From Streptococcus sp. DD12 (GTDB taxonomy: Bacteria; Bacillota; Bacilli; Lactobacillales; Streptococcaceae): a stretch of 64,000 nt of DNA. Both the position numbers and the translations under genes were made by a program. Under the pieces are notes generated by a model. It was not told the DNA's origin and searched no databases. It saw nothing but the letters and a program-made list of their open reading frames with translations. Of this stretch, positions 1 to 64,000 are shown piece after piece. How positions within the stretch are numbered: the stretch's first letter is position 1; every line of letters begins with the position of its first letter. The DNA is taken from positions 1 to 64,000 of the forward strand of contig NZ_KQ969497.1 of the NCBI RefSeq assembly GCF_001578885.1. The letters are read 5' to 3'.

Positions 1-3
1 TAT

Positions 4-77
4 TCCGCCATAGCTCAGTTGGTAGTAGCGCATGACTGTTAATCATGATGTCGTAGGTTCGAGTCCTACTGGCGGAG
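4..77 (+). tRNA. tRNA-Asn (anticodon GTT)
   Basis: The acceptor stem TCCGCCA (4-10) pairs with TGGCGGA (70-76), followed by discriminator G77. The anticodon loop reads CT-GTT-AA, which decodes Asn. The T-arm carries the GGTTCGAGTC signature. The 3' CCA is not encoded. In streptococci a tRNA-Asn commonly follows a 5S rRNA gene, so this is probably the tail of an rRNA operon whose body lies outside the window; that part is inference. Confidence 0.97.
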
Positions 78-86
78 TAAGTAGAG

Positions 87-114
87 GATAGCTGTATAGC
101 TATCTTTTTATTTT
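87..114 (+). terminator. Rho-independent terminator of the tRNA/rRNA unit
   Basis: GATAGCT (87-93) pairs perfectly with AGCTATC (98-104) around a 4-nt loop, followed by TTTTTATTTT. It sits ten bases after the tRNA and should end the stable-RNA transcript. Confidence 0.85.
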
Positions 115-467
115 GTCAACGGTAGTTGATGTCGAAGGTTAATAGTTTGAGAGGTTCGGAAAGGACCTCTTTTTGTGTTTATTCAGAGTTATGATGACCT
201 ATTTCCTAAAGGTGAAATGTTTTTAGGCAATGTTAGCTCTTATGAAAAGTCCTAAACTTCCTAATTCCTCGTGTAGTCTCTAGGTTTGACGGAAATTCTT
301 TGAATACAGGGTTCTGGGAGATAGCTTATGGCTGTCCTGTGGTATTTGGAATGAGTTTCATAGGGTCTCAGTAATGATGGTATTTATGAGACTTTTTGTA
401 TACATTCAAAAGGCTCTATAATCTCTAAAGCGGTTTTACCCACTATAGAAATTACAGAGCCTTTCAT
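115..467. other. gene-free spacer with orphan hairpins
   Basis: No convincing ORF is seen. It holds a second terminator-like hairpin (AGAGGT/ACCTCT with a U-run, 150-174), a third (GTCTCA/TGAGAC then TTTTT, 365-397), the palindrome TGTATACA at 397-404, and the treR terminator. The middle part (180-360) has no recognisable content and may be decayed sequence. Confidence 0.6.
408..464 (-). terminator. terminator of treR
   Basis: GGCTCTATAATCTCT (412-426) pairs imperfectly (two A-C mismatches) with AGAAATTACAGAGCC (447-461). Read on the minus strand the stem is followed by TTTTG, immediately downstream of the treR stop codon. Confidence 0.7.
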
Positions 468-1166
468 TTATCGTTTTGCAATAGTAGTAAATTGAAATTT
501 ATCTAATTTATGATGACTTTCGGTGAACTGAAATTGTCTTCCATCAGTTAAGTAGGCCTTGGAACGAATGCAGACAATTTGGAGGTCTTTACCTAAGTCA
601 AGGTAGTTTTTGTCATTTTCTGATATTTTTTCAATAGTGATTTCTTTTTTGGCAAAATCAATACGATGGTTTTGTTCAATGGTCGAATAAAGAGACTTTG
701 TGGCTTCTTCTTTGGTTAAGGCAGGAACGATATCTTTTTTGATGTAGTCTGTGTCGAGTATGGTTGCTTTTCCATTGACAATGCGTTGTCGGATGATTTT
801 CCATAAAAGTGTTTGTTCAGGAAAACCAGTGAGTTGCGAAAGTTTTTGGTCTGTGATTATCTTGCTGAAAGCTATTATCCTGGTTTGTGAAGAAAAATTG
901 AGTTGGTTGACTAGCTGTTGGTAATTTGTAAGCTGGGCAACAGGAAGAGGGATTGTGGTACGGTTAAGAACTTGTGAACCTTGCCCTTGCGTTTTTTTGA
1001 TATAGCCATTTTCTTGAAGGAGATCTAGAGCTTTTCGGATGGTACTGCGACTAACTTGATAGGTTGTTTGCAAGTCTTTCTCTGTTGGTAAATTGCTATT
1101 GGCTGGAAATTCTGATTCTAAAATCTTTTTCTCTAAATCTGCATAGATAAATTGGTATTTTTTCAT
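468..1166 (-). CDS. treR: TreR, GntR-family trehalose operon regulator
   Basis: Transcriptional regulator of trehalose uptake and use, 232 aa. An N-terminal winged HTH (about residues 1-70, with the 'SRSTIRKALDLLQENGYI' type helix pair) is followed by a UTRA effector-binding domain, the usual GntR/HutC architecture. The ATG at 1166 is chosen because GGAG lies 6 nt upstream; an in-frame GTG four codons earlier overlaps that Shine-Dalgarno and is less likely. It is transcribed divergently from treP-treC, the classic arrangement, and known relatives sense trehalose-6-phosphate. Function is assigned from family and neighbours; the operator was not identified with confidence. Confidence 0.9.
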   Translation of the reverse strand: MKKYQFIYADLEKKILESEFPANSNLPTEKDLQTTYQVSRSTIRKALDLLQENGYIKKTQGQGSQVLNRTTIPLPVAQLTNYQQLVNQLNFSSQTRIIAFSKIITDQKLSQLTGFPEQTLLWKIIRQRIVNGKATILDTDYIKKDIVPALTKEEATKSLYSTIEQNHRIDFAKKEITIEKISENDKNYLDLGKDLQIVCIRSKAYLTDGRQFQFTESHHKLDKFQFTTIAKR

Positions 1167-1251
1167 AAGGGTCTCCACAAGGATTTGTCCTTATTTTAGC
1201 ATACAAATTTGAATTTTTGACATTTAAGTTGAGAAAAAAGACCAGCTTGTC

Positions 1252-1280
1252 TTGTTTTAAAATTTGGAATCGGTTACAAT
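1252..1280 (+). promoter_or_regulatory. treP promoter with overlapping CcpA cre site
   Basis: A -35 TTGTTT (1252-1257) and -10 TACAAT (1275-1280) are separated by 17 nt. The sequence TGGAATCGGTTACA (1265-1278) matches the cre consensus TGNAANCGNTNNCA at every fixed position and covers the -10. This predicts carbon catabolite repression by CcpA on top of TreR control. Confidence 0.8.
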
Positions 1281-1320
1281 AAAACCATAATAAATCTTAT
1301 CACTAGATTGGAGTGTATAC

Positions 1321-3270
1321 ATGGGAAAATTTGAAAAGGATGCTAAGGAGCTCTTAGGGGCTATTGGTGGTAAAGACAACATCACAGCTGTTACGCATTG
1401 TGCCACACGGATGCGTTTTGTATTAGCTGACGATAATAAGGCAGATGTTAAGACCATCGAAGCGATTCCTGTCGTTAAGGGAACTTTTACCAATGCTGGT
1501 CAGTTTCAGGTTATCATTGGTAACGATGTTCCTATTTTCTATAATGATTTCACAGCTGTTTCTGGCATCGAAGGGGTGTCAAAAGAGGCAGCCAAATCAG
1601 CTGCAAAAAGCAACCAAAACCCTGTTCAGCGGGTTATGACGACTTTGGCGGAGATTTTTACACCTCTGATTCCTGCCTTGATTGTTGGCGGTCTCATTTT
1701 AGGTTTTCAAAATGTTTTAAGTGGCATCCAGTTTGAGGGTCTCGGTGGCAAAACAATTGTTGAGACGTCGCAGTTCTGGGCTGGAGTTAATGAATTATTG
1801 GGTATTCCTGGCGGTGCTATTTTTGGCTTTTTACCTGTAGGGATTACTTGGTCCGTCTCTCGGAAAATGGGGACGAGTCAAATCTTAGGGATTGTCCTGG
1901 GAATTTGTTTGGTTCATCCGAATCTGCTTAGTGCTTATGAATATGCTGCAGCACAAGCAGCTCATAAGGTACCAGTTTTTGACTTTGGAGCCTTTACTTT
2001 ACAAAAGGTCGGTTACCAAGGGCAAGTTATTCCTGCCTTATTAGCTGGTTTGGCTTTAGCTTATCTTGAAATCTTCTGGCGCAAGTATATTCCAGAAGTG
2101 ATTTCAATGATTTTTGTACCTCTTTTGTCTTTGATTCCAGCTGTTATCTTATCTTATGCAGTTCTTGGCCCAATTGGCTGGTGGCTAGGTGGAATCATTT
2201 CTAGTGTTGTTTTAGCAGGATTGACAGGTCCCGTTAAATGGCTCTTTGGTATTATTTTCGGGGCAATCTATGCACCATTTGTTATCACTGGTCTGCATCA
2301 CATGACCAATGCCATTGACTTGGAGTTGGTTCGGACGTCGGGTGGAACAGGTCTTTGGCCGATGATTGCACTGTCTAATATCGCACAAGGTTCAGCCGTA
2401 TTTGCTTACTATTTAATCAAACGACACAATGAACGCGAAGCACAAATTTCGTTACCAGCTGCCATTTCTGCTTATTTAGGAATTACAGAACCTGCCCTTT
2501 TTGGGGTCAATGTCAAATATATCTATCCTTTGGTAGCTGGGATGTCAGCCTCAGCGCTTGCAGGTTTACTTTCTGTAACTTTTGGTGTACAAGCCAATTC
2601 AGTCGGTATTGGAGGACTTCCTGCCATCTTGTCTATTCAACCGCGATTCTGGGTGCCATTTGCCCTAATCATGGTTGTTGATATCGCAGTTGCGATGGTA
2701 TTGACCTTTATTTTCCATAAAACTGGTTTTCTGACTAAGACCGAAGAAGAAGGGCAAGCAAAACAAGTGGATGCCATCAAAGAGGCTGAGCAAGCGGCAC
2801 CAAAAGCTGATTTTGAAACGATTGTTAGCCCATTGTCCGGTGACGTTAAAGACCTCAGTCAGGCATCAGACCCTGTCTTTGCACAAGGCGTTATGGGGCA
2901 AGGTGTGGTTATTTTTCCAAGTGAAGGGGAATTGGTCTCTCCAGTTAATGGAACGGTTACTGTCCTCTTTCCAACAAAACATGCAGTTGGTATCCTTTCA
3001 GATGAAGGGGTGGAACTGTTGATGCATATCGGAATGGATACGGTCAGTCTTGACGGTAAGGGCTTTGAGGCGCATGTGTCACAAGGTTCTCAAGTCAAAG
3101 TGGGTGATTCTTTGATTAGCTTTGATAAGCAGGTGATAGAAGAGGCTGGTTTGGTGACTGAAACACCTGTTATAATCACCAATCAAGACGTTTTCCAACC
3201 GGATGCTTTAGGGGAATTGCCACGTCAAGTCGCCCGCGGTGAACAGTTGATGACTGCAACTCGGATTTAA
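1321..3270 (+). CDS. treP: trehalose-specific PTS transporter EIIBCA
   Basis: Imports trehalose with phosphorylation to trehalose-6-phosphate, 649 aa. Order of domains: EIIB (residues 1-90, phosphocysteine C27 in 'THCATRMRF'), a hydrophobic EIIC membrane domain (about 105-475), an Ala/Glu-rich linker, and a glucose-type EIIA domain (about 500-649) with the phosphohistidine H569 in 'LLMHIGMDTV'. The complete B-C-A fusion means no separate EIIA is needed. RBS GGAG lies 7 nt before the ATG. It is followed by treC with a hairpin between them, and is divergent from treR, which fixes trehalose as the likely substrate. Confidence 0.93.
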   Translation: MGKFEKDAKELLGAIGGKDNITAVTHCATRMRFVLADDNKADVKTIEAIPVVKGTFTNAGQFQVIIGNDVPIFYNDFTAVSGIEGVSKEAAKSAAKSNQNPVQRVMTTLAEIFTPLIPALIVGGLILGFQNVLSGIQFEGLGGKTIVETSQFWAGVNELLGIPGGAIFGFLPVGITWSVSRKMGTSQILGIVLGICLVHPNLLSAYEYAAAQAAHKVPVFDFGAFTLQKVGYQGQVIPALLAGLALAYLEIFWRKYIPEVISMIFVPLLSLIPAVILSYAVLGPIGWWLGGIISSVVLAGLTGPVKWLFGIIFGAIYAPFVITGLHHMTNAIDLELVRTSGGTGLWPMIALSNIAQGSAVFAYYLIKRHNEREAQISLPAAISAYLGITEPALFGVNVKYIYPLVAGMSASALAGLLSVTFGVQANSVGIGGLPAILSIQPRFWVPFALIMVVDIAVAMVLTFIFHKTGFLTKTEEEGQAKQVDAIKEAEQAAPKADFETIVSPLSGDVKDLSQASDPVFAQGVMGQGVVIFPSEGELVSPVNGTVTVLFPTKHAVGILSDEGVELLMHIGMDTVSLDGKGFEAHVSQGSQVKVGDSLISFDKQVIEEAGLVTETPVIITNQDVFQPDALGELPRQVARGEQLMTATRI

Positions 3271-3280
3271 GCAAAAGTAT

Positions 3281-3312
3281 AAGAGGTGACAGCTAGCGCT
3301 ACACCTCTTTCC
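3281..3312 (+). terminator. treP-treC intercistronic hairpin (partial terminator)
   Basis: AAGAGGTG (3281-3288) pairs with CACCTCTT (3302-3309), followed by the T-rich TCCTTT. Placed between two genes of one operon it may attenuate or process the transcript rather than end it. Confidence 0.5.
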
Positions 3313-3334
3313 TTTAGACAGAAAAGAGATAAAA

Positions 3335-4957
3335 ATGGTATTAGACAAAACAAAAGTGATTTATCAGATTTACCCGAAGTCCTATAAGGATACGACGGGA
3401 AATGGTGTTGGCGATTTTCAAGGGATTATTGAAAAGATTCCTTATCTGGCGGAATTGGGGATTGACATGATTTGGTTAAATCCATTTTACCCAAGTCCTC
3501 AGCGAGATAATGGCTATGATATTTCAGACTACACAGCAGTAAATCCTCTCTTTGGGGATATGGCAGACTTTGAAAAGATGGTAGCTGTTGGTAAGGCTTA
3601 TCACATTGATTTTATGTTAGATATGGTTCTCAATCATTGTTCTACTGAGCATGAGTGGTTCCAGAAGGCTCTAGCAGGTGACAAGTATTATCAAGATTTC
3701 TTCTTTATTCAGGAGCAACCAACCGACTGGCAGTCTAAGTTTGGTGGCAGTGCTTGGGCACCTTTTGGCGATACAGGGAAATATTATCTTCATCTTTTCG
3801 ACATAACTCAGGCGGATTTGGATTGGCGCAATCCAAATGTTCGTAAAGAATTATTTAAAGTGGTTAATTTCTGGCGAGAAAAAGGTGTTAAAGGCTTTCG
3901 GTTTGATGTGATTAATCTCATCGGAAAGGACCCAGTATTAGTGGATTGTGCCGAAGATGAGGGCAAACCAGCTTACACTGATAAGCCGATTGTACATGAT
4001 TATTTGCACATGATGAATGAAGCAACTTTTGGTGAAGACGATAGCTTTATTACTGTAGGGGAAATGTCTTCTACCACTATTGATAACTGTGTCTTGTATT
4101 CAGCACCTGAGCGACATGAATTATCAATGGCCTTTAATTTCCATCATTTGAAGGTGGATTATGCGGATGGGCAAAAATGGACCCTTCATCCTTTTGATTT
4201 TGAAGCCTTAAAGCGTCTTTTCCATACCTGGGGACGTGAAATGAGCGACCGCGGAGGATGGTCAGCCCTATTCTGGAATAATCACGACCAACCACGTGCC
4301 CTCAATCGCTTTGTTGATGTTAAGAATTTCCGTCAAGAAGGAGCGACCATGTTGGCGGCCAGCATCCATTTGTCCCGTGGGACACCCTATATTTATATGG
4401 GAGAAGAGATTGGTATGCTAGATCCCGACTACGATACGATAGCGGATTATGTCGATGTTGAATCACTGAATGCTTTTGAGATGTTAAAAGGGGAAGGCAA
4501 ATCAGAGGAAGAAGCGTTTCGAATTATTCAAGCCAAATCTCGAGATAACTCACGGACTCCCATGCAATGGGATAGTAGTTTAAATGCAGGTTTTTCAACA
4601 GGCACACCTTGGCTAAAACCAGGAAAAACTTATCCTGAGATTAATGTCGAGCGAGAAAAAGATGGGCCAATCTTCCAATTTTATCAAACATTAATTCAGT
4701 TAAGGAAATCGCATCCTATTATTTCAGAAGGGACTTATCGGCCAGTATTGGAAGACCACCAGCAGGTTTACGCTTTTGAACGCCTTTACAAGGACGAGAA
4801 ATTGCTGGTTCTTAATAACTTTTATGATCAGACAGTTGAATTAGACCTACCAGAAGGCTACCAAGAGGGAGAAGTTTTCTTAACCAATCAAGAGCTAGCT
4901 AAGTGGGATAAAAAACTTCTATTGAAACCTTATCAGACCTTGGCGATAAAAGCTTAA
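3335..4957 (+). CDS. treC: alpha,alpha-phosphotrehalase (GH13)
   Basis: Cytoplasmic hydrolase of trehalose-6-phosphate to glucose and glucose-6-phosphate, 540 aa, the usual length for the family. GH13 hallmarks: 'YQIYPKSY' near the N-terminus, nucleophile D191 in 'GFRFDVIN', general acid E243 in 'VGEMSS', and transition-state D318 in 'NNHDQPR'. It sits 64 nt downstream of the trehalose PTS gene, so its substrate is supplied directly by TreP. Some GH13 relatives are oligo-1,6-glucosidases or dextran glucosidases, but the context makes phosphotrehalase the best call. Also named treA in some genomes. Confidence 0.92.
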   Translation: MVLDKTKVIYQIYPKSYKDTTGNGVGDFQGIIEKIPYLAELGIDMIWLNPFYPSPQRDNGYDISDYTAVNPLFGDMADFEKMVAVGKAYHIDFMLDMVLNHCSTEHEWFQKALAGDKYYQDFFFIQEQPTDWQSKFGGSAWAPFGDTGKYYLHLFDITQADLDWRNPNVRKELFKVVNFWREKGVKGFRFDVINLIGKDPVLVDCAEDEGKPAYTDKPIVHDYLHMMNEATFGEDDSFITVGEMSSTTIDNCVLYSAPERHELSMAFNFHHLKVDYADGQKWTLHPFDFEALKRLFHTWGREMSDRGGWSALFWNNHDQPRALNRFVDVKNFRQEGATMLAASIHLSRGTPYIYMGEEIGMLDPDYDTIADYVDVESLNAFEMLKGEGKSEEEAFRIIQAKSRDNSRTPMQWDSSLNAGFSTGTPWLKPGKTYPEINVEREKDGPIFQFYQTLIQLRKSHPIISEGTYRPVLEDHQQVYAFERLYKDEKLLVLNNFYDQTVELDLPEGYQEGEVFLTNQELAKWDKKLLLKPYQTLAIKA

Positions 4958-4967
4958 AACCGAACGG

Positions 4968-4992
4968 ACACTCGAAAAGAGTGTATTTTTTT
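4968..4992 (+). terminator. terminator of the tre operon
   Basis: ACACTC (4968-4973) pairs with GAGTGT (4979-4984) around GAAAA, followed by ATTTTTTT. Confidence 0.85.
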
Positions 4993-5081
4993 GACTTATT
5001 GGTAAAATAAGGAGATTTAACACCAAAAAACGAAGGAAAATGCTATAATTATTTCATAAAACACGAAAAATATTCTTTTTT

Positions 5082-5124
5082 GGTCTAATATGTCCTTTTC
5101 TTCCTTTTAAAGTGACCGTATACT
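5082..5124 (+). promoter_or_regulatory. comX promoter with ComR-box-like element
   Basis: GGTCTAATATGTCC (5082-5095) keeps the right half (TGTCC then T-rich) of the ComR-regulated comX/comS promoter box, whose core is GACA-N4-TGTC, but the left half is degenerate. A T-rich tract follows, then -10 TATACT (5119-5124). This box, T-tract and TATACT layout is the known design of ComR-activated promoters lacking a good -35. A separate extended -10 (TGCTATAAT, 5041-5049) lies upstream and may give basal transcription. Confidence 0.6.
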
Positions 5125-5152
5125 AATGCTATCACTTAAAAGGAGATTTTAT

Positions 5153-5632
5153 ATGGAAAATATTGGGAAATATTATGGAAAAGTTCGTTTGATTGTGTTG
5201 AAGCAACAAAAGCAGTATGGCATCCAGTTATGGGAAAAAGAAGATTGGGAACAAGAGGGCCTTATCTGTCTTTATCAGCTACTGACTAGCCATCCAGAGT
5301 TGCGAGATGATGAAGAAAAGTTGAGGATTTATTTTAAAACAAAATTTTCAAATTACGTTAAAGATCAATTGAGGGCTCAAGGGAGCCTCAAACGACGGAT
5401 TAACAATCAAACTTTTGAAGATGTTCATGAGTTAGAGTATTTAATTGAGGACCCGAGAATGGCTGTGGAAAACTATCTTATCTTTCAGGAATGCTACCAA
5501 TCTTTCAAAAATCAGTTAGAGACTAAGGAAGAGCACGAACAGTTAGAAAAAGTGGTAGCTGGAGAAGTCTTTCGTGGTCGCAAAGCCATGTTACGCCGTA
5601 TGCAGACGTATTTTGAAGATGTTATAAAATAA
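5153..5632 (+). CDS. comX: ComX/SigX competence sigma factor
   Basis: Alternative sigma factor that directs RNA polymerase to late competence genes (DNA uptake and recombination), 159 aa, typical of streptococcal ComX. The region 'QLWEKEDWEQEGLICLYQLL' and 'YFKTKFSNYVKDQLR' resembles sigma region 2, followed by 'QGSLKRRIN'; the C-terminus has an HTH-like basic end. The ATG at 5153 is preceded by AAGGAG; an upstream in-frame ATG at 5126 lacks one and overlaps the promoter. It lies between the trehalose operon and a ComR-like gene, just upstream of pcsB. Sigma activity depends on a peptide-responsive activator; see the next gene. Confidence 0.88.
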   Translation: MENIGKYYGKVRLIVLKQQKQYGIQLWEKEDWEQEGLICLYQLLTSHPELRDDEEKLRIYFKTKFSNYVKDQLRAQGSLKRRINNQTFEDVHELEYLIEDPRMAVENYLIFQECYQSFKNQLETKEEHEQLEKVVAGEVFRGRKAMLRRMQTYFEDVIK

Positions 5633-5660
5633 TCTCTCCCCTAGCAATGAGGAGAAATTT

Positions 5661-6590
5661 ATGTTGGGAACGTTGGGAAATCGGATTAAAACACTACGAA
5701 AGGAAAAAAAGTTAAGCCGAGAGGCAATTTGTGAAGATGGTGAAGTGCTTTCTCCGAAGCAACTCTATCGCATTGAGGCAAATATTTCAATGCCCAGTGT
5801 GGAGAAAGTCGTCTTTTTGGCCAAACAGTTAGATGTTTCGGTGAGTGAACTCTTTGATGAGAAGAAAGAGTTACCTCAAGAATATCTTTCATTAAAGTAT
5901 GATATTTTAAACACCCAAGTCTATCGGCATCCGGATTTAATGACTCAGGTCTTGAAACAGATATCAGATGTTCATGAGCGGTTCTATGCTGACTTACCTC
6001 AAGAGGAGGCCTATATCTTTGGTCTCCTCGAAAAAATGCTACGTGCCTATAACTTGGAGGAAGACCAGATGCCTATTACCGAGATAAAAGAGCATCTGCG
6101 ACCCTTGTTGAATCATTTGTATTTTGATTTAAATACACTCATTATGATTCGGTATGTTCTTAATCGTGAAATCAGTTATGATGAAAAATATAAGAAAAGT
6201 TTGTTTGGTGCGTCCTATATTGCAATGGTTCAAGAGGAACTGGTCAATCTGACAACAACAGTGAGACGCGAAGACTGGTTTATCTGTCGAGACAATTTAA
6301 TCACCGCCTTGACCTTAAGTTTAAATCATGCAGACCATGAGAAGTGTTTTCTTCTATTAAAAGTATTGAAAGAAAATATGGCGCGTTTTCAAGATGTCCA
6401 GAAAAAAATGATTGTGATGATGCTGGAATGGAAAATATTTCTGTTAAACAATCAGCTGGACGAAGCACAGGAAACCTATGATAAGACAAAGGCATTCGTG
6501 CAAATTATTGGTGACAAACATGTTCTAATGAAAATTATGGAAGAATGGGAAAGTGATTTCAAAGATTTCCAAAAGAAAAAGGAAATCTAA
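5661..6590 (+). CDS. ComR-like RRNPP/Rgg-family regulator
   Basis: Predicted peptide-responsive transcription regulator, 309 aa. An N-terminal XRE helix-turn-helix (residues 1-65, 'LGNRIKTLRKEKKLSREAI' ... 'SPKQLYRIEANISMPSVEKV') is followed by an alpha-helical TPR-like region (about 75-305) of the kind that binds short pheromones. From memory, the pattern LS-x-EA-x-C, QL-x-RIE, FLAK-x-L-x-VS, LP-x-x-Y-x-x-LKY and LEWK resembles streptococcal ComR more than generic Rgg; no alignment was run. It starts 28 nt after comX with its own RBS (GAGGAGAAATTT), so it is probably co-transcribed. No comS-like ORF with a WW-type XIP motif is visible around it. It could be ComR itself, a ComR paralogue, or a regulator of another pathway. 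Confidence 0.72.
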   Translation: MLGTLGNRIKTLRKEKKLSREAICEDGEVLSPKQLYRIEANISMPSVEKVVFLAKQLDVSVSELFDEKKELPQEYLSLKYDILNTQVYRHPDLMTQVLKQISDVHERFYADLPQEEAYIFGLLEKMLRAYNLEEDQMPITEIKEHLRPLLNHLYFDLNTLIMIRYVLNREISYDEKYKKSLFGASYIAMVQEELVNLTTTVRREDWFICRDNLITALTLSLNHADHEKCFLLLKVLKENMARFQDVQKKMIVMMLEWKIFLLNNQLDEAQETYDKTKAFVQIIGDKHVLMKIMEEWESDFKDFQKKKEI

Positions 6591-6611
6591 TGGAAGCATA
6601 AAAAGCACGTT

Positions 6612-6642
6612 TGTAACATTTTTGTAATGGAAATGATATGAT
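6612..6642 (+). promoter_or_regulatory. WalR (VicR) box and pcsB promoter
   Basis: TGTAAC-N5-TGTAAT (6612-6628) is a perfect match to the WalR/VicR consensus TGTWAH-N5-TGTWAH. A -10 TATGAT (6637-6642) follows without a good -35; the box occupies the -35 region, as expected for activation by the essential WalRK system, whose best-known streptococcal target is pcsB. Confidence 0.82.
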
Positions 6643-6689
6643 AAATATGGTAGCATAGTAATGTCTTATCAAAAAGGAGTTTTTATTAG

Positions 6690-7943
6690 ATGAAAAAAAG
6701 CATTTTATCTGCAGTCTTGGTAAGTGGTGTTACCCTTACTTCTGCACAAACTTTGACTCATGTAAACGCTGATGAATATGATAATCAGATTGCCGCTAAG
6801 GATAGCGTCATCAGCGACCTTACTGCTCAACAAACTGATGCCCAAAAACAAGTAACCAATATTCAAGCACAAGTTGATTCATTGACAACTCAACAAAATG
6901 AATTGGCTGCGCAAAACGATCAATTGCAACAAGAGTCACAAGAACTCTCAACTGAGATTCAAACACTCTCTAACAAGATCGTTGCTCGTAACGAAACATT
7001 GAAGAAGCAAGCGCGTGCGGCTCAAAAAGCAAGCACACTCTCAAGCTACCTCGATGCCATTGCTAACTCAAAATCAATCTCAGATGCCATCAGCCGTGTT
7101 GCTGCTGTCCACGAGGTTGTTTCTACCAACCAAGCGACTATCAAGCAACAAGAATCTGATAAGTCAGCCTTGGAAGAAAAACAAGTAGCTAACCAAGAAG
7201 CTATCAATACAGTTGCAGCAAACCAAGTGCAATTGCAAGAAACTTCAGCTGCCTTGACAACTCAACAAGCTGAATTGCAAGCAGCACAATTGGCATTGCA
7301 AGCACAATTGGCGACAGCTCAAGAAGAAAAAGCATCTCTTCAATCACAACAAGCAGCCGCTCAAGCAGCCGCTCAAGCAGCCGCTGAACAAGCAGCTGCG
7401 CAAAAACAAGCGCAAGAAGCAGCTGCTCAAGCCGCTCAAGAATCAGTTCAAACAGCTCAAGCTGCTGTAGAAACTGGTACTGCTACAACGGATACTACAA
7501 CAGATACTTCTGCTGATGCGGCAACTAGCCAACCAGCAGCGTCAACAGCTTCTGCAACACCTGCTGCAGCAACAGCAACAGCTGTGTCAGCAAGCGTGAA
7601 TACAGCTGGTAACACCTATCCAGTTGGACAATGTACTTGGGGTGTTAAATCTCTCGTATCATGGGCTGGAAACGGCTGGGGAAATGCTAACCAATGGGGA
7701 GCTTCTGCAACAGCTGCTGGTCACTCAATTTCATCTACACCTTCAGTAGGTGCTATCGCAGTTTGGCCAAATGATGGTGGAGGATACGGACACGTGGCTT
7801 ATGTGGTCGCAGTGAACGGAACAAACAGCATTCAAGTTATGGAATCAAACTATGCGGGTAACATGTCTATCGGTAACTACCGTGGTTCATTTGACCCAAC
7901 AGCTTCAACTTGGGGTGGATCAGTATACTACATCTTACCTTAA
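6690..7943 (+). CDS. pcsB: PcsB, secreted CHAP-domain peptidoglycan hydrolase for cell division
   Basis: Septal peptidoglycan-splitting protein recruited by FtsEX, 417 aa. A signal peptide (cleavage near 'HVNA|DEYDN', about residue 27) precedes a long coiled coil rich in Gln/Ala (about 30-260), a low-complexity Ala/Thr linker (about 260-310), and a C-terminal CHAP domain (about 312-417) with the catalytic Cys in 'VGQCTWG' and His in 'GHVAYV'. Near repeats of CAAGCAGCCGCT around 7350-7385 encode an Ala/Gln run. It is regulated by the WalR box upstream and ended by a strong terminator, so it is probably monocistronic. Confidence 0.95.
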   Translation: MKKSILSAVLVSGVTLTSAQTLTHVNADEYDNQIAAKDSVISDLTAQQTDAQKQVTNIQAQVDSLTTQQNELAAQNDQLQQESQELSTEIQTLSNKIVARNETLKKQARAAQKASTLSSYLDAIANSKSISDAISRVAAVHEVVSTNQATIKQQESDKSALEEKQVANQEAINTVAANQVQLQETSAALTTQQAELQAAQLALQAQLATAQEEKASLQSQQAAAQAAAQAAAEQAAAQKQAQEAAAQAAQESVQTAQAAVETGTATTDTTTDTSADAATSQPAASTASATPAAATATAVSASVNTAGNTYPVGQCTWGVKSLVSWAGNGWGNANQWGASATAAGHSISSTPSVGAIAVWPNDGGGYGHVAYVVAVNGTNSIQVMESNYAGNMSIGNYRGSFDPTASTWGGSVYYILP

Positions 7944-7955
7944 GAACAAAACATT

Positions 7956-7986
7956 AAAAAAAGAGTGGGGACGCCTGCTCTTTTTT
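7956..7986 (+). terminator. terminator of pcsB
   Basis: AAAAAAGAG (around 7957-7965) pairs with CTCTTTTTT (7978-7986), with additional GG/CC pairing inside. Confidence 0.85.
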
Positions 7987-7990
7987 GCTG

Positions 7991-8019
7991 TTGCGAAAAG
8001 AGCCGAAAAAAGATAAAAT
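7991..8019 (+). promoter_or_regulatory. prs promoter
   Basis: -35 TTGCGA (7991-7996) and -10 TAAAAT (8014-8019) with 17-nt spacing. A TATAAT at 8043-8048 is too close to the start codon to leave room for the RBS. Confidence 0.6.
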
Positions 8020-8060
8020 AGAGGGGTAGTGAACTCGGTGTATATAATGTGGAGGGTATC

Positions 8061-9029
8061 ATGTCTTACGCCAATTTAAAACTTTTTGCCTTATCATCTA
8101 ATCAGGAATTAGCGGCTAAGGTTGCAGACACGATGGGGATTTCTTTAGGAAAATCAACTGTGCGTGAATTCTCAGATGGTGAGATTCAAGTTAATATTGA
8201 AGAATCTATTCGTGGCTGTCATGTCTTCATTTTGCAGTCGACTAGTGCGCCAGTCAATGATAATTTAATGGAAATTTTGATTATGGTGGATGCCTTACGT
8301 CGAGCTAGTGCAGCGACCATTAATGTCGTGATGCCATATTATGGCTACGCGCGTCAAGACCGTAAAGCACGTTCGCGTGAACCTATCACTTCCAAGCTGG
8401 TTGCCAACATGTTGTCTGTTGCTGGGGTTGACCGTTTGTTGACAGTAGATTTACACGCTGCTCAAATCCAAGGTTTCTTTGATATTCCAGTAGACCACCT
8501 CATGGGGGCGCCTCTCATTGCAGATTACTTTATCCGTAAAGGGATGACTGGAGATGACTATGTCGTTGTCAGTCCTGACCACGGCGGTGTAACCCGAGCG
8601 CGTAAGTTAGCGGAATACTTGAAAACGTCAATTGCCATCATTGACAAACGTCGTAGTGTCGATAAGATGAATACCAGTGAAGTGATGCATATTATCGGGG
8701 ACGTTTCAGGCAAAACCTGTATTTTGATTGACGATATGATTGACACAGCTGGAACAATCTGTCACGCAGCGGACGCATTAGCAGAAAGTGGCGCAACAGC
8801 AGTTTATGCTTCTTGTACGCATCCTGTCTTGTCTGGTCCTGCCTTGGACAATATTGAAAAGTCAGCTATTGAAAAACTAGTGGTTCTGGATACAATTTAT
8901 TTACCTGAGGAACACTTGATCGATAAGATTGAACAAATCACAATTGCTGATTTGATTGCGGAAGCCATTATCCGTATTCATGAAAATCGGCCCTTGTCTC
9001 CGCTGTTTACGATTCAAACCCAAAAATAA
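8061..9029 (+). CDS. prs: ribose-phosphate pyrophosphokinase (PRPP synthetase)
   Basis: Makes PRPP from ribose-5-phosphate and ATP, the entry substrate for the purine genes downstream; 322 aa. Visible motifs: '[18 protein letters not shown]' (the flexible/metal-binding region, about residue 130) and the PRPP-binding loop '[14 protein letters not shown]' (about 217-230). The ATG at 8061 follows GGAGGG-TATC; an in-frame ATG four codons upstream overlaps the RBS. Streptococci often carry two Prs paralogues; which one this is cannot be told here. Confidence 0.95.
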
Positions 9030-9036
9030 TGACTTT

Positions 9037-9080
9037 AAAAAAGAGCCGGGTAGCTTTTACGTCTACAAGTGCTCTTTTTT
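9037..9080 (+). terminator. terminator of prs
   Basis: AAAAGAGC (from 9037) pairs with GCTCTTTTTT (9071-9080); an inner GTAG/CTAC extends the hairpin. Confidence 0.82.
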
Positions 9081-9147
9081 GCTTGGTTTTAGTTTGTTTG
9101 TTGCTGGACTTGTAGTATAATGGTTAAAAATGATTTTTGGAGGGTGT

Positions 9148-10329
9148 ATGGCATTAGTAGATCGCTTTAATAAGCATTTGGATGATATTCAGGTATCTTT
9201 AATTCGGCAATTTGATCAATCTATTTCAGATATTCCAGGGATTCTCAAGTTGACATTAGGGGAACCTGATTTTAATACGCCTGAACATGTCAAAGAGGCA
9301 GCTAAATCAGCGATAGATGCCAATCAGTCCCATTATACCGGTATGGCTGGTCTTTTACCCTTGCGTCAGGCGGCTGCAGACTTTGTGAAATCTAAGTATG
9401 GCTTGGCTTATGCCCCAGAAGATGAAATTTTGGTAACGATAGGCGCTACTGAAGCTCTATCAGCTACCTTAACAGCTATTTTGGAACCAGGGGATTCGGT
9501 TCTCTTACCAGCGCCTGCTTATCCAGGGTATGAGCCAATCGCAAACCTCGTGGGAGCTGAAATCGTTGAAATTGATACAACGTCTAATCAATTTGTCTTG
9601 ACTCCTGAGATGCTAGAAGAGGCGATTAAAAAACAAGGGTCACGTCTCAAAGCCGTCTTGTTGAACTACCCAGCCAATCCGACTGGTGTGACTTATAGTC
9701 GAGAACAAATGCAAGCTCTTGCAGAGGTCCTCAAGCGTTATGAAATTTTTGTTGTCAGTGATGAAGTGTATTCGGAATTGAACTATGATGCCGAAGGTCA
9801 CGTGTCTATTGCAGAGTTTATTCCCGAGCAAACTATTGTCATCAATGGTCTCTCCAAGTCTCATGCCATGACGGGTTGGCGTTTGGGCTTTATCTTTGCA
9901 CCACGTGAGTTGACAGCACAATTGATTAAGAGCCACCAATACTTAGTGACGGCGGCCTCCACGATTTCTCAATTTGCTGGGATCGATGCCTTGACAGTTG
10001 GTAAAGATGATACCCTTGCGATGAAACAAGAATACCTGAAACGGCGTGATGTGATTATCGAGAAAATGTCAGCACTAGGATTTGACATTATCAAACCAAA
10101 TGGTGCCTTTTACATTTTCGCTAAAATTCCAGAGGGCTATGAGCAGGATTCCTTTAAATTCTGTCAAGAATTTGCACGGCAACAGGCAGTTGCTATCATT
10201 CCTGGTGTGGCTTTTGGACCTTATGGAGAAGGCTACGTGCGTTTGTCTTATGCAGCTAGCATGGAAACCATTCAGGAAGCTTTGAGCCGTCTGGAGGAAT
10301 TTATGCATGCCACTACAAGCAGTCACTAG
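9148..10329 (+). CDS. araT: class I/II pyridoxal-phosphate aminotransferase (aromatic amino acid type)
   Basis: Fold-type I PLP transaminase, 393 aa, moving amino groups between aromatic (and possibly branched) amino acids and 2-oxo acids. PLP lysine is K237 in 'NGLSKSHAMTGWRLGF'; 'NYPANPTG' and 'SDEVYSELNY' are the usual cofactor-contact motifs. The ATG at 9148 follows GGAGGG-TGT. A promoter with TATAAT lies upstream (-35 TTTGTT, 17 nt). Its end overlaps recO by 23 nt, the conserved streptococcal order. Substrate specificity rests on synteny rather than residues. Confidence 0.85.
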   Translation: MALVDRFNKHLDDIQVSLIRQFDQSISDIPGILKLTLGEPDFNTPEHVKEAAKSAIDANQSHYTGMAGLLPLRQAAADFVKSKYGLAYAPEDEILVTIGATEALSATLTAILEPGDSVLLPAPAYPGYEPIANLVGAEIVEIDTTSNQFVLTPEMLEEAIKKQGSRLKAVLLNYPANPTGVTYSREQMQALAEVLKRYEIFVVSDEVYSELNYDAEGHVSIAEFIPEQTIVINGLSKSHAMTGWRLGFIFAPRELTAQLIKSHQYLVTAASTISQFAGIDALTVGKDDTLAMKQEYLKRRDVIIEKMSALGFDIIKPNGAFYIFAKIPEGYEQDSFKFCQEFARQQAVAIIPGVAFGPYGEGYVRLSYAASMETIQEALSRLEEFMHATTSSH

Positions 10330-11068
10330 TCGCGGACTGGTTTTGTTTGAACGCCCCTATCGTGAAAAAGATCGGCTGGTGAAGATTTTTACTGAACAGG
10401 CAGGCAAACGGATGTTTTTAGTGAAAAATAGCGGTCAATCGCGTTTACGTTCGGCTTTGCAACCCCTGTCTCTAGCAGACTACCTGTGTAAAATCAATCC
10501 TAATGGCCTGTCCTATTTGGATGATTACCGAGATTTGGAACCTTTGCATGAGGTGAGTCAAGATATTTTTAAATTGGCTCATGCGACTTATGCTATGGAT
10601 TTGGCTGATCATGCGATAGATGATGGTGAGGAGGACCCAGCGCTCTTTGCTTTTTTGACTCAGATTTTACAGCTAATGAATCAAGGGGTTGATGAGGCGG
10701 TCTTATTGTTGATATATGAGACGCAGCTTTTGTCCCGTTTTGGGGTATCCTTGGACTTTAGTCACTGTGTATTTTGTCACCGTAGTCAGCAACGGTTTGA
10801 TTTTTCCTTTAAATACTCAGGGGTTTTGTGTCCAGAACACTATTTGGAAGATGAAAAACGCCTCCACGCAGATCCGAATGTTTTGTACCTATTAGCGGGT
10901 TTTCAAGAGATTTCTTTGGAACGCTTGCAGGGGATTTCATTAAGCGCTGAGACAAAAGAGAAGCTGAGAGAGTTTATGGATGCTATTTATGATAATTATG
11001 TAGGAATACACTTAAAAAGCAAGAAATTTTTGGATGGCTTATCTGACTGGGGAGAAATCATGCGCTAA
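10307..11068 (+). CDS. recO: DNA repair protein RecO
   Basis: Mediator that helps load RecA onto SSB-coated gaps in the RecFOR pathway, 253 aa. An N-terminal OB fold ('GLVLFERPYREKDRLVKIFT') precedes a helical domain containing a C4-type zinc site ('CVFCHRS' and a distal 'LCPEHY'). The start codon lies inside the 3' end of the aminotransferase gene, suggesting translational coupling. Confidence 0.93.
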   Translation: MPLQAVTSRGLVLFERPYREKDRLVKIFTEQAGKRMFLVKNSGQSRLRSALQPLSLADYLCKINPNGLSYLDDYRDLEPLHEVSQDIFKLAHATYAMDLADHAIDDGEEDPALFAFLTQILQLMNQGVDEAVLLLIYETQLLSRFGVSLDFSHCVFCHRSQQRFDFSFKYSGVLCPEHYLEDEKRLHADPNVLYLLAGFQEISLERLQGISLSAETKEKLREFMDAIYDNYVGIHLKSKKFLDGLSDWGEIMR

Positions 11069-11121
11069 TGTTTTACGTGAAACAAGCCATAAGGAAAAGA
11101 ACTAGAAAGTAAGGAATAAAA

Positions 11122-12126
11122 ATGACAGTTAAGACAATTGCAATTGATGCCATGGGAGGAGACCATGCGCCACAGGCTATTATTGAGGGAGTTAACCAAG
11201 CCTTGGCTGAGTTTTCAGATTTTGACGTAATCCTTTATGGCGATGAAGATAAAATCAAACCTCATCTAACGGCGACAGAGCGTGTTTCTATCGTACATAC
11301 CACTGAAAAAATTTTTTCAGAAGATGAGCCCGTTAAAGCTATTCGAAAGAAGAAAAACGCCTCAATGGTTTTAGCGGCGCAAGCCGTTAAAGAGGGCAAG
11401 GCTGATGCCATGTTATCTGCGGGAAATTCAGGTGCCCTTTTGGCAGCTGGTGTCTTTATTGTTGGGCGAATTAAAGGGATTGACCGACCAGGTTTCTTGT
11501 CTACCTTACCAACGGTTGATGGACAAGGTTTTGACATGATGGATTTGGGGGCGAATGCTGAAAATACGGCGCGTCATTTGGACCAATACGCGACCTTGGG
11601 GTCTTTTTATGCCAAGCATGTTCGCGGGCTGGCTAAACCACGCGTTGGTTTGCTCAATAATGGAACAGAGTCCAGCAAAGGAGCACCTCTGCAACAAGAT
11701 GCTTTTGGCTTACTGTCAGAAAATCCGGATATTCATTTTATTGGCAATATTGAAGCGCGTGAACTGCTCAATGGCGTTGCAGATGTTGTCGTGACAGATG
11801 GATTCACGGGAAATGCTGTCCTAAAAACGATGGAAGGGACGGGGGCGACTATTCTGTCCAGTTTAAAAACAGCCATTTTGAACGGTGGCTGGAAAGCTAA
11901 ACTCGGGGCTCTTTTATTGAAAGATAGTCTCAAAGGCTTGCAGGCACAGATGGATTACTCAAACTTTGGTGGTGCGGTGCTCTTTGGCTTGAAGGCGCCA
12001 GTTGTTAAGAGTCACGGTTCTAGTCAGGCAAAGGATATTTACACTACTATCAACCAAATTCGTCGTATGCTAGAAGCTGACGTGGTTGCTAAATCCATTG
12101 AGGCATTTTCACATAAGGAGAAATAG
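11122..12126 (+). CDS. plsX: phosphate acyltransferase PlsX
   Basis: Converts acyl-ACP to acyl-phosphate for phosphatidic acid synthesis by PlsY, 334 aa, peripheral membrane. Recognisable motifs are '[15 protein letters not shown]' at the N-terminus, '[14 protein letters not shown]' (about 95-110), and '[12 protein letters not shown]' (about 175). The acyl carrier protein gene begins at the base directly after its stop codon, linking enzyme and substrate carrier. Confidence 0.96.
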
Positions 12127-12366
12127 ATGACTCGCACACAGATTTTAGCACAGATGCAGGTTTTGGCAGAGGAACAAACCAATGAAAAACTGCTTTTTAC
12201 AGAGTCATTAAGCCTGCAAGAAGGTTTAGGGGTGGACTCGATTGCGGTAATGGAATATATTATCAGTTTGGAAGATAATTTTGGCATGGATATTCCCGAT
12301 GAGGTCCTTGACCATGTTCAAACGGTGGGGCAATTAGCTGATTATATTACAGAAAAGTTGGCCTAA
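12127..12366 (+). CDS. acpP: acyl carrier protein
   Basis: 79-aa carrier with the phosphopantetheine attachment site S38 in 'GVDSIAVMEY'. In this plsX-linked copy the usual DSL is DSI. Streptococci also have an ACP gene in the fab cluster; this one (often named acpP2 or acpA) pairs with PlsX and may favour glycerolipid synthesis or host fatty acid use. Followed by a terminator. Confidence 0.92.
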   Translation: MTRTQILAQMQVLAEEQTNEKLLFTESLSLQEGLGVDSIAVMEYIISLEDNFGMDIPDEVLDHVQTVGQLADYITEKLA

Positions 12367-12374
12367 GCCAATGG

Positions 12375-12399
12375 AGAGACTGGAGTGGTCTCTTTTTTT
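12375..12399 (+). terminator. terminator of plsX-acpP
   Basis: AGAGAC (12375-12380) pairs with GTCTCT (12388-12393), followed by TTTTTTT. Confidence 0.85.
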
Positions 12400-12474
12400 G
12401 TGTCTTGGAAAATGAAATTGGTGAAAATTGGGAAAAAGACAAGAAAATGCTAGATTATAGAAAAAAGCAAATGC

Positions 12475-12561
12475 AAACATTCGTAAATAACGAACAATGT
12501 TATTTAAATAAAGGTCTAATGTCTGTAAATTATTGAAGATAAGTGGGGGATATGTTAAAAT
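12475..12561 (+). promoter_or_regulatory. purC promoter with two upstream PurBoxes
   Basis: Two inverted PurBox-like sites, AAACATTCGT (12475-12484, reverse orientation) and AACGAACAATGTT (12489-12501), lie upstream of -35 TTGAAG (12533-12538) and extended -10 TGTTAAAAT (TAAAAT 12556-12561, 17-nt spacing). The downstream box is centred roughly 70 nt before the expected start, matching the position from which PurR activates in Lactococcus rather than a repressor position. Confidence 0.72.
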
Positions 12562-12592
12562 AAGAAGAACACTTTAGGAAAGGCGAACAATT

Positions 12593-13300
12593 ATGACGAA
12601 GGAACTGATTTATTCAGGAAAGGCCAAAGACCTTTATACAACTGAGGATGACGATGTTATTTTATCTGTCTACAAAGACCAAGCGACTGCTTTTAATGGC
12701 GTGAAAAAGGAGCAAATCGCTGGTAAAGGCGTTCTCAACAATAAGATTTCATCTTTTATCTTTGAAAAATTGAATGCTGCTGGGGTTAAGACACACTTCA
12801 TCAAGAAGGTTTCTGAGACGGAACAATTGAATCAGAAGGTTACGATTATTCCATTAGAGGTTGTTTTACGTAATTACACGGCTGGTTCGTTTTCTAAACG
12901 TTTTGGTGTGGCAGAAGGTATCGCTTTGCCAGAGCCAATTGTTGAGTTTTATTACAAAAACGATGATTTGGACGACCCTTTTATCAATGATGAGCATGTC
13001 AAATTTTTAGATATTGCTAATGATGCTCAAATTGCCTACCTAAAAGAAGAAACCCGTCGCATCAATGCTCTCTTGGTGGATTGGTTCCAACAAATTGGCT
13101 TGAAACTGATTGATTTCAAGCTAGAATTTGGTTTTGATAAAGACGGCAATATTATCCTGGCAGATGAGTTTTCACCAGATAATTGCCGCTTGTGGGATGC
13201 CCAAGGACATCATATGGATAAGGATGTCTTCCGACGTGGTTTGGGAGAATTAACAGATGTCTATGAAGTCGTCTGGCAGAAATTGCAAGCATTAAAGTAA
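12593..13300 (+). CDS. purC: SAICAR synthase
   Basis: Joins CAIR and aspartate with ATP (purine step 8 of IMP synthesis), 235 aa. Conserved '[18 protein letters not shown]' near the N-terminus, '[12 protein letters not shown]' and '[14 protein letters not shown]' near the C-terminus. First gene of the purine cluster, directly downstream of the PurBox promoter. Confidence 0.97.
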
Positions 13301-13436
13301 GCAGACCGTTAACTGGCTGAGTGTGAGTTCTAGGACATAAAGGAAGGAAATGAAATAGCCGTAAGACAGATGGGTGCTGTTGTCTAAAAGAGAGAGGCAA
13401 TAGGCCTACTGTTTGCTATGACTGGGGATTTGATAT

Positions 13437-16400
13437 ATGGATAAACGTATTTTTGTAGAGAAGAAAGCAGATTTTGGAGTTAAGGCTCAGAGCTTGCTGG
13501 AAGAATTACGCCATAATTTACAATTGAAAACTTTGAAGAATGTGCGTGTTGTGCAAGTTTATGATATCTTTGATTTGGAAGACCACTTGCTTTCTCGGGC
13601 ACAAGAACGCATTTTTTCAGAACCTGTGACGGATGTCTTGCTGACTGAGGCTGACATCAAGGCTACCTTGGCTCAGTCTGCCTTTTTTGCCATTGAAAGT
13701 TTGCCTGGTCAGTTTGATCAACGCGCAGCAAGTGCACAAGAAGCCCTTCTCTTGTTGGGAAGTCAGGGACAAGCAAGTGTTAATACCGCGCAATTGTATC
13801 TGGTTAACAAGGATATTGACTCTGTCGAGTTAGAGGCCGTTAAAAATTACTTGCTCAACCCTGTGGATTCGCGTTTTAAAGACATCACTGTTGGGATTGC
13901 CAAGCAAGATTTTTCTGAGTCTGATAAGACTATTCCAAACTTGGACTTCTTTGAAGGCTATACGGCAGAAGATTTTGCACAGTACAAGGCAGAGCAAGGA
14001 TTGGCCATGGAAGTGGATGACCTGCTCTTTATTCAAGATTACTTCAAATCGCTTGGACGTGTGCCAACTGAGACGGAATTGAAGGTTTTGGATACTTACT
14101 GGTCTGACCACTGCCGTCACACAACCTTTGAGACGGAGTTGAAAAACATCGACTTCTCAGCTTCTAAATTTGAAAAACAATTGCAGGCGACTTATGACAA
14201 GTATATTGCCATGCGTGATGAGTTGGGACGTACGGAAAAACCGCAAACCTTGATGGATATGGCGACTATTTTTGGGCGTTATGAGCGTGCCAATGGGCGT
14301 TTGGATGACATGGAAGTGTCTGATGAAATCAATGCCTGCTCAGTTGAGATTGAAGTGGATGTCAATGGGGTCAAAGAACCATGGCTCCTCATGTTCAAGA
14401 ATGAAACCCACAACCACCCAACAGAGATTGAACCATTTGGTGGTGCGGCTACCTGTATCGGTGGTGCCATTCGTGACCCATTGTCAGGGCGTTCCTACGT
14501 TTACCAAGCCATGCGTATCTCAGGTGCAGGCGATATTACAGCTCCGATTGCTGAAACTCGTGCGGGTAAATTGCCCCAACAAGTGATTTCAAAAACCGCA
14601 GCTCACGGTTATTCTTCCTACGGGAACCAAATTGGTTTGGCAACAACTTATGTTCGTGAATACTTCCACCCAGGCTTTGTGGCCAAACGGATGGAGCTAG
14701 GTGCCGTTGTCGGTGCAGCGCCTAAGGAAAATGTGGTCCGTGAGAAACCTGAAGCTGGTGACGTGATTATCTTGCTCGGTGGGAAGACTGGACGTGACGG
14801 TGTCGGTGGGGCGACAGGTTCATCTAAAGTTCAAACGGTTGAGTCTGTGGAAACAGCTGGTGCCGAGGTTCAAAAAGGAAACGCCATCGAAGAACGTAAG
14901 ATTCAACGTCTTTTCCGCAATGGGGATGTGACCCGTCTCATCAAGAAATCCAATGACTTTGGTGCCGGTGGTGTCTGTGTGGCGATTGGGGAATTAGCCG
15001 ACGGTCTTGAAATTGATTTGGACAAAGTGCCTCTGAAATACCAAGGCTTGAACGGTACCGAGATTGCCATCTCTGAATCACAAGAACGGATGGCGGTTGT
15101 CGTTCGTCCTGAAGATGTGGACGCTTTCGTTAAGGCTTGTCACAAAGAAAACCTTGATGCAGTTGTAGTGGCAACGGTTACTGAAAAACCAAATCTTGTC
15201 ATGCACTGGAATGGGGAAACCATCGTTGATTTGGAACGTTCTTTCCTGGATACTAACGGTGTGCGTGTCGTGGTAGATGCCAAGGTGGTTGACAAGGCTG
15301 TCAAGCTCCCAGAAGAACGCCAAACATCTGCTGAAACCCTTGAAGCGGATACGCTTGAAGTCTTGGCTGACCTTAACCATGCCAGTCAAAAAGGCTTGCA
15401 AACCATCTTTGATAGTTCCGTTGGTCGGTCAACGGTCAACTCTCCACTTGGTGGGCGCTACCAAATCACGCCTACGGAAGCCTCTGTTCAAAAACTACCC
15501 GTTCAACATGGCGTAACAACAACGGCTTCTGTCATGGCGCAAGGATTCAACCCTTACATTGCTGAATGGTCTCCCTATCACGGGGCAGCCTATGCCGTCA
15601 TCGAAGCAACCGCTCGTTTGGTGGCTGCAGGGGCAAACTGGTCGAAAGCACGTTTTTCTTACCAAGAGTATTTTGAACGCATGGACAAACAAGCAGAACG
15701 TTTTGGCCAACCGGTATCGGCTCTTCTTGGTTCCATTGAAGCGCAAATTCAACTTGGTTTGCCATCTATCGGTGGGAAGGACTCCATGTCTGGTACCTTC
15801 GAAGAATTAACCGTACCACCAACCTTGGTTGCTTTTGGTGTGACAACAGCTGATAGCCGTAAGGTTCTTTCCCCTGAATTTAAAGCAGTGGGTGAAAATA
15901 TCTACTATATCCCAGGTCAAGCCCTTTCCCAAGAGATTGACTTTGACTTGATTAAGAAAAATTTTGCTCAGTTTGAAGCCATCCAAGCGGACTACCAAGT
16001 AACCTCTGCTTCAGCAGTCAAATATGGTGGTGTCCTTGAAGCGCTTGCTCTGGCAACCTTTGGGAACCATATCGGTGCTACAGTGGACTTGGCTAATCTT
16101 GAAAGTGCTTTGACCGCTCAATTGGGTGGCTTTGTCTTCACATCTGCTGAAGACATTGCAGGTGTTGAGAAAATCGGTCAAACAAGTGCTGACTTTACAC
16201 TCACTGTCAATGGTGTAAGGCTTGATGGACACAAACTTGACAGGGCCTTCCAAGGGAAATTGGAAGAGGTTTACCCAACCGAATTTGTCCAAGCGACTGA
16301 GTTGGAAGACCTACCTGCTGTGGCCTCAGAAACAGTCATCAAAGCCAAAGAAACCATTGAGACACCAGTGGTTTACATCCCAGTATTCCCTGGAACAAAC

Positions 16401-17162
16401 TCTGAGTACGATTCTGCTAAGGCCTTTGAAAAAGAAGGTGCGAACGTCAACTTGGTGCCATTTGTGACGCTTAACGAAGAGGCTATCGTCAAGTCTGTTG
16501 ACACCATGGTTGACCATATCGAAAAAGCTAACATCATCTTCTTTGCTGGAGGATTCTCAGCAGCGGATGAGCCCGATGGATCTGCGAAATTTATCGTGAA
16601 CATCTTGCTCAATGAAAAAGTACGTGCAGCCATTGATGCCTTCATCGCGCGTGGTGGCCTGATCATTGGTATCTGTAACGGATTCCAAGCCCTTGTTAAA
16701 TCAGGTCTTCTCCCATATGGTAACTTTGAAGACGCTAGCAGTACCAGTCCAACTCTCTTTTATAATGATGCCAACCAACACGTGGCCAAGATGGTGGAAA
16801 CACGCATTGCTAACACCAACTCACCATGGCTTGCTGGAGTAGCAGTTGGTGACATCCATGCCATTCCAGTTTCTCACGGGGAAGGGAAGTTTGTTGTAAC
16901 GGCTGAAGAGTTTGCAGAGCTTCGTGACAATGGTCAAATCTTTAGCCAATATGTGGACTTTGACGGCCAACCAAGCATGGATTCCAAGTACAATCCAAAT
17001 GGTTCAGTTAATGCCATCGAAGGAATCACCAGCAAGAACGGTCAAATCATTGGGAAGATGGGTCATTCCGAACGTTTCGAAGACGGACTCTTCCAAAATA
17101 TTCCTGGCAAGAAAGACCAAGGTCTCTTTGCATCAGCCGTTAAGTACTTTACTGGGAAATAA
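13437..17162 (+). CDS. purL: FGAM synthase, large single-chain PurL
   Basis: Converts FGAR to FGAM using glutamine and ATP, 1241 aa. This is the long fused form (as in Gram-negatives) rather than the PurS/PurL/PurQ complex of Bacillus. N-terminal domain, two AIRS-like ATP domains ('YWSDHCRHTTF' about residue 220; 'GGAATCIGGAIRD' about 335; 'LPSIGGKDSMSG' about 780), and a C-terminal class I glutaminase with nucleophile Cys in 'IGICNGFQAL' (about 1080). A 136-nt spacer separates it from purC. Confidence 0.97.
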   Translation: MDKRIFVEKKADFGVKAQSLLEELRHNLQLKTLKNVRVVQVYDIFDLEDHLLSRAQERIFSEPVTDVLLTEADIKATLAQSAFFAIESLPGQFDQRAASAQEALLLLGSQGQASVNTAQLYLVNKDIDSVELEAVKNYLLNPVDSRFKDITVGIAKQDFSESDKTIPNLDFFEGYTAEDFAQYKAEQGLAMEVDDLLFIQDYFKSLGRVPTETELKVLDTYWSDHCRHTTFETELKNIDFSASKFEKQLQATYDKYIAMRDELGRTEKPQTLMDMATIFGRYERANGRLDDMEVSDEINACSVEIEVDVNGVKEPWLLMFKNETHNHPTEIEPFGGAATCIGGAIRDPLSGRSYVYQAMRISGAGDITAPIAETRAGKLPQQVISKTAAHGYSSYGNQIGLATTYVREYFHPGFVAKRMELGAVVGAAPKENVVREKPEAGDVIILLGGKTGRDGVGGATGSSKVQTVESVETAGAEVQKGNAIEERKIQRLFRNGDVTRLIKKSNDFGAGGVCVAIGELADGLEIDLDKVPLKYQGLNGTEIAISESQERMAVVVRPEDVDAFVKACHKENLDAVVVATVTEKPNLVMHWNGETIVDLERSFLDTNGVRVVVDAKVVDKAVKLPEERQTSAETLEADTLEVLADLNHASQKGLQTIFDSSVGRSTVNSPLGGRYQITPTEASVQKLPVQHGVTTTASVMAQGFNPYIAEWSPYHGAAYAVIEATARLVAAGANWSKARFSYQEYFERMDKQAERFGQPVSALLGSIEAQIQLGLPSIGGKDSMSGTFEELTVPPTLVAFGVTTADSRKVLSPEFKAVGENIYYIPGQALSQEIDFDLIKKNFAQFEAIQADYQVTSASAVKYGGVLEALALATFGNHIGATVDLANLESALTAQLGGFVFTSAEDIAGVEKIGQTSADFTLTVNGVRLDGHKLDRAFQGKLEEVYPTEFVQATELEDLPAVASETVIKAKETIETPVVYIPVFPGTNSEYDSAKAFEKEGANVNLVPFVTLNEEAIVKSVDTMVDHIEKANIIFFAGGFSAADEPDGSAKFIVNILLNEKVRAAIDAFIARGGLIIGICNGFQALVKSGLLPYGNFEDASSTSPTLFYNDANQHVAKMVETRIANTNSPWLAGVAVGDIHAIPVSHGEGKFVVTAEEFAELRDNGQIFSQYVDFDGQPSMDSKYNPNGSVNAIEGITSKNGQIIGKMGHSERFEDGLFQNIPGKKDQGLFASAVKYFTGK

Positions 17163-17395
17163 TTTTCTTCTCTCTACTCGACACTTGCAGAGAGGACAAA
17201 AAGACTGTTGCTAGAGTTGCTTGCCAAGCTCTTCATCGCTTGGATGGTCTAGCGGACGCGTAACAGGTATTTTCCATCTTAGCAGTGGTCCACTAGGACT
17301 TGGGCATGTTGAGAGATAGCAGGCATGTAAGCCAGGATATGATGGCTGTCATACGTGCTTTTTGAGGAAAATATCACAAATAAAAGGTATAGAAA
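17163..17395 (+). other. purL-purF spacer with nested hairpins
   Basis: A 233-nt spacer without a credible ORF. CTGTT-GCTAGA (17205-17215) pairs with TCTAGC (17248-17253) and AACAG (17262-17266), enclosing CCAAGC/GCTTGG (17224-17229 / 17238-17243). CTCTCT/AGAGAG sits at the left edge and the palindrome AGTGGTCCACT further right. There is no U-run, so it is not a plain terminator. The function is unknown. Confidence 0.5.
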
Positions 17396-18835
17396 ATGAC
17401 ATACGAAGTGAAATCTCTTAATGAAGAATGTGGGATTTTTGGGATTTGGGGACATCCCCAAGCCTCACAAGTTACCTATTTTGGACTTCATAGCTTACAG
17501 CACCGTGGTCAAGAAGGGGCAGGTATTCTTTCAAATGATCAGGGGCAACTGAAACGCCACCGTGATTTGGGGCTTTTGTCTGAAGTCTTTAAAAATCCTG
17601 CGGATTTAGATGGCTTGACAGGAGAGGCTGCTATTGGGCATGTACGCTATGCGACAGCTGGAAATGCCTCAATCAATAATGTTCAACCTTTCTTGTTTGA
17701 GTTTTATGACATGCAGATGGGCTTGGCGCATAATGGCAATTTGACAAATGCTGAGACTCTTAAACGAGAGTTGGAAAAAGAGGGAGCCATTTTTTCAAGT
17801 TCATCGGATACTGAAATTTTGATGCACCTGATTCGCCATAGCAAAAAAGAGCACTTTGAGGATAAACTCAAAGAGGCGCTCAATACGGTTAAGGGTGGTT
17901 TTGCCTACCTCGTCATGACGGAAGACAAACTCTACGCCGCTTTGGACCCCAATGGTTTTCGTCCCTTGTCCATTGGACGCATGAAAAATGGCGCTTGGGT
18001 CGTTTCTAGCGAGACCTGTGCTTTTGAAGTGGTTGGCGCTGAGTGGGTCCGTGATGTCAAACCAGGAGAGTTGGTCATTATCGACCAAGATGGCGTGACC
18101 TATGACAGCTACACCAATGACACCCAGCTGGCTATTTGTTCGATGGAATATGTCTATTTTGCACGGCCTGACTCTGTTATTCACGGGGTAAATGTTCACA
18201 CAGCTCGTAAAAACACAGGTCGTATCCTTGCCCAAAACTTCCCGTTTGAGGCGGATATCGTCGTTGGTGTGCCCAATTCGTCTTTGTCAGCGGCCTCAGG
18301 CTTCTCAGAAGAGTCCGGTTTGCCAAACGAGATGGGCTTGATTAAAAACCAATACATTCAGCGAACCTTTATCCAGCCGACGCAGGAACTACGTGAGCAA
18401 GGTGTCCGCATGAAGCTGTCCGCTGTTTCAAGCATCGTCAAGGGCAAGCGCGTGGTAATGGTAGATGATTCTATTGTGCGTGGAACGACTTCCAGACGTA
18501 TTGTGCAATTGTTGCGAGAAGCGGGTGCGGCTGAGGTTCATGTGGCCATTGCGAGTCCACCGTTGAAGTACCCTTGCTTTTATGGTATCGATATTCAAAG
18601 CCGTCGGGAGTTGATTGCGGCCAACCATACGGTTGAAGAAACTCGCGAAATCATAGGTGCAGATAGTTTGACTTACTTGTCGATTGAGGGCTTGATTCAG
18701 TCTGTTGGTCTCGAAACGGATGCGCCAAATGGGGGTCTTTGTGTGGCCTATTTTGACGGAGATTATCCAACACCACTTTACGACTACGAGGAACGCTATC
18801 TACAAAGTCTAAAAGAAAAAACGAGCTTTTACTAG
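17396..18835 (+). CDS. purF: amidophosphoribosyltransferase
   Basis: First committed step of purine synthesis: PRPP + glutamine to phosphoribosylamine; 479 aa. An 11-residue propeptide ends before C12 ('[11 protein letters not shown]'), the N-terminal nucleophile exposed by self-processing. The glutaminase domain spans about 12-235. The PRT domain carries the PRPP loop '[18 protein letters not shown]' (about 353-370). Conserved Cys residues further on resemble the Fe-S type ('YPCFYGID'). RBS AAAGG is upstream of the ATG. Confidence 0.97.
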
Positions 18836-18843
18836 GAGGATTT

Positions 18844-19008
18844 ATGAAATTTTCCATTCAAGCGTCTAATGTCGCTAAAAAGAAAGACTTCACCTACGAA
18901 TTTAGTTTGTCCGATGCCGTTATTATTGCAACGACAGTGACCTTAGTGGGTTCCATTGCTTTGGTGAAAATTGCGAAAGATTATAAACCTCTCCTGAAAA
19001 GAGGATAG
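18844..19008 (+). CDS. small single-pass membrane protein in the pur cluster
   Basis: A 54-aa ORF starting 8 nt after purF with a strong RBS (AGGAGG). A polar, basic N-terminus is followed by one hydrophobic segment ('AVIIATTVTLVGSIALV', about residues 26-43) and a basic tail ending KRG, so an inner-membrane location is likely. Product not recognised. Its tight spacing to purF and good RBS argue that it is translated. Confidence 0.7.
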   Translation: MKFSIQASNVAKKKDFTYEFSLSDAVIIATTVTLVGSIALVKIAKDYKPLLKRG

Positions 19009-19031
19009 GTGTCTAAAAGAAGGAAATAAAT

Positions 19032-19079
19032 ATGACTGAAAATAAAAATGCATACGCTCCACGTCTCACTACTGACTAA
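19032..19079 (+). pseudogene. relic duplicate of the purM 5' end (15-codon mini-ORF)
   Basis: Reads MTENKNAYAPRLTTD then stop, with RBS AAGGAA. Its first codons mirror the real PurM start ([11 protein letters not shown]), and an 18-nt stretch (19040-19057) recurs exactly at 19219-19236, 179 nt downstream. It looks like a duplicated purM start separated from the gene by an inserted structured segment. It could act as a leader peptide, but nothing shows that. Confidence 0.65.
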
Positions 19080-19180
19080 AAGCTAAAGCATTTGTCAGTA
19101 GACGCTTTGTCCTATGGGACCAAAGCTAGAGACCTGACTAGTATTTTTAGATAAAAAGATGGTTTATCTAAAAATACGTC
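19063..19180 (+). repeat. three-hairpin insert before purM
   Basis: Hairpin A: CTACTGAC (19069-19076) / GTCAGTAG (19094-19101). Hairpin B: GCTTTGTCC (19104-19112) / GGACCAAAGC (19117-19126, one bulge). GTCTC (19063-19067) can pair with GAGAC (19129-19133), closing A and B into a three-way junction. Hairpin C: a perfect 15-bp inverted repeat, GTATTTTTAGATAAA (19141-19155) / its complement (19163-19177). No U-run follows. It lies between the duplicated purM starts; the origin may be a small mobile repeat or an RNA element. Confidence 0.65.
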
Positions 19181-19213
19181 GCACTCTTTCTCAAAAAAGA
19201 AAAGGATTAAAAA

Positions 19214-20236
19214 ATGACAAATAAAAATGCATACGCGCAGTCTGGCGTAGATGTTGAAGCAGGCTATGAAGTGGTTGAACGAATCAAAAAACACGTGGCG
19301 CGTACGGAGCGTGCCGGTGTTATGGGAGCTCTTGGTGGCTTCGGTGGGATGTTTGACCTGTCAAAAACAGGTGTCAAAGAGCCTGTTCTGATTTCAGGGA
19401 CAGATGGTGTTGGGACCAAGCTCATGTTGGCCATCAAGTATGACAAACACGACACCATCGGTCAGGACTGTGTGGCCATGTGTGTTAACGACATCATCGC
19501 TGCAGGTGCAGAACCCCTTTACTTCCTGGACTACGTCGCAACTGGTAAAAACGAACCAGCTAAACTGGAGCAAGTCGTGGCTGGTGTGGCTGAAGGCTGT
19601 GTGCAAGCTGGTGCTGCCCTTATCGGTGGGGAAACAGCTGAAATGCCTGGTATGTATGGCGAAGACGACTATGATTTGGCGGGATTTGCAGTCGGTGTGG
19701 CTGAAAAATCTCAAATCATCGACGGTTCAAAGGTGGCAGCAGGCGATGTCCTTCTTGGACTGGCTTCCAGCGGGATCCACTCCAATGGGTACTCCCTCGT
19801 CCGTCGTGTCTTTGCTGACTACACAGGTGAGGAAGTCTTGCCAGAACTGGAAGGCAAAAAACTCAAGGAAGTTCTCCTAGAACCAACGCGGATCTATGTT
19901 AAGGCAGTGTTGCCACTCATCAAAGAAGAATTGGTCAACGGAATCGCCCACATCACTGGTGGTGGTTTTATCGAAAACATTCCTCGTATGTTTGCAGATG
20001 ACTTGGCTGCGGAAATCGACGAAAGCCAAGTACCTGTTCTTCCTATTTTCAAAGCCCTTGAAAAATATGGGGAAATCAAACATGAAGAAATGTTTGAAAT
20101 CTTCAACATGGGGATTGGACTCGTGCTGGCAGTGAAACCTGAACATGTGGAACGTGTCAAAGCCTTGCTGGATGAACCTGTCTATGAAATCGGTCAGATT
20201 GTGAAAAAAGAAAATGAAAGTGTCATCATTAAATAA
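19214..20236 (+). CDS. purM: AIR synthase
   Basis: ATP-dependent ring closure of FGAM to AIR, 340 aa, full length. Motifs: '[12 protein letters not shown]' (about 35-46), '[11 protein letters not shown]' (about 60), '[12 protein letters not shown]' (about 135). RBS AAAGGA precedes the ATG. The gene is intact despite the duplicated start upstream. The 3' end overlaps purN by 23 nt. Confidence 0.97.
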
Positions 20237-20783
20237 AAAAATCGCTGTCTTTGCCTCTGGTAACGGCTCCAACTTCCAAGTGATTGCAGAACAATTTCCC
20301 GTGGCGTTTGTCTTTTCAGATCATCGTGATGCCTATGTGCTTGAACGTGCTGACCGTCTAGGTGTGCCTGCTTATGCCTTTGAGCTTAAGGAGTTTGAGA
20401 ACAAAGTTGCCTATGAAAAAGCCATCGTTAAACTCTTGGACGAGCACCAAATCGACTTGGTTTGTTTGGCGGGCTACATGAAAATTGTCGGCCCAACCTT
20501 GCTAGCAGCTTATGAAGGCCGTATCATCAATATTCATCCAGCCTATCTGCCGGAATTCCCAGGTGCCCACGGTATTGAGGACGCTTGGGAGGCAGGTGTT
20601 GCCCAATCTGGCGTGACCATTCACTGGGTGGACTCCGGAGTGGATACCGGCAAGGTCATCAAACAAGTCCGTGTCCCACGACTGGCAAAGGATAGCCTCG
20701 ATACCTTTGAAACCCGCATCCATGAAGCAGAGTACCAACTCTATCCAGAAGTGTTGGATGGATTAGGGGTTGCGAGAAAATGA
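20214..20783 (+). CDS. purN: GAR transformylase (folate-dependent)
   Basis: Formylates GAR using 10-formyl-THF, 189 aa. Conserved 'ASGNGSNFQ' near the N-terminus, catalytic region '[17 protein letters not shown]' with Asn/His, and Asp in '[13 protein letters not shown]'. Starts inside purM and ends overlapping the next small ORF by ATGA, so the three are probably translationally coupled. Confidence 0.96.
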
Positions 20784-20959
20784 AAAAATGGCTAGAATGG
20801 CCAGCACTAGCTATCTTGGTAATCCTGTTAAGAACCCTTGTCAGTCTCACTGTCCCGGATTTTCCCTATTGGGCACGGTTTTTATTGACAATTGTTCTGG
20901 GAGTTGTAGTGATTGTTTCTATTCACCTCGTCAGTAAGAAATGGAATAGACCTAGCTAA
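20780..20959 (+). CDS. small two-helix membrane protein
   Basis: 59-aa ORF whose ATG overlaps the purN stop (ATGA). Two hydrophobic segments ('ALAILVILLRTLVSL' about 9-24 and 'FLLTIVLGVVVIVSIHLV' about 34-51) and basic ends suggest a two-pass inner-membrane protein. Product not recognised. Pneumococcus carries a VanZ-like membrane gene at the same place, but this ORF is much shorter and no homology is claimed. The start coupling supports expression. Confidence 0.65.
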   Translation: MKKWLEWPALAILVILLRTLVSLTVPDFPYWARFLLTIVLGVVVIVSIHLVSKKWNRPS

Positions 20960-21087
20960 TTTGAAAATGAAAGGAATTAAAGCCGTCAGGAAGGTTCGAA
21001 AAATAGGAAAATAATCCTTAGACGTAAGTGTCTTTGATAGGTTTCTTGTTTTTCATCCCCCTTCTCGTCGGACTTGGTATCTTAATT

Positions 21088-22635
21088 ATGACTAAACGTG
21101 CACTGATTAGTGTTTCAGACAAAGCGGGCATTGTTGAATTTGCTCAAGAACTAAAAAAACTCGGTTGGGACATTATCTCGACAGGTGGGACCAAGGTTGC
21201 CCTTGACAAGGCTGGGGTTGACACCATTGCCATCGATGATGTGACTGGTTTTCCAGAAATGATGGACGGTCGTGTCAAGACTCTCCACCCAAAGATCCAC
21301 GGTGGTCTCCTTGCTCGTCGTGACCTTGATAGCCACCTAGAGGCTGCCAAGGACAATAATATCGAACTTATCGACCTTGTTGTGGTTAACCTCTACCCCT
21401 TCAAGGAAACCATCCTTAAACTAGACGTGACCTATGCGGATGCGGTTGAAAATATCGACATTGGTGGTCCATCCATGCTTCGTTCTGCTGCGAAGAACCA
21501 CGCTAGCGTGACAGTTGTAGTTGACCCAGCAGACTATGCTGTTGTTCTTGACGAATTGGCAGCCAACGGCGAAACGACTTACGAAACCCGTCAACGCTTG
21601 GCAGCAAAAGTATACCGTCACACAGCTTCATACGACGCTTTGATTGCGGAATACTTCACCGCACAGGTGGGGGAAAGCAAGCCTGAAAAACTCACCTTGA
21701 CCTATGACCTCAAGCAAGCCATGCGTTATGGGGAAAACCCTCAACAGGATGCGGACTTCTACCAAAAAGGCTTGCCAACGGACTACTCTATCGCGGCTGC
21801 CAAGCAGCTGAATGGTAAAGAATTGTCCTTCAACAACATCCGTGACGCTGATGCGGCTATCCGGATCATCCGTGACTTCAAGGAACGCCCAACCGTTGTG
21901 GCTCTCAAACACATGAACCCATGTGGAATTGGTCAAGCCGACGACATCGAAACGGCTTGGGACTATGCTTATGAAGCTGACCCAGTCTCCATCTTTGGTG
22001 GAATTGTCGTTCTCAACCGTGAAGTGGACGCTGCGACAGCCCAAAAAATGCACGGGGTCTTCCTTGAAATCATCATCGCACCAAGCTATACAGATGAAGC
22101 GCTTGAAATCTTGACAACCAAGAAGAAAAACTTGCGGATTCTTGCCTTGCCATTTGACGCGCAAGAGGCCAGTGAAGTGGAAGCAGAATACACGGGTGTT
22201 GTTGGTGGACTTCTGGTTCAAAACCAAGACGTGGTCAAAGAAAGTCCAGCGGACTGGCAAGTGGTGACCAAACGTCAACCAACTGAGACAGAAGCGACAG
22301 CCCTTGAGTTTGCTTGGAAAGCTATTAAGTACGTCAAGTCAAACGGGATCATTGTGACCAACGACCACATGACCCTTGGTGTCGGACCAGGTCAAACCAA
22401 TCGTGTGGCTTCAGTCCGCATTGCCATTGACCAAGCCAAAGACCGTTTGGACGGGGCTGTCCTTGCTTCCGATGCCTTCTTCCCATTTGCGGATAACGTG
22501 GAAGAAATCGCCAAGGCAGGGATTAAAGCCATCATCCAACCCGGTGGCTCCGTGCGTGACCAAGAGTCTATCGAAGCGGCAGACAAGTATGGCTTGACCA
22601 TGATTTTCACTGGTGTACGCCACTTTAGACATTAA
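21088..22635 (+). CDS. purH: AICAR transformylase / IMP cyclohydrolase
   Basis: Bifunctional last two steps to IMP, 515 aa from the ATG at 21088, the usual family length ('[18 protein letters not shown]'). The N-terminal MGS-like cyclohydrolase domain (about 1-195) includes '[14 protein letters not shown]'; the transformylase domain contains '[14 protein letters not shown]' (about 212) and 'LKHMNPCGI' (about 275). The RBS is weak. An in-frame GTG at 21028 would add 20 very hydrophobic residues, probably not the real start; see findings. Confidence 0.95.
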
Positions 22636-22636
22636 G

Positions 22637-22686
22637 AAAAAAGTCAATTTCTGGCAGTCTGAGGACTGGCTGAGATTGGCTTTTTT
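22637..22686 (+). terminator. terminator of purCLFMNH
   Basis: A long imperfect stem: the arm AAAAAGTCAATTTC...GCAGTC pairs with GACTG...GAGATTGGCTTTTTT around TGAG. It ends in six Ts. Confidence 0.88.
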
Positions 22687-22713
22687 AGCGAAAAAAATAA
22701 AAAATAATTTTCA

Positions 22714-22766
22714 TGTCATAAAACGTTACATTTATTGTTGACAAGGCTATTTAATCACGTTATACT
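22714..22766 (+). promoter_or_regulatory. GlnR box and glnRA promoter
   Basis: TGTCA-N7-TTACA (22714-22730) matches the GlnR/TnrA consensus TGTNA-N7-TNACA exactly. Directly downstream are a consensus -35 TTGACA (22738-22743) and -10 TATACT (22761-22766) with 17-nt spacing. This implies glutamine-dependent repression by the GlnR encoded next door. Confidence 0.88.
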
Positions 22767-22786
22767 AGGGGAGAAAGGAGCTTGCC

Positions 22787-23149
22787 ATGAAGGAAAAGGA
22801 ACTACGTCGATCGCTTGCAGTCTTTACGATTGGCTCAGTTATGAAGTTGACAGATTTGACAGCGCGTCAAATTCGTTACTATGAAGAGCAAGGTTTGGTT
22901 TTTCCAGAACGAACCCAAGGAAATCGGCGTCTGTATTCTTTGAATGATATGGATCGGCTCCTAGAAATCAAGGACTTTATTGCTGATGGCAAAAAGATGT
23001 CAGCTATTCGGGCGATTTATGCCAGTCGGAAACAGAAAGAACACAATATTTCTGATGAAGAGCTAAGACATCGTTTACGTCAGGAGATGAGCCAACAAGC
23101 TGGCTTTACCAGTCCTTCCGCAACCCACTTTGGTAATCTACGCTTCTAA
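22787..23149 (+). CDS. glnR: GlnR, MerR-family nitrogen regulator
   Basis: Repressor of glutamine and glutamate metabolism genes, 120 aa. MerR-type HTH in the first 75 residues ('TARQIRYYEEQGLVFPERTQ', 'NRRLYSLNDMDRLLEIKDF'), short C-terminal tail rich in charged residues that in this family receives the glutamine synthetase signal. RBS AAAGGAG. Co-transcribed with glnA from a GlnR-controlled promoter, so it should autoregulate. Confidence 0.95.
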   Translation: MKEKELRRSLAVFTIGSVMKLTDLTARQIRYYEEQGLVFPERTQGNRRLYSLNDMDRLLEIKDFIADGKKMSAIRAIYASRKQKEHNISDEELRHRLRQEMSQQAGFTSPSATHFGNLRF

Positions 23150-23191
23150 TTTCCAATTCGTAGATAGAGATTTTAAGGAGATCTTAACATT

Positions 23192-24538
23192 ATGGCTATC
23201 ACAGCAGAAGACATTCGTCGCGAAGTGAAAGAAAAAAATGTCACATTCTTACGTTTGATGTTCTCAGACATCGCAGGTTCCCTCAAAAACGTTGAAATTC
23301 CTGCGACAGATGAGCAGTTGGATAAGGTTTTGAGCAACAAAGCCATGTTCGATGGGTCTTCTATCGAAGGGTTTGTCCGGATTAATGAATCTGACATGTA
23401 CCTCTACCCTGACCTTGACACTTGGATTGTCTTCCCTTGGGGGGATGAAAATGGCGCAGTAGCTGGTCTGATTTGTGATATCTATACTGCCGAAGGGGAG
23501 CCTTTTGCAGGTGACCCACGCGGCAACCTGAAACGCGCTTTGAAACATATGGAAGAGGTTGGCTTTAAATCCTTTAACCTAGGACCTGAGCCAGAATTCT
23601 TCCTCTTCAAGCTCGATGAAGATGGTGAAACAACATTGGAAGTCAACGACCGTGGTGGCTACTTTGATTTGGCACCGACCGATTTGGCAGACAATACCCG
23701 TCGTGAAATTGTGAATGTCTTGACTCAGTTAGGCTTTGAAGTGGAAGCATCCCACCACGAGGTTGCGGTTGGACAACATGAGATTGACTTCAAATATGCG
23801 GATGTCTTAAAAGCATGTGATAACATCCAAATCTTTAAACTCGTTGTTAAGACCATTGCACGCAAACATAACTTGTATGCGACCTTCATGGCAAAACCAA
23901 AATTTGGTATCAATGGGTCTGGAATGCACTGTAACATGTCACTTTTTGACAAAGATGGCAACAACGCCTTCTTTGATCCAGAAGACCCACGTGGTATGCA
24001 ACTGTCACAAAATGCTTACTACTTCTTGGGTGGTCTTATGGAGCATGCCTACAACTACACGGCTATCATGAACCCAACTGTAAACTCTTACAAACGTTTG
24101 GTCCCTGGTTATGAAGCACCTGTCTACATTGCATGGGCTGGTCGTAACCGTTCACCATTGATTCGCGTACCTGCTTCACGTGGAATGGGGACACGTTTGG
24201 AATTGCGGTCTGTTGACCCAACAGCGAACCCTTACCTGGCTTTAGCGGTTCTTTTGGAAGCGGGTCTTGACGGAATTGAAAATAAAATCGAAGCGCCAGA
24301 ACCTGTGGAATCTAATATTTACGTTCTTAATGAAGCAGAACGTAAAGAGTACGGCATCAAAGACCTGCCATCAACACTGCACAATGCGGTTAAAGGGCTT
24401 TTGGAAGACGATGTTGTTAAGGAAGCCTTGGGTGACCACATCTTGACGAACTTCGTTGAAGCTAAGCGCATTGAGTGGGCATCTTATGCTGCCTTCGTTT
24501 CACAATGGGAAATTGATAACTACCTGCACCTATATTAA
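23192..24538 (+). CDS. glnA: glutamine synthetase type I
   Basis: ATP-dependent synthesis of glutamine from glutamate and ammonia, dodecameric, cytoplasmic; 448 aa, the Firmicutes GSI-alpha length. Motifs: '[10 protein letters not shown]' (about 53-62), 'GPEPEFFLF' (about 130), '[16 protein letters not shown]' (ATP-binding region, about 233). The adenylylation-loop Tyr motif of GSI-beta is not evident, consistent with control by feedback and GlnR. Located 42 nt after glnR. Confidence 0.97.
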
Positions 24539-24545
24539 GCAAAGC

Positions 24546-24568
24546 AAGGGGCCTAAGGGCCCTTTTGC
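24546..24568 (+). terminator. probable terminator of glnRA
   Basis: AAGGGGCC pairs with GGCCCTTTT around TAAG. The stem may extend as AGCAA/TTGCT, which would consume the U-run, so strength is uncertain. Confidence 0.6.
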
Positions 24569-24638
24569 TATGAGTCAGTCGCTTGTGGGGATTTTCAAAC
24601 GAGAAGCGCCTAGCGCGAGTAATATTTCAAATTACCCC

Positions 24639-24667
24639 TTGTCAATCCCATAAGACTGTGGTAAACT
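24639..24667 (+). promoter_or_regulatory. rpmB promoter
   Basis: -35 TTGTCA (24639-24644), 17-nt spacer ending in TGG, -10 TAAACT (24662-24667). RBS AGAGGAGG follows. Confidence 0.75.
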
Positions 24668-24712
24668 AGTACAGAATGTGGCGTATGCCCGAAAACTAAG
24701 AGGAGGTATTCC

Positions 24713-24900
24713 ATGGCTAAAGTATGTTATTTTACTGGTCGTAAGACAAAAGCAGCTAATAACCGTTCACACGCAATGAACAAAACAAAACGTACCGTTA
24801 AACCAAATCTTCAAAAAGTTACGATTCTTGAAGACGGAAAACGTAAAAAGTTTGGGTTTCAGCTCGTGCCCTTAAATCAGGTAAAGTTGAGCGTGTCTAA
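24713..24900 (+). pseudogene. rpmB: ribosomal protein L28, reading frame broken by a 1-nt deletion
   Basis: The N-terminal part '[18 protein letters not shown]' through 'ILEDGKRKK' is L28. After CGT-AAAAA-G (A-run 24845-24849) the frame is lost; adding one A restores '[18 protein letters not shown]' and a stop at 24898-24900, giving the expected 62 aa. The open frame as written instead runs on to 79 aa with an unrelated tail. L28 is normally needed for growth, so a sequencing or assembly error is the simplest explanation. rpsS in this window shows the same kind of loss. Confidence 0.9.
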
Positions 24901-24907
24901 CCTAGAT

Positions 24908-24944
24908 AAAAAAGAGTTTGGAAGTTATTCCGAACTCTTTTTTT
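24908..24944 (+). terminator. terminator of rpmB
   Basis: AAAAAAGAGTT pairs with AACTCTTTTTTT, with TGGAA/TTCCG inside. The rpmB out-of-frame extension runs into it, further evidence that this extension is not real. Confidence 0.88.
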
Positions 24945-25047
24945 GTGCCTAAACACGATCATCTTCTGACTGAAAAATGGCTTTAAATTGTCAAGCCTAA
25001 TAAGATTATGATAAAATGGAGTGATTAAAGAATTTGAGGTTAGGAAT

Positions 25048-25419
25048 ATGACAGTAAAAATTAATACACAAGACGGTCAAATTGAACTGTCTGATGATGT
25101 CATTGCTACAGTTGTTGGGGGTGCTGCAACACAGATTTTTGGTGTTGTCGGTATGGCTAGCAAAAGCGCTGTAAAAGATAATATTCAAGCTCTCTTGCGT
25201 CGTGAAAATTACGCCAAGGGTGTCGTTGTGCGCGCCAGTGAAGAAGACGGTATCAGCGTTGATGTGTATACGGTGATGAGTTATGGCGTGAAGATTTCAG
25301 AAGTTTCAAAGAATATCCAAGAACGTGTGAAATTTAATCTAGAAAACCAATTGGGCATTGCAGCAGATACGGTCAATGTCTACGTACAAAATATTCGAGT
25401 GATGGGAGAAAAAGCGTGA
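25048..25419 (+). CDS. Asp23/Gls24-family envelope-stress protein
   Basis: 123-aa member of the Asp23 family, usually placed just before fakA. Begins 'MTVKINTQDGQIELSDDV' and holds the family 'GVVGMA' and 'VMSYGVKISEV' segments. The ATG at 25048 follows GAGGTTAGGAAT; an in-frame GTG at 25021 lacks a good RBS. It overlaps fakA by GTGA, implying coupled translation and perhaps a link to fatty acid or envelope physiology (inference). Confidence 0.85.
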   Translation: MTVKINTQDGQIELSDDVIATVVGGAATQIFGVVGMASKSAVKDNIQALLRRENYAKGVVVRASEEDGISVDVYTVMSYGVKISEVSKNIQERVKFNLENQLGIAADTVNVYVQNIRVMGEKA

Positions 25420-27083
25420 CAACAATTACTACAAGTCTCTTGCAGGAAATGGTTCAAGCGGCCGCAACACGCTTGAGCAGCCAGGCAGAGTATGTTAACT
25501 CGCTAAATGTCTTCCCTGTTCCAGATGGAGACACAGGGACTAACATGAGCATGACCATGGATAATGGGGCAAAGGAAGTTTCTCGCCAAGATGCTGCTAC
25601 AGTTGGCGAAGTTGGACAAATCTTGTCCAAAGGGCTTTTAATGGGTGCCCGTGGGAACTCTGGAGTCATCACCTCTCAGCTCTTTCGTGGTTTTGGACAA
25701 AGCATCAAAGAAAAAACCGAGCTAGATGGTAAAGATTTGGCTCAGGCCTTCCAAGCAGGTGTAGAAGTTGCCTATAAAGCGGTGATGAAACCCGTAGAAG
25801 GGACCATTCTGACAGTTTCACGGGGGGCTGCAACAGCGGCTATCCATAAGTCTGAAACGAGTGATGATGCTGTTGCTGTTATGACGGCGGCCCTTGACGG
25901 TGCCAAAGCCGCCTTAGCTAAGACACCAGAAATGTTGCCGGTTTTAAAAGAGGTCGGCGTCGTGGACTCTGGTGGCCAAGGTTTGGTGTATATCTACGAA
26001 GGCTTCTTATCCGCTTTGACTGGCGAATACATTGCTTCAGATGATTTTCAAGCGACTCCCGCAACGATGACGGAAATGATTAATGCCGAACACCATAAGG
26101 CGGTCGCTGGACACGTGGCAACTGAAGATATCACCTTTGGTTATTGTACGGAAATTATGGTGTCTTTGGGACAAGGGCCTACAGTTGTTCAGGACTTTGA
26201 CCACGACACTTTCCGCAACTACCTCAATAATCTGGGGGACTCGCTTTTAGTCGTCAATGATGATGAAATCGTCAAAGTCCACGTCCATACAGAAGATCCA
26301 GGCTTGGTTCTTCAAGAGGGACTCAAATACGGGTCTTTGGTCAAGGTCAAGGTAGATAACATGCGCAACCAGCATGAAGCTCAAGTTGAAAAAGAAGAAC
26401 GCCTTGAGCCTCAGACGCAAGCGCCAAAACCTTATGGTGTTATTGCAGTAGTCGCTGGTCAGGGAATGGCTGATATTTTTGAGTCACAGGGTGTTGATTA
26501 CGTGATTTCAGGTGGGCAAACCATGAATCCGTCAACCGAGGATGTGATTCGTGCCATCAATGCTGTCAATGCAGAGCAAGTTATCATTCTTCCAAATAAC
26601 AAGAATATCTTTATGGCAGCCCAAGCCGCAGCAGAAGCCTCTGATATTCCAGCTGGAGTTGTGCCGACTAAAACCTTGCCACAGGGCTTGACCAGTCTTT
26701 TAGCCTTCAACCCAGAGGTAGATGTTCAAACAAACGTTGACGCGATGACTGCAGCACTAGATGACGTGGCTTCTGGCAGTGTCACACTGGCAGTTCGTGA
26801 TACGACAATTGACGGTTTAGCTATCCACGAAGGTGACTTTTTAGGGATGGTTGATGGGAAAATTGTCATTTCAGCGACTGATTTGGAAGCCGTTCTCTTG
26901 ACCAGCTTTGAGCGCATGATCACAGAAGACAGTGAGATTGCTGCTATCTATGTTGGTGAAGAAGGTGATCAGGCCTTTGCGAAAGCCATTGCACAAAAAT
27001 TGGAAGAAGCGCATGAAGATTTAGAAGTTGAGATTCATTTGGGTGGTCAGCCAGTCTATCCTTATCTCATGAGCGTTGAATAA
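25416..27083 (+). CDS. fakA: fatty acid kinase catalytic subunit FakA (DAK-like)
   Basis: Phosphorylates exogenous fatty acids bound to FakB to feed PlsX/PlsY, 555 aa. An N-terminal DhaL-like ATP domain (about 1-200) carries the metal-binding 'PVPDGDTGTNMSMTM' (residues about 32-46) and 'MGARGNSGVITSQ'; a middle domain and a C-terminal domain follow. GTG start inside the stop of the Asp23 gene. Older annotations call it a dihydroxyacetone kinase; the domain order favours FakA. plsX lies in the same window. Confidence 0.92.
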   Translation: MTTITTSLLQEMVQAAATRLSSQAEYVNSLNVFPVPDGDTGTNMSMTMDNGAKEVSRQDAATVGEVGQILSKGLLMGARGNSGVITSQLFRGFGQSIKEKTELDGKDLAQAFQAGVEVAYKAVMKPVEGTILTVSRGAATAAIHKSETSDDAVAVMTAALDGAKAALAKTPEMLPVLKEVGVVDSGGQGLVYIYEGFLSALTGEYIASDDFQATPATMTEMINAEHHKAVAGHVATEDITFGYCTEIMVSLGQGPTVVQDFDHDTFRNYLNNLGDSLLVVNDDEIVKVHVHTEDPGLVLQEGLKYGSLVKVKVDNMRNQHEAQVEKEERLEPQTQAPKPYGVIAVVAGQGMADIFESQGVDYVISGGQTMNPSTEDVIRAINAVNAEQVIILPNNKNIFMAAQAAAEASDIPAGVVPTKTLPQGLTSLLAFNPEVDVQTNVDAMTAALDDVASGSVTLAVRDTTIDGLAIHEGDFLGMVDGKIVISATDLEAVLLTSFERMITEDSEIAAIYVGEEGDQAFAKAIAQKLEEAHEDLEVEIHLGGQPVYPYLMSVE

Positions 27084-27090
27084 ATAAAGG

Positions 27091-27118
27091 AGTCTGAGAC
27101 AGTTGTCTCGGGCTTTTT
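27091..27118 (+). terminator. terminator of fakA
   Basis: AGTCTGAGAC (27091-27100) pairs over 10 bp, including two G-U pairs, with GTCTCGGGCT (27105-27114); TTTT follows. Confidence 0.88.
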
Positions 27119-27152
27119 GCATGGGCAAAAGGAAATTTGTCAAAAAAGGCGA

Positions 27153-27258
27153 AATTTTCTGACAATTCCCTTGACAATCTCCTTAAAAATGTTAGTATAT
27201 GATGTACTGATGTGGTCGTTATCTATTCGGAAAATGCTTGCAAAATTTGCAGAAAATG
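27153..27258 (+). promoter_or_regulatory. ilv promoter with CodY-like boxes
   Basis: AATTTTCTGACAATT (27153-27167) differs at one base from the CodY motif AATTTTCWGAAAATT and ends 3 nt before -35 TTGACA (27171-27176); -10 TAGTAT is at 27193-27198 (16-nt spacing). A weaker copy, AATTTGCAGAAAATG (27244-27258, two mismatches), lies in the leader. This predicts repression by CodY when branched-chain amino acids are plentiful. Confidence 0.75.
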
Positions 27259-27314
27259 ATATCCTAGGGATAACGTTTTACCATGATGACAGAAATGAAA
27301 AAGAAAGGAAGCCT

Positions 27315-29015
27315 ATGGGAAAAATCACGCTTGATGAGCCCAAAACAGGGTCGCAACTCCTTCTTGAAACCCTAAGGGATCAGGGAGTCGATACGATTTT
27401 TGGTTATCCAGGGGGAGCTGTTTTACCCCTTTATGATGCGATTTACAGTTTTGAAGGGATTCATCATATTTTAGGACGTCATGAGCAGGGCTGTGTTCAC
27501 GAAGCAGAAGGTTATGCAAAGTCAACCGGTAAAGTTGGTGTGGCAGTTGTGACCAGTGGTCCTGGGGCAACCAATGCCATTACGGGTATTGCAGATGCCA
27601 TGAGCGATAGCGTTCCCCTCTTAGTTTTCACGGGGCAAGTGGCGACGGCAGGGATTGGTAAGGATGCCTTTCAAGAAGCTGATATTGTTGGGATTACCAT
27701 GCCAATCACGAAGTACAATTATCAGGTTCGTGATACGGCAGATATTCCACGGATTATCACAGAGGCTATCCATATCGCAACGACGGGACGTCCAGGCCCA
27801 GTCGTCATTGACTTACCAAAAGATATCTCAGATAAAAAGGTTGAGGCCATCAATGACCCGGCCGTTCACTTACCGAGCTATCAGCCGACAGTTGTGCCAA
27901 ATGAGATGCAAATCAAAAAAATTCTCAAGCAACTGGGCAAGGCTAAAAAACCTGTTATTGTCGCAGGTGGCGGGGTGACCTATTCGGAAGCCAGCGATGC
28001 TTTGATCGCCTTTGCAGAACGCTATCAGATTCCAGTCGTGACTAGTCTTTTGGGACAAGGAACTATCGCAACGACTCACCCCCTATTTTTGGGAATGGGT
28101 GGCATGCACGGCTCCTATGCGGCAAATATCGCCATGACGGAAGCAGACTTTATGCTTGCTATCGGCTGTCGGTTTGATGACCGCCTGACAGGTAATCCAA
28201 AAACCTTCGCCAAAAATGCCAAGGTTGTCCATGTAGATATTGACCCTGCTGAGATTGGGAAAATCATTGCTGTTGATATTCCGGTTGTTGGTGATGCCAA
28301 GAAGGCACTAGAAATGCTTCTAGCAGAAACGCCAATCCATAATAACACGCAAAAATGGATTGAAAAGGTCAATAAAGACAAGGAACGTGTGCGATCTTAC
28401 GATAAGAAAGAGCGCGTGGTTCAACCACAGGCTGTCATTGAGCGTATCGGTGAACTGACGGATGGTGACGCCATCGTCGTGACCGATGTTGGTCAACACC
28501 AAATGTGGACAGCTCAGTATTACCCTTATAAAAATGAACGCCAGCTTATCACATCGGGTGGTTTAGGTACCATGGGATTTGGTATTCCAGCGGCTATTGG
28601 GGCCAAGATTGCCAATCCTGATAAAGAGGTTGTCCTGTTTGTCGGTGACGGTGGGTTCCAGATGACTAACCAAGAGTTAGCTATCTTGAACATCTACAAG
28701 GTGCCTATCAAGGTGGTTATGCTGAACAATCATTCACTGGGAATGGTTCGGCAGTGGCAGGAGGCTTTCTACGACGGTCGGACGTCCGAGTCAGTCTTTG
28801 ATGTTCTCCCTGATTTCCAAAAACTTGTAGAAGCCTATGGTATCGAACACTACAAGTTTGATAATCCTGCAACCTTAGAAGATGACTTGACGGTCATTCA
28901 GAAAGACAAACCGCTCTTTATTGAGGTTGATATTTCTCGCAAAGAGCATGTGCTTCCTATGGTGCCAGCCGGAAAGAGTAATCATGAGATGTTGGGGGTG
29001 AACTTCAATGCGTAG
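27315..29015 (+). CDS. ilvB: acetolactate synthase large subunit
   Basis: ThDP-dependent condensation of pyruvate to acetolactate or acetohydroxybutyrate, 566 aa. 'FGYPGGAVLPLYDAI' with the catalytic Glu region 'LGRHEQGCVHEAEG' at the N-terminus, central FAD-binding domain, and the ThDP/Mg motif 'VGDGGFQMTNQELAIL' (about 440). The ATG at 27315 follows AAAGGAAG; the open frame extends 66 codons upstream across the promoter, which cannot be translated from this promoter. Overlaps ilvN by 8 nt. Confidence 0.96.
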   Translation: MGKITLDEPKTGSQLLLETLRDQGVDTIFGYPGGAVLPLYDAIYSFEGIHHILGRHEQGCVHEAEGYAKSTGKVGVAVVTSGPGATNAITGIADAMSDSVPLLVFTGQVATAGIGKDAFQEADIVGITMPITKYNYQVRDTADIPRIITEAIHIATTGRPGPVVIDLPKDISDKKVEAINDPAVHLPSYQPTVVPNEMQIKKILKQLGKAKKPVIVAGGGVTYSEASDALIAFAERYQIPVVTSLLGQGTIATTHPLFLGMGGMHGSYAANIAMTEADFMLAIGCRFDDRLTGNPKTFAKNAKVVHVDIDPAEIGKIIAVDIPVVGDAKKALEMLLAETPIHNNTQKWIEKVNKDKERVRSYDKKERVVQPQAVIERIGELTDGDAIVVTDVGQHQMWTAQYYPYKNERQLITSGGLGTMGFGIPAAIGAKIANPDKEVVLFVGDGGFQMTNQELAILNIYKVPIKVVMLNNHSLGMVRQWQEAFYDGRTSESVFDVLPDFQKLVEAYGIEHYKFDNPATLEDDLTVIQKDKPLFIEVDISRKEHVLPMVPAGKSNHEMLGVNFNA

Positions 29016-29484
29016 AATGTTAACCGCTAAACTGCGAAACTCGACGGGTGTCCTCAACCGTTTTACCGGTGTCCTCTCTCGTCGTCAGGTCAATATTGAG
29101 AGTATCTCTGTCGGCGTAACCGAAGAACCAAATATTTCACGTATTACGATTATCATCGATGTGGCTAGTCATAATGAAGTCGAGCAAATCATTAAACAGC
29201 TTAATCGTCAGATCGATGTGATTCGCATCCGTGACATTACCGATCAACCACACTTGGAGCGAGAGGTGATTTTGGTTAAGGTGACCGCACCACCAACCAA
29301 ACGGGCTGAGGTTTTGGCTATCATTCAACCTTTCCGTGCAACGGTTGTGGATGTGGCACCGACCTCGATTACGGTGCAGATGACTGGCGATGCTGAAAAG
29401 AGCGAGGCGCTCCTGCGTGTGATTCGCCCTTACGGCATCAAAAACATCGCCCGTACGGGGGCAACTGGTTTCACCCGAGACTAG
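29008..29484 (+). CDS. ilvN: acetolactate synthase regulatory subunit
   Basis: 158-aa small subunit with an N-terminal ACT domain ('MLTAKLRNSTGVLNRFTGV') that binds valine for feedback control and a C-terminal domain ('RPYGIKNIARTGATGF'). Also named ilvH. It overlaps the 3' end of ilvB, so the subunits are translated together. Confidence 0.95.
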   Translation: MRRMLTAKLRNSTGVLNRFTGVLSRRQVNIESISVGVTEEPNISRITIIIDVASHNEVEQIIKQLNRQIDVIRIRDITDQPHLEREVILVKVTAPPTKRAEVLAIIQPFRATVVDVAPTSITVQMTGDAEKSEALLRVIRPYGIKNIARTGATGFTRD

Positions 29485-29488
29485 TTAG

Positions 29489-30583
<1,095 letters not shown>

Positions 30584-30597
30584 TTGATAGCCGTATA

Positions 30598-30630
30598 AAC
30601 TCACAAGAGCTCAGCTTTTGTGGGTTTTCT
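30598..30630 (+). terminator. terminator after ilvC
   Basis: AACTCACAA (30598-30606) pairs with TTGTGGGTT (30618-30626), then TTCTT. A second hairpin, AAAGAGT/ACTCTTT with a U-run, follows at 30648-30674, so ilvA may be partly uncoupled from ilvBNC. Confidence 0.8.
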
Positions 30631-30723
30631 TATGGGAAATCCAAGGGAAAGAGTTTTTTTTAGACTCTTTTTTTGATATAATGACAGGTAAATAGACAGA
30701 AAATTTTGAAAAAAGAGGGACTT

Positions 30724-31974
30724 ATGATTACTGCTAGAGATGTCGTGGCGGCACAAGCCGTTTTAGGGTCGGTGATTGAGCGGACACCATTGGATTTTGA
30801 CCGCTACTTGTCGGAAAAATATGGGGCGACCATTTACCTGAAACGTGAAAATATGCAAAAAGTGCGTTCCTTTAAGATACGGGGGGCTTACTATGCTATT
30901 TCCCGTTTGAGTGATGATGAGAAAGCGCGTGGCGTGGTCTGTGCGTCGGCGGGAAATCATGCCCAAGGTGTGGCTTTTACCTGCAATGAAATGAAAATTC
31001 CTGCAACTATTTTCATGCCAGTTACTACCCCACAACAAAAGGTTGGCCAAGTGCAGTTTTTTGGTGGAAAATTTGTCACGATTAAACTGGTTGGAGATAC
31101 CTTTGATGCGTCGGCTCAGGCAGCGCAGGATTACACCAAAGAGCATGACATGACCTTCATCGCCCCTTTTGATGATCCGGATGTCCAAGCAGGTCAGGGG
31201 ACTGTCGCCGTGGAGATTTACGAGCAAGCGCAAGACGAAGGGGTGAGCTTTGATGAGGTCTTTGTCCCTGTTGGTGGGGGTGGCTTGATCGCAGGGGTGG
31301 CTACCTATCTTAAGGATGTCTCACCTGAGATTAAGATTGTCGGTGTCGAGGCAAATGGGGCGCGTTCGATGCGGGCGGCCTTTGATCAAGGGCGACCAGT
31401 CAAGTTGGAAAAAATTGATAAATTTGCTGACGGTATCGCTGTTCAAAAGGTCGGTCAATTGACCTATGAGGTGGCTCGGCAAACTGTGGACCAGTTGATT
31501 GGTGTAGATGAAGGCTTGATTTCTGAGACACTGATTGACATGTATTCTAAGCAGGGGATTATCGCTGAGCCTGCAGGGGCAGCTTCTATTGCGGCACTTG
31601 AAGTCCTCAAGGATGATATCAAAGGCAAAACCATTTGCTGTATCATTTCTGGGGGGAACAATGATATCAACCGTATGCCTGAAATGGAAGAGCGAGCACT
31701 CATCTATGATGGGGTTAAGCATTACTTTGTGATTAATTTCCCGCAACGTCCAGGGGCTCTGCGAGAGTTTGTCAACAATATCTTGGGGCCAAACGATGAC
31801 ATCAGCCGTTTTGAATATATCAAACGGGCTAGTCGTGGGAAAGGGCCTGTCTTGATTGGGGTAACCTTAGCGGACAAGAAGGACTACGAGGGGCTATTGC
31901 AGCGTATCTCAGAGTTTGACCCTAACTATATCAACCTGCATGGTAATGAAAGTCTTTACAACATGCTGGTCTGA
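30724..31974 (+). CDS. ilvA: threonine dehydratase (biosynthetic)
   Basis: PLP enzyme deaminating threonine to 2-oxobutyrate, the first isoleucine-specific step; 416 aa. PLP lysine in 'KVRSFKIRGAYYAI' (about residue 53), glycine-rich phosphate loop 'VPVGGGGLIAGVA' (about 183), and one C-terminal ACT-like regulatory domain (about 325-416), which makes it shorter than the two-domain E. coli enzyme. The ATG at 30724 follows GAGGGACTT. A TATAAT at about 30677-30682 suggests a local promoter as well. Confidence 0.94.
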   Translation: MITARDVVAAQAVLGSVIERTPLDFDRYLSEKYGATIYLKRENMQKVRSFKIRGAYYAISRLSDDEKARGVVCASAGNHAQGVAFTCNEMKIPATIFMPVTTPQQKVGQVQFFGGKFVTIKLVGDTFDASAQAAQDYTKEHDMTFIAPFDDPDVQAGQGTVAVEIYEQAQDEGVSFDEVFVPVGGGGLIAGVATYLKDVSPEIKIVGVEANGARSMRAAFDQGRPVKLEKIDKFADGIAVQKVGQLTYEVARQTVDQLIGVDEGLISETLIDMYSKQGIIAEPAGAASIAALEVLKDDIKGKTICCIISGGNNDINRMPEMEERALIYDGVKHYFVINFPQRPGALREFVNNILGPNDDISRFEYIKRASRGKGPVLIGVTLADKKDYEGLLQRISEFDPNYINLHGNESLYNMLV

Positions 31975-32036
31975 CAAAAGTAACCATAAGGCGGGTGGGC
32001 GGATTGGGCTCCTCGCCTTTTTATATCGGAAACAAC

Positions 32037-32065
32037 TGGAAATAACCGAACGGTTTTGGTAAAAT
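32037..32065 (+). promoter_or_regulatory. purD promoter with a PurBox between -35 and -10
   Basis: ATAACCGAACGGT (32042-32054) matches the PurBox core AWWWCCGAAC fully and the full 13-mer except two positions. Extended -10 TGGTAAAAT (TAAAAT 32060-32065); candidate -35 TGGAAA (32037-32042). The box lies in the core promoter, unlike the upstream boxes at purC. Confidence 0.6.
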
Positions 32066-32097
32066 AGAAATGAAAAATTCGTAATTTGGAGTGTGTC

Positions 32098-33360
32098 ATG
32101 AAACTTTTGGTTGTTGGTTCGGGTGGACGCGAACATGCGATTGCAAAAAAATTGTTAGAGTCTAAGGACGTCGAACAGGTGTTTGTAGCCCCTGGTAATG
32201 ACGGCATGACCTTGGATGGGCTGGAAACCATTAACATTGGGATTTCCGAACATTCTCGCTTGATTGCTTTTGCTAAGGAACAAGAGATTGCTTGGTCCTT
32301 TATCGGACCAGATGATGCGCTAGCAGCTGGTATCGTTGATGATTTTGAACAGGCCGGTCTTCGAGCCTTTGGGCCGACACAGGCGGCTTCTGAGTTGGAG
32401 TGGTCAAAAGATTTTGCCAAGGAAATCATGGTCAAATATGATGTTCCGACAGCTGCCTATGGCACATTCTCAGATTTTGAGGAGGCCAAGGCCTACATCG
32501 AAGAAAAAGGCGCTCCCATCGTTGTCAAGGCAGACGGTTTAGCCCTTGGTAAAGGGGTTGTCGTAGCAGAAACCGTTGAGCAGGCGGTCGAAGCGGCTCA
32601 CGAGATGCTGTTGGACAATAAATTCGGTGACTCTGGTGCGCGTGTGGTCATCGAGGAATTCCTGGACGGGGAAGAGTTCTCGCTCTTTGCCTTTGTCAAT
32701 GGCGACAAGTTTTACATCATGCCAACGGCTCAGGACCACAAACGGGCCTATGATGGCGACAAGGGACCAAACACCGGTGGAATGGGTGCCTATGCACCAG
32801 TGCCACACCTGCCACAGAGCGTGGTGGATACAGCGGTTGATACCATTGTCAAGCCAGTCCTTGAGGGCATGATTAAAGAAGGCCGTCCTTACACGGGTGT
32901 CCTTTATGCGGGGCTTATCTTGACAGCTGAGGGTCCAAAAGTCATCGAGTTTAACGCTCGCTTTGGCGACCCTGAAACCCAAATCATCCTGCCACGCTTG
33001 ACCTCTGACTTTGCACAAAATATTACAGACATTTTGGATGGCAAAGAACCTGCCATCACTTGGACGGACAAGGGCGTGACACTGGGTGTTGTTGTCGCTT
33101 CAAACGGTTACCCGCTCGCTTATGAGAAGGGTGTCAAACTTCCAGCCAAAACGGACGGTGACATCATCACCTACTATGCTGGTGCTAAATTTGCTGAAAA
33201 TGGCCAAGACCTCCTCTCAAACGGCGGACGCGTCTACATGCTGGTCACCACAGCCGACACCGTCAAAGATGGTCAAAACATCATCTACAAGGAACTCAAC
33301 AACCAAAACACAGAAGGCCTCTTCTACCGAAATGACATTGGAAGCAAAGCTAACAAATAA
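32098..33360 (+). CDS. purD: GAR synthetase
   Basis: ATP-dependent ligation of glycine to phosphoribosylamine, 420 aa. ATP-grasp enzyme: 'MKLLVVGSGGREHAIAKKL' N-terminus, 'VKADGLALGKGVVVA' (about 145), 'GEEFSLFAFVNG' (about 190) and 'EFNARFGDPETQ' (about 288). The ATG at 32098 follows GGAG-TGTGTC. Heads the second purine cluster. Confidence 0.97.
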   Translation: MKLLVVGSGGREHAIAKKLLESKDVEQVFVAPGNDGMTLDGLETINIGISEHSRLIAFAKEQEIAWSFIGPDDALAAGIVDDFEQAGLRAFGPTQAASELEWSKDFAKEIMVKYDVPTAAYGTFSDFEEAKAYIEEKGAPIVVKADGLALGKGVVVAETVEQAVEAAHEMLLDNKFGDSGARVVIEEFLDGEEFSLFAFVNGDKFYIMPTAQDHKRAYDGDKGPNTGGMGAYAPVPHLPQSVVDTAVDTIVKPVLEGMIKEGRPYTGVLYAGLILTAEGPKVIEFNARFGDPETQIILPRLTSDFAQNITDILDGKEPAITWTDKGVTLGVVVASNGYPLAYEKGVKLPAKTDGDIITYYAGAKFAENGQDLLSNGGRVYMLVTTADTVKDGQNIIYKELNNQNTEGLFYRNDIGSKANK

Positions 33361-33468
33361 AACTCTTCGAAAACCTTCGATTGACTGTGTTAAAGCTCCT
33401 TGATGAACTTTAGTTCTATCTTCGTCGCTTTGCCTTGTCACTCTATGATTTTCTTCGAGTTTTCGAAT
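33357..33468 (+). repeat. BOX-like intergenic repeat
   Basis: Begins overlapping the purD stop with AAAACTCTTCGAAAA and ends with the reverse complement of AAAACTCGAAGAAAA: imperfect terminal inverted repeats about 15 nt long. Inner text (TTCTATCTTCGTCG, TTTGCCTTG) resembles BOX-type repeats of streptococci from memory. Only this copy is seen in the window. Confidence 0.5.
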
Positions 33469-33483
33469 ATCAATGCTATTTTA

Positions 33484-33635
33484 GGCGACACAGTCACCAA
33501 TCCGATAATGGTCGCCATGGTGAAAAGACCAGAACAGTCTTTGTTCTGGTCGAGGGAAACTTTGAGACCTTAGGCTCAAAGTTTAGGAATGAAACCGAAG
33601 GTTTGCTTCCGTCCCCACCACCTAAGACCATTATC
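33484..33635 (+). ncRNA. structured multi-hairpin leader before purE
   Basis: GATAATGGTC (33504-33513) pairs perfectly with GACCATTATC (33626-33635); next inward TGGTG (33518-33522) pairs with CACCA (33616-33620). Enclosed are three hairpins: GACCAGAACA/TGTTCTGGTC (33527-33551), AAACTTTGAG/CTCAAAGTTT (33557-33584) and AAACC/GGTTT (33592-33604). GGCGAC (33484-33489) can instead pair with GTCGCC (33511-33516), which would break the closing stem. No U-run follows; the purE RBS lies 10-20 nt downstream. Looks like a folded RNA of unknown role; it is not a recognised riboswitch to me. Confidence 0.55.
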
Positions 33636-33657
33636 AAAAAAGAAAAGGATATTAACT

Positions 33658-34146
33658 ATGAAACCAGTAATTTCCATTATCATGGGCTCCAAATCCGACT
33701 GGGCTACCATGCAAAAAACCGCTGAAGTGCTCGACAACTTCGGTGTTGCCTACGAAAAGAAAGTTGTCTCTGCCCACCGCACACCAGACCTCATGTTTAA
33801 ACACGCTGAAGAGGCCCGTGATCGTGGCATCAAAGTCATCATCGCGGGTGCAGGTGGCGCTGCCCACCTGCCAGGGATGGTTGCTGCCAAAACCACCCTG
33901 CCTGTTATCGGTGTACCGGTCAAATCTCGTGCCCTTAGCGGTGTGGACTCGCTTTACTCTATCGTGCAGATGCCCGGTGGGGTGCCTGTGGCAACCATGG
34001 CCATCGGTGAAGCAGGTGCGACTAACGCGGCCCTCTTTGCCCTTCGTCTTCTTTCAGTAGAGGACCAGGCTATTGCGACAGCGTTAGCGGATTTCGCAGA
34101 AGAACAAGGAAAAATCGCAGAGGAGTCGACAAATGAACTCATCTAA
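33658..34146 (+). CDS. purE: N5-CAIR mutase
   Basis: Converts N5-CAIR (product of PurK) to CAIR, 162 aa. '[15 protein letters not shown]' and '[11 protein letters not shown]' and '[11 protein letters not shown]' are the class I PurE signatures. The ATG at 33658 follows AAAGGATATTAACT; an upstream in-frame ATG at 33589 falls inside the folded leader and is rejected. Overlaps purK by 14 nt. Confidence 0.96.
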
Positions 34147-35206
34147 AACCATTGGGATCATCGGGGGCGGTCAGCTGGGGCAGATGATGGCCATCTCGGC
34201 TATCTACATGGGCCACAAGGTTATCACACTGGACCCAGCAGCAGATTGTCCTGCTTCACGTGTGTCTGAGGTTATCGTGGCACCCTACGATGACGTAGAC
34301 GCCCTTCGTCAGTTGGCGGACCGCTGTGACGTTCTCACTTATGAATTTGAAAATGTCGATGCTGATGGACTCGATGCTGTTATCAAAGACGGTCAGCTCC
34401 CACAAGGAACAGACTTGCTTCGCATTTCCCAAAACCGTATCTTTGAGAAGGACTTCCTCGCAAACAAGGCTAAAGTAACCGTTGCCCCTTACAAGGTCGT
34501 GACCTCTAGCCTTGATTTGGAAGATATTGACCTGTCTAAAAAATACGTCCTCAAGACTGCGACAGGTGGTTACGATGGCCACGGTCAAAAAGTCATCACA
34601 TCAGCTGACGATTTGAAAGAGGCCAATGCCCTGGCTAACTCAGCCGAGTGTGTCTTGGAAGAGTTCGTCAACTTTGACCTTGAAATTTCAGTCATCGTGT
34701 CTGGGAACGGCAAGGATGTGACAGTTTTCCCCGTTCAGGAAAATATCCACCGCAACAACATTCTTTCAAAAACCATCGTGCCTGCTCGCATTTCTGACAG
34801 TCTAGCGGAAAAAGCCAAAGCCATGGCTGTGCGAATCGCTGAACAACTGAACCTCTCTGGTACCCTTTGTGTGGAAATGTTTGCGACCGCTGATGACATT
34901 ATCGTCAATGAAATCGCACCCCGCCCACACAATTCAGGCCACTACTCCATCGAAGCCTGTGACTTTTCTCAGTTTGACACCCACATCTTGGGTGTTCTCG
35001 GAGCCCCACTCCCAGCCATCCACCTCCATGCCCCTGCTGTCATGCTCAATGTCCTCGGCCAACATGTCGAAGCTGCTGAAGCATATGTCACAGAAAATCC
35101 AAGCGCCCACCTCCACATGTATGGTAAACTAGAAGCAAAGCACAACCGCAAAATGGGACATGTGACCTTGTTTAGTGATGCGCCAGACGGGGTTGAGGAG
35201 TTTTAA
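34133..35206 (+). CDS. purK: N5-CAIR synthetase
   Basis: ATP and bicarbonate-dependent carboxylation of AIR, 357 aa, ATP-grasp fold. N-terminus '[21 protein letters not shown]', ATP loop '[14 protein letters not shown]' (about 140-155), and '[18 protein letters not shown]' (about 262-280). PurE and PurK act in sequence and their genes overlap. Confidence 0.96.
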
Positions 35207-35332
35207 AAAACAAAATTATGATTACTTGATGAGTTAAATAACTTTATAAGGATTTTATAGTAAGAAATTAATATTTTTTAATAGTATTGGAATGGTAGCT
35301 ATATGAAAGTATTAGCAATCTAAGGAGTAAAA

Positions 35333-36799
35333 ATGGATTATTCATTGATTACAGATGATTTTAATCGGGGAGTTTCAGAAGTTAATGAAACAATGACAAG
35401 CTTGGATTTACAAGTGACTCAAATATTAAAATGTTTGAATCTACCGACTAAGGATGTTGTAAGTGAAGTTCGACAAAGAAAATATGTTTATTCAAATTTA
35501 CTATTTGTTTTTGAAGCTTTAGAGGAGCAACCTAATAATCAATTGTATTTATCTCGCTTTGTACATGCGTGTGCAGATGGATTATTTGATGCGGCCTTGA
35601 ATTATCTATGGGATGCAGTAGTAGAAGTTTTACGAGCAAAAATTATAGACTATGACTTGGTCTATTTCTATGATTTACTTTATTCTGATAAAAAGGATAG
35701 GAAAAACTATAAGGATGAATCTGATATAACTAAAGTATCTGAGGCGGAATTATTACAGGGAATCAAGTTAATGGGCTTTATCAATGATACTGAATATCAA
35801 CAATTAATGCACATAAATTATATGCGGAATTGGAGTAGTGCAGCACATCCAAATAGAGTTTCTTTAGATGGGCCGACCCTAATAAGCTTTTTAAATCAGT
35901 GTTTTGACATAGTGTTTAATATGAAAGTCTCTCCTCTTAATTTAGAGATTAGTACGCTTCTAAGAGATATAAAAAACAGAAAACTAGATACTAGTGAAAT
36001 GACTTCTAGAAAACAGATTATGCGAGATCTTCCTAAGGATAAAGCTAATAGTTTAATTCAAGGTTTTTTTGGCATATACACTGATGAAGGTGTCTCACAG
36101 GATACAATGGAAAATATTCATGGGTTAGCACCTACGTTGTGGAATGTTGCAGATGAATCTACTAAAACTAAAATTGGTATGAACTATGCACAAATAAAAA
36201 TAAATGGAACCACTGAGGCTTCGAAGACTGCAGAGGCATTTTTGGAGGTTGTAGATGGAAAATCCTATATCCCTGCTGTGCTTAGAGCTGGAGAAATTGA
36301 TAACATATTAGATGAATTGCAAAGTGCTCATAAAGCTGCCGGAAATTTTTATAGTGAGCCATTGATAGTTCAAAATTTAATTTCAATTATTTCTAGCGTT
36401 GGTGGACCTCTTCCTAAAGAAGTAGAATTTAAATATGTTAATACGATAGTTAATTGTTTTTTGACTAATGGAATTGCAGAAGCTTGGAATGCGAATTCGT
36501 ATTATGTAAGATTGATTAGTAGTTTTACAAAGGAGCAAGCTGAGCTAGCTTTAATTTCATTTTTTGAAGTAGAAATAAATCAAAAATTAAATTATGCAAT
36601 ATGTAGTACTAAATTCAAAGAGATGCTAAAGAAAATACGAGACAAATTTACTGGTGGTCAATATACCTTGTTTATTGACTATTTAATTGGGTTTGAAACA
36701 GAACCTTTAACAAAATTTTTACAGGATCAAAATTATAAACATCAATTTGAACGATTTATTCATACGTTAAATAGTTTTAATGAGCATTATAGTAAATAG
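35333..36799 (+). CDS. AT-rich HEPN-type protein of unknown function
   Basis: 488 aa, not recognised as a named family. In the N-terminal half, '[12 protein letters not shown]' contains R165-N-x5-H172, a match to the HEPN RNase motif (R-x4-6-H, with Asn after Arg) in a helical context like DUF4145-type proteins. The C-terminal half is mostly helical with no motif I know. Codon use is strongly A/T-ending, unlike purK and purB, suggesting horizontal acquisition. RBS AAGGAG; AT-rich 126-nt gap after purK, only 11 nt before purB. HEPN proteins often act in abortive infection or toxin systems; no partner antitoxin or nuclease gene is adjacent. Function is inference. Confidence 0.75.
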
Positions 36800-36810
36800 G
36801 AGACAACAAC

Positions 36811-38106
36811 ATGATCAACCGTTACTCTCGCCCAGAAATGGCGAACATTTGGACTGAGGAAAACAAATACCGTGCTTGGCTTGAGGTGGAAATCTTGGCT
36901 GACGAAGCATGGGCTGAGTTGGGAGAAATCCCTAAGGAAGATGTGGCTTTGATTCGTGAAAAGGCGGATTTTGACATCGACAGGATTTTAGAAATCGAGC
37001 AGCAAACGCGTCACGATGTGGTGGCTTTCACGCGTGCGGTTTCTGAGACACTTGGTGAAGAACGTAAGTGGGTTCACTATGGTTTGACTTCTACTGACGT
37101 GGTGGACACTGCCTATGGTTACCTCTACAAACAAGCCAACGACATCATCCGCAAAGACCTTGAAAACTTCCTCAACATCATTGCGGACAAAGCGCGTGAA
37201 CACAAGTTCACGATCATGATGGGGCGTACCCACGGTGTGCACGCTGAGCCGACTACTTTTGGTTTGAAATTAGCGACTTGGTACAGCGAAATGAAGCGCA
37301 ACATCGAGCGTTTCGAGCATGCAGCTGCTGGTGTGGAAGCTGGTAAGATTTCTGGTGCGGTTGGGAACTTTGCCAACATCCCACCATTTGTGGAAAAATA
37401 CGTCTGCGACAAACTGGGTATCCGTGCTCAAGAAATCTCGACACAGGTCCTTCCTCGTGACCTTCACGCGGAGTACTTTGCAGTTTTGGCGAGCATCGCA
37501 ACTTCTATCGAGCGGATGGCAACTGAAATTCGTGGTCTGCAAAAATCAGAACAACGTGAAGTGGAAGAGTTCTTTGCCAAAGGGCAAAAAGGGTCGTCAG
37601 CCATGCCTCACAAACGCAACCCTATCGGTTCTGAAAACATGACAGGTCTCGCGCGTGTTATCCGTGGTCACATGGTAACAGCCTACGAAAACGTCGCTCT
37701 TTGGCACGAGCGTGATATTTCCCATTCATCAGCTGAGCGGATTATCACACCAGATACGACCATCTTGATCGACTACATGCTCAACCGCTTTGGCAATATC
37801 GTCAAGAACTTGACCGTCTTCCCAGAAAACATGATCCGCAACATGAACTCTACCTTTGGTTTGATCTTTAGCCAACGTGCCATGCTTACTTTGATTGAAA
37901 AAGGCATGACCCGTGAGCAAGCTTACGACCTTGTTCAACCAAAGACTGCCCAATCTTGGGACAACCAAGTGGACTTCAAACCCTTGCTTGAAGCAGATCC
38001 AGAAGTGACTTCACGCCTCACGCAAGAAGAAATCGACGAAATCTTCAACCCAGTTTACTACACCAAACGTGTCGACGAAATCTTCGAACGCATCGGTTTG
38101 GACTAA
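36811..38106 (+). CDS. purB: adenylosuccinate lyase
   Basis: Cleaves SAICAR to AICAR and adenylosuccinate to AMP, 431 aa. Fumarase/aspartase superfamily signature '[17 protein letters not shown]' (about 262-278), 'TSTDVVDTA' and '[14 protein letters not shown]'. RBS TAGGAGA overlaps the stop of the HEPN-type gene, so purB may now depend on transcription through that gene. Ends at a terminator. Confidence 0.97.
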
Positions 38107-38115
38107 AAGGAGAAA

Positions 38116-38137
38116 ACGAGCGACAGCTCGTTTTTTT
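38116..38137 (+). terminator. terminator of purB
   Basis: ACGAGC (38116-38121) pairs with GCTCGT (38126-38131) around GACA, then TTTTTT. Confidence 0.88.
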
Positions 38138-38174
38138 GTCATCATTTTGTTAACAGGCTTTTCTGGGAAAGGAT

Positions 38175-38204
38175 TGACAATTTATGTTGTTTTATGGTAT
38201 CTTT
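38175..38204 (+). promoter_or_regulatory. promoter of the first membrane-protein pair
   Basis: -35 TTGACA, 18-nt spacer ending TGG, -10 TATCTT. A leader of about 115 nt follows with a small AGGCT/AGCCT hairpin. Confidence 0.6.
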
Positions 38205-38325
38205 AAGCTAATAACAATAAGGAGCAGACAGGAATCATCAGGCTTCCAGGAGCCTAAAGAGATCCCTTGCTGGTCTTAAGAAAACAAAGCCCAAAGGCCA
38301 TTAGGAAAGGAAAAGGAGAGGACAC

Positions 38326-39318
38326 ATGAATAAAGCAGATTGGTTAGACTACTTTGAGACAGTCAACGGTCGCAAACCATCAGAGGAAGAGTTGCAAGCA
38401 GCCTTGGCTGCTGGGGAGTTTGAGGAAGAGTCTGACAGCACAGATGCTGTTACAGACGCCTCTACCAGCAGTTCAGAAAGTGTTTCTGAGTCATTGTCTG
38501 AAAAAGCAGGCAGTGAGGTAGCTGCAGAAGTGCTGGTAACGGAAGCTCAGGTGCAAGAAGGTTTGGTGCAGTCTCAAACCAATGCTCAGACAGCAGGTGT
38601 GGTGCCACCGACCTATGTCTTGCCACAAGAAGGGAAAAAGTTCTCTACAAAGAAACTCTTGCTGATTATCGCTGCGGTTCTAGCGGTTCTTGTCCTCACT
38701 CTAGGGGCTGGGACAACCTTTTACTATATTTCAGGTAACGTGGATGGGTCTTACCACAATAAAACCCTCGAAACAAAGCTGAAAAAATCTTGGAAAGAAA
38801 GCCAATCAACCAGCGCTGAGGACGTGCTATCTGATGCCAATGTGAACTTGGATGTTAAAAAGGATAAAGCAGTGGCCACCCTTACCATGAAGATGGATTA
38901 TTCAAGCTACTATAAGAGCCTTAAAAAGACCTATGATTGGATGAGTGATAGCTCTCTTTACAGTAGTTATTACAGCTATTTCATGCCATCATACCTCAAG
39001 TCAGAGTCAGCTTTTGATAGTTACATGGATGACAATATGAAAGAGACTCTTGAAGACGCAGAGGCGACTTATGATGCGAAAACCAATACCATTACCTATG
39101 TTATTTTCAAGGGAAATGTTGATCGCTGGTCACGGGCAATTAAGGTGACATGGGTCAACAAAACCATCTATAAAGATTCTTCTAGCAACGGCGAAAGTGT
39201 GAAAGATGCCTTTGAAAAATCTCTGAAATTCAAAAAAGGTAGTTACGTTAGCTACAAAAAAGAAGCGAACAAACTGATCTTAAACAACAAGTCAGACAGT
39301 GCTTTCGTCAAGCGTTAA
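38326..39318 (+). CDS. membrane-anchored protein with N-terminal 'WLDYFExVNGRKP' motif (copy 1)
   Basis: 330 aa, family not recognised. A short N-terminal cytoplasmic module ('ADWLDYFETVNGRKPSEEE', residues 4-22), a Ser/Glu/Ala-rich linker (35-105), one transmembrane helix (about 109-132, 'LLLIIAAVLAVLVLTLGAG'), and an extracellular domain of about 195 residues beginning 'GNVDGSYHNKTL' and rich in Tyr/Ser/Lys. Orientation (N-in, C-out) is inferred from the basic residues before the helix. Followed after 21 nt by a paralogue; a second pair occurs at 55564-57206. RBS AGGAGAGG. Confidence 0.8.
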   Translation: MNKADWLDYFETVNGRKPSEEELQAALAAGEFEEESDSTDAVTDASTSSSESVSESLSEKAGSEVAAEVLVTEAQVQEGLVQSQTNAQTAGVVPPTYVLPQEGKKFSTKKLLLIIAAVLAVLVLTLGAGTTFYYISGNVDGSYHNKTLETKLKKSWKESQSTSAEDVLSDANVNLDVKKDKAVATLTMKMDYSSYYKSLKKTYDWMSDSSLYSSYYSYFMPSYLKSESAFDSYMDDNMKETLEDAEATYDAKTNTITYVIFKGNVDRWSRAIKVTWVNKTIYKDSSSNGESVKDAFEKSLKFKKGSYVSYKKEANKLILNNKSDSAFVKR

Positions 39319-39339
39319 TAGAAAAAAGGAGGGGGCACA

Positions 39340-40404
39340 ATGATGTCACGAGAGGAATGGCTGGACTACTTTGAAACAGTCAACGGCCGTAAGCCATCGG
39401 AAGAAGAAATCAAAGCGGCTCAAGCGGTGGGAGAGTTTTCTGTAGCAACCGATCAGCCTGTAGCTCAAGAAACTTCTGATGCATCCGCTAACATCATCCC
39501 ATCAGAACCCGTACAGGCGGATGGACCGATTGAAAAACGGCCACCTGTTTCCCCGGTAGGGGGCGTCCCTGTGGCTGGCCAGCCCTTCCAACAAGTGCCT
39601 GCTAACCAAGGTCCCTTTGGGCAACAACAGGCCCCAGTTGGCCCTTATCAAACAGGTGTTCCAACTTACGTCATGCCGTCAGCTAAGCGCAAGGGGAAAA
39701 TCGGCTTGATTATCGGTTTAGTGGCTGGTGTGCTTGTATTGCTCGGTCTGGGCGTCGGTGGTGTCTTTGGTTTTCGGTATATGACGGGCTGGGTACCAGA
39801 TGGGACTTTTACAAGTACAGCCATTACAAAAGATATCGAAGATGCCCAAGATGAGGTCGATGACTACCCCGAAGTTCAAGATGTTATCTCTAAACCGAAA
39901 CTGCAGCTGACGGTTGATGACAAAGATGTTGCTGTCTCTTTGACCTATCAGTTTGACTGGGATACCTATTGGAAAAATTACCTGTCTATCCTAAAGCAAG
40001 AGTTAAAGAGTAGCTATGGTGACTATGTCTCAGATACGACGATTGATAGTTATGTCGAATCAAACTACGCTTCCAGCGAATCCACTTATAAGTCTAAATA
40101 CCTGACAGAACTGAAAACACAAATTCAAGATGCTGGTGGGATGTTTGACAAGTCAACGGGTGAGGTTAGCTTCTTGCTCGTGCGTGGAAAGCTTGATTAT
40201 CTTAGCCATAAAATGACCGTAACCTCTGTCAATACAGATGCGCTGCGTACAAAAGTCGGCAAGGACTATACGACAGATTATTTAGCTTCGGTTTATGTCA
40301 ATAAACTCTCTACTTATTTTGCGAATCTCTCCGAAGGAAAAGAGGTTGATTATAGCTATAACGACGGTGACCTCGAAATCGGCAATGTCACTTATAGTCG
40401 TTAA
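39340..40404 (+). CDS. membrane-anchored protein with N-terminal 'WLDYFExVNGRKP' motif (copy 2)
   Basis: 354 aa. Same layout as copy 1: motif 'EEWLDYFETVNGRKPSEEE' at the N-terminus, a Pro/Gln/Gly-rich linker, one helix ('IGLIIGLVAGVLVLLGLGVGG', about 119-140), and an ectodomain starting 'GWVPDGTFTSTAIT'. The first 18 residues of the motif are nearly identical to copy 1, the ectodomains are only distantly alike. RBS GGAGGGGG; start could be either of two adjacent ATGs (39340 or 39343). Ends at a terminator. Confidence 0.8.
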   Translation: MMSREEWLDYFETVNGRKPSEEEIKAAQAVGEFSVATDQPVAQETSDASANIIPSEPVQADGPIEKRPPVSPVGGVPVAGQPFQQVPANQGPFGQQQAPVGPYQTGVPTYVMPSAKRKGKIGLIIGLVAGVLVLLGLGVGGVFGFRYMTGWVPDGTFTSTAITKDIEDAQDEVDDYPEVQDVISKPKLQLTVDDKDVAVSLTYQFDWDTYWKNYLSILKQELKSSYGDYVSDTTIDSYVESNYASSESTYKSKYLTELKTQIQDAGGMFDKSTGEVSFLLVRGKLDYLSHKMTVTSVNTDALRTKVGKDYTTDYLASVYVNKLSTYFANLSEGKEVDYSYNDGDLEIGNVTYSR

Positions 40405-40447
40405 AAGGCTAGCGAATTGACCGAGAGGCTGGAAAACCAAAGCCAGA

Positions 40448-40473
40448 AAGAAGACCAGAAGGTCTTCTTTTTT
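40448..40473 (+). terminator. terminator of the first membrane-protein pair
   Basis: AAGAAGACC (40448-40456) pairs perfectly with GGTCTTCTT (40461-40469), followed by Ts. Confidence 0.9.
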
Positions 40474-40533
40474 GGTTACTGCGGGAGATTGGATGAAACT
40501 AGGGGTGAAACTTTCAGAAAATTCCAAAAAACA

Positions 40534-40562
40534 TTGACCGAAAGCTTAAAAAAAGCTATAAT
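40534..40562 (+). promoter_or_regulatory. promoter of the ECF S component
   Basis: -35 TTGACC (40534-40539) and -10 TATAAT (40557-40562), 17-nt spacing. The leader before the ATG is about 25 nt, too short for a riboswitch. Confidence 0.8.
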
Positions 40563-40593
40563 GGTGACAATTTTAGCTTTAGGAGGAGTTCAT

Positions 40594-41100
40594 ATGCAGA
40601 CAAAACGCCTAACTTTGGGGTCGTTCTTTATGGCCTTGACGATTATTTTAAGTTCTAGTTGGCTGAGTTTTCCGGTAGCTGGAGGTCACTTTTACTTCAA
40701 TGGTATCCTTATCTTTTTAGTGGCCTTGATTTTCCAACCATGGGAAGCCGTGATTATTGCAGGCTTTGGGTCTTTTTTAGGGGATTTCTTCTTTTATCCC
40801 TTACCAATGTTTGTGACCCTGGTTGTGCACAGCGTTCAAGTGTTGGTTATCGCTTTGTTGCTCAAACGCTACCAACAACCTGCCCCTAAGATTCCGACGA
40901 TTATGGCGCTTTTGATGGGTAGTGTCATTGTTGTGGTTGGTTATTTCTTTGGTCGTGGTTATGTCTATTCGACACTGGCCTATGCCTGGATGAAACTGCC
41001 TTTTGATATTTTGGCAGCGATCCTAGGCGCATCTGTGGCTTATGTGATTTACTACCATACCGATTTTCTCAATAGTTGGAAGGCCCTTTTGAAAGGCTAA
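40594..41100 (+). CDS. ECF transporter S component (vitamin-type substrate-binding membrane subunit)
   Basis: 168 aa, about six hydrophobic segments: 'SFFMALTIILSSSWLSFP', 'FNGILIFLVALIFQP', 'AVIIAGFGSFLGDFFFYP', 'MFVTLVVHSVQVLVIALLL', 'IMALLMGSVIVVVGYFFGRGY' and 'AWMKLPFDILAAILGASVAYVI'. The pattern is that of the S subunits of energy-coupling factor transporters, which use shared EcfAA'T modules encoded elsewhere. Start 40594 follows AGGAGGAGTT; the 59-codon upstream open frame crosses the promoter and is rejected. Substrate not assignable: no vitamin gene or riboswitch is adjacent. Confidence 0.8.
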   Translation: MQTKRLTLGSFFMALTIILSSSWLSFPVAGGHFYFNGILIFLVALIFQPWEAVIIAGFGSFLGDFFFYPLPMFVTLVVHSVQVLVIALLLKRYQQPAPKIPTIMALLMGSVIVVVGYFFGRGYVYSTLAYAWMKLPFDILAAILGASVAYVIYYHTDFLNSWKALLKG

Positions 41101-41148
41101 CTATAAGAGGAATCGCAGACCTTGCGTTCACGCCACTTTAGAGGAAAC

Positions 41149-41176
41149 AAAAAGCACTCGACAGGAGTGCTTTTTT
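41149..41176. terminator. bidirectional terminator between ECF S gene and clpE
   Basis: AAAAAGCACTC pairs with GAGTGCTTTTTT; symmetric A and T runs allow it to serve both converging genes. Confidence 0.87.
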
Positions 41177-43433
41177 AGTTTTCTTTGCTGGCCAGACTAT
41201 CTTTGGCCTTGGCTGATGTGTCTGCTTTAACCTGTATCTTTCCTTTACTGCTAAGGACAGCACGCAGGCGTTTTTCTTCGGGGTGCTCTAGGTAATAGTC
41301 AGTGATGGCATCTTCGATGTATTCTTGAATGGTGCGACGCAGTGGGCGAGCTCCCATTTTAGGGTCATAGCCAAGGTCAACCAATTTTTCCTTGACCTTT
41401 TCTGTGACGTGAAGGTGCAAGTCGTTTGATGCTAGTCGGTTATTGACATCGTCTAACATTAGGCTGACAATGGAAAGGAGGTTTTCCTTGCTCAAGGCCT
41501 TGAACTCAATAATTCCATCGAAGCGGTTCATAAACTCAGGACTAAAGAAGTTGCCTAATTCACCTAAGACAGAGTTGGTACGGCCTTCTCGGGCAGCCCC
41601 AAATCCCACGCTGGCTTCAACCTTACCGGTTCCGGCATTGGAAGTCATGATGATGATGGTATCTTTAAAGCTGACTGTCCGTCCTTGACCATCCGTTAAG
41701 CGGCCATCGTCTAGAACTTGCAGGAACATGTGCATGACATCTGGGTGGGCTTTCTCAACTTCGTCTAAGAGAACGAGAGAGTAGGGATTGCGGCGAACCT
41801 GTTCGGTCAGTTGTCCAGCTTCATCGTAGCCAACATAACCAGGAGGTGCTCCGACCAACTTGGCCACGCTGTGTTTTTCCATGTATTCGGACATATCAAA
41901 ACGAATCATGCTATCTGCAGAACCAAACAGTTCGATGGCTAATTGTTTGGACAGCTCAGTTTTTCCGACACCTGTTGGTCCCACAAAGAGGAAGGAGCCG
42001 ATAGGACGGTTGGGAGACCCAAGGCCGACCCGGTTGCGGCGAATGGCTTTGGCAATCTTATCCACCGCTTCATCTTGGCCGATGACGTGTTTTTTGAGGT
42101 CGCTGGCCAAGTGAATGAGTTGACTTTGTTCTTTTTCCTTGAGGTCGCCCACAGGAATATTGGTTTTTTCTTCAACAATCCCTTCGATGTTTTGTTCTGT
42201 GATCACAGGGATGTCTTCCTCGGTGAGGGTCTGCGCTTGCATTTCTTTGTATTTGGCAATCTGGTCGCGGAAATAGGCAGCGCGTTCAAAATCTTCCTCA
42301 CGTGTGGCTTGGGCTTTGAGATTTTCAGCTTCGACCAGGCGGTTATCAATCTCTTTAGGATCGATAAAGTTGAGGGTTAGGTTCATCCGTGAGCCTGACT
42401 CATCCAAGAGGTCAATCGCTTTATCTGGCAAGAAGCGGTCCTGGATATAACGGTTGGACAAGACCGCCGCAGCCTTGATGGCATCATCGGTATATTTGAC
42501 GTGGTGGTAGTCTTCGTATTTTTTCTGAATTCCTTTGAGGATGGTAATGGTTTCATCCACTGTCGGTTCATCAACCTTGACAGGTTGCATCCGACGTTCT
42601 AGGGCTGCATCCTTTTCGATAATACGGTATTCGTTGAGAGTAGTGGCACCAACCAGTTGTAATTCCCCGCGAGCCAAGGCAGGTTTGAGGATGTTGCCAG
42701 CATCCATATTGCCATCACCTGCATTTCCAGCGCCGACGATTTCATGGATTTCGTCAATAAAGAGAATAACATCTTGGCGCTGACGGATTTCTTCCATGAG
42801 CTTTTGCATGCGCTCTTCAAATTGGCCTCGAATACCAGTCCCTTGGACAAGACTGACGACGTCTAGGCGAATGACCTTGCGGTTTTGCAGCTTTTGTGGC
42901 ACACTGCCATCGACAATTTTTTGCGCCAGACCTTCAACAACGGCTGTTTTACCAACTCCAGGCTCTCCGATGAGAACAGGGTTGTTTTTGGTTCTGCGGT
43001 TGAGGATTTCGATGACGCGTTTGATTTCATCGTCTCGTCCGATGACAGGGTCAATGTCCCCCTTACGAGCAATCTCAGTGATATCCACTCCAAACTCATC
43101 CAGAAGTCCTGCTTGTTCTGGTGGTTGTTGAGAAGGGCGTCCACCACCTGAGCGACCGCCGTTGTTTCCGCCCCCTCGGTTGCCCCCGGCTTGGGTTTCT
43201 GGGTCATTCGGCAGGTTGCTGTTAAAAGCGCGGAAGTTGTTCAGGTCCCCGATCAGATCTTCAAATGGGGTAATGTCTTGGTGCTTGGTGAACTGACCGA
43301 GCAAACTATTTTCAGGGTCAGTTTTCATGATTTGGTAGCAGTTTTGGCAGAGGTCGATTTGTTTTTGGTGCCCATTTAAATTGGTATATAAATGTATGGT
43401 TGATTCATTCAAATGGCAGTTTTGACACAGCAT
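41175..43433 (-). CDS. clpE: ATP-dependent Clp protease ATP-binding subunit ClpE
   Basis: AAA+ unfoldase working with ClpP, 752 aa. An N-terminal C4 zinc finger ('[10 protein letters not shown]' ... '[10 protein letters not shown]') identifies ClpE rather than ClpC or ClpL. A Gly-rich linker follows (about 85-105), then AAA-1 ('[14 protein letters not shown]', Walker B '[10 protein letters not shown]'), a UVR-like coiled segment ('[20 protein letters not shown]', about 370), and AAA-2 ('[14 protein letters not shown]', '[11 protein letters not shown]'). RBS AAAGGAG. Regulated by a CtsR box. Confidence 0.96.
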
Positions 43434-43491
43434 AACTGTCTCCTTTCTCAGCTATCAAGGAAGCCTTGACGAGTTACTTCAACCACTTTAT

Positions 43492-43547
43492 AGTCAAAAA
43501 TGGTCAAACTTATAGCTTCATTATACGCTTTACGGCTTGAAATGCAA
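43492..43547 (-). promoter_or_regulatory. clpE promoter and CtsR box
   Basis: The heptad repeat AGTCAAAAATGGTCAAA (43492-43508) fits the CtsR consensus RGTCAAANANRGTCAAA. On the minus strand a promoter reads TTGCAT (43547-43542) and TATAAT (43525-43520) with 16-nt spacing, placing the operator at the transcription start. This is the standard heat-shock repression layout. Confidence 0.85.
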
Positions 43548-43607
43548 GCAAAAAGATTCGATTTCTGGCACTCTCGGATGAGACTGCTAAAAACTTTTTT
43601 TGAAAAA

Positions 43608-43653
43608 TGTATTTTATTTCAGAATAATCTGTGGTATAATGCATAAAAATACA
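43608..43653 (+). promoter_or_regulatory. argF promoter with two ARG-box-like sites
   Basis: TGTATTTTATTTCA (43608-43621) and TGCATAAAAATACA (43640-43653) resemble the 14-nt ARG-box core TGAATWWWWATTCA (the second matches at 12 positions). They flank the extended -10 TGTGGTATAAT (TATAAT 43635-43640). The site over the start would block transcription when ArgR binds arginine. Confidence 0.6.
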
Positions 43654-43669
43654 ATATAGGAGAAAAATC

Positions 43670-44656
43670 ATGCATTTTTTAAAAGAAATCGATTTTACGA
43701 AAGACCAACTCTTAGATTTGCTGGCCCTATCGGCGCAATTTAAGGCGCAAAAAAAAGCAGGGGAGGCGCACCGTTATCTGGAAGGAAAAAATATTGCCCT
43801 GATATTTGAAAAATCAAGCACTCGGACGCGGTCTGCCTTCACAGTTGCCGCTCAAGACCTCGGCATGCAGGCGACTTATCTGGGTGCTGGAGAGATTCAG
43901 CTAGGGACGAAAGAATCGGTCGCTGATACCGCTAAGGTTCTGGGGTCTATGTTTGATGGGATTGAGTATCGGGGGTTTTCCCAAGAGGCTGTCGAAACCC
44001 TGGCTAAGGAGTCCGGTGTCCCTGTCTGGAACGGCTTAACAGATACCTGGCACCCTACGCAAATGATAGCAGATTTTTTGACGATTCAAGAACAATTCGG
44101 TAGCCTTGAAGGGCTCCACTTGGTCTACATCGGTGACGGAAGAAACAACATGGCCAACTCCTTGTTGGTTACCTCAGCTATTTTAGGGGTTGACGTCACA
44201 ATTGTAGCACCTAAGGCCCTTCAACCCGAGGCTGAAATTGTGGCCTTGGCTCAGGCGCACAATACAGGCGCCAAACTGACAATCACGGAGGACACTGCTG
44301 CAGTGGCAGGTGCTGATATCCTTTATACAGATGTTTGGCTATCTATGGGGGAAACCGTTGACTTCAAGGAGCGGATTGACCTGCTGTTACCCTATCAAAT
44401 CAATGCAGATTTGATGCAAAAGGTGGCCAATCCTCAGGCGATTGTCATGCATTGTCTGCCAGCCTTCCATGATACAAAGACCCTGATTGGTCAAGAAATG
44501 TTTGAAAAGTACGGCCTAGAGGCGCTAGAAATTACGGATGAGGTCTTCCAAGCTCATAGTGATGTCATCTTTTCTGAAGCTGAAAATCGGATGCATTCGA
44601 TTAAAGCCATCATGTATCAGAGCTTTCTCCAGCAAAAAAACAGTCCTAAGTCATGA
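43670..44656 (+). CDS. argF: ornithine carbamoyltransferase
   Basis: Makes citrulline from ornithine and carbamoyl phosphate, 328 aa. Carbamoyl-phosphate site '[12 protein letters not shown]' (about 49-60), '[14 protein letters not shown]' (about 132-145), ornithine loop '[12 protein letters not shown]' (about 264). No arc or other arg genes are adjacent, so whether it is anabolic or a stray catabolic copy is open; ArgR-like boxes upstream favour repressible biosynthesis. Confidence 0.93.
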
Positions 44657-44751
44657 AATCAGAGCCTTTTGACAGGGAAATTGCGGTTTGGGTACACATT
44701 TAACGCTTTTTATGTTAGAATGGGTTGACTAATAAAAAAGGGAGTACATAT

Positions 44752-44982
44752 ATGGAATCTCATTTGGTGAGAATTATCGACCGTCTTGAGCTTATGGCTG
44801 GTGATGGCGGTAATACAAAGCGTAATTTTGAACGTGAAGGGGACGTCGTTGCGGAAGTTAGCTTTAGTAACGACCCTGAAAATGGTCCTGTATTTACTTT
44901 GCGTGATGTCAAAGCGCGTGAGACCTATACATTTGATAGTATTGATTTGATTGCGATGGAGATTTACGACTTGATCTACTAA
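44752..44982 (+). CDS. DUF1797 (YkuJ-type) protein
   Basis: 76 aa, begins 'MESHLVRIIDRLELM' and ends 'IDLIAMEIYDLIY'; it fits the small DUF1797 family common in Firmicutes, function unknown. The ATG at 44752 follows AAGGGAGTACAT; an upstream in-frame ATG at 44725 lacks an RBS. Preceded by an extended -10 (TGTTAGAAT) and followed by a strong terminator, so it is probably monocistronic. Confidence 0.82.
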   Translation: MESHLVRIIDRLELMAGDGGNTKRNFEREGDVVAEVSFSNDPENGPVFTLRDVKARETYTFDSIDLIAMEIYDLIY

Positions 44983-44993
44983 AGCAGTTACAG

Positions 44994-45040
44994 AATGCTT
45001 GGTTTGCTTACCCTAGGGTGAGTTGCCAGGCATTTTTTTT
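44994..45040 (+). terminator. terminator of the DUF1797 gene
   Basis: AATGCTTGG pairs with CCAGGCATT (one bulge), enclosing CTTACCC/GGGTGAG; TTTTTTTT follows. Confidence 0.88.
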
Positions 45041-45059
45041 GAAAAAAACAGGCAAACAG

Positions 45060-45089
45060 TTGTATTTTTATACAATGTTATGCTATAAT
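45060..45089 (+). promoter_or_regulatory. ABC transporter promoter with ARG-box-like palindrome
   Basis: TGTATTTTTATACA (45061-45074) is a perfect 14-nt palindrome close to the ARG-box core (12 of 14). It covers the -35 TTGTAT (45060-45065) of an extended -10 promoter TGCTATAAT (TATAAT 45084-45089). ArgR is encoded in this window. Confidence 0.55.
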
Positions 45090-45115
45090 ATGTTTACTAT
45101 CATAAGGAGTCATTC

Positions 45116-45802
45116 ATGGATTTTTCATTTTTGCCAAAATATTGGCCTTATTTTAACTACGGTGTTCTGTTGACCATTATTGTTTCGGTATTGGTCGTTT
45201 TCTTTGGAACCATCTTGGGGGTATTTGTTGCTCTCGTCAAACGCAGTAATATTAAGATTTTAGACTTACTGGTTTCTTTGTATGTGTGGATTTTCCGCGG
45301 TACACCAATGATTGTTCAAATCATGGTGGCCTTTGTTTGGATGAATATGCAAGCTCTGCCGGTCGTTCGTTTCGGGATTTTTGATTTGGAACTGTCTCGG
45401 GTGGTGCCAGGGGTGATTGTCCTCTCACTCAATAGCGGGGCCTATATCTCAGAGGCTGTTCGGGCTGGGATTGAATCTGTTCCTAAGGGGCAGATGGAAG
45501 CGGCCTATTCTTTGGGGATAAAACCACTGAAAACCTTGCGTTATGTCATCTTACCACAAGCCATTCGCAATATCTTGCCAGCTTTGGGGAATGAGTTTGT
45601 TACTATTATCAAGGACAGCTCCCTCTTGCAGACTATTGGGATTATGGAATTGTGGAATAGTGCCCAAACCGTATCAACATCAACCTATATTTCATTGACA
45701 CCCCTGCTGGTAGCAGCTGGTTACTATCTGGTTTTGACAACTGTGATGACCAGTTTGTTAAAAGTATTGGAACGTAAAATGGGGCAAGGAGTGAGCAAAT
45801 GA
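45116..45802 (+). CDS. amino acid ABC transporter permease
   Basis: 228 aa, HisM/GlnP type. Five or so membrane helices and the EAA loop '[24 protein letters not shown]' region (about 125-150) that contacts the ATPase. The 'GTPMIVQI' motif after the second helix is typical of polar amino acid permeases. It overlaps the ATPase gene by ATGA. No substrate-binding protein lies next to it, so one must be supplied elsewhere. The ARG-box-like promoter points to arginine or another basic amino acid (inference). Confidence 0.9.
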
Positions 45803-46533
45803 CAGAGGCAATTATAAGTATTAAAGGGCTACAGAAGTCCTATGGCGATAATGAAGTGCTAAAGGGCATTGACCTGGATATCACAAAGAGTGAAGTGGTG
45901 GCCATCATTGGGCCATCCGGGAGCGGGAAATCAACGTTTTTACGCACCATGAATCTCTTAGAAGAACCCACAAAAGGGACCATCACTTTTGAAGGGGTGG
46001 ATATTACGGATTCGTCAAACGATATTTTCAAAATGCGTGAGAAAATGGGGATGGTCTTTCAACAGTTCAACCTTTTCCCTAATATGACCGTTTTGCAAAA
46101 CATCATGTTGGCACCGACCAAGGTCAAAGGGGAATCGCCAAAAGAGGCAAAGGAAAAGGCCTTGGAATTGTTGGAACGTGTCGGTTTGTCTGACAAGGCG
46201 GATGCCTACCCAAGTAGCTTATCTGGTGGCCAACAACAGCGGATTGCCATTGCACGGGGCTTGGCTATGGACCCTGATGTCCTGCTCTTTGATGAGCCGA
46301 CTTCTGCCTTAGACCCAGAGATGGTCGGAGAAGTGCTTAATGTTATCCAAGACTTGGCGAAGTCTGGGATGACTATGGCAATTGTGACGCATGAGATGGG
46401 CTTTGCGCGTGAGGTAGCTGACCGTGTGATTTTCATGGATGGGGGCTACATCGTGGAAGAAGGGACGCCAACTGACGTCTTTGAAAACACCAAAGAAGAA
46501 CGGACGAAAAACTTCCTTAGTAAAGTTTTATAA
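45799..46533 (+). CDS. amino acid ABC transporter ATP-binding protein
   Basis: 244-aa GlnQ/HisP-type ATPase. Walker A 'GPSGSGKST' (residues about 38-46), Q-loop 'VFQQFNLFP', signature 'LSGGQQQR' (about 140), Walker B '[14 protein letters not shown]' and H-loop 'VTHEMGF'. Partner of the permease just upstream. Confidence 0.93.
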
Positions 46534-46537
46534 GATC

Positions 46538-46579
46538 AAAAAGCAGTTCCCTGAGATGGTCAGTAGGGGCTGCTTTTTT
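46538..46579 (+). terminator. terminator of the ABC transporter
   Basis: AAAAAGCAG (46538-46546) pairs with CTGCTTTTTT (46570-46579), with CCC/GGG pairing inside. Confidence 0.85.
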
Positions 46580-46658
46580 GCTGGGGGATACAGGGTGGTG
46601 ACCTCCCATATGATGCAGTCTATGGTATAATGGAAGTAATTAACTTTTGGAGATGGTT

Positions 46659-47516
46659 ATGACGATTATTGATGGGAAAAAGATAGCGCAGGATATGAGG
46701 ACACGTCTGGCGGACAAGGTCCAAGACATGAAAGCTAAGGCAGGTATTGTGCCTGGGTTAGCCGTGATTGTGGTGGGGGATAATCCCGCCAGTCAGGTTT
46801 ATGTCCGCAATAAAGAACGGGCGGCCCTAGCAGCTGGTTTTCACAGTGAGACGATACGCCTACCTGAAAAAACAAGCGAAGCTGACCTTTTAGAGGTTGT
46901 TGAGCAGTGCAATCAGAACCCTAGTATCCATGGGATTTTGGTGCAATTGCCTCTGCCTGACCAGATTAATGACAAGAAGGTGCTTTTAGCGATTGACCCG
47001 CACAAGGATGTGGATGGTTTTCATCCGATGAACACAGGCCACCTGTGGAGTGGGCGACCTGTCATGGTTCCCTGCACGCCGGCGGGTATCATGGCGCTTT
47101 TGGATGCCTATAATGTGACCTTAGAAGGCAAACGTGCCGTCATTATTGGGCGTTCCAATATTGTCGGAAAACCGATGGCCCAGCTCCTTTTGGCTAAGGA
47201 TGCCACGGTGACCTTGACCCATTCACGCACCAAAGACTTGCAAGGTCTGGCAAAGGAAGCAGATGTCTTGATTGTGGCCATTGGTCGCCCTGAATTTGTG
47301 ACCAAGGATTTTGTCAAAGACGGTGCGGTAGTCATTGACGTAGGCATTAACCGTCAAGCAGATGGGAAATTGGTTGGTGATGTTGCTTTTGAGGAAGTTG
47401 CGCAAGTTGCCAAGTTGATTACGCCTGTTCCAGGAGGGGTTGGCCCGATGACCATTGCGCTCTTGCTGGAGCAGACCTATCAAGCTGCCCTAAGGAGTGT
47501 GACGAAAAATGATTGA
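46659..47516 (+). CDS. folD: methylene-THF dehydrogenase / cyclohydrolase
   Basis: Interconverts one-carbon folates, giving the 10-formyl-THF used by PurN and PurH; 285 aa. '[20 protein letters not shown]' (catalytic Lys about residue 53), '[10 protein letters not shown]', and NADP site '[17 protein letters not shown]' (about 162). Start 46659 follows TTGGAGATGGTT; an extended -10 TGGTATAAT (about 46625-46630) precedes it. Overlaps nnrD by 8 nt. Confidence 0.96.
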
Positions 47517-48357
47517 CCAAGATTGGGCAAAGGCTGTTATTAGGAGTCGGCCAAGGGAGTCTCATAAGGGGGATTATGGGCGTGTTCTTTTGATTGGTGG
47601 GAACCCACCCTATAGTGGGGCCATTATCATGGCGGCGCTTGCCTGTGTTCGCTCAGGGGCAGGTTTGGTCAGCGTGGCAACGCACCCTCAAACGATAGCA
47701 GCGCTTCATGCCCAATTACCGGAAGCCATGGCCTTTGATATGGCTGATAAAGAGCGCCTTTCCCAACTGATACAGGCTGTTGACTTGGTGGCTATTGGGC
47801 CTGGATTAGACGAAACAGCTAGCGCCCAAGCAGTTTTTGACTTGGTTTGTGACAAGGTATCAGCCAATCAGATGTTACTTTTAGATGGTTCCGCTTTGAA
47901 TCTCTATGCCAAACGCTCAGGGACTGATTTACCAGCCGGTCGGGTTATTTTAACGCCCCATCAGATGGAATGGGAGCGGCTTTCTGGTTTGGCACCTAAA
48001 GAACAGGCTCCGGAGCGAAATTGGCAGGCTTTGGCACAATTTCCCGAGGGGACACTACTGGTTGCCAAGCGCCATCACACACAGGTCTATGATAAGGAAG
48101 ACCATCAGATGGCTGCCATCGCAGTTGGCGGTCCTTATCAAGCAACAGGTGGCATGGGAGATACCCTAGCAGGAATGATTGCCGCTTTTGCAGTTCAGTT
48201 TCCCCAAAGCAGTTTGTATCAGCGTGTTGGGGCAGCGGTCTACTTGCACTCAGCCATCGCAGACGATTTGAGTCGGACAAACTATGTGACCTTACCGACA
48301 GCCATTAGTCAGCAAATCCCTCAGGCTATGAAGATTTTGGAAATGTCACACAACTAG
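47509..48357 (+). CDS. nnrD: ADP-dependent (S)-NAD(P)H-hydrate dehydratase
   Basis: Repairs hydrated NAD(P)H, 282 aa, ribokinase-like CARKD fold. Motifs: '[19 protein letters not shown]', '[13 protein letters not shown]', '[13 protein letters not shown]' and the ADP/catalytic '[16 protein letters not shown]' (about 210-225). The usual companion epimerase NnrE is not adjacent. Start overlaps the folD end. Confidence 0.9.
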
Positions 48358-48377
48358 AGTGAAGAGAAAGGAGCCTT

Positions 48378-49712
48378 GTGTCAGACTATTTAACAGTTAC
48401 CCAATTAAATAAATATCTGGGACTTAAATTTAGCAAGGACCCCTATTTGGAGCGGGTTTATTTGAAAGGACAGGTGTCCAATTTTCGAAAACGGCCCAAT
48501 CACCAGTATTTCTCTTTGAAGGATGAGGGAGCCGCAATTTCTGCCACCATGTGGGCCTCTCAGTATCGCAAATTAGGTTTTGACTTGGAAAATGACATGC
48601 AAGTCAATGTGGTTGGTCGGGTTCAAATCTACGAAAAAACAGGGCAGTACAGCATTGTCATCGAAGAAGTGATTCCAGATGGGGTGGGTGCTCTGGCCTT
48701 GCAGTTTGAACAGCTCAAAAAGAAGTTGTTGGAGGCGGGTTACTTCGACCAGCAACATAAACAGCCGATTCCTCGTTTTGTTTCGCATATCGGGGTTGTC
48801 ACTAGCCGGAGCGGTGCGGTTATTCATGATATCCAAACCACGGTAGCGCGTCGTTTTCCCGGGGTGTCTATCACACTTTATCCAACCAAGGTTCAAGGCA
48901 CAGGCGCTGCTAAAGAAGTCGCAGAAAATATCAGGCGTGCCAATGCGGATTCAAAATTGGATGTGCTCATTGTTGCTCGTGGAGGTGGCTCCATCGAAGA
49001 CCTTTGGGCCTTTAATGAAGAACTGGTGGTTCAAGCCATTTTTGAGTCACGTTTGCCGGTTATTTCTAGTATTGGACATGAAACAGATACGACTCTGTCT
49101 GACTTGGTCAGTGATGATAGGGCAGCGACCCCGACGGCGGCAGCTGAGCATGCAACGCCTGTGACAAAGGCTGATGTGCTAGCGCGTCTGTCTGAGCTAC
49201 GGGCGCGTGCCTACCGGGCCAGCAACCGTCAACTGGAATACTATCAGGAGCGCTTGAAAAAATTACAAGGGTCGTCTTTTTTTCGGCAACCCGAGCGCTT
49301 ATATGACGCCTATTTGCAAAGGTTAGACCAGTTGCAATCGCAACTGCTTCATGGGATGCGTCAGCAGTATCTGGCGCAAAAAAATCGCCTGCTTCAAGTG
49401 CAACAAGGGCTTAATCAACGTCTCTTGCAACAGCAGGTCAAGGCTTATCAGGAACGCCTCAATCAGGACAAACGTCTCCTGCAAAGTCAAGTTGCTCAGC
49501 AATATGACGCGGCTGTAGCCCGTTTTGAAAAGGCTAAGGAAACCTTGCTGTCATTGGATACGAGCCGGATTGTCTCCCGGGGCTATGCGGTGGTGTCAGA
49601 CGAGACTCATATCGTTTCTTCGGTCAAAGAAGTACAAGTCGGGCAAAGCTTAACCGTGCAAATGCAAGATGGGCAGATAGATGTAGAGGTGAAAGATGTC
49701 AGAAAAGACTAA
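48378..49712 (+). CDS. xseA: exodeoxyribonuclease VII large subunit
   Basis: Single-strand DNA exonuclease catalytic subunit, 444 aa. N-terminal OB fold ('[19 protein letters not shown]'), nuclease domain with '[15 protein letters not shown]' and '[18 protein letters not shown]' (about 195-212), '[10 protein letters not shown]', and a long Gln-rich coiled coil (about 285-395). GTG start, RBS AAAGGAG. Overlaps xseB by 17 nt. Confidence 0.95.
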
Positions 49713-49911
49713 AACATTTGAAGAAAATTTAGCAGATTTAGAAACGATTGTCAGCCGATTAGAAGCTGGGGATGTCCCTTTAGAAGAGGCGATAGCAGAG
49801 TTTCAAAAAGGGATGAAATTGTCGCAGGATTTGCAATCGAGACTAGAGAAGGCTGAGAAAACTCTGGTAACTATTGTGAATAAGGACGGCTCAAAAGAGG
49901 AACAAGTCTAG
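49696..49911 (+). CDS. xseB: exodeoxyribonuclease VII small subunit
   Basis: 71-aa helical hairpin partner of XseA. '[26 protein letters not shown]' type sequence with '[19 protein letters not shown]' is diagnostic. Its last stop base is the first base of the ispA start codon. Confidence 0.95.
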
Positions 49912-50786
49912 TGTTGATGAATGAGAAGATGCTTGCCTTAGATGGTGTCCTAGAAGATTTTTACCAAAAAAAGGGCCTTGCTCCTGAACTGCAAAAAGCA
50001 ATCCTTTACTCGATTCATGCAGGTGGAAAACGGATTCGCCCCCTGCTCTTTTTGGCCTTGTTAGAGGGATTTGGACAAGAGCTCGATCAGGATGCTTTCA
50101 AGGTCGGTGCTGCTTTGGAAATGGTTCATACAGCAAGTTTGATTCATGATGATTTACCTGCCATGGATAACGACGATTACCGGCGTGGGCGCTTGACCAA
50201 TCATAAGGTTTTCGGTGAAGCCTTAGCTATATTAGCTGGGGATAGTCTCTTTTTAGACCCGTTTGCCTTGTTGATGGAGACGGGTTATCCCGATTCGGTC
50301 AAAGTGGCTTTAGCTCAGGGACTATCGCAGGCCTCGGGGACCTATGGGATGGTAGCCGGTCAGGCTCTAGATATGGCCAGTGAAGGGCAAGATATTCCAC
50401 TAGAAACATTGGAAGCCTTGCATGCCCATAAGACCGGAAAACTATTAACCTTTCCTTTTGAAGCCTGTGCTTTAGTTTTGTCCTTGGATGACAAGGAAGG
50501 CCAAGCCCTTGTTCAAGCGGGTGAGGCTTTGGGGTTAGCCTTTCAAATACGAGATGATATTTTAGATGTGACAGCAGACTTTGAGACCATCGGAAAAACA
50601 CCGAATAAAGATATAGCAGAACAAAAAGCTACCTACCCGAGTTTGCTTGGCTTAGAGCAATCTCGGAAGCTACTTGATAACTGTCTCGATCAGGTCTTGT
50701 CCTTACAAGCAGATTTTTCGGCAAGGCGTCCCTTTAAAGCTCCCCAGTTTGTAGAAATGGTAGAAAGGTTGCGGTTAGATGCCTAA
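49911..50786 (+). CDS. ispA: farnesyl diphosphate synthase
   Basis: Chain elongation of isoprenoid diphosphates for undecaprenol and menaquinone-type precursors, 291 aa. First aspartate-rich motif in 'LIHDDLPAMDNDDYRRG' (about 80-95) and second in 'QIRDDILDV' (about 214). GTG start at 49911 chosen for its spacing to GAGG; an ATG at 49917 is possible. Overlaps tlyA by 8 nt. Confidence 0.93.
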   Translation: MLMNEKMLALDGVLEDFYQKKGLAPELQKAILYSIHAGGKRIRPLLFLALLEGFGQELDQDAFKVGAALEMVHTASLIHDDLPAMDNDDYRRGRLTNHKVFGEALAILAGDSLFLDPFALLMETGYPDSVKVALAQGLSQASGTYGMVAGQALDMASEGQDIPLETLEALHAHKTGKLLTFPFEACALVLSLDDKEGQALVQAGEALGLAFQIRDDILDVTADFETIGKTPNKDIAEQKATYPSLLGLEQSRKLLDNCLDQVLSLQADFSARRPFKAPQFVEMVERLRLDA

Positions 50787-51594
50787 AGAACGAGTAGATG
50801 TCTTGGCCCATCAACAGGGACTTTTTGAAACACGTGAACAAGCCAAGCGTGGTGTGATGGCGGGTTTAGTCATTGCCAGCCATAATGGCCAACGTTATGA
50901 TAAGCCTGGTGAAAAGATTGACACGACGATTCACCTGAGACTAAAGGGTGAAAAAATGGCTTATGTGAGTCGTGGTGGGCTAAAGTTAGAAAAAGGTCTG
51001 GCTGTTTTTGGAATTGATTTGTCCCATCGGACTTGTTTAGATATCGGTGCGTCAACAGGTGGCTTTACAGATGTCATGTTGCAAAAGGGAGCGAGCACTG
51101 TTTATGCCGTTGACGTTGGGACCAACCAACTGGCCTGGAAACTTCGGCAAGACCAACGGGTCTTATCCATGGAGCAGTACAATTTTCGGTATGCTGCCTT
51201 GGCGGATTTTACAGCAGGGCAACCGACTTTTGCCAGTATTGATGTGAGTTTTATCTCACTCGGACTGATTTTTCCAGCTTTGGCACGGATTCTTGCAGAT
51301 GGTGGAGAAGTTGTTGCGCTGGTTAAGCCACAGTTTGAAGCCGGCAAGGATGCCGTAGGGAAAAAAGGGATTGTCAAAGACCCTCAAGTCCACCAAAAAG
51401 TGATTAAAGCAGTGATGGCACAAGCCAATAGCAATGGTTTTAGCAACTGCGGACTAGATTTTTCTCCTATTCAAGGGGGGCATGGAAATACGGAGTTTTT
51501 GCTCTATCTAAAAAAAGCGCCCCAGATGGACAACCTAGACGAAGCGCTTGTTTCTAGGGTTGTTGCTGATGCACAGAAAGGATTTAAAAAATAG
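50779..51594 (+). CDS. tlyA: TlyA-family rRNA methyltransferase / hemolysin-like
   Basis: 271 aa. N-terminal S4 RNA-binding domain (about 1-60) then an FtsJ-like Rossmann methyltransferase: SAM motif 'CLDIGASTGGFTDVMLQ' (about 82-98), 'VYAVDVGTNQLAWK', 'IDVSFISL'. Mycobacterial TlyA 2'-O-methylates 16S and 23S rRNA; the hemolysin label is historical. Ends directly against argR. Confidence 0.9.
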   Translation: MPKERVDVLAHQQGLFETREQAKRGVMAGLVIASHNGQRYDKPGEKIDTTIHLRLKGEKMAYVSRGGLKLEKGLAVFGIDLSHRTCLDIGASTGGFTDVMLQKGASTVYAVDVGTNQLAWKLRQDQRVLSMEQYNFRYAALADFTAGQPTFASIDVSFISLGLIFPALARILADGGEVVALVKPQFEAGKDAVGKKGIVKDPQVHQKVIKAVMAQANSNGFSNCGLDFSPIQGGHGNTEFLLYLKKAPQMDNLDEALVSRVVADAQKGFKK

Positions 51595-52059
51595 ATGAAT
51601 AAAAGAGAACGCCTTGCGTTGATTCGCGAGTTGATTGAAAATGAGAATTTCTCCAAGCAAGGAGATTTGGTCAAAGCCTTACAGGCGCGTGGTTGCCATG
51701 CGACACAAGCGACCATCTCACGGGATATGGATGAGATGGGGATTGTTAAGGTCCCAATTGGGAATGGTTACCGCTATAGTTTGGCAAAACCCAAAGCGCC
51801 TGCCCATACGGAGGATAAACAGGCAACAGCTCTGGTAACGGTTCTGAATGTTACTGATAAGCACACCACCTTGCCTTGCCTGTTGTCAGTTGATGTGGTG
51901 CCAGGAACCAGTCGTCTGGTGAAACGCCGTTTGCTAGATGAAGAAAGTGACGCTATTTTCAGTATCTTGACAGATGACGAGACTCTTTTAGTTGTCGCGA
52001 ACACGCCAGAACAAGCCAGTCAACTACGAACCATTTTACTGAGCTGGAAAGAAGCCTAA
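51595..52059 (+). CDS. argR: arginine repressor ArgR
   Basis: 154 aa. N-terminal winged HTH ('LIRELIENENFSKQGDLVKAL', 'ATQATISRDMDEMGIVKV') and C-terminal hexamerisation/arginine domain ('PGTSRLVKRRLLDEESDAIF', about 100-120). Conserved tlyA-argR-recN order. Streptococci often have several ArgR paralogues; ARG-box-like sites at 43608, 43640 and 45061 are candidate targets in this window. Confidence 0.94.
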   Translation: MNKRERLALIRELIENENFSKQGDLVKALQARGCHATQATISRDMDEMGIVKVPIGNGYRYSLAKPKAPAHTEDKQATALVTVLNVTDKHTTLPCLLSVDVVPGTSRLVKRRLLDEESDAIFSILTDDETLLVVANTPEQASQLRTILLSWKEA

Positions 52060-52072
52060 AGGAGACGAGCGC

Positions 52073-53734
52073 ATGCTTGAGACGATTTCGATAAAAAATT
52101 TCGCTATTATTGAAGCCGTCAGTCTTCAGTTTGATCAGGGAATGACGGTCTTGAGTGGTGAAACGGGCGCTGGGAAGTCAATTATTATTGATGCGATGAA
52201 CCTGATCTTAGGCGGACGGTCCAACCTGGATATGATTCGTCATGGGGCAGCAAAAGCTGAAATTGAAGGCTTGTTTAGTCTAGCAGAAGATTCTCCTGTC
52301 ATGACCCTTCTAGCGGATAAGGGGATCGATGTCACGGATGACCAGGTGATTATTCGAAGGGACCTGATGGCCAATGGACGCTCAGTCAGCCGTATTAATG
52401 GGCAATTGGTCAATCTGAGTCTCTTGCGTGATATCGGTCGTTATTTGGTCGATATTCATGGGCAACATGACCAAGAAGAATTGATGCGCCCGGCCTACCA
52501 CTTGGGTCTCCTAGATAGTTTTGGTGATGCGAGCTTTTTGGAGTTGAAAAATCGGTATCAAGCGGTTTTTGACGCCTATCGCCAGGCACGTCAACGTCTC
52601 CAAACCCTGCGTCAAAATGAAGCCAGTAATAAAGAGCGGGTAGCGCTCTTGAACTTTCAAATTAGTGAAATCGAAGCAGTAGACCTTAAAGATGGCGAAG
52701 AAGATGACCTGACTCGTCGCCTGACTGCGCTACAAAACCATAAAAAAATTGCTGACACGTTGAGCAATGCCTATCAACTACTGGATGCTGAAGATTTTTC
52801 TAGCTTGGGAAATGTCCGCGATGCCATGGGAGACTTGCAGGAGCTTGAAAGCTATGATGCCGAATACAAACGGTTAGGCGATAGTTTGGCAGACGCTTAT
52901 TATGTCCTAGAAGATGTGACGCGTTCCTTGGAAGATGCTGTTGACCGGCTCGAGTTTGACAGTGAGGAATTGCTTCTGGTTCAGGCTCGCTTGGATGTGG
53001 TTAATAGTTTGATTCGCAAATATGGTAGCAATAGTAAGGATGTATTGGATTATTTTCAAAATATCCAAAAGGAGTATCACTTACTTGCTGGCGATGGTCA
53101 TCAAGATAAGCAACTCGAAGAGGAAGTAAAACATCTGCAGGCTGACCTCGTTGAATTAGCACACCAATTGAGTCAGCAACGTCACCTTATTGCTGACAAA
53201 CTAGAAGCAGATATTCATCGTGAATTAGCGGAACTTTACATGGAAAAGGCTACCTTTCAGGTGCATTTTTCGACCGGTAAATTTAACCGCCAAGGGAATG
53301 AACAGGTTGAATTTTATCTGTCAGCCAACCCAGGAGAAGGCTTTAAACCACTTGTCAAAGTGGCGAGTGGCGGGGAATTGTCTCGGATGATGTTGGCTTT
53401 AAAATCAACCTTTTCACGCCAGGCCGATAAAACCAGTATTGTCTTTGATGAAGTAGATACCGGTGTATCCGGGCGTGTCTCTCAAGCGATTGCCCAAAAA
53501 ATTCATAAGATTGGGCAAAACGGTCAGGTGCTGGTAATTTCTCATTCCCCCCAAGTGATTGCCATCAGTGACCATCAATTTTTCATTGAAAAACAAAGCA
53601 GCCAAGATGCTACTGTATCAACTGTCCGTCTGTTAACAACAGATGAACGTATCGAAGAGATTGCGAAACTGCTCGCCGGTGACAATGTGACCGAAGCCGC
53701 TCGCAGTCAGGCTAGAGAGCTCTTAAAACACTAG
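52073..53734 (+). CDS. recN: DNA repair protein RecN
   Basis: SMC-like ATPase acting early at double-strand breaks, 553 aa. Walker A 'LSGETGAGKSIIIDAM' (about 28-43), central coiled-coil regions, ABC signature 'VASGGELSRMMLALK' (about 430), Walker B 'IVFDEVDTGVSGR' and switch 'ISHSPQVIAISDHQF'. RBS AAAGGAG; 13 nt after argR. Confidence 0.96.
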   Translation: MLETISIKNFAIIEAVSLQFDQGMTVLSGETGAGKSIIIDAMNLILGGRSNLDMIRHGAAKAEIEGLFSLAEDSPVMTLLADKGIDVTDDQVIIRRDLMANGRSVSRINGQLVNLSLLRDIGRYLVDIHGQHDQEELMRPAYHLGLLDSFGDASFLELKNRYQAVFDAYRQARQRLQTLRQNEASNKERVALLNFQISEIEAVDLKDGEEDDLTRRLTALQNHKKIADTLSNAYQLLDAEDFSSLGNVRDAMGDLQELESYDAEYKRLGDSLADAYYVLEDVTRSLEDAVDRLEFDSEELLLVQARLDVVNSLIRKYGSNSKDVLDYFQNIQKEYHLLAGDGHQDKQLEEEVKHLQADLVELAHQLSQQRHLIADKLEADIHRELAELYMEKATFQVHFSTGKFNRQGNEQVEFYLSANPGEGFKPLVKVASGGELSRMMLALKSTFSRQADKTSIVFDEVDTGVSGRVSQAIAQKIHKIGQNGQVLVISHSPQVIAISDHQFFIEKQSSQDATVSTVRLLTTDERIEEIAKLLAGDNVTEAARSQARELLKH

Positions 53735-53817
53735 TCATTGAGCTGGTCAAGAGGGATTGTGGGGAGTTTGTAGACTTCTGACTTGATTAGGCTCGAAAGA
53801 AAACTCTTACAAAAGAC

Positions 53818-53845
53818 TTGCACCTGTTCAAAAATATGCTATACT
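53818..53845 (+). promoter_or_regulatory. SRP RNA promoter
   Basis: -35 TTGCAC (53818-53823), extended -10 TGCTATACT (TATACT 53840-53845), 16-nt spacing. Confidence 0.75.
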
Positions 53846-53849
53846 AGTT

Positions 53850-53929
53850 GTGGAGCAACGGCTTCGCGTGAAGTGGGTCAGGGGAGGAATCCAGCAGCCC
53901 TAAGCGATGCTAGTCGTGTGCTCTTTTTT
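53850..53929 (+). ncRNA. ffs: small signal recognition particle RNA (4.5S/scRNA)
   Basis: Contains the universal SRP domain IV: GGGTCAGGGGAGGAATCC then AGCAGCCC (about 53875-53901), i.e. GTCAGG, GGAA tetraloop region and AGCAGCC, which bind Ffh. 5' GAGCA (about 53853-53857) pairs with TGCTC (about 53918-53922) to close the hairpin, followed by a TTTTTT terminator. The RNA partner of Ffh for membrane protein targeting. Length about 80 nt; ends are estimated from promoter and U-run. Confidence 0.88.
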
Positions 53930-53988
53930 GTATGAGTTTTACGCAAACGGATGCATTGCCAGATTGCCCTAAAATCGACAGTTGACCG

Positions 53989-54017
53989 TTGAAAAAAAAC
54001 CAGCAAAAGAGTATGAT
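53989..54017 (+). promoter_or_regulatory. pgi promoter
   Basis: -35 TTGAAA (53989-53994), 17-nt spacer, -10 TATGAT (54012-54017). Confidence 0.72.
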
Positions 54018-54058
54018 GATTAGGGTATAGATTCACAGATAAAAGGAGTTACACATAG

Positions 54059-55408
54059 ATGGCACACATTTCATTTGATTATTCAAAATCACTCGGTAAG
54101 TTTATCGGCCAGCATGAAGTTGATTTTATGCAAGGTCAAGTCACTGAAGCAGACCAACTCTTGCGTCAAGGAACTGGACCTGGTTCAGATTTCTTGGGTT
54201 GGTTAGACTTGCCAGAAAATTACGATAAAGAAGAGTTTGCTCGCATCCAAGCAGCAGCTAAAAAGATTCAGTCAGATAGCGAAGTCTTGGTTGTCATCGG
54301 TATCGGTGGTTCATACCTAGGAGCTAAAGCTGCGATTGACTTTTTGAGCAACCATTTTGTTAACCTGCAATCTGCGGACAAACGTCAAGCACCCCAAATT
54401 CTGTATGCCGGTAACTCTATTTCATCAACCTATTTAGCTGATTTAGTGGAATACGTGGCTGATAAAGAATTTTCTATCAATGTTATTTCTAAGTCAGGAA
54501 CGACGACTGAACCAGCAATCGCCTTTCGTGTTTTCAAGGAATTGTTGGTTAACAAGTATGGACAAGAAGAAGCCAACAAACGGATTTATGCAACAACAGA
54601 TCGTCAAAAAGGTGCGGTTAAGGTTGAAGCAGACGCTAATGACTGGGAAACTTTTGTAGTTCCCGATAATGTTGGTGGACGTTTTTCTGTCTTGACAGCT
54701 GTTGGTCTTTTGCCTATCGCTGCATCAGGTGCTGATATCACAGCCTTGATGGAGGGCGCTGCTGCTGCGCGTCAAGCCTATGCCTCAGCAGACCTTAAAG
54801 AAAACGAAGCCTACCAATATGCTGCAGTGCGTAATATCCTCTACCGGAAAGGTTATGCGACGGAAATTTTGGTCAACTACGAACCATCCCTGCAATACTT
54901 TGGCGAATGGTGGAAACAACTGGCTGGTGAATCAGAAGGAAAAGACCTCAAAGGCATTTACCCAACTTCTGCCAACTTCTCTACCGATTTGCACTCTTTA
55001 GGGCAATATATCCAAGAAGGTGCACGTATTCTATTTGAAACGGCAATCCGTGTGGACAAGCCACGCAAGAACGTGATTATCCCAGAATTGTCTGAGGATT
55101 TGGATGGTTTGGGCTACCTGCAAGGCAAGGATGTCGATTTTGTTAACAAAAAAGCGACAGATGGTGTGCTTTTGGCGCATACAGATGGGGATGTTCCAAA
55201 TCTGATTGTGACAATTCCAGAACAGGATGCCTTCACGCTGGGTTACTTGATTTACTTCTTCGAGTTGGCTATCGCTCTCTCAGGTTACCTCAATGCGGTC
55301 AATCCATTTGACCAACCAGGGGTTGAAGCCTACAAGAAAAACATGTTTGCACTTTTGGGCAAACCAGGTTTTGAGGAATTGTCAGCCGAACTAAACGCCC
55401 GTTTGTAA
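54059..55408 (+). CDS. pgi: glucose-6-phosphate isomerase
   Basis: Glycolytic interconversion of G6P and F6P, 449 aa. '[17 protein letters not shown]' (about 80-96), '[19 protein letters not shown]' (about 142-160), '[14 protein letters not shown]' (about 207) and C-terminal '[16 protein letters not shown]'. RBS AAGGAG; own promoter and terminator. Confidence 0.97.
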
Positions 55409-55430
55409 GATTAACCAACATTAGAGTAAC

Positions 55431-55460
55431 AACAGGGGTCCTTGGATTCCCTGTTTTTTT
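55431..55460 (+). terminator. terminator of pgi
   Basis: AACAGGG (55431-55437) pairs with CCCTGTT (55449-55455), followed by TTTTT. Confidence 0.87.
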
Positions 55461-55563
55461 TACTGTTGACATTCTTTGTTGCTGATTTGTTAGCTTCCCT
55501 ACATTGACAGAGACTAGCAAAGCCGGTAAGATAAAGAAAGAAAAAACGAAGGGCAGGAAGAGG

Positions 55564-56424
55564 ATGCTGTTTGATGATCCCGATTTATTAACTTGGGAGG
55601 AGTGGCTAGGTCAGTTTGAAATGGTCAATGAACGCTTGCCTAAGCTAGAGGAAATTCAACAAGGCCGTGTGCAGAAGGGGTTTCACTCAGATTATAGCGA
55701 TGAGGAGTTGTTAGCCAGCCTGCCAGCGCCTGCAAGTGTAGCCGGACCGGTGGGTAAAAAGAGGAAGAAGCTTCTCCTGGGGCTTGGCCTGCCTGTTTTG
55801 CTAGCTCTCGTTTTGGGGCTTGTAGCAATTGGCTACTATCAGGCAGGTGTGTTGCAGGGGAATTGGCACAGCAACACCATGTCCATGGATTTTAAAAAAA
55901 TGCGTGGAAAGAGTGCGGCGAGTTATGTAGCAGATAGTCAACAAGCCAGCAATACCTGGGTCAAGCCGGAGGGGGTTGCGCTCGAAAGTCATCGCAACAT
56001 CGTTCGTCTGACAGCCACTCAAACCATTGATAAAAAAGCGGTTTACCAGAACTATGTAGCTAAGACCACAGCCGATGCCCAAAAGAAAAATCAAGAAGCC
56101 ACTTATTTTTCTTATGAAGCCTGGCTTTCCTTTTTTGATCAACAAAGAGCCAAAGATGCTGAAAAGCTGGGAGGGTCTTACGATGCGAAAAAAGGCAAGC
56201 TGACAGTGGTACTCATGACCTTGCGCTACAATTCATGGACACGAGAGATGGAAGTCATTGGTGTCAATAGTGAGTTCAACCTGGCCAATGCCTTTGGCAA
56301 TTATCATGCCTTGAGTGAAGTTGCGCGTGGCGAACGGTTCCGCTACCAAAAAAACGGACGCAAATTGTCGGTGACAGGTGACCAACTCACCTTGCTTTTC
56401 ACAAAAGATGAGGAGAAAGAATGA
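55564..56424 (+). CDS. membrane-anchored protein with N-terminal 'WxxxFExVNxRxP' motif (copy 3)
   Basis: 286 aa from the ATG at 55564 (RBS AAGGGCAGG); a TTG at 55504 would add 20 basic residues. The motif 'TWEEWLGQFEMVNERLPKLEE' lies near the N-terminus, then a short linker, a basic KKRKK stop and one helix ('LLLGLGLPVLLALVLGLVAIGYY'), and an ectodomain starting 'GVLQGNWHSNTMSMDF'. Distant paralogue of the genes at 38326 and 39340. Overlaps copy 4 by ATGA. Function unknown. Confidence 0.75.
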   Translation: MLFDDPDLLTWEEWLGQFEMVNERLPKLEEIQQGRVQKGFHSDYSDEELLASLPAPASVAGPVGKKRKKLLLGLGLPVLLALVLGLVAIGYYQAGVLQGNWHSNTMSMDFKKMRGKSAASYVADSQQASNTWVKPEGVALESHRNIVRLTATQTIDKKAVYQNYVAKTTADAQKKNQEATYFSYEAWLSFFDQQRAKDAEKLGGSYDAKKGKLTVVLMTLRYNSWTREMEVIGVNSEFNLANAFGNYHALSEVARGERFRYQKNGRKLSVTGDQLTLLFTKDEEKE

Positions 56425-57206
56425 CGAAAAAAGAATGGCTAGTAGCCTTTAAAAACTATTACGGGCGTAAGCCAAATAAAGATGAGCAATTGCGAGGCCT
56501 TTTGGCTGGACAGTACACGCTCCCTCCTCGAAAAAGCTTGGGCATGAAGCGTAACCATCTTATTACTTTGCTGGTTGGTCTAGTGCTTGTCCTTATCCTC
56601 GGTGTTGGTGCGACCGCAACCTATCGCTACCAGTCGGGCTGTATTCGTGGACAGTGGCAGGCCACAACGTTGACCAAGAGCCTATCGGCTGAACTTGAAA
56701 GTGAGCTAAAGCAAGAGACGGAGTATTATAACTACTATAAAGCCTTTTCTAATGGCAATAGTTTTTACACCAATCAGGCGGTAACCCTAAAGGCGACAGG
56801 GCATAAGGTGGAGGCGCAGGTGACTTATTCGGTCGACCGCTTGGCCTTGTATAGTGCGATGAGTTCAGTCGTTTCATCAGCATACGGCGTGACAGCCGAT
56901 GAATTGGATACTGTCTTGCCCTATGATGATTTTGTAAAATCGCTGGATAATAGCATGAAAAAACAAGCCAAAGAGGCAGGTGCTCGCTACGATAGTAAGA
57001 CAGCCACGGTGACAGCCAGCTTATTTACCGCGCGAGTGGCTCCTTTTAGGCACAGTTGGCACGTCACAGAAGTCAATGACAAATTGTACCGTGCTTATTT
57101 TTCGAAAGCTTTGACCTTGCGTAGTGGCAAAGACATGCCCTATCAGTTGTCAGGTAAAACCTTGACACTGGATAAGAAAATCATTTTCTCTCAAATAAAA
57201 AAATAG
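56421..57206 (+). CDS. membrane-anchored protein with N-terminal 'WxxxFxxxxGRKP' motif (copy 4)
   Basis: 261 aa. N-terminal 'KKEWLVAFKNYYGRKPNKDEQ', very short linker, one helix ('LITLLVGLVLVLILGVGATATY', about 48-70), ectodomain starting 'GCIRGQWQATTLTKSL'. The Gly-x-Trp/Tyr/Phe position after the helix is shared by all four copies (GSYHN, GTFTS, GNWHS, GQWQA). Translationally coupled to copy 3. Confidence 0.78.
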   Translation: MTKKEWLVAFKNYYGRKPNKDEQLRGLLAGQYTLPPRKSLGMKRNHLITLLVGLVLVLILGVGATATYRYQSGCIRGQWQATTLTKSLSAELESELKQETEYYNYYKAFSNGNSFYTNQAVTLKATGHKVEAQVTYSVDRLALYSAMSSVVSSAYGVTADELDTVLPYDDFVKSLDNSMKKQAKEAGARYDSKTATVTASLFTARVAPFRHSWHVTEVNDKLYRAYFSKALTLRSGKDMPYQLSGKTLTLDKKIIFSQIKK

Positions 57207-57368
57207 AAAAACCTAGTATCAGGCTAGCTTGATAGGACCTCATCCTTGGAGTGTGAGAGAGCAGGACCTTGCGTGAAAGTTCTTGCTCTTTGACCTCCTT
57301 TTTTGATGCTTTGTGCCAAATTGTCAGAAAATATGGTATGATAGTAAAAAAGCATCTGGGGGAATATC
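57207..57368 (+). other. spacer with weak terminator, then thrC promoter
   Basis: AGAGCA (57258-57263) can pair with TGCTCT (57284-57289), but the T-run starts some bases later, so termination is uncertain. No ORF. Confidence 0.4.
57319..57342 (+). promoter_or_regulatory. thrC promoter with CodY-like box
   Basis: AATTGTCAGAAAATA (57319-57333) matches the CodY motif at 13 of 15 positions and abuts the extended -10 TGGTATGAT (TATGAT 57337-57342). No good -35 is seen. Confidence 0.55.
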
Positions 57369-58856
57369 ATGCCATTAGTATACCAATCCACACGAGACGA
57401 AAACAATCGCGTCACGGCAAGTCAAGCCATCTTACAAGGACTTGCTCAAGATGGTGGTCTTTTCACGCCGATTGCGATGCCAGCAGTGAGCCTGGATTTT
57501 GACCAACTCCAGCAAGCGTCTTATCAAGAGGTTGCTCGATTGGTGTTAGGGGCTTTTCTGGATGATTTTACACCAGAAGAGATAGACCACTGTATTCGTC
57601 ATGCTTACGATGATAAATTTGATACACCAGCTATTGCAGAAGTGGTGTCCGTCGATGGCCACTACAATTTAGAGCTGTTTCACGGTGCAACGATTGCTTT
57701 TAAAGACATGGCTTTGTCTATTTTGCCGCACCTGTTGACGACAGCTGCCAAAAAACAAGGGGTAACCAATAAAATTGTTATTCTGACAGCGACATCGGGG
57801 GATACAGGGAAAGCTGCTATGGCAGGTTTTGAGGATGTTCCTGGTACTGAGATCATTGTCTTTTACCCACATGGTGGTGTCAGCAAAATCCAAGAATTGC
57901 AAATGACGACACAAACAGGGCAAAACACCCATGTCGTCGCTATTGATGGGAACTTTGATGACGCCCAAACCAACGTCAAGCACATGTTTAACGATGTAGC
58001 CTTGCGTGAGAAGATGGCGGCTAGAGGCTTGCAATTTTCATCTGCTAATTCTATGAATATCGGGCGCTTGGTGCCACAAATTGTTTACTATGTCTATGCT
58101 TATGCCCAATTGGTCAAGCAAGGGGTGGTGGCAGCTGGCGATCCGATTAATATCACAGTCCCAACAGGTAACTTTGGGAATATCTTGGCTGCCTACTATG
58201 CCAAGTTGATCGGGTTACCTGTGGCCAAGCTCATCTGTGCCTCAAATGAAAACAAGGTTCTCACAGACTTCTTCCATTCCAAGACTTATGATAAGAAGCG
58301 TGAGTTTAAAGTGACGACGAGCCCATCCATGGATATCTTGGTATCGTCTAACCTTGAACGTCTGATTTTCCACTTGGTTGGCAATGATGCTAGCCGGACC
58401 AAAGCTTTGATGGAAGCACTGGTAGAAAAAGGCGAATATAGCTTGTTGGAAGGGATTGACGACAGCATTTTCGACCTCTTTGAGGCGGGTTATGCGGATG
58501 AGCAAGCCACTGCAACAGAAATTAAACGCGTTTACGAGCAAGACCATTATGTGGAAGACCCACATACAGCGGTAGCTTCCGCGGTCTATGTTGCTTATCG
58601 CACAGCTAGTCAGGATCAGACGCCGACTGTGGTGGCTTCAACGGCCAGTCCCTACAAGTTCCCCCGTGTAACAGTTGAAGCTGTGACTGGTCAGGCGCCT
58701 GCGGATGATTTTGCTGCCGTGGACAGCTTGGTTGAATTATCAGGTGTTGCTATCCCTAAAGCTGTGCAAGGCTTGCAAGATGCCCCTGTTCGTCACGAAA
58801 CAGTTGTTGCTGCCCAGGATATGCAAACGGAAGTCGAACGTTATTTGGGAATTTAA
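57369..58856 (+). CDS. thrC: threonine synthase
   Basis: PLP-dependent conversion of O-phosphohomoserine to threonine, 495 aa, the long bacterial/fungal type. PLP lysine in 'GATIAFKDMALSILPHLL' (about residue 115), 'TATSGDTGKAAMAGF' (about 140-155), phosphate loop 'VPTGNFGNILAAYYA' (about 263). Threonine feeds IlvA, encoded in this window; both have CodY-like boxes upstream. Confidence 0.95.
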   Translation: MPLVYQSTRDENNRVTASQAILQGLAQDGGLFTPIAMPAVSLDFDQLQQASYQEVARLVLGAFLDDFTPEEIDHCIRHAYDDKFDTPAIAEVVSVDGHYNLELFHGATIAFKDMALSILPHLLTTAAKKQGVTNKIVILTATSGDTGKAAMAGFEDVPGTEIIVFYPHGGVSKIQELQMTTQTGQNTHVVAIDGNFDDAQTNVKHMFNDVALREKMAARGLQFSSANSMNIGRLVPQIVYYVYAYAQLVKQGVVAAGDPINITVPTGNFGNILAAYYAKLIGLPVAKLICASNENKVLTDFFHSKTYDKKREFKVTTSPSMDILVSSNLERLIFHLVGNDASRTKALMEALVEKGEYSLLEGIDDSIFDLFEAGYADEQATATEIKRVYEQDHYVEDPHTAVASAVYVAYRTASQDQTPTVVASTASPYKFPRVTVEAVTGQAPADDFAAVDSLVELSGVAIPKAVQGLQDAPVRHETVVAAQDMQTEVERYLGI

Positions 58857-58864
58857 CTTCATTG

Positions 58865-58887
58865 AAAAAAGCCGTCAGGCTTTTTTT
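58865..58887 (+). terminator. terminator of thrC
   Basis: AAAAAAGCC pairs with GGCTTTTTTT around GTCA. An open frame for the next gene reads through it, which argues for the later start at 58913. Confidence 0.9.
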
Positions 58888-58912
58888 GTCAATTAAACAA
58901 GAGGAATTGGTT

Positions 58913-60208
58913 ATGAAAGTCTCGAGACAATTATTAGCGATTGGCCTACCTGCTATGGTTGAAAACCTGCTTCAGATGCTAATGGGAATGGTGGACAGTT
59001 ACTTGGTCGCTATTTTAGGACTTGCGGCTGTTTCTGGAGTGTCAGTGGCTAATAATGTCACAGCGGTTTATCAGGCTATTTTTATTGCTTTGGGGGCTGC
59101 GGTCTCTAGCGCCTATTCTGCCCGGCGTAGTCAGCAAGGGGGAAAGAAAGCCCAGGCGCTCATTGGGGAAGCCCTGCTTTTGACACTTTTTTTAGGGCTA
59201 GTTCTAGGTCTTTTTTCGCTCTTTTTTGGAGAAGGTCTGCTCAGTTTTTTGGGAACCACACCGCAAGTGAGCCGTCAAGGGGGGCTTTACCTAGCCATTG
59301 TCGGAGGAGGGATTGTCTTTTTAGGGCTCATGACAACTGCTGGCAGTGTGGTGCGTAGTCAAGGCAAACCCCAATTGCCCATGTATGTCAGCTTGTTAAG
59401 CAACCTGATGAATGCCTTGCTAGCTAGTGTCGCGATTTTTGTATGTCATTGGGGAATTATGGGGGTCGCCTTTGCAACAGTCATCTCACGGGCTGTTGGT
59501 TTTGCTCTCTTGGTCGGCGCTATGCGCTACGACTGGAAAAGTCTGGTATTAAGCTGGCGCATTGACAAAGAGCTGGTTCATTTAGCCCTGCCGGCAGCTG
59601 GAGAACGCTTGATGATGCGCGTGGGTGATATTGCCATTGTAGCCATCGTTGTCACTTTTGGGACGAAAATGGTTGCGGGCAATGCCATTGGTGAGACCCT
59701 AACACAGTTTAACTATATGCCTGGGATGGGTCTTGCCACAGCGACGGTGATTTTAGCCGCCAGGGCAAGAGGAGTAGGGGATATGGCTAGTGAGACCAAA
59801 CTGTTGAAAAAAGCCTACTTTCTTTCCTTATTATTGATGGCCATCGTTTCAGGAGCGATTTTTGTTTTTGGACAGCCCTTGACATTGCTTTATACCATGG
59901 ACCAGGAGGCTGTTTCTGCTAGTCTTGTTGTCATCCTTTATTCCTTTTTAGGAACTCCTGCAACAGCTGGAACGCTTGTTATGACTGCTATGTGGCAAGG
60001 TCTGGGAAATGCCAAATTGCCCTTTTATGCAACAACGTTTGGAATGTGGGTGATTCGCATCGGTTTAGGGGTTGTCTTAGGAATCGGTCTTTCTTGGGGC
60101 TTAGCGGGAGTTTGGTTGGCGACAATTGCCGACAATGTCTTTCGCTGGGCCTTCCTGACCTATCTCTATCGTAAAAAAGTTAGAAAAACCAGAAAAAGTC
60201 TTGCTTAG
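58913..60208 (+). CDS. MATE-family efflux transporter
   Basis: 431 aa with about twelve hydrophobic helices in two similar halves. 'IGLPAMVENLLQMLMGMVDSYLVA' at the N-terminus and its counterpart 'LALPAAGERLMMRVGDIAIVAIV' near residue 225 are the paired first helices of MATE proteins, which export cationic drugs or metabolites with Na+ or H+. Start 58913 follows AGAGGAATTGGTT. Substrate unknown. Confidence 0.9.
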   Translation: MKVSRQLLAIGLPAMVENLLQMLMGMVDSYLVAILGLAAVSGVSVANNVTAVYQAIFIALGAAVSSAYSARRSQQGGKKAQALIGEALLLTLFLGLVLGLFSLFFGEGLLSFLGTTPQVSRQGGLYLAIVGGGIVFLGLMTTAGSVVRSQGKPQLPMYVSLLSNLMNALLASVAIFVCHWGIMGVAFATVISRAVGFALLVGAMRYDWKSLVLSWRIDKELVHLALPAAGERLMMRVGDIAIVAIVVTFGTKMVAGNAIGETLTQFNYMPGMGLATATVILAARARGVGDMASETKLLKKAYFLSLLLMAIVSGAIFVFGQPLTLLYTMDQEAVSASLVVILYSFLGTPATAGTLVMTAMWQGLGNAKLPFYATTFGMWVIRIGLGVVLGIGLSWGLAGVWLATIADNVFRWAFLTYLYRKKVRKTRKSLA

Positions 60209-60220
60209 GGCTTTTTTTTG
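60193..60220 (+). terminator. terminator of the MATE gene
   Basis: AAAAGTC pairs with GGCTTTT (one G-U pair), then a run of Ts. The S10 operon -35 lies in its loop. Confidence 0.75.
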
Positions 60221-60364
60221 TGTTAAACTACTATGGTGCTGTAAAAAAACAGCTATAGCTGTGATGCAAGAGGTTGCGACACGCTCGGTTGCATTGCCAC
60301 GCAACCACCTGTCGGTTTTCTTGTGGAGCTAGCCTATTATCGTAAATAGACGAGAGGAGAAAAG
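60201..60364 (+). promoter_or_regulatory. S10 operon promoter and folded leader
   Basis: -35 TTGCTT (60201-60206), extended -10 TGTTAAACT (TAAACT 60224-60229), 17-nt spacing. The leader of about 130 nt holds the palindrome ACAGCTATAGCTGT (60249-60262) and GCAACC (60301-60306), which can pair with either of two GGTTGC copies (60272-60277 or 60287-60292); CGACA (60277-60281) can pair with TGTCG (60310-60314). Such competing folds suit autoregulation by a ribosomal protein (inference). Confidence 0.65.
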
Positions 60365-60673
60365 ATGGCAACTAAAAAAATCCGTATCCGCTTGAAAGCG
60401 TACGAACACCGTACACTTGACACAGCGGCTGAGAAAATTGTAGAAACTGCAACACGTACTGGTGCTCAAGTAGCAGGTCCCGTTCCACTTCCAACTGAAC
60501 GTAGCCTCTACACCATCATCCGTGCAACGCACAAATACAAAGATTCTCGTGAACAATTTGAAATGCGTACACACAAACGTTTGGTAGACATCATCAACCC
60601 AACTCAAAAAACAGTTGACGCTTTGATGAAACTTGACTTACCAAGTGGTGTGAACGTCGAAATCAAATTGTAA
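60365..60673 (+). CDS. rpsJ: ribosomal protein S10
   Basis: 102-aa 30S protein, also the transcription factor NusE. '[20 protein letters not shown]' and '[14 protein letters not shown]' are diagnostic. First gene of the S10 operon; RBS GAGGAG. Confidence 0.98.
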
Positions 60674-60737
60674 TACGCTGAGCACAAAAAACGCTCATTA
60701 AAAACTTTTAAAAACTATAGAAAAGGAATTCTTTCTC

Positions 60738-61364
60738 ATGACAAAAGGAATCTTAGGGAAAAAAGTGGGAATGACTCAAATTTTCACTGAATCAGGTGAA
60801 TTTATCCCTGTAACTGTCATCGAAGCAACTCCAAACGTTGTGCTTCAAGTGAAAACTGTTGAAACAGACGGTTATGAAGCAGTTCAAGTTGGTTTTGACG
60901 ACAAACGTGAAGTATTGAGTAACAAACCTGCCAAAGGCCATGTCGCTAAAGCAAACACGGCTCCTAAGCGCTTCATTCGTGAATTCAAAAACGTTGAAGG
61001 CTTAGAAGTTGGACAAGAAATCACAGTTGAAACTTTCGAAGCTGGAGACATCGTTGACGTTACCGGAACAACTAAAGGTAAAGGTTTCCAAGGGGTTATC
61101 AAACGCCATGGACAATCACGTGGACCTATGGCTCACGGTTCTCGTTACCACCGTCGTCCTGGTTCAATGGGACCAGTTGCACCAAACCGTGTGTTCAAAA
61201 ACAAACACTTGGCAGGTCGCATGGGTGGCAACCGCGTAACTATCCAAAACTTGGAAGTTGTTCAAGTGGTTCCAGAAAAGAATGTTATCCTTATCAAAGG
61301 TAACGTCCCAGGTGCTAAGAAATCACTTATCACCATCAAATCAGCTATTAAAGCTGCTAAATAA
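60738..61364 (+). CDS. rplC: ribosomal protein L3
   Basis: 208-aa 50S protein starting '[16 protein letters not shown]', with the basic loop '[17 protein letters not shown]' that reaches the peptidyl transferase centre. A GGG-AAAAAA-GTG stretch here is intact, unlike rpmB and rpsS. Confidence 0.98.
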
Positions 61365-61388
61365 TAACAGAAAGGAGATTGATATCTA

Positions 61389-62012
61389 ATGGCAAACGTA
61401 AAATTATTTGACCAAACTGGTAAAGAAACTGGCGAAGTTGTTTTAAACGATGCAGTTTTTGGAATTGAACCTAACGAATCAGTAGTCTTTGATGTTGTTA
61501 TCAGCCAACGTGCTAGCCTCCGTCAAGGGACTCACGCAGTGAAAAACCGTTCAGCTGTTTCAGGTGGTGGACGTAAACCATGGCGCCAAAAAGGAACTGG
61601 TCGTGCTCGTCAAGGGTCTATCCGCTCTCCACAATGGCGTGGCGGTGGGGTAGTCTTTGGACCAACTCCACGCTCTTACGCGTACAAGTTCCCACAAAAA
61701 GTTCGTCGCTTGGCTTTGAAATCAGTTTACTCACAAAAAGTAGCTGACAACAAATTTGTAGCCGTTGAAGCTTTGTCATTCGAAGCGCCAAAAACAGCTG
61801 AATTTGTTAAAGTGCTTTCAGCTTTGGCTATCGATAGTAAAGTTTTGGTTATCCTCGACGAAGGAAACAAAAATGCAGAATTGTCAGCGCGTAACGTGAA
61901 AAACGTTAAAGTTGCAACCGCAACAACAGCAAGCGTCCTTGACATCGTTAACAGCGACAAGGTTCTTGTTGTGAAAGACGCGATCTCAACCATCGAGGAG
62001 GTTCTCGCTTAA
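61389..62012 (+). CDS. rplD: ribosomal protein L4
   Basis: 207-aa 50S exit-tunnel protein; '[20 protein letters not shown]' is the conserved tunnel loop. In enterobacteria L4 represses its own operon; whether the leader here responds to it is unknown. Overlaps rplW by one base. Confidence 0.98.
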
Positions 62013-62311
62013 TGAACATCTACGACGTAATTAAACAACCAGTTATTACAGAAAAATCAATGGCTGCTTTAGAAGAAGGCAAATACACTTTCGAAGTTGA
62101 CAGCCGTGCCCACAAATTGTTGATCAAACAAGCCGTTGAAACAGCATTTGAAGGGGTTAAAGTTGCTGCTATCAAGACAGTCAACGTTAAACCTAAAGCT
62201 AAACGTGTTGGGCGTTACACTGGTTTTACAGCTAAAACTAAAAAAGCTATCATTACTTTGACAGCTGATTCAAAAGCAATCGAGTTGTTTGCAGCTCCAG
62301 AAGCTGACTAA
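62012..62311 (+). CDS. rplW: ribosomal protein L23
   Basis: 99 aa, begins '[17 protein letters not shown]'; docks SRP and trigger factor at the exit tunnel. Its ATG shares the A of the rplD stop codon. Confidence 0.98.
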
Positions 62312-62330
62312 TTCATAAGGAGGAAATAAA

Positions 62331-63164
62331 GTGGGTATTAAAGTTTACAAACCTACGACTAACGGCCGTCGTAACATGACATCGTTAGATTTCGCAGAAA
62401 TCACAACCAGTACACCAGAAAAAACTTTGTTGACTTCTTTGAAGAGCAAAGCTGGTCGTAACAACAACGGACGTATCACTGTTCGTCATCAAGGTGGTGG
62501 ACACAAACGTCATTACCGTATCATCGATTTCAAACGTAACAAAGATGCGGTTGAAGCAGTTGTTAAAACTATCGAATACGATCCAAACCGTTCTGCAAAT
62601 ATCGCTTTGGTTCACTACACAGATGGTGTGAAAGCGTACATCATTGCACCAAAAGGACTTGAAGTTGGTCAACGCATCGTTTCTGGACCAGAAGCTGATA
62701 TCAAAGTGGGTAACGCTTTGCCATTGGCGAACATTCCAGTCGGTACTGTTATCCACAACATTGAGTTGAAACCAGGTAAAGGGGCTGAATTGGTCCGTGC
62801 CGCTGGTGCTTCAGCTCAAGTGTTGGGTCAAGAAGGAAAATACGTTTTGGTTCGCCTGCAATCCGGTGAAGTTCGTATGATCTTGGCAACTTGTCGTGCG
62901 ACTATCGGTACAGTTGGTAACGAACAACATGCCTTGGTTAACCTTGGTAAAGCTGGACGTAACCGCTGGAAAGGTATTCGCCCAACTGTCCGCGGTTCTG
63001 TAATGAACCCTAACGATCACCCACACGGTGGTGGTGAAGGTAAAGCACCAGTTGGACGTAAAGCGCCATCTACTCCATGGGGTAAACCAGCGCTTGGTCT
63101 CAAGACCCGCAACAAGAAAGCGAAATCAGACAAACTTATCGTTCGCCGTCGCAACGAAAAATAA
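62331..63164 (+). CDS. rplB: ribosomal protein L2
   Basis: 277 aa, GTG start with RBS AAGGAGG. '[20 protein letters not shown]' and the C-terminal '[19 protein letters not shown]', essential for peptidyl transfer, are present. Confidence 0.98.
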
Positions 63165-63248
63165 TCTGGCCGCTTAACATCATCCGCCAACTCGGTAGCG
63201 CGCAGCGCAAGCCGTTGTGGTACGTAATTTAAAGGAGAAAACTACAAA

Positions 63249-63523
63249 ATGGGACGTAGTCTTAAAAAAGGACCTTTCGTCGATGAGCATTTGATGAAAA
63301 AAGTTGAAGCTCAAGCAAATGACGAAAAGAAAAAGTTATCAAAACTTGGTCACGTCGTTCAACGATTTTCCCAAGTTTCATCGGTTACACAATTGCAGTC
63401 TACGATGGACGTAAACATGTGCCTGTTTACATCCAAGAAGACATGGTAGGTCATAAGTTGGGTGAATTCGCTCCAACTCGTACTTACCACGGACATGCAG
63501 CAGACGACAAGAAAACAAGATAA
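63249..63523 (+). pseudogene. rpsS: ribosomal protein S19, reading frame broken by a 1-nt deletion
   Basis: '[18 protein letters not shown]' to 'NDEKKK' is S19. After AAG-AAAAA-G (A-run 63330-63334) the frame shifts and stops early at 66 aa. Adding one A gives '[17 protein letters not shown]' and the full C-terminus to the stop at 63521-63523 (91 aa expected). S19 is essential, so either the sequence lacks a base or the cell compensates. The defect equals that in rpmB: six As before GTT reduced to five. Confidence 0.9.
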
Positions 63524-63537
63524 GGAGTTAAGAGACT

Positions 63538-63882
63538 ATGGCAGAAATTACTTCAGCTAAAGCAATGGCTCGCACAGTACGTGTTTCTCCTCGCAAGACT
63601 CGTCTTGTACTTGATTTGATTCGTGGAAAAAACGTTGCTGATGCAATTGCCATCTTGAAATTTACCCCAAACAAAGCTGCACGTGTTGTTGAGAAAACAT
63701 TGAACTCAGCTATCGCTAACGCAGAAAACAACTTTGGTTTGGAAAAAGCTAACTTGGTCGTATCTGAAACTTTCGCCAATGAAGGCCCAACCATGAAACG
63801 GTTCCGCCCTCGTGCCAAAGGTTCAGCTTCACCAATCAACAAACGCACAACTCACGTTACCGTAGTTGTTGCAGAAAAATAA
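63538..63882 (+). CDS. rplV: ribosomal protein L22
   Basis: 114 aa, '[20 protein letters not shown]' and the C-terminal hairpin '[19 protein letters not shown]' that lines the exit tunnel. RBS AAGGAG. Confidence 0.98.
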
Positions 63883-63893
63883 GGAGGGGAAAC

Positions 63894-64000
63894 GTGGGTC
63901 AAAAAGTAAATCCAATTGGTATGCGTGTCGGTATCATTCGTGACTGGGATGCAAAATGGTATGCTGAAAAAGAATACGCTGAATACCTTCATGAAGATTT
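63894..64000 (+). CDS. rpsC: ribosomal protein S3 (partial, runs off the window)
   Basis: GTG start after AAGGAGG; reads '[19 protein letters not shown]' and on to the window end, the S3 N-terminus. About 35 residues are visible of roughly 217. Confidence 0.96.

Follow-up and report, generated by a model that had tools for sequence, protein, structure and literature searches.

In ComRS streptococci a pheromone loop is thought to set the timing of DNA uptake, and comS, preceded by a ComR box, usually adjoins comR. The locus described here raises the question of what kind of competence circuit results when a ComR-like gene directly follows comX (sigX), behind a promoter in which half of the ComR box has changed. 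The window, as we call the whole stretch of 64,000 nucleotides analysed, comes from Streptococcus sp. DD12, whose genome of 1.68 Mb is assembled in 11 contigs and 99.3% complete. The host is an unusual, deeply branching streptococcus, and the PcsB proteins of the closest relatives compared share just 62-65% with its own. In the window, comX occupies positions 5153-5632 of the + strand (159 aa; the sole copy found in the genome). Its stop codon spans 5630-5632 and, after 28 nt, the regulator gene that we call comR* starts with the ATG at 5661 and runs as an intact ORF of 309 aa to 6590 on the same strand, as had been claimed in the original prediction. The likely start of comX is the ATG at 5153, which has the Shine-Dalgarno sequence AAAAGGAG; the ATG at 5126 lies 2 nt beyond the end of the -10 element and is thus probably upstream of the transcript start. 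We assign the name comX from its promoter and its similarity to other streptococcal ORFs. Comparable ORFs were found in 244 of the 284 genomes of the genus, with up to 45% identity among the matches listed; in NCBIfam the protein matched sigma70-ECF alone, below the cut-off, and Pfam gave no match.

The surroundings of both genes are consistent with a single transcription unit. A terminator-like hairpin with a T-run (ACACTCGAAAAGAGTGT ATTTTTTT; 4968-4984, + strand) lies 3′ of treC in a segment (4960-5000) that folds with -8.6 kcal/mol (z -1.9), and probably sets comX apart from the trehalose operon. As no terminator-like site was found on the + strand between comX and comR*, the two genes would be co-transcribed as a two-gene operon. 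A hairpin in the gap between them was considered as a translation switch and rejected, the fold being ordinary (z -1.46 over 38 nt and +0.43 over 101 nt). Downstream of comR*, pcsB (6690-7943, + strand) is predicted to have its own promoter, with a promoter-like site at 6613-6642 and a motif that we take to be WalR-like (TGTAACATTTTTGTAAT; 6612-6628, + strand). In relatives this gene is preceded by mreD: a frame of at least 100 codons ends no more than 250 nt before pcsB in 27 of 29 relative loci (of the other two loci, one is too short and one has no such frame), and the ten of those 27 frames that were tested all matched MreD in Pfam, nine of them above the cut-off. Here the neighbour of pcsB is comX-comR* instead of mreD, which places the operon at a rearranged spot. 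The mreD usually found before pcsB is absent from positions 6591-6690.

The regulator belongs to the ComR family, with an XRE helix-turn-helix and a ComR_TPR domain, and is not an SHP-type Rgg. Its product matches ComR_TPR (PF18710) at 1.4e-67 and HTH_3 at 1.9e-9 in Pfam, and its best PDB sequence matches are ComR of S. suis (5fd4, 1.3e-29) and of S. thermophilus (5jub, 4.1e-26), with no entry named Rgg among the 22 found up to an E value of 1. An AlphaFold model of ComR* (pLDDT 90.8, from a 36-row alignment) led to the same assignment: Foldseek placed ComR first, at 1e-12, with Rgg2 following from 7.5e-7, and the VIA Z was 21-24 for full-length ComR versus about 16-17 for Rgg and PlcR. Thus, the RRNPP protein called ComR-like from its translation was rightly so called, and the clustering with non-competence Rgg regulators that would have spoken against it was seen neither in sequence nor in fold. 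The domain arrangement of the model was also considered as a sign of a freed helix-turn-helix, a notion that was dropped when the control, the ComR of S. entericus, proved no nearer the apo form.

Within this family ComR* is exceptionally diverged. A first scan of the named genomes with the single ComR* protein found nothing, and PADLOC gave weak HTH matches at most; at 1e-30 or better, 102 of the 284 genomes of the genus have a match, its own included, and the best non-self identity among the matches listed is 33%. In a tree of 61 ComR rows, from which rows more than 75% alike had been removed and in which two genes of contig C4 were retained, ComR* has the longest end branch (2.8 changes per column; median 0.45) and falls outside every supported group. 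Constraining it to the 26-row clade of pyogenic, bovis and mutans type gains 1.4 log-likelihood units (p-AU 0.58); the loss is 3.6 when it is joined to the suis clade (p-AU 0.31) and 12.4 when it is placed among salivarius-type proteins (p-AU 0.167), and the test rejects none of the three placements. The neighbouring comX is fast as well: in a tree of its 29 best-matching loci its end branch is 1.21, with two further rows at 1.05 and 1.21. For PcsB of the same genome, the corresponding tree of 29 best-matching loci gives 0.36, within the range of relatives (three others at 0.35-0.42). Rates of this kind would suit a comR* that is a drifting relic or has been repurposed, with comX driven by other means, such as the ComR relatives encoded on C4 or basal read-through, and the simultaneous change of the strictly conserved R35 and of the left half-site, both described below, would suit it too. 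The 309-codon frame is nevertheless intact despite such divergence. Simulated neutral decay at 0.3 changes per base introduced about 10 stops and left the frame stop-free in 1 of 500 runs, from which we infer that the gene is under selection; on balance we regard the relic or repurposed gene as quite improbable.

The promoter of comX carries a degenerate ComR box (GGTCTAATATGTCC; 5082-5095, + strand) whose right half TGTC is intact and whose left half reads GTCT, not GACA, so that this half differs from the canonical one in the bases numbered 5 and 3. A pyrimidine- and T-rich tract leads to the -10 element TATACT (5119-5124, + strand), at the canonical spacing of 24 nt after TGTC. Among 32 comX loci examined, 23 have TGTC at 23-25 nt before TANNNT, and in all of these the left half is GACA, with a spacing of 24 in 21 promoters and of 25 in two, although the extraction script preferred a GACA-bearing site when several candidates were present. 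The nine loci lacking that arrangement are L054-L056, L058, L059, L061, L140, L151 and L159. ComRS membership was judged by a comX promoter with GACA-N4-TGTC at a distance of 24-25 nt from the -10; in the window the right half, the spacing and the -10 conform and the left half does not, so that the box is indeed half-degenerate, as first described. A weight matrix built from the 21 unique ComR-type comX promoters scores it at 20.4, rank 1 of the 127,880 positions in the window (runner-up 13.5), so that the box is real and no product of chance; all training promoters score higher (29.4-45.6), which marks it as weakened. A variant comX box alone is not new: the comX box of S. suis is stated to deviate in its most distal inverted repeat (PMC4072589, accessible part).

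Upstream of the ComR box stands an extended -10 candidate (TGCTATAAT; 5041-5049, + strand), which may be a weak constitutive promoter for basal expression of comX-comR*; sites of this form number six in the window versus 1.7 expected, and six were reached in 1 of 100 shuffles. With such a promoter in place, ComR* could conceivably be a brake that sits on the half-site without activating and holds the comX driven from the extended -10 low, in a negative loop, a role with which changed DNA-contact and ligand residues would also agree. A repressor, however, would not need the exact 24-nt distance between box and -10 that is kept here as in activated promoters, and we consider a brake very unlikely.

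How the receptor would read such a box was judged from key residues, given here in the numbering of S. thermophilus ComR, over a table of 131 other rows (128 ORFs and 3 PDB sequences; ORFs below 230 aa excluded) whose counts run over related species and are not independent; positions 146-151, on which two alignments disagree, were left unused. In ComR*, K33 corresponds to R35, V87 to T90, V97 to K100 and Q114 to E117. Of the DNA-contact pair, R39 is retained and R35, an arginine in 131 of 131 other rows, has become K33. Both arginines are strictly conserved among ComR orthologues and contact GACA in S. thermophilus, where R35 reads the G at position 6 and R39 contacts the A at position 5 (PMC5131891, from the portion of the article available). 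The G6 is kept in both half-sites of the window's box. The original prediction had suggested a co-evolved regulator with changed specificity, an idea that finds no support in this form: the reader of the changed A5 is still R39, and the changed R35 reads a G6 that is kept, so that a simple one-to-one compensation is not seen. The changes in box and receptor look more like weakening than compensation. Moreover, with a box scoring below every canonical promoter and R35 changed, the binding of ComR* may be weak or absent.

A second set of changes affects the pheromone pocket. The anchor of the XIP carboxylate, defined as T90 with K or R at position 100, is replaced in ComR* by V87 and V97; at position 100, 114 of the 131 other rows have K or R and none has V. 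In S. thermophilus ComR, K100 and T90 hold this carboxylate, and the K100A change raises the KD from 10 nM to 1.2 uM, about a 100-fold cost in XIP affinity, and T90A raises it to 0.24 uM, about 24-fold (same portion of PMC5131891). As both carboxylate-holding residues are changed, a canonical XIP response of ComR* is unlikely. Using a WW-type peptide within 500 nt as a mechanical test from sequence alone, K or R at position 100 was found in 68 of 69 ORFs with such a peptide versus 43 of 59 without; T90 is absent from 17 of the 69 receptors with a nearby WW peptide, and one receptor with a WW peptide adjoining (L008) has Q at position 100. Activation by a metabolite, which requires T90 and K100 in S. 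salivarius (PMC12998947, accessible text), is likewise unlikely with both residues altered. The change of E117 to Q was examined as a sign of constitutive activity and discarded, because the E is also missing in 10 of the 69 receptors with WW peptides nearby. In two loci, from relative G238 (L031) and from Streptococcus sp. MAG S18M_Sa_22 (L107), a ComR without E117 and E118 lies beside a ComS candidate of 14 aa, MRFITLILLGWWSL.

These changes raise the matter of where the pheromone gene might be. As the original prediction had it, no WW-type comS is nearby: the segments 4940-5160, 5600-5700 and 6560-6700 contain five small ORFs, not one of which fits, and the four small ORFs with W-x(0-2)-W in the whole window are all inside treC and purF. 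Nor was comS found elsewhere in the window or under a second comX-type box. The usual position of comR is empty as well. Among 78 named ComR-family loci, purB and ruvB both lie within the flanks in 31, with comR between them in 24; the other seven, all from S. suis, have it behind both. The purB of the window (36811-38106, + strand) is followed by unrelated ORFs, and the purB-comR-comS-ruvB locus is vacant. Four predicted proteins of the window (38326-39318, 39340-40404, 55564-56424 and 56421-57206) have similar N-terminal segments (e.g. WLDYFETVNGRKPSEEE), and the two of them tested in Pfam, those at 38326 and 39340, gave no match.

A genome-wide search for the 23-nt comX box found no second copy with up to 3 mismatches. 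With up to 2 mismatches, the 14-mer box has nine other matches (10 in total versus 12 for a reversed control), each of which lies within an open frame of at least 70 codons or where such a frame begins, and GACATNNATGTC occurs at seven genome sites, four at a bacteriocin-like locus on C4 and three within long frames. In these box matches and in the small ORFs of the window, the comR-comS pair elsewhere in the genome that could have accounted for comX activation was not found. An ordinary but diverged ComRS system, with comS elsewhere in the genome or in an assembly gap, under a box too changed for the patterns used, and with a ComR* whose reshaped pocket binds an atypical XIP, we weigh as an unlikely alternative. 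In its favour, the comR* ORF is intact and its TPR fold kept, the assembly is in 11 contigs, so that comS could be missed, the L008 receptor with Q100 still has its WW peptide, a comS is present at the S. entericus locus in which comX and comR are neighbours, and ScuR and SarF of S. salivarius are also without a nearby peptide gene (PMC6703854, available portion). Against it count the lack of a second comX-type box, the confinement of the seven canonical boxes to C4 or to long frames, and the joint alteration of both carboxylate-holding residues, with a V100 seen in no other row.

The same genome encodes two tandem salivarius-type ComR relatives on contig C4 (C4:21495-23594), which are 25-27% identical to ComR*. 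The one tested matches the ComR of S. vestibularis at 5e-78, and both cluster with S. thermophilus ComR (support 100) and keep R35, T90 and K100. We recognised no peptide gene in their vicinity, and four promoters of the form GTGACATGAATGTCAC-T-tract, with both half-sites present, precede short, partly bacteriocin-like ORFs at that locus. In these respects they look like ScuR and SarF, whose targets in S. salivarius are bacteriocin genes rather than comX, likewise with no peptide gene nearby (PMC6703854, as far as its available text goes). Their canonical residues and their placement with S. thermophilus ComR would qualify them as drivers of comX if comR* were a relic; their own boxes, however, have both halves. 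In S. salivarius, ScuR bound the comX palindrome once a single mismatch had been mended, and SarF did not (PMC6703854, same portion), so that the much-changed comX box of the window is an unlikely target of the C4 relatives. Within the C4 segment (21461-25472, locus L005), runs of N lie over the HTH part of both ComR-relative genes. A leader, GCATCCCTCTTATTTTAAGAGAAATAGAAGCTACCTTATGGC, is repeated with slight variants before three short genes of L005 (about 8180-8245, 8958-9020 and 9326-9400, minus strand) and is possibly a structured RNA or a leader.

The DNA-uptake genes tested, which such a circuit would control (comEA, comEC and comGA-GC), are intact as judged from their sequences: ComEC, ComGA, ComGB and ComGC score above their NCBIfam cut-offs, the frames of comEC and comGA are open, and ComEA passes the cut-off of its helix-hairpin-helix model; against the full-length comE model it reaches 133.5 bits, below the required 152.35. 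Sequences resembling sigma-X boxes precede comEA (CTTTTTCGAATAAAGG) and comGA (CCTTTTCGAATAAGG), and radC has TTTTTGCGAATAA. The pattern TTNNTNCGAATA was tried as a sigma-X search and abandoned, with 16 genome matches versus 24 for a reversed control, that is, rarer than the control; the comEA and comGA boxes have the form TTTTCGAATA, which this pattern misses. In 4958-6690 no TTCGAATA was found with up to 1 mismatch, so that comR* would be without a sigma-X-box feedback of the S. mutans kind.

Altogether, a positive loop, which the original prediction had already offered as a possibility, is the natural reading of the arrangement. We give an even chance to the proposal that the comX-comR* operon is autoactivated through its diverged ComR, with a loop closed through the receptor and not the pheromone. 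The operon would be driven from the degenerate ComR-box promoter. Basal transcription, starting at this weak promoter or at the extended -10 candidate (5041), would supply a little ComR*, which would bind PcomX chiefly by the intact right half-site and recruit RNA polymerase to a promoter in which no -35 can be recognised, raising sigma-X and ComR* alike, so that amplification would pass through the receptor and not through comS. ComR* is most likely deaf to canonical XIP and would work by its own abundance or with another ligand. Co-transcription, binding to PcomX, activation and the lack of an XIP response are the steps that we infer in this scheme. A receptor-closed loop fits the observation that comX of S. 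thermophilus is limited by the abundance of ComR, whose gene is not part of the feedback loop there (PMC4686606, accessible part).

A more far-reaching version, possible but doubtful in our view, is that the pheromone has been shed: ComR* would not bind XIP, through the autocatalytic operon each single cell would decide privately, according to dose, on its entry into competence, and receptors of the pheromone type would serve the bacteriocin locus only. If true, the locus would be a natural case of a receptor that is placed in the loop and has lost its pheromone contacts, showing how a lineage can give up quorum sensing and remain competent, and a natural test of whether the abundance of ComR alone suffices to open the competence window.

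Compared with the ComRS systems of S. suis and of the mutans, bovis and pyogenic groups, in which a WW-type XIP is used and a ComR box precedes both comS and comX, the window shares a ComR-family gene, a ComR-box comX promoter with the TGTCC right half and the 24-nt spacing, and uptake genes with sigma-X-like boxes. It differs in that comR follows comX, no comS was found, the purB-ruvB locus is empty, R35, T90 and K/R100 are changed and the left half-site is lost. As in the SigX-comR feedback of S. mutans, the output of comR would climb with comX and the loop would act on the receptor, but there a sigma-X box upstream of comR makes the connection (PMC5519730, portion available), and here it would be the gene order. 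The likeness to ScuR and SarF of S. salivarius lies in a ComR-family receptor with no peptide gene at hand; those proteins control bacteriocin genes, and their counterparts on C4 are distinct from ComR*.

A published comX-comR operon, or a comR beside comX, was not found in the available parts of the open-licence literature. The separation of comR from comX, given as a rule in the original prediction, has an exception in S. entericus DSM 14446 (L108:1-1640), where both genes are side by side in the order comX, 209 nt, comR, WW-type comS and ruvB. A search for comX with the diverged protein of the window as query (1e-8, flanks of up to 10 kb) found it in four of the 78 named loci, and in this one of the four it adjoins comR; inspection by eye of the 284 genomes of the genus gave no comX-comR pair within 10 kb among the matches listed, that of the window excepted. 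In S. entericus, as here, comR lies directly 3′ of comX on the same strand, and the two ComR proteins are 28% identical. The S. entericus locus differs by its 209-nt gap with a TATAAT-like sequence, a WW-type ComS (MFNFASAFSSIRSFFGRFGEDTWWFL) and canonical R35, T90 and R100. Its comS box, read by eye, is also unusual (AGGACTTTTTCGTCCT). S. entericus is therefore a precedent for the linkage of comX and comR and not for the loss of comS, and a linkage with the pheromone retained suggests a possible path in which linkage came first, and the loss of comS and the change of the XIP anchor came after.
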